Source: Pseudohongiella sp.
GTDB taxonomy: Bacteria; Pseudomonadota; Gammaproteobacteria; Pseudomonadales; Pseudohongiellaceae
Length of the DNA: 33,862 nucleotides
NCBI GenBank assembly: GCA_013204155.1
Contig: JABMOK010000068.1
Coordinates: forward strand, 1-33,862
Direction of reading: 5' to 3'
Shown piece after piece: positions 1-33,862 of the stretch. Under the pieces are notes generated by a model that saw nothing but the letters and a program-made list of their open reading frames with translations, made no database searches and was not told the DNA's origin. Position numbers and translations under genes: made by a program. Position 1 is the first letter of the stretch. Every line of letters starts with the position of its first letter.

Positions 1-1349
1 CTGAAGCTGAGTTTATTAAAATAGTCCGCCGATTGAGCGACAGTCATTGCGGTGACGGCAGGCAGATTCAGGCCCTTGATCAGCACATGGCGCGCGTCTC
101 TTTTTAAACGCGTGCCCGCACAATCTGGACATGACTGAGAGCTTAGATATTTGCCTAACTCTTCCTGCACCGTGCTGGATTCGGTTTCTCGATAGCGGCG
201 CTCCATATTTGGCAAGATGCCTTCGAAGGGGTGGCTACGGGTAACGGTATCGCCGCGGTCATTCACGTAGTGGAAGTCAATGACTTCATTGCCACTGCCG
301 CGCAGGATATGATTTTGATGCTTCTTGGAAAGTTTGTTAAACGGCGTCTCGACGGTAAAGTGGTAATGTGCCGCCAGAGAAGTCAGCATTTGAAAGTAAT
401 AGATATTGCGGCGATCCCAACCACGAATGGCGCCCTCGGCCAGAGCCAATGCGTCATCGGTGATGATGCGCTGTTGATCGAAAAATTGCTTCACTCCCAA
501 TCCATCACAACCGGAGCAGGCTCCAGCTGGATTATTAAAGGAAAACAGTCGCGGTTCGAGTTCCGAAATGCTGTGGCCGCACTGCGGGCAAGCGAATAAG
601 GCGGAGAAAACCAGATCTTCCTGTTGCTCGTTGGTCTCTGTCAGGCTGACAATAGCCAGGCCATTAGCGAGTTGAATGGCCGTCTCGAAGCTTTCAGCCA
701 GTCGCTGTTCGAGTCCCGGTTTGATCTTGAGCCGGTCTATCACTACATCGATTGAGTGCTTCTTGTTTTTTTCCAGATCGGGTGGATAGTCAATTTCACA
801 AACCAGACCATTCACTCGGGCGCGGATAAATCCGCTGCTGCGCAGTTCGTTGAATACATGTAAATGTTCGCCCTTGCGCTCGCGGATTACGGGGGCAAGT
901 ATCATGATGCGGCTGTCCAGGGGCAGCTCCATCACCTTGTCCACCATCTGGCTTACGGTTTGCGCCTGTAACTTGATGTTGTGATCAGGACAGTGGGGCT
1001 CTCCTACACGGGCGAAGAGCAAACGCAAGTAGTCGTATATCTCGGTTATGGTGCCAACCGTCGAGCGAGGGTTATGTGAGGTTGATTTTTGTTCAATGGA
1101 AATCGCCGGAGACAGGCCCTCAATATGGTCAATATCCGGTTTTTCCATCATTGAGAGAAATTGTCGTGCGTAAGTGGACAGGGATTCGACGTAGCGGCGT
1201 TGGCCTTCGGCATACAGGGTATCGAAGGCCAGGGAAGATTTGCCTGAGCCGGACAAGCCGGTGATAACTACCAGCTTGTCGCGGGGGATAGTGATGTCGA
1301 TATTTTTTAGATTATGGGTGCGCGCACCCTGTACTACAATCTGGGCCAT
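1..1349 (-). CDS. uvrA: UvrA, excinuclease ABC subunit A (N-terminal 449 residues, runs off left edge)
   Basis: UvrA is the DNA-damage-sensing ATPase of UvrABC nucleotide excision repair, acting in the cytoplasm as a dimer with UvrB. Translating the minus strand from the ATG at 1349 gives a continuous frame to the window edge. It opens with [18 protein letters not shown], then Walker [10 protein letters not shown] at residues 31-39, the conserved stretch [15 protein letters not shown], and two Cys-pair elements (CPQC and CSGC, about residues 250-290) typical of the first zinc module. A further CPDC lies near residue 420. The family is about 940 residues, so roughly half is present and the second ATPase domain lies outside. 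It diverges from ssb, the arrangement also known in E. coli. There is no strong Shine-Dalgarno, only a weak GAG about 7 bases upstream. Confidence 0.97.
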
Positions 1350-1523
1350 GAGGAGCTCAATTCGGTTGGCGGAACAGAGCATTATCTGCAATTCTACACA
1401 CCCGAGTAAAGCGCCGCCTGAAAATAGTGAAAGTGGAGTTAATTCTCGGGAAAATTTCTAAAGCAAGCGAGCATGATATACACTAACAAATCTGATCGAG
1501 AGTAACCTATTAAATAACCAGCA

Positions 1524-1539
1524 ATCTGATAAATCAGAT
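1524..1539. promoter_or_regulatory. Palindrome in the uvrA-ssb divergent intergenic region
   Basis: A 7-bp inverted repeat, ATCTGAT-AA-ATCAGAT, lies 19 bases upstream of the ssb start codon. A third direct copy of the half-site ATCTGAT lies at 1490-1496. The symmetry and position suggest an operator for ssb or for both genes. The spacing does not match the E. coli LexA box (CTGT-N8-ACAG), and no canonical LexA box was seen between 1350 and 1558. The binding factor is unknown. Confidence 0.4.
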
Positions 1540-1547
1540 GTAGCAGC

Positions 1548-1552
1548 GGAGG
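1548..1552 (+). promoter_or_regulatory. Strong Shine-Dalgarno that fixes the GTG start of ssb
   Basis: GGAGG lies six bases upstream of the GTG at 1559. No ATG gives the conserved N-terminus, so this site decides the ssb start. Confidence 0.8.
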
Positions 1553-1558
1553 CAGGCA

Positions 1559-2047
1559 GTGGCAAGTCGGGGTGTAAATAAAGTAATTCTTGTGGGAAAT
1601 GTCGGTAACGACCCTGAGTTCCGGGTTATGCCAAATGGCAACGGTGTTGCCAATGTCTCAATTGCGACCAGCGAAGCCTGGAAAGACAAGACTTCCGGTG
1701 AACAACAAGAAAAGACAGAGTGGCATCGAGTGATATTCTTCAACCGTCTGGCTGAAATCGTTGAGCAGTATGTTAAGAAAGGCTCCAAGCTGTATATAGA
1801 AGGGAGACTGCAAACGCGTTCCTGGGAACAGGATGGCGTGAAGCGCTACACCACGGAAATTGTAGCCTCTGAGATGCAGATGCTGGATTCTCGCGGGGGA
1901 GCCGGTGCCAGCCCTGGAGATAATCCATTCGGCCAGAATCAGACCTCTCAGCCTTCGCAATCGTCAGCACAATCTTCGTCACAAGCCGCCACCCAACAGT
2001 CGGCACCGGCTAATTTCGATAATTTCGATGACGATATCCCCTTCTAG
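1559..2047 (+). CDS. ssb: Single-stranded DNA-binding protein SSB
   Basis: SSB is the tetrameric protein that coats single-stranded DNA during replication, recombination and repair. The product has 162 residues, normal for the family. Residues 1-110 form the OB fold, with the conserved start [16 protein letters not shown], the segment [15 protein letters not shown] and [14 protein letters not shown] flexible Gly/Ser/Gln/Pro linker follows (about 112-152). The acidic tip ends in DDDIPF, which docks partner proteins such as RecQ, ExoI and PriA. It starts with GTG, supported by GGAGG six bases upstream. It is divergent from uvrA, and hairpins follow its stop. Confidence 0.98.
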
Positions 2048-2072
2048 AGATTCCTTACACGAGCGTCGCCAA

Positions 2073-2155
2073 TGATCTTGTTCGCTCTGGCCAAGATCAG
2101 AAGCATGCAAAATGCTGTCAAGCAGAAGCAGGGTACAGACCAGCTTCTGCTTGAC
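2073..2155 (+). terminator. Cluster of three hairpins downstream of ssb
   Basis: Three inverted repeats follow one another 26 bases after the ssb stop. TGATCTTG/CAAGATCA spans 2073-2099 (8-bp stem, 11-base loop). GCAT/ATGC spans 2103-2115. GTCAAGCAGAAGC/GCTTCTGCTTGAC spans 2117-2155 (perfect 13-bp stem, 13-base loop). The last is strong enough to stall polymerase or protect a 3' end, but no T run follows it. A Rho-dependent end, RNA-stabilising structure or dispersed repeat is as possible as a classic intrinsic terminator. Confidence 0.55.
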
Positions 2156-2217
2156 TTCGTCCCGGGTTCGATCAAACTTTAACCCATGTCTATTCGAATC
2201 ATAGCGGCTCGCCCCAC

Positions 2218-3165
2218 ATGAAATTGTTTCTGGTCGGCGGCAATAGCCCAACGGGGAAGGATTTAATTGAAATTTTGCGGCGGAACAAAATTCGATTTAT
2301 CGCGCCCGCCGATAAACATTTCGATCCCGATAATGGCGTCGCCATTGCCAAGCTGATTACCGATTTCGCGCCAAGCCAATTGATAAATATGGCGGATTTT
2401 ATTTCCCGAAATCATAGCGCCCTGAAACGGGCTCAGTCCTCTGAACATCGCTGTGAGCAAATTAATACATTGCTACCAGGCGTCCTGGCTGAAATTTGTA
2501 ATCATCTTAATATTCCCATGCTGCATCTTTCCAATGCTTATGTATTCGACGGCGAAAAGAAATTGGGCTACAACGAGAATGATGAGCCAAACCCTCAAGG
2601 TGTTTATGGTCATTGTTCTTTGGCGGGTGAATTGGCAGTTCAGCAACATCCCGCGCACATCATTATTCGTTCCGGCTGGTTGTTCGGGCAGCATAAGAAG
2701 GGATTGATAAAGTCCTGGATTGGTTCAATAAAGAAGCACGAGGGCGAGATATCTGTGTGGCGAAGGAGCCTTAGTCCTACGCCCACTGCGAATTTGGCGG
2801 CGGCTATACTCGCGGTTGCACAACAGATTGACTGTGAAGCCAATGTTTGGGGGACTTATCACTACAGTGGATTGGAAACCAAAAAGGAAATCGAGTTTGC
2901 CCGCCAGACGTTGCAATATGCGGCCAATCACGACGAGGAAATCTACCAGTTACTCGATCGCATAAAGATTACCGAGCGGCAGGCAAGGCCGCGGGAAATA
3001 CTAAACTCAACTCTTTCCAGTAAAAAATTATTCGACACCTTTGGTATTAAGACCAAGTCCTGGCACGGTAATCTGAAGGAAACTATCCAAACCCTGTATG
3101 TTGATCGATTACCGTCTGCGGGTAATGACTTTACACATTCATCGACTGAATCCTACGATGCCTGA
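2218..3165 (+). CDS. RmlD-like NAD-dependent sugar-nucleotide reductase family protein, probably catalytically degenerate
   Basis: The 315-residue product matches the extended short-chain dehydrogenase fold of dTDP-4-dehydrorhamnose reductase (RmlD). It has a Rossmann start MKLFLVGG, the segment LSNAYVFDG at 104-112, and YGHCSLAGE at 130-138. In true RmlD these last two read STDYVF and YGKTKLAGE, supplying the catalytic Thr, Tyr and Lys. Here the Tyr (130) is kept, but Thr is replaced by Asn106 and Lys by Ser134. The glycine-rich loop is also loose (GGNSPTG rather than GxxGxxG). It sits nine bases upstream of moeA and away from rhamnose genes, so it is unlikely to make dTDP-rhamnose. It may bind a nucleotide without turnover or have another role. 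The Shine-Dalgarno is poor. Confidence 0.75.
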   Translation: MKLFLVGGNSPTGKDLIEILRRNKIRFIAPADKHFDPDNGVAIAKLITDFAPSQLINMADFISRNHSALKRAQSSEHRCEQINTLLPGVLAEICNHLNIPMLHLSNAYVFDGEKKLGYNENDEPNPQGVYGHCSLAGELAVQQHPAHIIIRSGWLFGQHKKGLIKSWIGSIKKHEGEISVWRRSLSPTPTANLAAAILAVAQQIDCEANVWGTYHYSGLETKKEIEFARQTLQYAANHDEEIYQLLDRIKITERQARPREILNSTLSSKKLFDTFGIKTKSWHGNLKETIQTLYVDRLPSAGNDFTHSSTESYDA

Positions 3166-3174
3166 GATCAAACC

Positions 3175-4404
3175 ATGAATCAGACCAGTAAAAGTCGACT
3201 CACCCCGATTGATGCGGCAATCGATGCATTGCTGCAGAATCTTCCCGTCATTGAGGAAACGGAAACGGTAGCGCTGTTGAGCGCGAATGGCCGGATACTG
3301 GCCGAAGATTGCGTTGCAGAGATTAATGTCCCCTCCCAGGCGAATAGCGCGATGGATGGTTATGCGATTCGCGTGGAAGATTTAGAGGGCGAGACTGGCA
3401 CTCTCGCGGTTAGTCAAAGAATTGCGGCGGGTGAGCTTGGTGTCCAGTTAAATTCCGGGGAGGCGGCACGAATATTTACCGGAGCCCCGATTCCACCTGG
3501 CGCCAATGCGGTGGTAATGCAGGAGAATTGTTCTTTAAGCGGCGAGCAGCTGACAATCCTGCAGAAGGTCAGCCGTGGTGAAAATCTGCGGCAAGCAGGT
3601 GAAGACGTCGCCGCCGGTAGCCGGCTTTTTCAAGCCGGTCATCGCTTGCGGCCACAGGATGTCGGTCTGCTTGCGGCTATCGGTAAAAGCCGGGTTGAAG
3701 TCAAGCGCCAACTAAGAGTCGCTTTAATGACAACCGGTGACGAATTGGTGCAACCCGGCACTGAATTGAAAGCAGGGCAGATCTATAATTCAAACTACTA
3801 TACGCTCTGCGCAATGCTGAATGCGCTGAATGCGGAGGTTTTGGACTTCGGCATAATCGGCGATGATTTCAACAGCACGAGAACGGCATTGAGAGAGGCT
3901 GCGGCGGCGGCCGATTGCATAATCAGTACCGGTGGCGTTTCAGTGGGTGAGGAAGATCATGTGAAGGCCGCCGTTGAAGCGGAAGGTTCTCTGCAGATAT
4001 GGAAATTGGCAATCAAACCCGGCAAGCCATTGGCCTGTGGCATTGTAGAGGGAATCCCATTCTTCGGCTTGCCGGGCAACCCGGTATCGGCGTTTGTCAC
4101 CTTTGCGTTGGTGGTGAGACCCTGTCTGTTGAGTATGCTAACTTGCCTAAACCCCTTCGCCCAAAGATTTAACATCAATGCCGGCTTTACGGCGTTAAAA
4201 TCCGGCGAGCGGCAGGAGTATATGCGCTGCGTGATTGCCGATGATGAGCGAAGTGGCTTGCAGCTACTACCCTTTGGCAATCAAAGCTCCGGTGTCGGGG
4301 CATCTCTTAGTAACGCGGCCGGGCTTGCAATAATTCCGCCCTATACTTCCATCGCTATCGGCGATAGTCTTGATTTTATTCCTTTTTCCGAAATACTGAA
4401 TTAG
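3175..4404 (+). CDS. moeA: Molybdopterin molybdenumtransferase MoeA
   Basis: MoeA inserts molybdate into adenylylated molybdopterin, the last common step of molybdenum cofactor synthesis, in the cytoplasm. At 409 residues it has normal length. Hallmarks are the N-terminal SANGRILAEDC segment, NSAMDGYA near residue 60, the MoeA/MogA-type domain with TTGDEL and GGVSVGEED (residues 253-261), and LPGNPVSAF (299-307). A beta-barrel C-terminal domain IV ends the protein. It lies nine bases after the RmlD-like gene and 32 bases before a lipoprotein gene on the same strand, so co-transcription is likely. No other molybdenum-cofactor gene is in the window. Confidence 0.96.
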   Translation: MNQTSKSRLTPIDAAIDALLQNLPVIEETETVALLSANGRILAEDCVAEINVPSQANSAMDGYAIRVEDLEGETGTLAVSQRIAAGELGVQLNSGEAARIFTGAPIPPGANAVVMQENCSLSGEQLTILQKVSRGENLRQAGEDVAAGSRLFQAGHRLRPQDVGLLAAIGKSRVEVKRQLRVALMTTGDELVQPGTELKAGQIYNSNYYTLCAMLNALNAEVLDFGIIGDDFNSTRTALREAAAAADCIISTGGVSVGEEDHVKAAVEAEGSLQIWKLAIKPGKPLACGIVEGIPFFGLPGNPVSAFVTFALVVRPCLLSMLTCLNPFAQRFNINAGFTALKSGERQEYMRCVIADDERSGLQLLPFGNQSSGVGASLSNAAGLAIIPPYTSIAIGDSLDFIPFSEILN

Positions 4405-4436
4405 GGCAGCTCTGGTTCTACTCAAAGTCTTTTGTG

Positions 4437-5162
4437 ATGCGAAATCTTTCTACAATTCTTGTTATCGGCGTAATTTTACTCGGCTGTGTGTCGCAACAAC
4501 CGGTGCCTGCCGCGGCGACAGACGATAGTTCAAGCGCGAACCTGAGGGTCAGGGTGTTATCTGATGGGCGGGTTGTATCCGGCTCGACTCCTGTTGATCA
4601 ACAGCGTTTACTGGCGGATATTTTGTATGAGGCACTCCAGGCGCTGAGTGACGACCGGCTATTAACGCCTATCGATGACAATGCGCACGCCCGGTTCAGG
4701 CGGGTGCTGGCCTATGATTCTGATAACCCGATCGCCCTGCAGGGAATCCAGGATATAGTGCTTCGTTATCTGGAGTTATGCGAACAATCTATGCATCGCG
4801 GTCTGTTTGAAGAAGCCAGTACGATGCTGGATAGAGCCCGCTTTGTCGATGCAGATCATCCGGATATCGAGAGAGTGTCACTCGCCCTGGAAGCGGAAAT
4901 GAGTTCTGCAGATCTGTTTTTTGCACTGGATGATAGAGAATTTTCCCGTCGCACGGAGCAGGCCCAGAATCAACTTGTGGATATAGCCCTCCAGGCGAAA
5001 CAGCATAGTGCCCTCTTTCTTATTACCGCGCCAAATGATGATCTTGCCCGCTGGATGGTTTCTGTCATGAGGGAAGCGGTTACTGGTTATCGATTGCGAG
5101 GAAATATTGAATTGGCTAGCCGAACCAGTATACGTCTGCGATTGCCCGCTATTGCGGATTAA
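4437..5162 (+). CDS. Lipoprotein with TPR-like helices, unknown function
   Basis: The 241-residue product begins with a short lipoprotein signal, MRNLSTILVIGVILLGC, with a lipobox ending at Cys17. The mature part reads as paired helices like tetratricopeptide repeats, for example RFRRVLAYDSDNPIALQGI and the following helix pairs to about residue 145, ending in a less helical C-terminus. It is probably an outer-membrane lipoprotein scaffold facing the periplasm. I chose the ATG at 4437 over the GTG three bases upstream because only one is needed and the signal starts naturally there. It follows moeA by 32 bases. No specific family is recognised. Confidence 0.8.
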   Translation: MRNLSTILVIGVILLGCVSQQPVPAAATDDSSSANLRVRVLSDGRVVSGSTPVDQQRLLADILYEALQALSDDRLLTPIDDNAHARFRRVLAYDSDNPIALQGIQDIVLRYLELCEQSMHRGLFEEASTMLDRARFVDADHPDIERVSLALEAEMSSADLFFALDDREFSRRTEQAQNQLVDIALQAKQHSALFLITAPNDDLARWMVSVMREAVTGYRLRGNIELASRTSIRLRLPAIAD

Positions 5163-5286
5163 TGGCGATGAAGTGGTGAGCAGAACCCAGACGATTTTGC
5201 CTGTGATTTTGCTTGTGAATACAGCTTGATGTGGTAAATCGCAGGCTAAATTCAAAGTCGAAGCTTGAATGGAGTAAATTGATTTC

Positions 5287-6363
5287 ATGTTCTGGACTAC
5301 TATCAAACGAAAGCTTTTCTGGCCCTTTTCATGGTTCAGTTCATGGCTTGGCTCATGCTTCAGTTTCACTGGCGAGGGTAGTTTTTGGAAAAAACTGATA
5401 GTGACTGGCTTGGGGTTGATGCTAATCCTGATCTTGTTGACTGGAATGGTTTGGAGCAGAGAGCCTGCGCCATTTTCGGTTGCGCAGAACACCGAGCAGA
5501 AGCTGGCAGTAAATGGTAGTGAGTATGTGGTCGGCAGTACCACCACCGCGGCACTGATTAGAGTTGCCCAGACATTATTAGACAAGCCAGGGGGATACTT
5601 AAGTAACGATGTCATGCCGCCTGGCCTTTACTTGGACAATATCGCAAATTGGGAATTTGGCGCCCTGGTTCAGGTGCGTGATCTGACCCGGGCGTTTCGA
5701 GAAAACTTTAGTCGCTCTCAATCGCAGTCTACAGAAGATCCGGATCTCATTATTGCCGAACCAAATTTTCAGATTAATAGCGACAGCTGGCTGTTCCCGC
5801 CCTCTGAGAGTGAGTATCGAGCGGCGATCGCGCGGCTGGATTCCTATAGTGTACGTATAGCTGATCCGCTCAATAGCGATGCTCAGTTTTATGCCCGCGC
5901 AGACAATCTCTCCAACTGGTTGCTAAATGTCGAGTCGAGACTGGGAAGTTTGTCGCAACGTTTAAGCGCCAGCGTAAGACAACAGCGCATTAATCTGGAT
6001 ACCGCCGGGGAGCAGGGTGCGACACAATCTACCCCGGTTCGACAGGAAGTCTCGGTGAAAACCCCATGGAGTGAGATTGACGATGTCTTTTATGAGGCAC
6101 GTGGCACTACCTGGGCACTGTTGCATTTTCTACAGGCAGTAGAAATAGATTTTCAACAAGTATTGGAAGACAAAAATGCAATGGCGAGTCTGGATCAGAT
6201 AATCAAAGATTTGGAAGCCAGCCAAAGAACGGTTATGTTCCCTTTAATATTGAATGGGTCAGGGTTTGGTATTTTCGCCAATCATTCACTGACCATGGCG
6301 AATTATATTTCCCGCGCCAATGCGGCCATTATCGATTTGCGCAGTTTGTTAGCACAGGGATAG
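5287..6363 (+). CDS. DUF2333 family membrane protein
   Basis: The 358-residue product matches the gammaproteobacterial DUF2333 family as I recall it. One transmembrane helix lies at about residues 36-57 after a short cytoplasmic segment, followed by a large periplasmic domain. That domain contains GGYLSNDVMPPGLYLDNI, WEFGALVQVRDLTRAFRENFSRSQSQ and a C-terminal TWALLHFLQAVEIDF segment. Function is not known for the family. The cytoplasmic stretch contains a 12-bp triplication at 5328-5363 (see repeat). GGAG lies 12 bases before the ATG, rather far, so initiation may be inefficient. Confidence 0.85.
   Translation: MFWTTIKRKLFWPFSWFSSWLGSCFSFTGEGSFWKKLIVTGLGLMLILILLTGMVWSREPAPFSVAQNTEQKLAVNGSEYVVGSTTTAALIRVAQTLLDKPGGYLSNDVMPPGLYLDNIANWEFGALVQVRDLTRAFRENFSRSQSQSTEDPDLIIAEPNFQINSDSWLFPPSESEYRAAIARLDSYSVRIADPLNSDAQFYARADNLSNWLLNVESRLGSLSQRLSASVRQQRINLDTAGEQGATQSTPVRQEVSVKTPWSEIDDVFYEARGTTWALLHFLQAVEIDFQQVLEDKNAMASLDQIIKDLEASQRTVMFPLILNGSGFGIFANHSLTMANYISRANAAIIDLRSLLAQG
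5328..5363 (+). repeat. Three imperfect 12-bp tandem units inside the DUF2333 gene
   Basis: Units TTCATGGTTCAG, TTCATGGCTTGG and CTCATGCTTCAG run head to tail and encode the aromatic/Ser segment FSWFSSWLGSCFS just before the membrane helix. The reading frame is preserved because the unit is a multiple of three. Confidence 0.6.
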
Positions 6364-6433
6364 AATTTTTAATGCCGTGTGCCTGTCGCCGAAGAAAGCG
6401 TCACGAAAAATTTAACATTGATCGAGAATTTTC

Positions 6434-8176
6434 TTGAGTAGACCATTTTCCATTTCACGTTACCTGCCGATACTTGACTGGGGTCGGCGCTACAATAAAT
6501 CCAAGCTGATGGATGACACAGTAGCAGCCATCATCGTCGCTATCTTGCTCGTTCCGCAGGCGCTTGCCTATGCGCTGGTGGCTGGTATGCCGCCCGAAAC
6601 GGGCTTGTATGCGAGTATTTTCGGCCTCTTGGTATACGCATTATTTGGTACCAGCAAGACGGCATCTGTCGGACCTGTCGCAATACTTTCTTTGATGACC
6701 GCCGCCGCGCTTGCTAAGCTTTCTCTGTCAAACAGTAGTGAATATATTGCCGCTGCGCTTACCTTAACATTTCTCTCTGGAGTATTTCTCCTGTTATTGG
6801 GACTCTTACGCCTGGGATTTATGGCGAATTTCTTGTCTCAGCCAGTGATTAGCGCATTCGTTACTGCCTCCGCAATTCTTATCGCGCTTAGCCAAGTGCA
6901 GCATTTGTTCGGAGTATCTGCCAGTGGGCAGAACATGACCGAACTACTTGTGTCGCTATCGCAATCGATCTCGAATATCAATTTCATAACATTTAGTCTT
7001 GGAGTAGGGGCAATTGTGTTTATAGTGTGGTGTAAGTCTGGACTAAAAAATATCCTCTTGAGTTTAGGCATGCGGCGAGAGGCCGTGTCAATTGTCTCTA
7101 AAGTAGGTCCGGTGATGGCTGCACTGATTACGGCACTAATAGCCTACGAGTTTCGTCTTGATCTGCAGGGAGTTCAACTGCTGGGCAAGGTGCCCCAAGG
7201 TCTCCCGGGGTTAACCCTGCCAAACTTTTCTCTGGATCTCATTACCAATCTTTTGGGGTCGGCCGTGCTGCTGTCCATTATCGGTTTTGTCAGTTCTATC
7301 TCGGTCGCGCAAACTCTGGCGGCGAGGCGCAGAGAACGAATCGATCTCGATCAGGAGTTGGTCGGCTTGGGAGCCGCCAATTTAGCGGCTTCATTTTCAG
7401 GCGGCTTCCCAATAGCGGGGGGATTTTCTCGCTCAGTGGTAAATTTCGATGCCGGTGCGGCAACTCCGGCCGCAGGACTGATGACGGCCATATTGATTGC
7501 GCTTGTTGCCTTGTTTTTCACGCCCATACTGTACTGGTTACCCAAGGTCTGTTTGGCCTCAATTATAATCGTGGCGACCTATCCCCTGATCAATTTTTCG
7601 ACTCTGGGAAAATCATGGAAATACTCAAAACCTGATTTCTCCGCGGTACTCATTACACTCCTTCTGACTCTGATGGTTGGTGTGGAAGTAGGAATTGCAG
7701 CCGGCGTTCTCGCTTCTGTCTTGATTCATCTGTACAAAACCTCACAACCACATGTCGCGGTGGTAGGGCGAGTTGCAGGCACTGAACACTTCAGAAATAT
7801 AAAGCGACACAAAGTTGAGACCTTTGATCATTTACTCTCTATACGAATAGATGAAAGCCTGTATTTCGCCAATACCCGATATTTGGAAGATCTTATATTT
7901 GCTTTGGTTGCCGAAAACCCCAAGGTGGAGCATGTGATCTTGATGTGTACTGCAGTCAACGAAATAGATATGAGCGCATTGGCAACTCTGCAGAAAATTA
8001 ACGAGACCCTGCTTGATCAGAATATCAGACTGCACCTCTCCGAAGTGAAGGGTCCGATTATGGACAGGTTGGTTGATACGGCTTTTTTCGCCGGGCTGAG
8101 CGGGAATAATTATTTAAGTCACAATCAGGCCGTAGAAGATTTAAAAGACCAGCAGCTTCCCCTGTCGGCTTTATGA
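6434..8176 (+). CDS. SulP family anion transporter with C-terminal STAS domain
   Basis: This is an inner-membrane permease of the SulP/SLC26 family, which imports sulfate, bicarbonate or other anions with H+ or Na+. At 580 residues it has normal length. The N-terminus has the family signature YLPILDWGRRY followed by DDTVAAIIVAILLVPQALAYA. Multiple hydrophobic helices run to about residue 430, and a STAS domain covers about 459-570 with the core VILMCTAVNEIDMSALATL. The start is TTG at 6434: the conserved YLPILDW lies upstream of the first in-frame ATG, and GAGA sits six bases before the TTG. The substrate cannot be assigned; no carbonic anhydrase or Cys biosynthesis gene is adjacent. It converges on the exchanger gene with only six bases between stops. 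Confidence 0.93.
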   Translation: MSRPFSISRYLPILDWGRRYNKSKLMDDTVAAIIVAILLVPQALAYALVAGMPPETGLYASIFGLLVYALFGTSKTASVGPVAILSLMTAAALAKLSLSNSSEYIAAALTLTFLSGVFLLLLGLLRLGFMANFLSQPVISAFVTASAILIALSQVQHLFGVSASGQNMTELLVSLSQSISNINFITFSLGVGAIVFIVWCKSGLKNILLSLGMRREAVSIVSKVGPVMAALITALIAYEFRLDLQGVQLLGKVPQGLPGLTLPNFSLDLITNLLGSAVLLSIIGFVSSISVAQTLAARRRERIDLDQELVGLGAANLAASFSGGFPIAGGFSRSVVNFDAGAATPAAGLMTAILIALVALFFTPILYWLPKVCLASIIIVATYPLINFSTLGKSWKYSKPDFSAVLITLLLTLMVGVEVGIAAGVLASVLIHLYKTSQPHVAVVGRVAGTEHFRNIKRHKVETFDHLLSIRIDESLYFANTRYLEDLIFALVAENPKVEHVILMCTAVNEIDMSALATLQKINETLLDQNIRLHLSEVKGPIMDRLVDTAFFAGLSGNNYLSHNQAVEDLKDQQLPLSAL

Positions 8177-8182
8177 GTTGGC

Positions 8183-9121
8183 TTATCCTTGTTGTGTAAC
8201 AAACACCAGGTAAACCCCATAGCCGGATAACAGAAAAACTCCTTCCATTCGACTCACGCTGAGACCGCTCCATGCCATGGGAAGCAAGAGCAAAGAGAAC
8301 AGCAGCATGATGACAAAATTCTGTAATACAAATTGATCTCCATTGATGCTGATGATGAGAGAAGAGACGCCCAGAATGCATAAAATATTAAACAGATTGG
8401 AGCCGAGAATATTACCAATCGCTATATCCGACTGTTTTCTCCAGGCGGCTACCAGGGATGTGGCTAACTCGGGAATACTGGTCCCAATGGCAACCACCGT
8501 GAGGCCCACGACCGCCTCACTGACTCCAGCCAGGGTCGCTAAAATAATCGCATTGTCCACAAATACCTGGCTTCCAAACACCAACAGTGCAATGCCTGAG
8601 ACGATGGCAAGTATGTTCAAGCTGGCTCCGCGGGCGAATATTTTGTGTGTTGTTAACACGCTGGATTCGGTCTCAGCCTTGGCCTGAACGTAATTAAAGC
8701 CGAGATAGGCGAACAGACCACTGCTAAGGATAATCCCGTCGAAGTAACCGAGTTGTCCATCCAATAGCAATAAGCCCATCAGTAGTGTGCTGGCGATTAG
8801 CAAGGGGATTTGTCTGCGCACCAGTTGTCGTTTAATTCGGATAGGGTGGACGAGCGCGGTTAGGCCGAGTATCAGGCCAATATTGGCGATATTGGATCCG
8901 ATTATATTGCCAAGCGCCAAGTCGCCATGGCCTGTAGTGGCGGACTTCACGCTGACAGCAAGTTCCGGCGCACTGGTGCCGAAGGCAACAATCGTCAAGC
9001 CTATTATCAGCGGAGATATGCCATACCTGATCGCGAGTTTGCTACTGCCACTCACCATCAGTTCCGCACCGATGCCCAGTAGCACAAATCCACAGAACAG
9101 GAAGAGAGTTGGAGTCAGCAT
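8183..9121 (-). CDS. CaxA/YrbG-type calcium/sodium antiporter
   Basis: The 312-residue product is an inner-membrane Ca2+:cation exchanger of the CaCA superfamily. It has the two inverted alpha-repeats: GLTIVAFGTSAPELAVS with GNIIGSNIANIGLILG in the first half, and GLTVVAIGTSIPELATS with GNILGSNLFNILCILG in the second. The ion-coordinating Glu and Asn of each repeat are present (PEL, GSN). About ten hydrophobic helices are visible. It starts 21 bases after the stop of the MDR oxidoreductase gene and probably shares its transcript. Confidence 0.95.
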   Translation of the reverse strand: MLTPTLFLFCGFVLLGIGAELMVSGSSKLAIRYGISPLIIGLTIVAFGTSAPELAVSVKSATTGHGDLALGNIIGSNIANIGLILGLTALVHPIRIKRQLVRRQIPLLIASTLLMGLLLLDGQLGYFDGIILSSGLFAYLGFNYVQAKAETESSVLTTHKIFARGASLNILAIVSGIALLVFGSQVFVDNAIILATLAGVSEAVVGLTVVAIGTSIPELATSLVAAWRKQSDIAIGNILGSNLFNILCILGVSSLIISINGDQFVLQNFVIMLLFSLLLLPMAWSGLSVSRMEGVFLLSGYGVYLVFVTQQG

Positions 9122-9142
9122 GGCAATCAGTCGCGAATCAAA

Positions 9143-10153
9143 TTAGAATTTGACTACCATCTTACCAAAATTGCTTCCGCTGAATAGTCCCAGAAAGGCA
9201 TCGACGGCGTTATCGATACCCTCGATGACGGTCTCTCGGCTTTTAATCTTGCCTTGTTGAATCCAGGGGATCATTTCGGCTAAAAACGCGTCTCGCAGCT
9301 CACCATGATCCGAGACGATGAATCCATTGATGCGAATTTTCTTCCCCACTATCAACATGAGATTATTCGGACCCGGTGCGGGTTCGGCATTATTGTAGCT
9401 GGCGATCATGCCGCAGGCAGCAATACGACCAAAGGGATTCATCACATTCAGCGTCGCCTGCAAGTGATCGCCGCCAACGTTTTCGAAATATACATCGACA
9501 CCATCCGGTGCCGCTTGGGTAAGCGCCTCGGTTAAATCGTCGCAGGTCTTGTAATTAATCACCGCATCCACGCCGCATTCATCCAGTAGCCACTGGGCTT
9601 TGGCATCGCTGCCGACACTGCCAATTACCCGGCAGCCTTTCAATTTAGCGATCTGACAGACATTGGCGCCGACCGCGCCGGAGGCGGCCGAAACAAACAC
9701 TGTTTCTCCCTCTTTGGGCTCGCCGTATTTAAGCAGGCCTACATAGGCGGTTAGCCCAGGCATGCCCAGGGTGCCCAGATAAAGAGAAAGCTGTTCAGCA
9801 TCAAAGGGCTGCAATTTGCTTACGGTATTTGCCTTGGCAAGAAATTTGTCTTGCCAGGCCGCGTTATTAAGTACTATATCGCCCACCTGCAGGCTGCTGT
9901 CAGCAGACTCGATAACTTCGCCTACCGCGCCGCCGTACATCACTTCATTGAGTGCATAAGCCTGGGCATACACCGCATCGGCACGCATGCGTCCACGCAT
10001 ATACGGATCTACCGACATATAGAGATTTTTAACCAGCACTTCGCCCTCTTGTGGCGGATTTAATTCAACTTCTACCAGAGCGAAATTTTCATGGCTGGGC
10101 ATGCCGCTCGGGCGGCTGATTAGATGCACTTGTTTAGCACTGTAATTTGTCAT
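9143..10153 (-). CDS. NADP-dependent oxidoreductase, MDR family (LTB4 dehydrogenase/CurA-like)
   Basis: The 336-residue product is a zinc-free medium-chain dehydrogenase/reductase that typically reduces enone double bonds with NADPH. Family marks are YMSVDPYMRGRM near residue 48, PGLTAYVGLL, the cofactor loop VSAASGAVGANVCQIAKLKG, and the ENVGG strand followed by GRIAACGMIA. No structural-zinc Cys cluster is visible. Its ATG is only four bases after the end of the 18-bp repeat array, so its ribosome-binding region lies within the last repeat unit (CCGAG). The true substrate is unknown. Confidence 0.93.
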   Translation of the reverse strand: MTNYSAKQVHLISRPSGMPSHENFALVEVELNPPQEGEVLVKNLYMSVDPYMRGRMRADAVYAQAYALNEVMYGGAVGEVIESADSSLQVGDIVLNNAAWQDKFLAKANTVSKLQPFDAEQLSLYLGTLGMPGLTAYVGLLKYGEPKEGETVFVSAASGAVGANVCQIAKLKGCRVIGSVGSDAKAQWLLDECGVDAVINYKTCDDLTEALTQAAPDGVDVYFENVGGDHLQATLNVMNPFGRIAACGMIASYNNAEPAPGPNNLMLIVGKKIRINGFIVSDHGELRDAFLAEMIPWIQQGKIKSRETVIEGIDNAVDAFLGLFSGSNFGKMVVKF

Positions 10154-10157
10154 GTTT

Positions 10158-10247
10158 TACTCGGGCTGTTTGCCGTTCGGGAAAGGTTTGTCGTTCTGAA
10201 AAGGTTTGTCGTTCTGAAAGTGTTAGCGGTGCGAAAAAAGTTTGTCA
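10158..10247 (-). repeat. Five 18-bp tandem units from the TRAP permease stop codon to the next gene's leader
   Basis: Reading the minus strand, five units run head to tail: TGACAAACTTTTTTCGCA, CCGCTAACACTTTCAGAA, CGACAAACCTTTTCAGAA, CGACAAACCTTTCCCGAA and CGGCAAACAGCCCGAGTA. The first begins with the TGA stop of the TRAP permease and the last ends four bases before the ATG of the MDR gene. The array therefore fills the whole intergenic space. The unit keeps the permease frame, where the other units carry CGA, CGG or CCG in place of the TGA. Confidence 0.85.
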
Positions 10248-12260
10248 GTTGCTCGTAGCCGCAATCGATTTTGCATGTCGATTTTGGATGACGACCACGG
10301 CGATCAACAGTGCCGCGCCGATAAAATGGAAAACCATCGGAAAGGGTGCCCACATGAGTAGAATTGCGCTGAGCAATAGTATGCCGGCGATAAGCCAATT
10401 AATTTTTTCCTCCAAGTGCCATTGTAAAATACCGGCCATGGCATACAGCCCCATGCAGGACCAGATAAACACTTCGATACGTTCCGGCCAGGTTCCGGAT
10501 ATCAATGGCGAGTAGGCAAATAACACCGGCACCAGATACAGGCCCTTGGCAACCTTCCAGCTGGTCAATCCAGTCGCCATCGGTCGGGTACCGGCAATCC
10601 CAGCGGCGGCAAAGGCGGCTAGACAGACAGGCGGAGTCACATTGCTGTCCTGTGATAACCAGAAGATGATCAGATGCGCACTGAGTAACATGCCAGTGAG
10701 CATTTCAGGGTCGAGCAGTTCCTGCCGAATAAGCTGTTTCATCTCCAGCGGCATTTCCTGCAAGGCTATCAACGGATCGCCGCCAAACAGCCCAATCGTA
10801 GCCGTCACATTGGAAGGCAGATCTCCCGCCTGCAATGCTACCAGTAGCTGCGATTGGGTAATCAGATCAAAAATTAGCGGCGCCGACAGCGTGGCTAAAA
10901 CAATATAGGAGGCAGTTACTGGCAGGCCCATGCCTAATACCAGCGAAGCCAGAGCGACCAGAATTAGAGTGATCAGCAGGCTGCCCTGAGCCCAGTCCAC
11001 AATCATTAGGGAGAAAGCATTGCCGATGCCGGTGGTGGTCACCACGTTAATGATAATGCCCACTGCTACCAGCAGCAGGGCGGTGGAGACCATGGTTTTT
11101 ACCCCGTCCACCATCGCATCGAAAATATCGGCGGGTCGCATGGGATTGGGGGAAAGCCATGACGCGCCAATGACACTGAGAATAGCAAAGGCGGCCGATG
11201 TTGTGGGTGTGCGACCGGATACGAGAAACCCGACCAGCACAGCCAACGATATAATGAAGTGCCAGCCTTCTTTCAATACGGTGATTACCGATTCAGAATT
11301 CTCATCATGGGTAGGGTTGAGACCAAGCCGTTTTGCTTCGATACGAACGAAGTAAGAAACGGTCAGAAAATAAAGAATGGCGGGTAAAGCCGAAGCCGCA
11401 ATAATCGTTAAGTAAGAAATTTGTGTATAACTGGCTAATACAAACGCGCCGGCACCCATTACCGGTGGCATCAAGGCGCCGCCAGTGGATGCGGCGGCAA
11501 CCACGCCAGCAGAAAATTGCGCATTGAAACCGGATTTTCGCATCATCGGAATAGTTATAACGCCGGTGGAAACCGTGTTGGCTACAGCGGAGCCAGAAAC
11601 TGATCCCATCAAACCGGAACCCACCACGGCGACCAGACCGGCACCACCGGTATAGCGTCCTGCGAGGCACTGGGACAGCTTGACGATAAAATCACCGGCT
11701 CCGGAACGCAGCAGGAAAGAGCCGAAGATAATGAACATAAATACAAAGGTGGAAGAAATTTGTGCAGTGAGTCCAAACATACCTTCGCTGGTAAAGAAGC
11801 TTCGATACAGCACAGTCTCCAGGCTTAATCCCGGAAAGGAGAACACGCCGCCTATATATCTTCCGAGGAATAGAATATAAGAAAGAGAGATCAGAATAAG
11901 CGCCGGCATAAACCAACCGGTAGTGCGCCGGGTAAATTCGATGGCCAGACCAATGGCAATTAGCGAGAACACATAATCACTCAGAATATATTCAGTCTCT
12001 CTGGCATACAGCGCATTCTCGAATAGAATTAAGTAGGCTGTGGTGAGTATGGCAACGACCGCCAGGGCGACATTTACCCAATAGCCGACAGACTTTGTGG
12101 ATACCTTGTCTGATTCATTGGTCATCAAGGCGCAGATGGCACAGAAACCACCGAAGTGAATGGCGGATAACCATAATTCTGAAATACTGGAAAACACATT
12201 GCAGTAGATGTGGAACAAGGCAAAGAAAAAGGCAGCCCATCTTAAGTATTTTGATTTCAT
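10245..12260 (-). CDS. TRAP transporter fused permease (DctQM-type), TAXI class
   Basis: The 671-residue product is a single-chain TRAP permease in which the small (Q) and large (M) subunits are fused, as is common for TAXI-type TRAP systems. The first roughly 150 residues form a Q-like four-helix part. The M part carries GSGLMGSVSGSAVANTVSTG, ASTGGALMPPVMGAGAFVLA and later VLGMGLPVTASYIVLA and SQDSNVTPPVCLAAFAAAGIAG. These transporters import organic acids driven by a Na+ or H+ gradient. It lies nine bases after the receptor gene, and AAGGAG is positioned ten bases before its ATG within the receptor's last codons. Its stop begins the 18-bp array. Confidence 0.95.
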   Translation of the reverse strand: MKSKYLRWAAFFFALFHIYCNVFSSISELWLSAIHFGGFCAICALMTNESDKVSTKSVGYWVNVALAVVAILTTAYLILFENALYARETEYILSDYVFSLIAIGLAIEFTRRTTGWFMPALILISLSYILFLGRYIGGVFSFPGLSLETVLYRSFFTSEGMFGLTAQISSTFVFMFIIFGSFLLRSGAGDFIVKLSQCLAGRYTGGAGLVAVVGSGLMGSVSGSAVANTVSTGVITIPMMRKSGFNAQFSAGVVAAASTGGALMPPVMGAGAFVLASYTQISYLTIIAASALPAILYFLTVSYFVRIEAKRLGLNPTHDENSESVITVLKEGWHFIISLAVLVGFLVSGRTPTTSAAFAILSVIGASWLSPNPMRPADIFDAMVDGVKTMVSTALLLVAVGIIINVVTTTGIGNAFSLMIVDWAQGSLLITLILVALASLVLGMGLPVTASYIVLATLSAPLIFDLITQSQLLVALQAGDLPSNVTATIGLFGGDPLIALQEMPLEMKQLIRQELLDPEMLTGMLLSAHLIIFWLSQDSNVTPPVCLAAFAAAGIAGTRPMATGLTSWKVAKGLYLVPVLFAYSPLISGTWPERIEVFIWSCMGLYAMAGILQWHLEEKINWLIAGILLLSAILLMWAPFPMVFHFIGAALLIAVVVIQNRHAKSIAATSN

Positions 12261-12269
12261 GAAAGCTGT

Positions 12270-13286
12270 TTAAACTCCTTCCGGTGGTTCTTCGAGAATG
12301 AGTCGCTCGGGTATCTCGAGCCCGACTTCACGATAGTAGCGAATCGCACCAGCGTGTAGCGGTGCGCCGAGGCCTTCGATTGCGATTTCAAGACGCATGT
12401 CTTTAGTAGCGCCATGAATTTCTTGCAGCGTTGCCAAATTTTCCCATATAACTTTTGTAATGTTGTAGACCACTTCTTCAGGGATGTCGTCACGAGTAAC
12501 CAAAACATTGGGTGACGCGATAGTGCGTATTAGCTCGGCTTGGTTGGGATAGGTGTTCGGCGGGAATTCATACCAGTCCCACAGGGGATACCGGGCATTT
12601 AGCTTGTCCATTGTCTCCTGCGTCCAGTTCAGGATTGTCATGCGATCACCAAGTAAGGCATAGGCTTGGGTAATAGAACTGACTGGTGCGCCCGCCGGGA
12701 TATTCATGCCAACGATGTTGCCATCCTGTAGCGCGCTGGTAGTTGGGCCATAACCCATATAGGCCAAATTAAATTTATTTTCGTAATCGATGCCCAGCGT
12801 CTGCAGAATAAATCTGCCGGTCTGATCGGCGCCGGAGTTTCTTGCGCCAAGTACATAACGATCGCCGTCGAGATTATCCAGATCCATGATCTCGCCAGTG
12901 CTGGCCAGTTCGCTAAGCAAGACGAAATGTTCAACATTTTGCCACAGTGCACTTACGCTTCGCATATGGGTCTGGGGGCTGCTTATCGGGCCTTCGCCAG
13001 CCCACGACCAGGCGCCGAAAGGCCCTTGCAGGATGGCAAATTGCACCTGATTGTCGCGCAGCAACTTCACGTTTTCCAGCGAGCCTGCCGAGCTAATCGC
13101 GGTCAGGGAAATTCCTTTAGTGGCAGCAAGCTGAGCGTGGGCGATAGTGGCAATGGCAACACCCACCGGATAATAAGTGCCACCGGTAGTGGCGGTGGTC
13201 AGTATATAAGGTCGGGCACGGGTTAATTCATCGCTACAGGAAACCAACAGGATAGACAGAACAAGACTAACGACGACATTTTTCAT
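12270..13286 (-). CDS. TAXI-family TRAP substrate receptor, predicted lipoprotein
   Basis: The 338-residue product is the solute-binding subunit for the adjacent fused permease. The TAXI family core is visible: LTTATTGGTYYPVGVAIA near residue 30, ISSAGSLENVKLLRDNQVQFAILQ, and GARNSGADQTGRF. The N-terminus is a lipoprotein signal, MKNVVVSLVLSILLVSC, with the lipid Cys at 17, so the receptor is probably tethered to the inner membrane instead of diffusing in the periplasm. The substrate is unknown; TAXI receptors are often tied to glutamate or C4/C5 acids. No clear Shine-Dalgarno precedes the ATG. Confidence 0.93.
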   Translation of the reverse strand: MKNVVVSLVLSILLVSCSDELTRARPYILTTATTGGTYYPVGVAIATIAHAQLAATKGISLTAISSAGSLENVKLLRDNQVQFAILQGPFGAWSWAGEGPISSPQTHMRSVSALWQNVEHFVLLSELASTGEIMDLDNLDGDRYVLGARNSGADQTGRFILQTLGIDYENKFNLAYMGYGPTTSALQDGNIVGMNIPAGAPVSSITQAYALLGDRMTILNWTQETMDKLNARYPLWDWYEFPPNTYPNQAELIRTIASPNVLVTRDDIPEEVVYNITKVIWENLATLQEIHGATKDMRLEIAIEGLGAPLHAGAIRYYREVGLEIPERLILEEPPEGV

Positions 13287-13410
13287 TAACAGACCAATGT
13301 AACTGGGTAAAGCCGCTACAAGATTGTAAACTTGCCTATTCTAATTATTTATCTAAGCCTCTGAAATTAGATGGAAAATCCTGTTTCAAATAGCCCTCCA
13401 AGTGGCAACC

Positions 13411-13429
13411 GATGAAACCATATTTCATC
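13411..13429. other. Small hairpin in the spacer between the coiled-coil gene and the TRAP receptor
   Basis: GATGAAA and TTTCATC form a 7-bp stem around a five-base loop, 86 bases past the stop of the upstream minus-strand gene (13515). No T run follows on either strand. It could mark the 3' end of the seven-gene operon. The rest of the 228-base spacer holds no convincing gene. Confidence 0.3.
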
Positions 13430-13514
13430 TAAAAGCACAACGAAAGGACGGCCATGTTCTGAAATAGGCCTGCTGGCAAAAGAGTTCACAAAATACTGGC
13501 GACCAGCAATAGTT

Positions 13515-14366
13515 CTAGTTGGTCGTTTGTGGTGGATTAAACCGTATCGCTCGACCAATACCACGGCCTCCCTGTGCAGGCCCGCTTCTGAGGATTAATC
13601 CCGGGTTGCCACCAGGGCCTATGCCACTGGTAAATGTACTCGTGCTATTTTGCTTTTGTTGTTCGCTCTGAAATTCGGCGAACGCGTCCAGCTCAGATTC
13701 GCTGAGCTCATAGGCAAGCGCTTCCCGCTGGGCTTCGGGGCCCATAATTGCGCGCATCTGAAACCGAACGTCGCGTCGATCCACATCCGCTGGCAGAGAC
13801 TGCATTTCCAGAGCCAGGTCCATGCGCGCCTGATTCTGATCGGCAATTAAATTGTCCAGAGCGCCGACAATCACCTCCATGCGCTCGTCACTGACATTCA
13901 GTGATTGCAGGAAACCACCGAACTGCCCTTGCAGCGACATCAGTTCGCCCAACTCGACAGGGTCGAGCGCGGCCAATTGTTTGAGCAGATTTACTCTGGA
14001 GTTTGCATCGGAGTTTGCATCGGAGGTGGCGGACTGTTGCTGCATTTGGCTACTGAGTTGTTGTCGAATTTCATCTTCCAGTTGCTGATAGTCGGGATTA
14101 AGCTGTTGTTGGGATGTTTGTAGTTGATTGGAGAGGGCGGTGAGTTGGCTATTGCTGGTTGTCAGCTGGCTTTTCAAATCCTGAATCTGCTTTTCAGAGT
14201 CCAGCCGTCGCCGGCTATTACTTTCTACTTGCGACAGCAGCTGTGTCACTTGCCGCTCGTAGTCCACCAGTTGTTGCTGTAGCAATTTGCTTTTCTGCAG
14301 CGAATTAAAGGCAAATATCCCGCCGGTACAGAACACTAAAAAGGCGATGACAATAATGGCTTTCAT
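13515..14366 (-). CDS. Membrane-anchored periplasmic coiled-coil protein, unknown (paralogue 1)
   Basis: The 283-residue product has an N-terminal hydrophobic helix (about residues 3-21), then a Gln-rich coiled coil to about residue 110. A helical globular part follows, with GELMSLQGQFGGFLQSLNVSDERMEVI and ELSESELDAFAEFQSEQQKQ, and a Gly/Pro-rich tail. It is the last gene of the seven-gene run, two bases after the small membrane protein's stop. Another gene in the window (24016-25029) has the same layout and similar motifs. A 12-bp duplication at 13999-14022 gives DANSDANS at the end of the coiled coil. I do not recognise a named family. Confidence 0.8.
   Translation of the reverse strand: MKAIIVIAFLVFCTGGIFAFNSLQKSKLLQQQLVDYERQVTQLLSQVESNSRRRLDSEKQIQDLKSQLTTSNSQLTALSNQLQTSQQQLNPDYQQLEDEIRQQLSSQMQQQSATSDANSDANSRVNLLKQLAALDPVELGELMSLQGQFGGFLQSLNVSDERMEVIVGALDNLIADQNQARMDLALEMQSLPADVDRRDVRFQMRAIMGPEAQREALAYELSESELDAFAEFQSEQQKQNSTSTFTSGIGPGGNPGLILRSGPAQGGRGIGRAIRFNPPQTTN
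13999..14022 (-). repeat. Perfect 12-bp tandem duplication inside the coiled-coil gene
   Basis: GAGTTTGCATCG occurs twice in direct succession on the plus strand and encodes a duplicated Ser-Asp-Ala-Asn on the minus strand. The copies are identical, which suggests a recent event. Confidence 0.75.
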
Positions 14367-14368
14367 AC

Positions 14369-14614
14369 TTAAGATTTCTTCTTATCTGCACCCAATGTGT
14401 CATTCACATGACCGGACAGGGGTTTCTCTTCTTCCAGTTTGCCGATCAACAGTATCGCGCCAACAAAAATGGCGGCGATAGTAGTAATGCCGAATATCAG
14501 CACAATGCGAAAGAACATTTCGATGTAGACGCCACTCAAGTAGAAGACCAGTTCGGCGATCAAATTCACCAGTACCAGGGAGATGCCGAATGTTATCCAG
14601 ACCGCGTGCTTCAT
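14369..14614 (-). CDS. Small membrane protein with two transmembrane helices, unknown
   Basis: The 81-residue product has two strongly hydrophobic stretches (about residues 6-28 and 34-58) separated by a short loop, then a charged tail with KLEEEKPLSG ending in KKK. It is coupled tightly to the next gene (two-base gap) and sits in the run that starts with the ABC transporter. The coupling supports it being real despite its size. It may be an accessory subunit of the membrane part of that system. Confidence 0.7.
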   Translation of the reverse strand: MKHAVWITFGISLVLVNLIAELVFYLSGVYIEMFFRIVLIFGITTIAAIFVGAILLIGKLEEEKPLSGHVNDTLGADKKKS

Positions 14615-14669
14615 GCGTAATTATCCCTGATGAGATGGATGGCAGAGTGATGAATTCGTCCGAATTCAT

Positions 14670-16376
14670 TCACTTCGAGAGTAACAGTATTCCCTCAATG
14701 TGACTACTGTCGATGTTGGTAAACACAAACACATCGTCCAGCCCGTCAGCATTCAATTCGGCGGGGATGATGTCGCCTTCAACAAGCTCTGTGTTGAGGT
14801 CGATGGAGATGTCGGCGACTTGTCCCTCGACACGCGCTGACAAGGCATTGCCGTTCACCGAGATGTTTTCAATGATATCGCGAATATTGATTTCGTAATC
14901 ATTTCGCTGTCTGCTGTAATCCAGGGAACTGAGAATCATATCCGTATCAACTTCCTCTGAACTTTCCGAGCGGATGGCATTGAGAAAAATTTCCAGCTGA
15001 TTATTAACCAGCATCAATAGGTCCTCGCCATCAAGATTGGCATCGAGGTTGGCGGTACTGGTAGGGATCGGGGCGCCGCCCTCGCTGTCTCTTACTTCTC
15101 TGCTAAGCTCAGTGAATGAGGTGGCCAATCTGAGAACCGATGGAAACTTCAAATTAATAGTCAATTTTCGAGTGGGCCGGCGAGAAAATCGATCACCCTC
15201 ATTGGGGTAAATAAAGGCCTCTATAGCCACACTGCCTGACAATGCCAGCCAGATAAAAATATCACCCACGGATATGGGTTCTACCCGCCACAGCCAGAGA
15301 TCTTTCAGACCATCTTCATTTTCATCGTAGAGAAACGTGCTAAGTACATTGCCGCCCGAGCGCAGGACTTGACGAGGTTCGTCAAAATCCATACCCCCGG
15401 CGGTGCCGCCATACAGTGAAACCTTGCCCCCTTCTCTAAGCAGCAAGTCTTCGATGTTATCACCATCGATGTCCTCGAGAATTTCCTCATGAGTCAGCGA
15501 TAACAGGCCCGTCAGGTTTGAGAAGTCCAGAGAGTCAAAATCAAATTCGCCCAGCCTTGCTTCAATCTCGGCTATGTCGAGTGAATAACTGGGGGCCGCA
15601 GAAAAGTATTTCTCTGCAGTATTATCGGCAATAAAGACTTCCAGTTTCTCTTCGCTGCGAGAGATCAAGTCATCAAAGCCATCGCCGTTTACATCGCGCA
15701 AATTCATCATGGGAATTCTTATGGATTGCCCGGTTCGACGTTCCAATTGATCCGAATTGAGATTGGTTCGCATGCGAATATCTGAGCTAACACTCAAGCT
15801 GGGTTGATAGCTTCGTTCCTCGTGGTTTTCTTCAGCGCTGCGAATGTAAAGATTGAGTAGGCCAGCGCCCGGAACAATCAAGTCTTCCAGGCCATCCCCA
15901 TTGACGTCTCGAGAAAAATGCAGACGATTGATTCCCTTGGTGAGAAATCCATCCAGGCCAGTCTTGATTACTTCGGGGTCCTGTATGGATTGATCCTTGA
16001 TGTGCCAGACGAGGATTTCCTTGCCGTCGATGAGTGCAATAATTGATGCGGATGGTTTTTTCTGCAAGTTCGGTGGGCTGTAGGCGGTGCTTAAATTCCA
16101 GCCAACCGCCTCGCCGGGAAATTGCAGCTGATCAAAACCTGACGCAAAATCAAAACCGTTTTCATTTTGAAAATAGATCGAAACCTTGTTATCGACTATG
16201 ACTATTAATTCTTGCAAGCCGTCCCCGTTGGTATCGGCGATAAGCAGATTATCGGTCTGGGCAGGAAACTGAAATGCTTGTTGGCTAAAGCTGAGTTCTG
16301 CTGCCGACAACGGCATCGATTGCCAGACTGGCAGAATAAAAATCGCACATCGGTAGAGTTGGCGCAGGTTAATCAC
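14670..16376 (-). CDS. Exported FG-GAP/VCBS beta-propeller protein (second of the pair)
   Basis: The 568-residue product carries a signal peptide (MINLRQLYRCAIFILPVWQS, cleavage likely after the Ala of PLSAAE) and at least seven Asp-rich calcium-loop repeats. These include DTNGDGLQELIVI, DVNGDGLEDLIVP, DVNGDGFDDLIS, DIDGDNIEDLLL, DENEDGLKDLWLW and ELNADGLDDVFVF. Such FG-GAP/VCBS repeats fold into integrin-like beta-propellers. No RTX export signal, anchoring motif or enzyme domain is visible, so it is probably periplasmic or released. Its ATG overlaps the stop of the first propeller gene by ATGA, so the two are translated together. Confidence 0.9.
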   Translation of the reverse strand: MINLRQLYRCAIFILPVWQSMPLSAAELSFSQQAFQFPAQTDNLLIADTNGDGLQELIVIVDNKVSIYFQNENGFDFASGFDQLQFPGEAVGWNLSTAYSPPNLQKKPSASIIALIDGKEILVWHIKDQSIQDPEVIKTGLDGFLTKGINRLHFSRDVNGDGLEDLIVPGAGLLNLYIRSAEENHEERSYQPSLSVSSDIRMRTNLNSDQLERRTGQSIRIPMMNLRDVNGDGFDDLISRSEEKLEVFIADNTAEKYFSAAPSYSLDIAEIEARLGEFDFDSLDFSNLTGLLSLTHEEILEDIDGDNIEDLLLREGGKVSLYGGTAGGMDFDEPRQVLRSGGNVLSTFLYDENEDGLKDLWLWRVEPISVGDIFIWLALSGSVAIEAFIYPNEGDRFSRRPTRKLTINLKFPSVLRLATSFTELSREVRDSEGGAPIPTSTANLDANLDGEDLLMLVNNQLEIFLNAIRSESSEEVDTDMILSSLDYSRQRNDYEINIRDIIENISVNGNALSARVEGQVADISIDLNTELVEGDIIPAELNADGLDDVFVFTNIDSSHIEGILLLSK

Positions 16377-17944
16377 GGTATGGCCACCAAAAGTGTAGTC
16401 GTCGTGGCATGTTTAAGTAATAAATCCGGATAGGCATCGGCGTTTAGTTGCAGCACCTCAAACTCAAAAACAGTTCTAGCCGAGATGTATTCCCAAAAAG
16501 GCTGATCGGCAATACCCAATTGGGCATCGATTTTCTTGGCCGCCAGTGTGCCATTATCGGTTATATACAGGGCATCTTTGATGCCGTCTCCATCGACGTC
16601 ATACGCAAGTGACATCTGTTGCACCAGGCCGCGAACATTGCTCGCTGAGAAACTATCCTCTTGTCGTGAATCGGGACGTCTATTGAATAACTGTCCGGCT
16701 TCTTTGGCATCGCTGCCATATAACAACGATGTCCGGTTTATGCTGGCATTGCGCAGGGCATCCACCACCGGAATTGTGTAGAAGTTGACATTAAGCACGG
16801 GTGCGCCATCGTCTTGAAGAGTCAGAAAATTGAGACGAACATCGTAACCAGAGAACCGCATAATTTGATTCGGCTGGGCGAGATCGAATTTACCCTCTTG
16901 ATTCAAGAATAGGCGTGCATCCCATTCGTCGCCATCGCCGCTCAGTCGTAGCAAGTCCACCCGTTGGTCCTGATTCATGTTGGCCAACCGGATATCACCT
17001 CGGGTCTCTATCGAGCCGGTCCAATCGGCCTGTTCGCTGAAGCCAGACTCCCGGTCCTGGTAGTGAATATTCAATTGACCGAGGCCATCGTCACCGACAT
17101 TGAGATACACGACATCCAATAATTGATCATCGTTGAGTTGGGCCAGTATTACCGAAGGCATCCAGCGTTCGCTGCGCAACAGATTTCTCGGTTCAGATTC
17201 CTGCTCTCTCCATTGTTCAATCAGACCGTCAAATGCGGAGTTATACTCTCTGGAAATATCGACAACCAAACCTTGTTCGGCGTTGATGCTGATGCTTGCA
17301 TCGACACCCTCATCACTCCCCTGCCTTTGCGTTTGCGGCAGGTTTTTATTAATGCTGGAGAAGGTCGACACCCGTTCGAAATTCTCGGCGCCGTCTCCCT
17401 TAAAGAAACCAAATATTTCATCACCCGGCAGCAACAGATCCACATCGCCATCACCATCAATATCGCCGATATTGTCTACGAATTGCACCTGTTCCCGATC
17501 GGGGATGGTGGCGATCAGATCCCATTGCAGTAGCGGTTTGAGATTTCCCCCATAGCCTTCGATTGCCGAAGAAAGGCTAAATACACCACTGTTGGCGAAC
17601 AGCAGCAGCTCCTTTCCTGGCTCCGGCCGTAGATCCGCAAATCCCACGGCTATGATCTCGGTTTTAATTTCGATGTGCTGGGGCGAGGCGCTGAAGCTGC
17701 CATCGGGGGCTTGATGGTAGACAAGCAATTCTCTGCCAATACCCGGCTGATAGTGTGCGTGCACAATGTCTTTAGCACCATCGCCGTTAAGATCGACGGT
17801 AACCAGCTGCTCCCAGTTATCCTCTCGTTCCAGCTCAAAGGCGACATAGTTGGACTGGGACAGTACCGACATCGGTGAAAGTGAGAGCAGGAAAAACACC
17901 AGGCGGGTGCTAAGCGGAAATAATTGTTGCGCGGGATAGTTCAT
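16373..17944 (-). CDS. Exported FG-GAP/VCBS beta-propeller protein (first of the pair)
   Basis: The 523-residue product begins with a signal peptide ending near residue 29 (SVLSQS) and contains repeats with the calcium loop DxNxDGxxD: DLNGDGAKDIVH, DIDGDGDVDLLL, DVDGDGIKDALYI, with weaker copies QLNDDQLLDVVYL, NMNQDQRVDLLRL and LNADAYPDLLL. It is a propeller-type protein like its neighbour but not a close duplicate, since the sequence between loops differs. It follows the PDZ lipoprotein gene by eight bases and overlaps the second propeller gene by ATGA. The partner or ligand is unknown. Confidence 0.9.
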   Translation of the reverse strand: MNYPAQQLFPLSTRLVFFLLSLSPMSVLSQSNYVAFELEREDNWEQLVTVDLNGDGAKDIVHAHYQPGIGRELLVYHQAPDGSFSASPQHIEIKTEIIAVGFADLRPEPGKELLLFANSGVFSLSSAIEGYGGNLKPLLQWDLIATIPDREQVQFVDNIGDIDGDGDVDLLLPGDEIFGFFKGDGAENFERVSTFSSINKNLPQTQRQGSDEGVDASISINAEQGLVVDISREYNSAFDGLIEQWREQESEPRNLLRSERWMPSVILAQLNDDQLLDVVYLNVGDDGLGQLNIHYQDRESGFSEQADWTGSIETRGDIRLANMNQDQRVDLLRLSGDGDEWDARLFLNQEGKFDLAQPNQIMRFSGYDVRLNFLTLQDDGAPVLNVNFYTIPVVDALRNASINRTSLLYGSDAKEAGQLFNRRPDSRQEDSFSASNVRGLVQQMSLAYDVDGDGIKDALYITDNGTLAAKKIDAQLGIADQPFWEYISARTVFEFEVLQLNADAYPDLLLKHATTTTLLVAIP

Positions 17945-17952
17945 TGTCAGTG

Positions 17953-18930
17953 TTAATTTTCTTCTTCGGTAAGTTCGCCAAGGTCACTGGTGATACTAAT
18001 TAGACCCAATAAACTGTGAGATCGTTCACTCCCACTTCGTTGATAACTATAAAAAGAGAATAACCAGAAATCCAATACAGAAAGACTGTTGCTGACCGGG
18101 CTTAAGGAAGATTCATACTGCAATAAGGGCCCCAATGCTATTCGGCTAATTCGCCTGCCAGGATTCCATAAGCGCAGAGGAATCTGCGTAATTGACTGCG
18201 AGCGATATACCCCGAGCGTAACGCGATCACCAAGGGCAAAGTCTTGATTCAAACGCGTAATCAAATCCTGTGCCGAATTCAATTGATCACCATTAATAGA
18301 AAGAATCAGGTCGCCTACATTAATTCCGGCCTCTGCAAGTGGGCTCTCGGGGAATAACTCAACTACCCTGGCTGCCGCTAGCTCTGCTTGATTGCGCACT
18401 GTCAGCATTTCGGTACGATAGCCGGCTCGCGTCGCCAGCGGATCGATTCTGTAGAGTTCTTGAGGCGCCGCATTACCAGCAATTAACCGAGCGATCACCG
18501 TGGCCTCAAAAACCACGGTATTGCGTCTTAGCTTGAAGTTAAATGCGGTTTCCGCTTTGCTCTGCTGCTGTAGGGCCATTACCACGTCCGGGTGATTGGT
18601 CGGCGTATCGTTAATACTAAGGATGACGTCTCCAAGCTGAATTCCTGCTGAATCGGCGGCGCCATTGGCTGTGACATTACGCACTCTCACCCCGGGCAGA
18701 ATTTCTATATTTGTCAGTGAGTCGCTTTCATTGAGACTGAGGTCCAGGCCAAAGTCGAGCCTCGAATTGCTTGCAGAGTTAGTGCTGATTAAACCGGGTT
18801 CCTCGACCGACATATTCAATGGGGGAACCAGTATCGAAGGCTGGTAACTGACACAGGCCTGTAATAACAATATCCCTGGCATACACAGACGCGCCGTTAT
18901 TCGCAAACTAAGCGCTAGCAGACTCATCAT
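17953..18930 (-). CDS. Lipoprotein with two PDZ domains
   Basis: The 325-residue product has an N-terminal lipoprotein signal ending in GILLLQAC (Cys26). PDZ 1 is about residues 75-150, with GVRVRNVTANGAADSAGIQLGDVILSIN (read in parts), and PDZ 2 about 185-260, with PLAEAGINVGDLILSINGDQLNS. No protease domain is attached, so this is a binding or scaffold protein rather than a DegP-type enzyme. PDZ domains bind protein C-termini. Its ATG overlaps the permease stop (ATGA), which ties it to the ABC transporter. It probably works in the periplasm. Confidence 0.88.
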   Translation of the reverse strand: MMSLLALSLRITARLCMPGILLLQACVSYQPSILVPPLNMSVEEPGLISTNSASNSRLDFGLDLSLNESDSLTNIEILPGVRVRNVTANGAADSAGIQLGDVILSINDTPTNHPDVVMALQQQSKAETAFNFKLRRNTVVFEATVIARLIAGNAAPQELYRIDPLATRAGYRTEMLTVRNQAELAAARVVELFPESPLAEAGINVGDLILSINGDQLNSAQDLITRLNQDFALGDRVTLGVYRSQSITQIPLRLWNPGRRISRIALGPLLQYESSLSPVSNSLSVLDFWLFSFYSYQRSGSERSHSLLGLISITSDLGELTEEEN

Positions 18931-19784
18931 ATTTTTCTCCGCTGGACTATCACTATTATCAGAGCAAGAAATATTAGTAGCGCGGGTAAAGGCACCCAGG
19001 TATTCAGTTGTTGAACGCGCTCATCGATTAATACGTCGGAGTATCCACGTACCAGACGACTCACATCCTGCAAATAGGATTGATCGATCAGGGATGGTTG
19101 GAAACTGGCATAGATATAGTGTGAAAAATCACCCAATAAGCCTTTAAATATATCTATCGCCAGAGTAATTCCCAGGGCGGTGGTGATTGCCTGCGTGGCA
19201 GATTGTGCCGAGACCGAGATTAATAGTCCGAATGCTATGGCGGCAGGGATCGGGTAGATGGCGAGCAGCAATCCCAGTCGAATTTCTTGCAGGATTTCGG
19301 CTTCGCTGATTAGCTCGAATCCGTCTTCAACAACGGGAGCGAATTGCCAAAATAATCCGCTTAAGCCGTAACTCACTAGAACCAATAATAGTAGCGAGAG
19401 TACAGCGAGAATATGCAGGTGGATTAATTTCGCCGTAATCAGACTGGTCCTGCTTATGCGCCTAATCAGCAAGTGCCTTAGACTGCCAATGTCTCGTTCA
19501 TAACTGAAACTGTAGGCGGCTTGTGCAACTAAGAGTAAACCCAGCATGGTCAGGCCGGTGCTCAGGCCATCGACATAGTAACCATAGGCATTACTGGCAA
19601 TGGCATCATCGAAGTTGGAATTGCCCAACAAATTATCCCGGGCCTGCTGCCCCGTCTCGGTGATTTTTACGATCAGGATTTGCAGGAGTACCAGCAGCGC
19701 AGGAGCAAATACGATAAATTTGCTGGCAAAGGTGCGCAAGGCGACGAAAATTTCGGATCGGACAGCGGTTAACAGGCCATTCAT
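18927..19784 (-). CDS. ABC-2 type transporter permease
   Basis: The 285-residue product has six hydrophobic helices in the ABC-2 pattern: one near residues 22-40, then a periplasmic segment, and five more from about 75 to the C-terminus. The conserved cytoplasmic element SYERDIGSLRHLLIRRISR lies near residues 93-112. The family includes exporters of drugs, lipids and polysaccharides and the NosY/GldF type. It overlaps the ATPase gene and the PDZ gene by ATGA on each side, so all three are translationally coupled. Confidence 0.92.
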   Translation of the reverse strand: MNGLLTAVRSEIFVALRTFASKFIVFAPALLVLLQILIVKITETGQQARDNLLGNSNFDDAIASNAYGYYVDGLSTGLTMLGLLLVAQAAYSFSYERDIGSLRHLLIRRISRTSLITAKLIHLHILAVLSLLLLVLVSYGLSGLFWQFAPVVEDGFELISEAEILQEIRLGLLLAIYPIPAAIAFGLLISVSAQSATQAITTALGITLAIDIFKGLLGDFSHYIYASFQPSLIDQSYLQDVSRLVRGYSDVLIDERVQQLNTWVPLPALLIFLALIIVIVQRRKI

Positions 19785-20689
19785 GTCGCGGCCTCGCTGG
19801 TAATCTCGCGGAACAGGCTGGCAAGCGAGGCGCGTTTAAGAATCATTTCCGAGACGGGAATTTGCTGTTCTACCAGTAAGCGATTAAGCGTCGCCGAATC
19901 AATCTCATCAATCGATAGTTGTAAATAATCGGCTTCATCGCGGCTTAGAAGTTTGACCTTGTCGGTTTGTTCAATTACCGCCAGCGCCTGTTCTATGCAC
20001 CCGGTTTTCAAAAGAACGGTAGTGCTGCTTTGCGCTAACAAACTGGCCACAGTATCACTGACAGCGATGCTGCCCTTGTGCAGGATGGCTATATGACTGC
20101 ATATTTGCTCAAGATAAGGCAGTTGATGGCTGGATAAAAGAAATGCCGTTCCTTCCTCCTTGTTCAAGGTGGTGATGAGCTGCAGTACATCATCGACGCC
20201 TTCGGCATCGAGTCCGTTAAAGGGCTCGTCGAGGACTATGATTTCTGGCTGTCCGATCAAGGCGTGAGCAATAGAAGCACGACGTTTGTTACCCAGAGAG
20301 AGATGTTTGATCTTGAAATTGCTGAAGCGAGCGATACCCAGTAGCTGTTCAACTTCTGTAGCACAGCGGACCGGTTTTTCACACAGCAGTCTTGCCTGGT
20401 TGAGACATTGGCGTACGCTCAGGTTGGGGTGAAGACTGGCGCTATCGAAGATAGCTACCAGCTTGCCCCTGGCCTGGTGCAGTTGATCAGGGGTATGGCC
20501 CAGGACTCTGATTTCGCCAGCATTAAAGGCTTGCAGGCCCAGAATGCATTCTATCGTGGTGGTTTTTCCGGAGCCATTAAGTCCAACAAGCCCATGAATC
20601 GATCCCCGCTCGATCTGCAGGTTCAGGTCTTTAATGACTTCAAATGAGCCATAGCTCTTGTTTAGTCCGGTAACGGATAAGGCGTGCAT
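19781..20689 (-). CDS. ABC transporter ATP-binding protein (partner of ABC-2 permease)
   Basis: The 302-residue product is the energising subunit. Walker A is GLNGSGKTT (36-44), the signature is LSLGNKRR (130-137), and Walker B is EIIVLDEP (149-156), followed by NGLDAEG and the H-loop SSHQ. The family-typical C-terminal extension (about 220-302) is present. It is the first gene of the seven-gene run, with a terminator-like hairpin upstream at 20715-20744, so its promoter should lie between that hairpin and 20689 unless transcription reads through from the protease gene. Confidence 0.94.
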   Translation of the reverse strand: MHALSVTGLNKSYGSFEVIKDLNLQIERGSIHGLVGLNGSGKTTTIECILGLQAFNAGEIRVLGHTPDQLHQARGKLVAIFDSASLHPNLSVRQCLNQARLLCEKPVRCATEVEQLLGIARFSNFKIKHLSLGNKRRASIAHALIGQPEIIVLDEPFNGLDAEGVDDVLQLITTLNKEEGTAFLLSSHQLPYLEQICSHIAILHKGSIAVSDTVASLLAQSSTTVLLKTGCIEQALAVIEQTDKVKLLSRDEADYLQLSIDEIDSATLNRLLVEQQIPVSEMILKRASLASLFREITSEAAT

Positions 20690-20714
20690 AGTTGCCAGTA
20701 CTCATCGCTTGGAG

Positions 20715-20744
20715 AAACTGAGCCAATGGGTGTTGGCTCAGTTT
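20715..20744. terminator. Strong hairpin, probable intrinsic terminator after the M16 protease gene
   Basis: AAACTGAGCCAA and TTGGCTCAGTTT form a perfect 12-bp stem around a six-base loop. On the minus strand the stem ends in TTT and continues TCTCC, a modest U tract. It lies between the protease gene and the ABC operon, both on the minus strand, and so is likely to end the protease transcript. Confidence 0.7.
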
Positions 20745-20830
20745 AAGTTGGGTCGGCTAACAAAATACGCGTGGCATCTTCAATAACAACGCGACAAACA
20801 TTCTGTTTGATCCATTTCGATCGCTGACAG

Positions 20831-20926
20831 ATTGTTCCACGAGCAATTTAATCCACGAACAATTTAAGCCACGAACAATTTAAGCCACGAACAATTTAAT
20901 CCACGAACAGTTTAATCTACAAACAA
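20831..20926 (-). repeat. Six 16-bp tandem units copying the last codons and stop of the M16 gene
   Basis: On the minus strand the gene ends TTG TTT GTA GAT TAA A (Leu-Phe-Val-Asp-stop). This 16-base block is followed by CTGTTCGTGGATTAAA, TTGTTCGTGGCTTAAA (twice), TTGTTCGTGGATTAAA and a decayed TTGCTCGTGGAACAAT. The unit length is not a multiple of three, so successive copies fall in different frames. Confidence 0.9.
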
Positions 20927-23905
20927 GTCATCCACCTGGATTTGTTTGACCGTGCCGAATTGTTCCAGTTCCTCTTGATCGATGATAGAGAGGTCCCCAA
21001 CGATCGAGATTAGCTTGGGGCGCTGTCGTACGTGTTCTTGTTGGAAACTTAACAGATCGTCCATTTTCGCGGATTGCAATTGTTGGTAGCGCTCGCGACG
21101 AGGGTCGCCTTCGATGCCGAGCCGCTCCCAGCCTCGCACCGCACCGATTACCTGACGGAAATTGATCTTGGAGGTGCGATAGCGGTTTATCAGGGCATTT
21201 ACCGATTCGTCAAATCGCTCTGTGGAAGAGGGCATATTGTCGATCAGCTCGAGAAATGCGTTGAGGGCATCTACGGTCTTGTCAGTCTGGGTTCCGATGG
21301 ATCCCAGCATCAGATTTTCCGCATTCAGCCTTCCACCCTGGGAGTAGGCCGCCGAGGCGGAGTAGGCCAAGGCCCGCGCTTCTCTTAATTCCTGGAATAC
21401 TACGCTGGACATGCCACTACCAAAATAATTGGTATATACAGAGGACATAACACTGTCATCTTCGGTGTACTGCCCATCTGGAAATTCGATGCGAACCTGA
21501 GCCTGGGCAGTCTGTTGATCGACTACATAGATTTCGGTTTCATCAACGCTGCGCGCCGTGCGGAATCGATAGGCTGGCGTATCTTTCAGTTCGCCAGCAA
21601 TATCATGATGACGGCGCAACACGGTAACCAATTCTTCAAGCGGCATGGAGCCGGTATAGGAGAGGGTGTGTTTATAGTTTAATAGGTCAGCCGGCAGGGC
21701 GAGTAATTCATCCACAGTAGTCGCGCGAATCTCATCCCCTGTTAAGGCTTCGAGCATTGGTGATTCTTCGCCGTAACGGTTGTACATATACAGCGCTCTG
21801 GCGATAGCCGGGGGAGAACTCTTCTGGTCTTCTCTGGATTTCAACAGCAGACCTTTCATCTGCTCCAGGGTTTGCTCGTCAGTAACCGGGTTTTTTATCA
21901 GGTCGAGCATCAATGCCAGCGATGCTTCGAACTGTTCATCCAATCCTGAAATAGAAATTCCGGAAGAATTTTCACCGGCACCGAAACTGAAATCACTTCC
22001 TATCTGATACCAGCGTTTCTGTAACTCTTCGTTACTCATGCTTGGGGTGCCAGCCACATCCATCAGAGCCGCCGCCAAATTCAGTTTCTCATTTTCCTCG
22101 GTTCCAACTTCGACATTAATTGAAAAAGAGAACAGATCATTGAGTGGGTTCGGTGCGTAATAGAGATCCACACCATCGGCGAATTCGATAACTCGATAGT
22201 CTGTATCTACTGCAACGAAAGTCGGTTCGATTTCCTCATACGGCATCGTCAGGATTTGTGCTGCGAACGAAGATTGTCGCGTGGGGTCGATGCTGACGGC
22301 ATCAATCTGCGGCTTCTCTACTACCGGAAGATCAGCCGGGGCATCGATGCGATAAACGGCGACATAGTCGTTGCCAAAATATTTGTTGGCGACGTCAACT
22401 ACATCCTGTTTGCTCAATTGACTCATGCGCTCGATTGAAGCTACGGAATAATCCCAGTCAGCGCCTTCAATAAACGACTGGCGCATCATGCTGACTCTGG
22501 ACTGGTTAAATTCCTGACTGGCCTTCTCATTCTTTTTGAAATCATTAATGATGGCGGCGATGATCCAGTCTTCGAACTCGCCCGCTTTGATAATCTCAAT
22601 TTGATCCAGTAGTAACTGTTCAACTTCGGCGAGGGTCTGATCCTTCTTTGGAATGCCATACAGGGTTTGCGAGCCTGCATCATTGAGAAAGGAAGGTGAA
22701 GAGCCTGCGCCGGCAACCAGTTGTTGCTGATTAAGGTTCAGGTTGATCAGGCCGGCCGTACGGTTGTCCAGGATCATGTCTAAAAGGATCAAAGCTTCTT
22801 TGTCCTGGCTGTTATTTCCCGCCGTGCGGAAGGCCAGCTGTACTTGTTCTTCTCCCGGGTATTGCACGGTGGCTCTTTCTACACCTTGCAAGGGTTTTTC
22901 TTCCCAGGGACCTACTGCAGGAATGGGCTTGGATTCCCAGCGGGAAAATTTTTCGCTGATCAAGGCGATGGTTTCATCGATGTTGATATCGCCACTGATG
23001 AAGATGCCCATATTGTTGGGGACATAGTAGGTGTCAAAATACTTCTGAATGTAAACCAGAGAAGGGTTTTTCAGGTGATCAACGGTGCCGATGGTGGGTT
23101 GTTGACCATAGGGGTGGACTTTGTAGAGTATTTCATCGAGCGCGGTGCCGATGATGCGATCCTTATTATCCAGAGAGCGATTTTTTTCCTCATAAACCGT
23201 TTCCAGTTCCGTATGAAACAAGCGGAACACTGGATTCACAAAGCGGTCGGATTCAATTTCTGCCCACTGTTGCAGGCGATTTGATGGCAGGCCAACTTTA
23301 TACACAGTTTCTTCGTGCCAGGTGTGGGCATTGAGTGCAGAGCCACCCATGCTGTTGTACAGCTTGTCGATTTCATTTGGCACGGCCAGTTCGGCCGCTT
23401 GCTGGGCAACACTGTTAATTTCGGCGTAGATTTCGGCCCGTATGGCAGGATCGGTTTCACCATGGTGCTGTTCATACAGTGCGACTATTCGATCGAGATA
23501 GGGTTTTTCGGCGGCGTAATCCAGTGTGCCCAGGTGTTGATTGCCTTTGAATAACAGATGCTCGAGATAATGCGCCAGACCGGTGCCGTCGGCGGGGTCA
23601 TGTTTACTCCCGGCGCGTACCGCAATCTCGGCATAGAAGCGGGGTTCTTCATGGTTTTCCGTCAGATAGACTTTAAGGCCGTTGTCGAGCTGGAAAATAT
23701 GCGCGTCTACCGGGTCATTGTCATTCGCCCCATTGATACGACGATAGCCTAGGCTGTTGGCCGATGATTCAGCCAGTTGCGGCGGCTGCGCACTATTTTC
23801 GGTGCCTGTAGGGGTTCCATTGTCACTGCAGGCAACCAGCGCCAGCATGGCAAGAGGCGCCAGCAGAGTTCGCGTCCAGTTTTTCACAGTCAATAAATCT
23901 CTCAT
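20912..23905 (-). CDS. M16 family (insulinase/pitrilysin-like) zinc metallopeptidase lipoprotein
   Basis: The 997-residue product is a tandem M16 peptidase. The inverted zinc motif HYLEH (His112, Glu115, His116) lies in the N-terminal domain and the downstream zinc-ligand Glu is in ELETVYEEKN (235-240). A second, inactive M16 half follows, as usual. The start at 23905 is preferred over an in-frame start nine codons upstream: GGAG lies seven bases before it, and the sequence from there is a lipoprotein signal ending LALVAC (Cys26). The enzyme should be anchored in the periplasm or outer membrane and cut peptides or misfolded fragments. It follows the second coiled-coil gene by about 110 bases and ends in the 16-bp repeat array. 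Confidence 0.95.
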   Translation of the reverse strand: MRDLLTVKNWTRTLLAPLAMLALVACSDNGTPTGTENSAQPPQLAESSANSLGYRRINGANDNDPVDAHIFQLDNGLKVYLTENHEEPRFYAEIAVRAGSKHDPADGTGLAHYLEHLLFKGNQHLGTLDYAAEKPYLDRIVALYEQHHGETDPAIRAEIYAEINSVAQQAAELAVPNEIDKLYNSMGGSALNAHTWHEETVYKVGLPSNRLQQWAEIESDRFVNPVFRLFHTELETVYEEKNRSLDNKDRIIGTALDEILYKVHPYGQQPTIGTVDHLKNPSLVYIQKYFDTYYVPNNMGIFISGDINIDETIALISEKFSRWESKPIPAVGPWEEKPLQGVERATVQYPGEEQVQLAFRTAGNNSQDKEALILLDMILDNRTAGLINLNLNQQQLVAGAGSSPSFLNDAGSQTLYGIPKKDQTLAEVEQLLLDQIEIIKAGEFEDWIIAAIINDFKKNEKASQEFNQSRVSMMRQSFIEGADWDYSVASIERMSQLSKQDVVDVANKYFGNDYVAVYRIDAPADLPVVEKPQIDAVSIDPTRQSSFAAQILTMPYEEIEPTFVAVDTDYRVIEFADGVDLYYAPNPLNDLFSFSINVEVGTEENEKLNLAAALMDVAGTPSMSNEELQKRWYQIGSDFSFGAGENSSGISISGLDEQFEASLALMLDLIKNPVTDEQTLEQMKGLLLKSREDQKSSPPAIARALYMYNRYGEESPMLEALTGDEIRATTVDELLALPADLLNYKHTLSYTGSMPLEELVTVLRRHHDIAGELKDTPAYRFRTARSVDETEIYVVDQQTAQAQVRIEFPDGQYTEDDSVMSSVYTNYFGSGMSSVVFQELREARALAYSASAAYSQGGRLNAENLMLGSIGTQTDKTVDALNAFLELIDNMPSSTERFDESVNALINRYRTSKINFRQVIGAVRGWERLGIEGDPRRERYQQLQSAKMDDLLSFQQEHVRQRPKLISIVGDLSIIDQEELEQFGTVKQIQVDDLFVD

Positions 23906-24015
23906 GGTTAGTGCTCCGCGATAATCAAACAATTTTCAGTGGTCAAGATCAGAATGCGGTTAATGTAGGGCATTCTGGGTGAAAATGGTAGAGACGTCGC
24001 GATTAAGCGACGCCT

Positions 24016-25029
24016 CTATTGAGGTAGATCTGCAGCGCCTACCCGGGCCCGCATTACCGAGACGCGACCGCTGCCATCTGTGCTTGCTTCCAGTATTACG
24101 TCAACGCCGTTGCTCTGGCTTTGCAGAAAGCGATCCAATTGCGTCAGCTGTTCTGCATTCAATTCTCCCTGCAGACGATCTCTCGTCCTCTGGTAAGCGG
24201 CAAGTTGATCGTTGTACGCCGTTATCATGCTGCCATCGTCTGCTATCAGCGCAGCATAGTTGTTTTGCGCCGAGAACAATTCATCCAGCATGACTTGCAT
24301 CACCCGATCGTGTGAAGCACCACTGATGGCGCTACCAGATTTGGCAAGGCTATCACCGTAGATCTCATTAGCAGTTTCTTGCCGTATCAACAAATCGTAT
24401 TGATTTAGCTCTGCCAGTTGTTGTTCAGTCAGCATCTCTTGCATAGCATTGCCTAGCGCGTCAGCACCGAACAGAGAGCTCGCCTGCTCGGCGGCGATAC
24501 TGCCGTCGAGCAGGGCGCTTAGCCGCTGATTGCGCTCGCTCCCGAATTCAACCAGGGCCTCCATAACATCCAGCCTTTCGGTACCCGCTATGCCCAGGGC
24601 ATTGACAAAACTGCCATACATCTTCGGTATGCTATCCTCCGCGCGTGAGCGCGCCATTGCTGGATCGGAGAATGTGGAGAATGGAGATCCTCCAGCCGCG
24701 CTTCGTGCGGGCGAAGTTGCCTGCGCCGCTTCCAATCGGGCTTGTTCCAACAGCGCCGGGTATTGTGGATCAATCTGATCTCGCGCCTGTCGCAGTGCCG
24801 TGTTGAGGCTGGATATCTGGCTGTTAGTGTTGAGTAGCTGCGCTTGTAGATCGCGAATCTGTTGTTCAAATTCAAGACGTTGCAGGGTGCTCTGCTCAGA
24901 CTGTTGCTGCAGTTGGGTTTCAAATGTCATGGCTAAAGTCAGGCGTTGCTGCAGGTCTGAGTTTTGTATTTGCAAATAACTCAGGCCGCCAATCAGCAAG
25001 GCCGCTGCGATTATCAGGGCGAACTTCAT
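24016..25029 (-). CDS. Membrane-anchored periplasmic coiled-coil protein, unknown (paralogue 2)
   Basis: The 337-residue product opens with a hydrophobic anchor (MKFALIIAAALLIGGLSYL), then a Gln-rich coiled coil to about residue 105. An Ala/Ser spacer and a helical C-terminal region follow. The segment QIRDLQAQLLNTNSQISSLN followed by DQIDPQYPALLEQ parallels QIQDLKSQLTTSNSQLTALS followed by QQLNPDYQQLEDE in the gene at 13515-14366. The C-terminal halves diverge; this one includes GSERNQRLSALLDG and MLTEQQLAELNQYD, which resemble the ELSESELDAFAEFQSE helix there. It lies upstream of the M16 gene on the same strand. No named family is recognised. Confidence 0.8.
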   Translation of the reverse strand: MKFALIIAAALLIGGLSYLQIQNSDLQQRLTLAMTFETQLQQQSEQSTLQRLEFEQQIRDLQAQLLNTNSQISSLNTALRQARDQIDPQYPALLEQARLEAAQATSPARSAAGGSPFSTFSDPAMARSRAEDSIPKMYGSFVNALGIAGTERLDVMEALVEFGSERNQRLSALLDGSIAAEQASSLFGADALGNAMQEMLTEQQLAELNQYDLLIRQETANEIYGDSLAKSGSAISGASHDRVMQVMLDELFSAQNNYAALIADDGSMITAYNDQLAAYQRTRDRLQGELNAEQLTQLDRFLQSQSNGVDVILEASTDGSGRVSVMRARVGAADLPQ

Positions 25030-25315
25030 CGATTCCTCGGGGCTTTGTCCTGTTTACACTATACGCGCCGCCGTTCAAGTTTAAAGCCTGACTGAGTCCA
25101 GATAATGTCCAGAAAGCGGGAGTGGGGATCGCTGGCATAGATACGTAGCAAGCCGCCGTATATTGTAAAGCGGCGCGGCACAGGAAAAAAGCATAAATAG
25201 TTCTCTTGTTATCCCACTTGCCCAGATGTCGTTTGGTCGCGATAGATAGACTGATTTAGAAGGTTCCAGCGTATACTTCTTCAGTTAACTCCATCGCAAC
25301 AGCAAATTTGGCTAA
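25030..25315. promoter_or_regulatory. Divergent intergenic region between coiled-coil gene and efflux operon
   Basis: This 286-base space separates two divergent genes and must hold promoters for both. An imperfect inverted repeat GCCGC/GCGGC lies around 25153-25178. No confident -35/-10 pair or known operator could be assigned by eye. Confidence 0.35.
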
Positions 25316-27010
25316 ATGATGAAATTGCGCTATAAAATTCTGACTATTGTGCTATCCGGCAGCATTCTCATGGCCTGTACCAGCAGTGCTAACAAGCACA
25401 GCGCAGACCAGGAAAGTTACGCCATCATCGCCGATAAGTCGGAATTGGTGCCAGGGATGAGCGCTCAGGTGGCTATCGATGATCAGGCGCAAATTGATTT
25501 AAGCCAATATTCGCTCAATAGCGATTCTTTCGAGTTTCTCGATAATGAAGCGGATAGCGAGCTGGGCGCTCAAATCATTAGTCTGAATGCGGCGCTGGAT
25601 CTGTCTTTTCAACACAGCAAAGAGTATCAAACCCAGAAGGAGCGGCTGTATCTCGAAGCTCTGGCGCTGACCTTCGATCGCTATCGTTATACCCCTACTT
25701 TTTCAGCCGCAGGAAGTGCCAATTATCAGTGGGATGCGGAAGACCAGTTTGTGACGGATATGCAAACTTTGACCGGTATGGAAGCTATTTCTACCAGTGA
25801 GAGTATCGATGCCAGAACCAGTTTGGGGGCGAGATATTTACTCAAAGGAGGTGGCGCGATAGCGCTGAATCTGACGAATAACTTTACCCGCTTCCTCACC
25901 GGGGACATCAGTGAATTTGGAGCCGGCGCCTTAATTGGCTCGTTTACCCAGCCATTGTTGAGAGATTTCGGTACCGAGATCGAAACAGAGGCCTTGATGC
26001 AGGCGGAACGGGATTTACTCTATCAACTGAGAGACTTTACCCGTTTTCGCAAGAGCTTTGCCGTACGAGTGGCTTCTCAATACTATTCGGTGATGCTAAA
26101 CCGGGAAACGGCGAAGAATAACTATGCCGGTTTACTGGCCAATAATCTTTCCCTGGAAAGAGAGCAGGCTTTTCAGGCAGAAGGCTTGAGAACTCTGTTG
26201 CAAGTGGGGCGTCTGGAACAATCTTCTCTGCAACAGGATTTACGCTGGACTTCATCTATCACCCGATACAAGCGTAGTCTGGACAATTTCAAGTTATTAC
26301 TCGGTCTGGATGCAGACGCTAATATTGTTCTCGATGACAACGAGATGATTTTGATTACGGAAACAGGAATGCAAAGCCCGGACCTCGATCTGGAGCAAGC
26401 TATTGAATTGGCGCTGCAAACACGATTGGATCTGTATACGGAACTGGATCGTGTTCAAGACAGTGCGCGCAAGATCGAAGTGGCAGCCAATGCACTAAAA
26501 CCGGGGCTGGATTTTAGCTTCGTGGCATCGGTTCCCGATGCAAACAACGGTAATTTGGGTGAGCTGGATTTTGAGAACGCCGTGTATACAGCTGGCCTGG
26601 ATCTGGAGTTGCCGCTGGATAGTAAGGCGGAGCGGAATAATTATCGTCGATCATTGATCGACTATGAGGTTGCGACACGGGATTACTTGCTGGCCATGGA
26701 TGCTATCAAGTTGGATGTGATTGATATCTGGCGGCGCTTGAACGAAGCCAGCAAGAGTTACGATATCAATGTTACCAGTGTCCAAATTAATGAACGCCGG
26801 GTTGAGGAAGCAGAATTACGCGCAGAGCTCGGGCTCGGGGATATTCAGGACACAGTCGATTCACAGAACGATTTAACCGCGGCGAGAACCGAGCTGGTTC
26901 GTTCTATCGTAGATCATAACATTGCAAAACTTGAATTCTGGAGAGATGTAGGTTTGTTGTACATCAATGATAACGGTCAATGGGAGGAAGGCATCAATGA
27001 GCCTCAATAA
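25316..27010 (+). CDS. TolC/OprM-like outer-membrane efflux lipoprotein
   Basis: The 564-residue product is the outer-membrane channel of a tripartite pump. It has a lipoprotein signal ending LMAC (Cys21) and long helices in two repeated halves typical of the OEP family, with ALDLSFQHSKEYQTQKERLYLEA in the first half and ELALQTRLDLYTELDRVQDS in the second. The membrane-barrel segment AGSANYQWDAED and its counterpart are also visible. A lipid anchor is the OprM/CusC pattern rather than the TolC one. The start is ATG at 25316 or the next codon; no good Shine-Dalgarno is seen. The following adaptor gene begins inside its last codons. Confidence 0.92.
   Translation: MMKLRYKILTIVLSGSILMACTSSANKHSADQESYAIIADKSELVPGMSAQVAIDDQAQIDLSQYSLNSDSFEFLDNEADSELGAQIISLNAALDLSFQHSKEYQTQKERLYLEALALTFDRYRYTPTFSAAGSANYQWDAEDQFVTDMQTLTGMEAISTSESIDARTSLGARYLLKGGGAIALNLTNNFTRFLTGDISEFGAGALIGSFTQPLLRDFGTEIETEALMQAERDLLYQLRDFTRFRKSFAVRVASQYYSVMLNRETAKNNYAGLLANNLSLEREQAFQAEGLRTLLQVGRLEQSSLQQDLRWTSSITRYKRSLDNFKLLLGLDADANIVLDDNEMILITETGMQSPDLDLEQAIELALQTRLDLYTELDRVQDSARKIEVAANALKPGLDFSFVASVPDANNGNLGELDFENAVYTAGLDLELPLDSKAERNNYRRSLIDYEVATRDYLLAMDAIKLDVIDIWRRLNEASKSYDINVTSVQINERRVEEAELRAELGLGDIQDTVDSQNDLTAARTELVRSIVDHNIAKLEFWRDVGLLYINDNGQWEEGINEPQ
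26982..26990 (+). promoter_or_regulatory. Shine-Dalgarno that fixes the adaptor start inside the TolC-like gene
   Basis: GGGAGGAAG lies six bases before the ATG at 26997. The upstream in-frame ATG at 26967 has no such site and would add ten residues before the natural N-terminus. Confidence 0.8.
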
Positions 27011-29192
27011 GCAAGACACGCTGGCAACGGTGGTGGAAAAAATTCCGGAGCCGTTAAAAATTAAAGCGAATGAATGGAAAGCTAAATTCCTCGCCGCCAG
27101 TAAGTCGACTCAATACGCCATCACCGGGGGCGGAGTCCTGTTCTTGCTGTTGCTGTTTTCAATCGGAGGCGGGTCATCGAATGACGGCTCGGGAAGCATA
27201 ACTTTCCAGGCCCGGCGTGGTGATCTGGATATTACCGTGCTGGAAGGCGGTTCCCTGGAAGCGCTGCAGTCACAGGAAATCAGATCAGAGGTAAAAGGCC
27301 GTGAGGGCGTAAAAATCCTCAACATAGTAGAAGAGGGTTATCGCGTTACTACCGAGGATGTCGCGGCAGGAAAGATATTGGTGGAGCTGGATACTGCGCA
27401 GTTGATCGATCAGCAACTGAATCAGGAAATCGCCGTGGAAACCGCCGAGGCCACCTATATCGAGCGTAAGGCTCAGTATGAAATTCAGTTGAATCAAAAC
27501 ATGACAGACTTGAATGACGCGCGGCAGAAAATGCGTTTCGCTAAACTCGATTTTGAAAAATTTCTCGGTGGTAATGTGGTCAATGAAATTGTTGGCCAGT
27601 TGGAAATAGAAGAACGTTTGGCAAGGGCGGAACAGGCAGACCTGGACGCGGCAAAACAAGGAGCGGGAGTCCTTAATTCGGCTAGCGGAGCCAGGCAGCA
27701 GGCTACAGCACCATCCGCATCCGCATCCCCCTCCCCATCCCCATCCACTACAGCCCCATTCGATATCGACTCACTGCCTGAGCAGATGCAGGAACGCGTT
27801 CGACAGATGATGGCCGAAAATGGCGGAGTATTGCCGGCAGAAATGCTGCAGCGCATGCAGAGTTTTGGCCAGGGTGGAGGTCAACGTGGCCCCGGTGGCT
27901 TTGGCGGCGGACAGCGCGGCGCAGGGGGTGCCCCCGGCACCGGGCAGCGCAGAGGTCAACAAGGCGGTCGAGCTGTTGTTGAAGCTCCCTCCGTGCCATT
28001 GGAAACGGGTGCAGCAATTGCTGAGGAGGCGGTGACATTAGTGCTGGAGCCGTTGGCTCCCGAGCCTCTGCTAACCCAGACCAATCTGCTCATGGACGAT
28101 AGTTATATGGAAGTTAGGGATCGGCTCGATTTTACTCAGTATGCCGACATTGAGAAGCTGGAAGACGGGGAGGCGAAACAGCAATTACGCTCTTTGCAAG
28201 ATGATCTACAGGTTGCTCAGGAAGAATTATTGCTCGCACAAGATCGCATCGCGGGCCAGCGCCGTTTGGAAGAACGTGGTTTCATTACCCCCACCGAACT
28301 TGAAGCCGAAGAATTGAATATGAACAAGGCGTTCAATAAAAAAGAAGAGAAACAAACGGCCCAGAAGTTATACATTCAATACACGTTTCCAAAAGACGCC
28401 GAGAAAAAATTATCTGATTATGAAAATGCAGTAATGAGTTATCAGCGTCAGGTTAAAGAGAATATAGCCGAGCAGGCACAAGAGGCGGCTCGATTTAGCT
28501 CGGCCGAGGCTAAATTCAATCTGGAACGGGTGAAGCTGACTGATACCAACCAGCAAATTGAACTGGCAACAATTCGAGCGACAAAACCTGGCCTGGTTGT
28601 GTATGGCGCAGCGGACCAAAATTCGCAACGTTTTCGTGGCGGTTCCAGTCAGGAAGCCATACAGGAAGGCGCTACCGTGAGGGAAAGGCAGCCGATTCTG
28701 ACGATTCCGGATATGCGCGCGATGGCGGTGAAGGTAAATATTCATGAATCTGCCGTGCAACGGGTAGCCGTTGGGCAATCTGTAAGAGTGTTAATCGACG
28801 CCTTTCCAGATCAAGAGTTAACCGGCGTAGTCTCAAAGGTGGCGGTGGTAGCGGATTCGGCAAATGCATTTATGAATCCCGATCTTAAAGTCTATCCCAC
28901 CACAATTACTATCGACGGGGAGCATGACTGGTTGCGACCGGGAATGAGTTCCGAAATTGAAATTCTTGTAGACAGGCTTGTAGACGTGATCTATGTGCCG
29001 GTGCAGGCAGTCACCTACTTCGATGATAAACGTGTGGTTTATGTGGCCAACGGAGGTCGACCCGAGCGGCGTGAAATTGAAGTGGGCTCCTTTTCTGAGT
29101 CGTTCATCGAAGTGGCCAGTGGTCTGAGGGAGGGGGAGGAAGTGCTTCTGCTACCTCCTCAACAAAGACTTAATCAGAATTCCGGAGGCTAG
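26997..29192 (+). CDS. HlyD/MacA-like periplasmic adaptor with a long low-complexity insert
   Basis: The product (731 residues from 26997) is the membrane-fusion subunit of the pump. A membrane helix lies at about residues 41-58. A lipoyl-like half (DLDITVLEGGSLEALQSQEIRS) and first coiled-coil arm lead into an insert at about 225-350 rich in Ala/Ser/Pro and then Gly/Gln/Arg (for example GGGQRGPGGFGGGQRGAGG). The second coiled-coil arm, the lipoyl return (IELATIRATKPGLVVYGA) and the beta-barrel domain with AVGQSVRVLIDAFPDQELTG follow. Usual MacA-type adaptors are about 370-420 residues, so this one is unusually long. The start was chosen from the strong Shine-Dalgarno; it overlaps the TolC-like gene by 14 bases. 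Confidence 0.92.
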   Translation: MSLNKQDTLATVVEKIPEPLKIKANEWKAKFLAASKSTQYAITGGGVLFLLLLFSIGGGSSNDGSGSITFQARRGDLDITVLEGGSLEALQSQEIRSEVKGREGVKILNIVEEGYRVTTEDVAAGKILVELDTAQLIDQQLNQEIAVETAEATYIERKAQYEIQLNQNMTDLNDARQKMRFAKLDFEKFLGGNVVNEIVGQLEIEERLARAEQADLDAAKQGAGVLNSASGARQQATAPSASASPSPSPSTTAPFDIDSLPEQMQERVRQMMAENGGVLPAEMLQRMQSFGQGGGQRGPGGFGGGQRGAGGAPGTGQRRGQQGGRAVVEAPSVPLETGAAIAEEAVTLVLEPLAPEPLLTQTNLLMDDSYMEVRDRLDFTQYADIEKLEDGEAKQQLRSLQDDLQVAQEELLLAQDRIAGQRRLEERGFITPTELEAEELNMNKAFNKKEEKQTAQKLYIQYTFPKDAEKKLSDYENAVMSYQRQVKENIAEQAQEAARFSSAEAKFNLERVKLTDTNQQIELATIRATKPGLVVYGAADQNSQRFRGGSSQEAIQEGATVRERQPILTIPDMRAMAVKVNIHESAVQRVAVGQSVRVLIDAFPDQELTGVVSKVAVVADSANAFMNPDLKVYPTTITIDGEHDWLRPGMSSEIEILVDRLVDVIYVPVQAVTYFDDKRVVYVANGGRPERREIEVGSFSESFIEVASGLREGEEVLLLPPQQRLNQNSGG
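27711..27746 (+). repeat. Six hexanucleotide units (SCATCC type) in the adaptor gene
   Basis: CCATCC GCATCC GCATCC CCCTCC CCATCC CCATCC run in succession and encode the ASASPSPSPS stretch at the start of the low-complexity insert. Hexamer runs of this kind can change length by slippage without breaking the frame. Confidence 0.75.
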
Positions 29193-29231
29193 TCATCAAC
29201 TCTGTGATCGCTACCGTATCGAGAAAAGAGC

Positions 29232-29978
29232 ATGCCTGAAGCCAATTTAGTCAGCGCCGCGCCGGCAGTACCTGTTGCGAAAACTGGATCACCTATCGTG
29301 GCGCGGCTGGAGGACATTCGTAAGACATATTATATGGGTTCACTCTCTGTAGAAGTCCTGCATGGTATTAGTCTCGATTTCTACCATGGCGATTACATCA
29401 GCATTATGGGCCCTTCCGGCTGTGGCAAGTCTACCCTGATGAATATCCTTGGCTGCCTCGATCAGCCAACGGCGGGAAAATATTACCTGGGTGATGAAGA
29501 TACTTCGCAGATGGAAGACGATGAGTTGTCCACTATTCGTGGCGCTCGCCTGGGATTCATTTTTCAATCCTACAACTTAATCCAGCAGCTCAACGTATTG
29601 GAAAATATTGAAATGCCGCTGTTTTATCAGGGCTATTCTGCCGCAGAGAGTCACGAAATTGGTATGGGTCTCGCAGAGCGAGTGGGCCTGGCCGATCGGG
29701 TTGATCACAAGCCTTTTGAATTGTCCGGGGGGCAGCAGCAACGTGTCGCAATTGCACGCGCGCTGGCGGTCGATCCCTTGATAATTCTCGCCGATGAGCC
29801 TACTGGGAATCTGGATTCAAAGTCCGGGGCGGAAATATTAAATTTGTTTGATGAACTACATGATCAGGGTAAGACCCTGATAATGGTAACCCACTCCGAC
29901 GAACTGGCGGAGCGATCCCAGCGTTGGGTAAGACTGCGCGATGGCCTGGTAGAGAGTGATGACCGACATAACGCTTAA
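29232..29978 (+). CDS. MacB/LolD-type ABC transporter ATP-binding protein
   Basis: The 248-residue product energises the adjacent MacB-like permease. Walker A is GPSGCGKST (60-68), the Q-loop segment FIFQSYNLI near 110, the signature LSGGQQQR (164-171), Walker B LIILADEP (183-190), followed by TGNLDS and the H-loop TH. In MacB itself this domain is fused to the permease; here it is separate, as in many operons of this type. It lies 39 bases after the adaptor gene and overlaps the permease gene by 20 bases. Confidence 0.95.
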
Positions 29979-31320
29979 TCCTCCTGTTCCCCGCCAGACG
30001 GGATCGAATCGAGCCAAGCCTGGTGCGGGGTTTAATTTTGTTCGTTTTAAGAAAATTACCCAGGTCGGAATAAAGAGCATCTATGCTAACAGCTTGCGTT
30101 CATTGCTAACCGTATTGGGTATCGTTATCGGTGTAGCTGCAGTAATCGCTATGCTGGCGGTAAGCGAAGGTGCCAGTTTCGAAGCCCAACAACAATTTCG
30201 CGATTTGGGCGCCAGCAATATTCTGCTCAAGAGTGTAAAACCTGCCGAAGTGGAAGAAAGCAGTAGTCGCGGATTTGGCCCGCCACAGGCCATGGTTTAT
30301 GGCTTGACCATGGCCGATATTAATACTATCCGTAATTCGATCCCGGGAATTTCCAATGTCATTGCTTCGCGTATTGTGAAGAAGAATGTCTGGAATCAGG
30401 GGATTAGTATGAACACCGATGTGGTGGGAACTTCGGTGGATTACCCCAGTTCTCGTAATTACAATCTTCGAGCTGGACGCTTCTTCAGCGAGTCGGAAAT
30501 GCGAGATCACGCCAACGTGGTGGTGCTCAGTGATGAAGTCGCCAATACACTTTTTCTGATAGATAACCCGCTGGGAGAATCTATCAAGATCGATAGTGAT
30601 TATTACAATGTGATTGGCATCATGGAGTCTGAGGGATTCTCGAACCTTGGTCAAAATCAGGCGGGGAGTTCCAACGCAGCGCCAAGTCGCATTTTTATTC
30701 CATTCACTTCATCGAAGACGCGATTTGGCGAAACAACAACTCGACAAACTGCCGGCGGCATAGAATCAGAGACGGTTGAGTTACACGAGGCGATAATTCA
30801 GGTTGATAATCAGGAATCTGTGATCGAAGTGGGTGAGATCATTGAACAAATTGTGCAGCGACGGCATAAGAATGTCGACTATACGATAGAAATTCCTCTT
30901 GCCTTGTTGCGGCAGGCCGAGGAAAGCGCATTGCGAGATCAAATTGTTGCAGGCGCCATCGCCGGGATATCACTACTGGTTGGTGGTATCGGCATCATGA
31001 ATATTATGCTGGCCAGCGTTACCGAACGAACTCGGGAGATCGGTATTCGTCGAGCGCTGGGCGCCAAGAAGCGGGATATCATTACTCAATTTCTAATCGA
31101 AGCCGTTATTCTGTCCGGTGTTGGTGGGCTAATAGGTGTGGTATTGGGAATTATCATCCCCTTTGTTATCTCCGCGTTCTGGGGCATGACCACCATTGTT
31201 ACGCCGGTAGCTCCAATCCTGGCGTTCTCCATATCAGCCTTAATCGGGGTGATCTTCGGCATCTATCCGTCCATGCGTGCGGCGGACATGGATCCGGTTG
31301 AAGCCTTGCGTCACGAATAA
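29959..31320 (+). CDS. MacB-like ABC transporter permease (FtsX fold)
   Basis: The 453-residue product has the MacB permease layout. A first helix near residues 40-65 carries NSLRSLLTVLGIVIGVAAVIAML. A large periplasmic domain (about 70-325) follows, then three C-terminal helices with IMNIMLASVTERTREIGIRRALGA and the terminal ADMDPVEALRHE. With the ATPase, the adaptor and the TolC-like lipoprotein it makes a full mechanotransmission-type efflux system. Such systems export peptides, siderophores, macrolides or lipoprotein-like substrates; no biosynthetic gene nearby points to one. The ATG at 29959 was preferred to the GTG one codon earlier. Confidence 0.95.
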   Translation: MTDITLNPPVPRQTGSNRAKPGAGFNFVRFKKITQVGIKSIYANSLRSLLTVLGIVIGVAAVIAMLAVSEGASFEAQQQFRDLGASNILLKSVKPAEVEESSSRGFGPPQAMVYGLTMADINTIRNSIPGISNVIASRIVKKNVWNQGISMNTDVVGTSVDYPSSRNYNLRAGRFFSESEMRDHANVVVLSDEVANTLFLIDNPLGESIKIDSDYYNVIGIMESEGFSNLGQNQAGSSNAAPSRIFIPFTSSKTRFGETTTRQTAGGIESETVELHEAIIQVDNQESVIEVGEIIEQIVQRRHKNVDYTIEIPLALLRQAEESALRDQIVAGAIAGISLLVGGIGIMNIMLASVTERTREIGIRRALGAKKRDIITQFLIEAVILSGVGGLIGVVLGIIIPFVISAFWGMTTIVTPVAPILAFSISALIGVIFGIYPSMRAADMDPVEALRHE

Positions 31321-31728
31321 TTAGAAATCTCTACAAGTTGGCTGCAAACTGGTCGAAATTTGAAAACAAGCAGCGTTAACCCGAAGCCTGTCGATAGAGC
31401 CCCCGTTTACAGTGTCAGTGCAATGAGCCGAAAGCAGCTAAAGGATTACGAGCACGCCGTAAATACGTCCCTGTAGGCTCGGCCTCGGCAGCTGACCGCC
31501 ATGGATGGCGGGAATGCAGAAATTGCATGGAGCAAATATTCTGCCTGCCTCGGACGGCTCTTCACCCTTCACCTCCTTTCGTCTTCGCAAGCTCAGTGAT
31601 GGTTGCAGTTTATATCCGCGTATGGAGCCGAAAACCAGCCCTCAATTGTACTTGTGAGCGGCTAAGACTATTATTCAATTTCATTCTTCACAGCGCGGCT
31701 ATTTTTCCCGGGATTCGAAGGTCTGACA
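31321..31728. other. 408-base spacer without a convincing gene
   Basis: The only longer frame here (31527-31844 on the plus strand) overlaps the amidase start and has no family resemblance. The spacer contains the inverted-repeat element described separately, and a short ATGCA/TGCAT inverted repeat near 31514-31528. The promoter of the amidase gene must lie in its right part, but no clear -35/-10 is seen. Confidence 0.5.
31449..31512. repeat. Possible dispersed extragenic repeat with palindromic end
   Basis: The segment starts GAGCACGCCGTAAATACGTC and ends in the inverted repeat CCGCCAT-GG-ATGGCGG (31496-31511). It resembles short extragenic repeats of the type GCACGCCGTAAA...CCATGG that I recall from other marine gammaproteobacteria. 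Only one copy lies in this window, so the repeat status is inferred. Confidence 0.4.
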
Positions 31729-33405
31729 ATGCCTCATTCGTATTTGCGACTGCTGTTATTACCCCTGTTGATATTTCCGCTGGCATTGTCGGCGGCGGAG
31801 AATGTGGCGGCGGAAAATGTGGCGCCGGTTTGGGAGCGTTATGATGAAAGTGCAGACTTGGCGGAGCTGGCAGAGCATGAGAATGAAAGCATGCACTTCA
31901 AGCGGCTAAATTCCAGATTGTTAGACAAGAATGATTTGTGGGCCCCGTTCGCAGAACAATTGCAGGGTTTTTCTGCGGCGGATTATGCACGCTTAAAACC
32001 GTTGATCGTCGATAAGAGCATAGCGTCTATGCAACAGGCGGTTGCCGATGGATCGCTCACTTATGAAGCCCTGGTTACTTTTTATATCTACAGAATTCGC
32101 GAAATTGAAAGCGATAATAAATTATTTATTAACGCTATCATTTCTCTCAATCCTGAAGCGATCAATCGCGCGCGCATGCTGGATGGGTTGCGGCAGCAGG
32201 GTAATGCAGTAAATCTGGATTCGATGTTCGGGATACCGGTTTTACTAAAAGATAATATTGGCTTTCAGGGTCTGCCAACCACAGCAGGGGCAGTGGCCTT
32301 ACAAAACAACTACGCGGGCAACGCCTTTATTGTCGATCAACTGTTGGCCAAGGGTGCGATAATTCTAGGCAAGGCAAATTTGAGCGAATGGGCCTATTTC
32401 TTCTGTGAAGACTGTCCTTCGGGCTATAGCGCTATGGGGGGACAAACCTTAAATCCCTATGGACGCAAACTATTCGGAACCGGAGGTTCCAGCTCCGGCA
32501 GTGGCGCTTCAGTAGCGGCTAACCTCGCCACAGTTGCCGTAGGTTCAGAAACTTCAGGGTCTATTCTCTCACCTGCCAGCGCCAATTCACTGGTTGGGCT
32601 AAAACCCACGACGGGGACTTTAAGTCGTACCGGGGTAGTGCCTATATCCGCCGTTCTGGATACAACAGGCGCTCTTACTCGAAGCGTCGCCGACGCGGTC
32701 TCTTTGTTTAATGCCATGATCGGATATGATCAGGCCGATACAGCGATGCCCTTGATAAGTGAAGACTTTTCACTAATCTATAGAGAGCTCGATCTCGAGG
32801 GGAAACGTTTGGGCGTGCTTGATAACTACGTAGACAATGAATTCTATCGAAGGGCCGTGAGTTTATTGACCGAGAACGGTGCGACAGCAATTTCTCTGGA
32901 TTTCACCGCCAGCAGTAGCGAACGGTTTCTCGAATTTCTTGGCGCTGAAATGTTGCGCGACCTGGCGCTTTATCTTCAGCAATATGCATCGCACGAGGTA
33001 GCTATTACTTCGATCGCCGATCTGCAGGCGTTTAATGCGGTAGACATTGATCTGCGAGCGCCTTATGGTCAGGGCTTGGTGGACAGGATGACGCAGCTGG
33101 AGCTATCCGCGTCGGAGCTGGAATTGCTCAGAGAAGAATTGCAGACAGCAGCGACAATTCAATTACAGCAATTATTCAGTGAGGCTGATTTGGATGTGTT
33201 GTTGTCTATCGATAATCGCGACGCGGGGTTGGCGGCATTGGCTAACTATCCGGCACTAACAATACCCATGGGCTATGAAGAAAGCGGACGTCCGATTGGT
33301 TTGACTCTGATCGCGCCCTCCTTCCAGGAACAGGACTTGATTGATGTGGGCGCCAGATTCGAGCAACTTAGCCAGTCTCGTAGAATTCCAGGCCTCTATC
33401 AGTAG
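31729..33405 (+). CDS. Exported amidase signature family hydrolase
   Basis: The 558-residue product has a signal peptide (RLLLLPLLIFPLALSA, cleavage near residue 22) and an amidase-signature fold with the Ser-cisSer-Lys triad. Lys174 is in VLLKDNIG, the cis-Ser in TGGSSSGSG (251-259), and the nucleophile is probably Ser278 in GSETSGSI. The oxyanion segment and C-terminal GYEESGRPIGLTLIAP fit the family. Cytoplasmic GatA-type enzymes lack a signal, so this one should act on amides in the periplasm or outside; the substrate is unknown. GAAGG lies seven bases before the ATG. A 15-bp duplication at the signal cleavage region doubles AAENV. Confidence 0.93.
   Translation: MPHSYLRLLLLPLLIFPLALSAAENVAAENVAPVWERYDESADLAELAEHENESMHFKRLNSRLLDKNDLWAPFAEQLQGFSAADYARLKPLIVDKSIASMQQAVADGSLTYEALVTFYIYRIREIESDNKLFINAIISLNPEAINRARMLDGLRQQGNAVNLDSMFGIPVLLKDNIGFQGLPTTAGAVALQNNYAGNAFIVDQLLAKGAIILGKANLSEWAYFFCEDCPSGYSAMGGQTLNPYGRKLFGTGGSSSGSGASVAANLATVAVGSETSGSILSPASANSLVGLKPTTGTLSRTGVVPISAVLDTTGALTRSVADAVSLFNAMIGYDQADTAMPLISEDFSLIYRELDLEGKRLGVLDNYVDNEFYRRAVSLLTENGATAISLDFTASSSERFLEFLGAEMLRDLALYLQQYASHEVAITSIADLQAFNAVDIDLRAPYGQGLVDRMTQLELSASELELLREELQTAATIQLQQLFSEADLDVLLSIDNRDAGLAALANYPALTIPMGYEESGRPIGLTLIAPSFQEQDLIDVGARFEQLSQSRRIPGLYQ
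31792..31821 (+). repeat. 15-bp tandem duplication near the amidase signal cleavage site
   Basis: GCGGCGGAGAATGTG is followed by GCGGCGGAAAATGTG, one base different, encoding AAENV twice just after the hydrophobic core of the signal peptide. It offers two equivalent Ala-rich cleavage sites. Confidence 0.75.
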
Positions 33406-33427
33406 TCTCAGCCTAAGCCAGCTCCGG

Positions 33428-33466
33428 TATCGTGTGACTACCATGTAGCTGGAATCACAAGCGATA
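33428..33466 (+). terminator. Imperfect hairpin downstream of the amidase gene
   Basis: TATCGTGTGA and TCACAAGCGATA can pair as a ten-base-pair stem with a two-base bulge and a 17-base loop, starting 22 bases after the amidase stop. There is no T run after it, so it is only a weak terminator candidate. Confidence 0.3.
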
Positions 33467-33629
33467 CACAGTTATGCTGACTTCTTCGATAAGCCGCTAG
33501 GGCCGAGTACATTGAGGACAATTTCTCTGTAAACTGTAGTTTTACTTTTGTCATCAATTTGTATTAAGAATTGTCGCTTACTCTCAAGTACGGATACTAT
33601 GTGGTTAAACATGGCTGGAGAACCCCTTT

Positions 33630-33862
33630 TTGGATTTGCATAAATTGAAAGAAGTCGAAAATTCAACAACCACGAAAATTGAAAATTCCAGTCAAGGAAA
33701 TTCATCAACGCGGTTTTTCTTCGAGAGAAGCGACGATCTCGAATTTCTTATTGCTCAGCAATTTGAAGGGTTTGATGATTTTTGGGAGCTTCCACGGGAT
33801 TTTGTCGATGATGTGAACTACCGGCGCGGGGGGTGGAGTGCTGTTTCGAAGCTCGTTCTTCC
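33630..33862 (+). CDS. InaA/Kdo-kinase-like lipopolysaccharide kinase family protein (N-terminal part, runs off right edge)
   Basis: The plus strand is open from 33609 to the window end. The likely start is TTG at 33630, nine bases after GGAG (33617-33620). The frame encodes about 77 residues, including DDLEFLIAQQFEGFDDFWEL and the end motif VNYRRGGWSAVSKLVL. An RRGGWSG-type segment just before the kinase core is, from memory, typical of InaA-family proteins related to LPS (WaaP/KdkA) kinases. The catalytic region lies outside the window. There is no ATG in the open stretch in this frame. The overlapping minus-strand frames also lack stops but have no recognisable family. Confidence 0.6.
   Translation, partial: MDLHKLKEVENSTTTKIENSSQGNSSTRFFFERSDDLEFLIAQQFEGFDDFWELPRDFVDDVNYRRGGWSAVSKLVL

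Follow-up and report, generated by a model that had tools for sequence, protein, structure and literature searches.

Closest described systems

The described systems that come closest to the locus reported here are the LanFEG-type and DrrAB transporters, NosDFY-NosL, PedA1A2BC and the HtrA/DegP proteins. Of these, NosDFY-NosL and PedA1A2BC are the nearest analogues in working principle, but the cassette does not qualify as a member of either. Lantibiotic-immunity ATPases feature an acidic residue at the Q-loop position, and NosD is a periplasmic protein rich in beta structure. PDZ folds are common, and LanFEG-type and DrrAB systems are not known to include PDZ or propeller genes. NosDFY functions in the maturation of CuZ, and NosL is a copper-binding lipoprotein, as stated in PMC7660919. 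For PedA1A2BC, a second source (PMC6839425) places the ATPase, the permease and a YVTN propeller protein (PedA2) in one predicted transcript, describes PedA1 as a predicted substrate-binding protein, and reports the system as needed for La3+-dependent growth.

Layout of the locus

The window (i.e. the whole stretch of DNA that was analysed, 33,862 nucleotides from Pseudohongiella sp.) carries seven minus-strand genes between positions 13515 and 20689, all of whose reading frames are open where the preliminary description had placed them. Five of these genes (14670-20689) constitute what we treat as the core set (ABC ATPase, ABC-2 permease, double-PDZ lipoprotein, propellers A and B):

20912-23932, minus strand: M16-family metallopeptidase (Pfam M16 domains), neighbour and not core
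19781-20689, minus strand: ABC ATPase, core gene 1 (302 aa; Pfam ABC_tran)
18927-19784, minus strand: ABC-2 permease, core gene 2 (285 aa; Pfam ABC2_membrane_2)
17953-18930, minus strand: double-PDZ lipoprotein, core gene 3 (325 aa; Pfam PDZ_2)
16373-17944, minus strand: propeller A, core gene 4 (523 aa; Pfam FG-GAP_3)
14670-16376, minus strand: propeller B, core gene 5 (568 aa; Pfam FG-GAP_3; GTG start)
14369-14614, minus strand: two-helix protein, lineage-specific accessory (81 aa; two hydrophobic stretches)
13515-14366, minus strand: coiled-coil protein, optional accessory (283 aa; N-terminal hydrophobic segment)

Three 4-base overlaps, together with the 8-base gap between the PDZ and propeller A genes, tie the five core genes to one another. 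The earlier count of three overlaps thus stood, but five genes and not four are involved, and only two of the overlaps read ATGA, the propeller A/propeller B one being GTGA because propeller B starts with a GTG codon. The gaps that remain in the seven-gene run had been put at 2 to 55 bases and were measured at 8, 55 and 2. In three other loci (L140, L145 and L154; start codons chosen by script) 4-base overlaps connect all five core genes.

The core proteins

The domain labels proposed beforehand (ABC, permease, PDZ and FG-GAP) were borne out by Pfam matches above the curated cut-offs for the ATPase (ABC_tran, 94.7 bits), the permease (ABC2_membrane_2, 39.1 bits), the PDZ protein (PDZ_2, 79.6 bits in two stretches), propeller A (FG-GAP_3, 45.3 bits) and propeller B (FG-GAP_3, 58.1 bits). 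The ATPase retains intact Walker A, Walker B and H-loop motifs in 22 of 22 aligned sequences (signature LSLGNKRR; L089 and L138, whose frames are short, were left out of this check and of the distance test below), and all 22 carry Asp at the Q-loop Gln position. On their motifs and Pfam scores, the ATPase and the permease can be assigned to the ABC-2 transporter superfamily. Among the 21 loci picked for alignment the ATPase frame is interrupted in two (L089 and L138; in L089 also those of the permease and the PDZ protein), which may reflect assembly error or decay. For the permease, hydropathy predicts about six membrane spans, and two predicted periplasmic loops (144-172 and 216-261) are conserved: they hold invariant residues at 21 of 75 positions, as compared to 16 of 210 elsewhere (23 rows; Fisher p = 3e-5, with residues treated as independent and the topology based on hydropathy). 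The permease profile gave no match against the PDB sequences.

The lipoprotein label of the PDZ protein agrees with a Cys at the lipobox position (Cys26 in alignment numbering) in all 21 sequences of the alignment, among them that of the window; the residue that follows is V, L, I, A or T and never Asp in these 21 rows. From its N-terminal signals and the sorting rules, which we take to apply here, the protein would be lipid-anchored and face the periplasm, probably at the outer membrane. Its AlphaFold2 model (mean pLDDT 74.7, pTM 0.40) ends in a strand-rich tail of low confidence (261-315).

Propeller A has a hydrophobic, export-type segment near residue 15 (by hydropathy) and Asp-rich loops at 51, 161, 322 and 449, and DxDxDG-type loops are present in the propellers. 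Propeller B is a paralogue of propeller A (profile-profile match 99.3%), and its N-terminal hydrophobic segment is weak (hydropathy peak below the cut-off used). Both proteins possess the FG-GAP repeats of FG-GAP beta-propellers, the fold itself being modelled for propeller B alone (AlphaFold2, pLDDT 80.1, pTM 0.72), for which the nearest folds are the integrin-alpha, PVL lectin and KICSTOR propellers. Judging by these N-terminal signals (weak in propeller B), we infer that both are exported to the periplasm.

Conservation and distribution of the cassette

Relatives in named genomes were located through propeller A alone, by a profile scan of genome contigs (query: propeller alignment A1, in which L030 stands on the wrong strand) that yielded 107 confirmed relatives, of which 80 were kept. 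Counts refer to the loci among these 80 with room for the feature in question (core 66, M16 63, two-helix 69, coiled-coil 65, TAXI 55), and alignments to 21 picked loci (L089 being omitted from A2, A4 and A5). The preliminary description had proposed a search for co-occurrence in this order, and at all 66 loci with room the five core genes keep the same order and strand (propeller A identities 41-77%); a second occurrence was found in another family (f219), where two genomes carry all five, with identities of 23-51%. The five-gene arrangement is not due to chance. Furthermore, in 390 order-level genomes (E 1e-6) the matches to the permease and to propeller A fall in the identical 15 genomes. 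Within the genus, propeller A occurs in 35 of 36 other genomes (in G005 as a match of 200 residues at a contig end only, in G021 in two pieces), and one genome (G016, 89% complete) is without propeller A, permease and M16. Pseudohongiella sp. O18 (L154), whose record is not marked as a MAG, carries all five genes.

The surroundings of the cassette are less constant. By eye, the neighbours of the f219 cassettes differ from those of Pseudohongiella-type loci, and tblastn gave no match to the M16, two-helix or TRAP genes beside them (for M16, within the about 20 kb fetched per locus). In a relative of 100% completeness (G509), the genome contains no permease or propeller A match, and the interval between its M16 and TAXI-TRAP genes, without a match to any cassette gene, holds the genes that come after the cassette in sister genomes. 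The five genes form one conserved block, which lies in different genomic places in two families and is missing en bloc in one relative. The pairwise distances calculated for the core genes correlate at 0.82-0.90 with one another and at 0.68-0.87 with M16, so that the two ranges overlap (0.87 for propeller A and M16). That the genes keep their order and are absent together indicates a unit, and not a mechanism.

The two-helix and coiled-coil proteins (no Pfam family over the cut-off) had been counted among the parts of a seven-gene system, but their place in the core is not supported: the coiled-coil gene is found downstream at only 19 of 65 loci with room and the two-helix gene, present at 64 of 69, has no tblastn match at the two f219 loci (although a short divergent gene could escape such a search). 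We therefore reject a seven-gene unit. The M16 gene (with a lipobox-like N-terminus, by eye) lies upstream at 63 of 63 loci with room, the gap to the ATPase being 4-7 bases in four of the 21 loci measured (L131, L132, L150 and L155); as a core part we reject it in view of G509, which keeps M16 without the cassette, and of the f219 loci, where M16 finds no match.

Wider searches covered samples of class, phylum and f219 genomes, which leaves room for an occurrence beyond those given here. Propeller B found, besides its own, one weak match in 369 class genomes at 1e-8 (G062, an FG-GAP-type gene in a 3.6-kb stretch without, by eye, a recognisable ABC-2, PDZ or second propeller gene); the permease found its own and two weak partial matches in 274 genomes at 1e-6; propeller A found only its own in 299 phylum genomes at 1e-12 (the genomes named in the list being all of the same order), and occurred in one of 61 f219 genomes at 1e-10. 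We reject carriage of propeller A on plasmids, given the lack of a match among 72,556 plasmid records at 1e-5. More divergent relatives of the propeller family, of unnamed origin, have a similar late-blade signature, and if the trans-envelope machine considered below exists, its spread may exceed the two lineages.

Likeness to known systems and proposed mechanism

The claim that no named system has this gene set is supported from two sides: none of the seven proteins matched a named-system model (Pfam, NCBIfam) over its cut-off, and the open-licence literature searched gave no description of such a set. We reject a defence system, as PADLOC matches are limited to the ATPase (5 families; none for the other six proteins at 1e-5). 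The ATPase also falls short of the GldA gliding model (TIGR03522: 113.7 bits, cut-off 402.6).

The likeness to NosDFY-NosL lies in an ABC pair that is joined by a lipoprotein and a further partner protein. Among bacterial proteins of known structure, NosF scores highest against the ATPase (133 bits over residues 1-235; human ABCA3 scores 135.6), although 152 distinct ABC sequences in the structure database match at 1e-15; at the Q-loop position NosF has Glu versus Asp here. In place of NosD and NosL, however, the cassette encodes two FG-GAP propellers along with a lipoprotein that bears two PDZ domains: a NosD-type family was not detected among its proteins (Pfam/NCBIfam, E 0.01; for the ATPase, among the top 25 of its 187 NCBIfam matches), its lipoprotein matches PDZ families only (Pfam) and not NosL, and no nosZ-type family was found among the window proteins scanned. 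In PedA1A2BC, too, an ABC pair is accompanied by a propeller protein, but the cassette differs by its two FG-GAP propellers, its PDZ lipoprotein and the lack of a substrate-binding protein (none of the seven proteins matches a YVTN propeller or substrate-binding family; the propellers match FG-GAP-type ones). With HtrA/DegP the PDZ protein shares tandem PDZ domains, and its best Foldseek matches are DegQ/DegP; it differs by its lipobox Cys, its low-confidence tail and the lack of a protease domain (only PDZ-type Pfam families were matched, none trypsin-like, and the HtrA/DegP NCBIfam matches sit on the PDZ stretches, far under the cut-off).

We tentatively propose, at somewhat less than an even chance, that the five products form a cell-envelope ABC apparatus in which an inner-membrane engine acts on a periplasmic PDZ/propeller complex. 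The ATPase and the permease would make up the ABC-2 engine; the PDZ protein would be anchored by its lipid, probably in the outer membrane; and the two calcium-loop propellers would be exported to the periplasm. ATP hydrolysis would move the permease, whose conserved periplasmic loops would hand movement or cargo to the PDZ-propeller assembly, and this assembly would in turn capture, load or position a ligand. By analogy, such a working principle would resemble those of NosDFY-NosL and PedA1A2BC, with different partner proteins. As the set contains no substrate-binding protein, we favour an action that is mechanical or directed outwards. It is conceivable, if rather doubtful, that this is a trans-envelope machine of an undescribed kind, in which the conserved periplasmic face of the ABC-2 pair drives the double-PDZ outer-membrane lipoprotein and the sibling Ca2+ propellers. 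The energy of ATP would then be transmitted through the periplasm, and a client there or in the outer membrane would be positioned, loaded or released.

Among the alternatives, an ordinary ABC-2 exporter (of a lipid, peptide or small amphiphile), whose operon is shared by loosely linked PDZ and propeller envelope proteins, is possible, but we do not think it probable. It would account for the acidic Q-loop position and for drug and lantibiotic exporters as the best NCBIfam matches of the ATPase (DrrA, TIGR01188, 140.3 bits; gallidermin-type, TIGR03740, 132.4 bits). The permease matches MutE weakly (18.1 bits). All these scores lie under the curated cut-offs (far under those of 312.45 for DrrA and 309.75 for the gallidermin type), and unlinked roles leave unexplained a block that is kept in two families and absent as a unit from one relative.

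A metal-handling importer or loader after the fashion of PedA1A2BC, in which the DxDxDG-type loops of the propellers bind calcium or lanthanide and the ABC pair moves the metal, is in our view unlikely. PedC (TIGR03861) is the best NCBIfam match of the permease and the PQQ-dehydrogenase-system ATPase (TIGR03864) the third best of the ATPase, and the propeller beside the ABC pair of a system reported as needed for La3+-dependent growth is suggestive (PMC6839425), but both scores (21.6 bits, cut-off 241.35; 122 bits, cut-off 302.25) are far too low, a substrate-binding protein is lacking and the propeller family is a different one. Moreover, PQQ alcohol dehydrogenases do not separate genomes with and without propeller A: matches were found in 19 of 19 genomes (13 with propeller A and 6 without; control in 1 of 14, none over the cut-off), which makes this link uninformative.

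Envelope quality control, with the PDZ lipoprotein binding the C-termini of misassembled proteins, the ABC pair pulling and M16 degrading, would suit the constant upstream M16 gene (with its occasional short gaps) and the DegQ/DegP-like PDZ regions, but is unlikely given that G509 retains M16 without the cassette, that no M16 match lies near the f219 cassettes and that PDZ folds are so widespread.

The five-part envelope apparatus that we prefer would add one more architecture to those in which an ABC pair teams up with partner proteins of its own. A genetic handle on it is offered by the pair of Pseudohongiella sp. O18, with the cassette, and G509, without it between the same flanks. The recurrence of propeller A, in 35 of 36 further genomes from the genus, makes an important role of the cassette in these marine bacteria probable.

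Genomic layout and conservation of the cassette

The five genes encoding an ATPase, a permease, a PDZ lipoprotein and two propellers (hereafter the cassette) form one block, which sits in the window as follows, neighbours included:

8183-9121, sodium/calcium exchanger gene (216.8 bits)
10245-13286, TAXI-type TRAP transporter (NMT1_3 and DctM matches)
13515-14366, minus strand, coiled-coil protein (accessory)
14369-14614, minus strand, two-helix protein (accessory)
14670-16376, minus strand, propeller B
16373-17944, minus strand, propeller A
17953-18930, minus strand, PDZ lipoprotein
18927-19784, minus strand, permease
19781-20689, minus strand, ATPase
20912-23932, M16 metallopeptidase
25316-31320, plus strand, MacAB-TolC-like exporter set (OEP, HlyD-type, ABC ATPase, MacB-like permease)

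All seven reading frames put forward in the preliminary description are open at these coordinates, and its domain labels (ABC_tran, ABC2_membrane_2, two PDZ stretches, FG-GAP_3 repeats) each score over the Pfam cut-off. The ATGA overlaps it listed hold for ATPase/permease and permease/PDZ, while that of propeller A/propeller B is GTGA; the remaining gaps in the seven-gene run measure 8, 55 and 2 bases. The window (contig C46) belongs to a 3.48 Mb assembly (202 contigs, 94.65% complete), and its M16-to-ATPase gap spans 222 bases, as compared to 4 to 131 bases in the 21 relatives measured. A 16-base unit (consensus TCCACGAACAATTTAA, 5.7 copies, 20836-20926) is repeated where the M16 gene ends and in this gap.

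Single-sequence searches recovered propeller A in 35 of the 36 other genomes of the genus, two of these matches being partial or split. The permease was recovered in 34, the exceptions being G016 (89% complete) and G032 (73% complete, with propeller A close to the start of a contig). In the order's other families, neither gene was found in any of 21 genomes. When named species genomes were scanned with a pattern, 107 relatives were confirmed and 80 loci retained, among them records of Pseudohongiella and unclassified gammaproteobacterial MAGs; their propeller A is 41 to 77% identical to that of the window. The conserved gene order on which the proposed system depended (ATPase, permease, PDZ, propeller A, propeller B, on a single strand) was found in 66/66 loci with room, i.e. 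whose sequence extends far enough for the gene counted; on the same basis M16 lay upstream in 63/63 and TAXI downstream in 51/55, and the two-helix gene was present in 64/69 and the downstream coiled-coil gene in 19/65 (both by BLAST, which may miss divergent short genes). Since TAXI-TRAP is almost equally syntenic, within-family synteny by itself argues only weakly for a functional unit. The TAXI-type TRAP genes themselves show very high conservation (median identities of 81% and 83%).

Three observations mark the cassette as a unit. At 1e-6, the permease and propeller A profiles retrieved the identical 15 of 390 genomes of the order, and no others. Two of these, G659 and G731, come from a second family (f219); their five genes follow the same order, at 23-51% identity. 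One f219 locus has an S9-type peptidase gene after the cassette, then tilS- and dnaE-like genes, and the neighbours of the second locus differ (in both cases ORFs read by eye); M16, the two-helix gene and TAXI-TRAP had no match in about 20 kb around each. The cassette looks rare within f219, propeller A being present in 1/61 genomes drawn and not found in two further genomes of the positive genome's genus. Furthermore, G509 (Pseudohongiellaceae, 100% estimated completeness) retains both M16 and TAXI-TRAP, with no match to any cassette gene between them, and directly after its M16 come the genes that succeed the cassette in sister genomes (loci L182 and L183). Propeller A and the permease were unmatched throughout G509; ATPase, PDZ and propeller B were checked in the M16-TAXI interval. 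In the three drawn genomes of a third genus (g294), permease and propeller A were absent and M16 had no match at 1e-30.

Among the surrounding genes, the product of 24016-25029 (upstream of M16) and that of the coiled-coil gene match along a coiled-coil stretch of 93 residues (37% identity, E 3e-10). The M16-cassette block may accordingly be flanked by paralogues, although coiled-coil bias could alternatively explain the likeness. The exporter set, divergent in orientation, includes a long HlyD-type protein (741 aa). The sodium/calcium exchanger gene sits near the calcium-loop propeller genes and has matches in 4/20 related regions, several of which end short of that point. PQQ alcohol dehydrogenase-like genes are numerous in genome G000 (30 matches at 1e-20, six over the family cut-off among the matches listed), and genomes G012 and G025 hold at least 44 at 1e-20 (44 candidates scored).

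Predicted properties of the cassette proteins

As read from sequence, the cassette has an intact ATPase, a lipid-anchor signal and conserved predicted periplasmic loops. Walker A, Walker B and the H-loop are retained in 22/22 ATPase sequences, and the position that we read from the alignment as the Q-loop is Asp in all 22 and Glu in the aligned NosF. This count excludes L089 and L138, two loci with interrupted ATPase frames (in L089 also those of permease and PDZ), where the interruptions may stem from misassembly or from decay of the gene. Hydropathy predicts about six spans for the permease. Across 23 permease sequences drawn from both families, 37 residues are invariant: two predicted periplasmic loops, together 75 residues long, contain 21 of them, and the remaining 210 residues contain 16 (Fisher p = 3e-5, the topology being from hydropathy only).

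Lipoproteins with a residue other than Asp after the lipobox cysteine are generally sorted to the outer membrane. The PDZ protein has this cysteine in 21/21 rows, never followed by Asp, which favours outer-membrane placement; in its predicted model, two PDZ domains are followed by a strand-rich tail of low confidence. Propellers A and B are paralogues (profile-profile probability 99.3%), both with Asp-rich FG-GAP loops. Propeller B is modelled as a propeller fold (pLDDT 80.1, pTM 0.72), its nearest folds being integrin-alpha, PVL lectin and KICSTOR propellers. An N-terminal hydrophobic segment is clear in propeller A, where it is of the export type, and weaker in propeller B (hydropathy). By eye, four more distant propeller A relatives (P0262, P0263, P0264 and P0265) show the late-blade 'RRP' signature, and their layout is similar, with GREL-like, ADxRxEPG-like and RRP stretches.

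Relation to known systems and possible function

The nearest working parallels are NosDFY with NosL (PMC7660919) and PedA1A2BC (PMC6839425), in which an ABC engine is paired with dedicated partner proteins. Family models of their defining partners had no match among the cassette proteins, and cassette scores for the PedC and system-ATPase models were far under the cut-offs; we therefore assign the cassette to neither. No family model names the five-gene set, and no description of the combination came up in the searches made of open-licence papers, which does not prove its absence from the literature. We file the cassette with the already known ABC-2 pairs having periplasmic partners, and regard a new kind of trans-envelope machine as doubtful.

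With respect to mechanism, we tentatively favour an ABC pair that would power a PDZ/propeller assembly in the periplasm. That the cassette is a plain exporter seems unlikely, and that it is a metal system improbable. A role in protein quality control is the least probable. The M16-to-TAXI interval without the cassette in G509 (locus L191) provides a useful natural comparison within the Pseudohongiellaceae.
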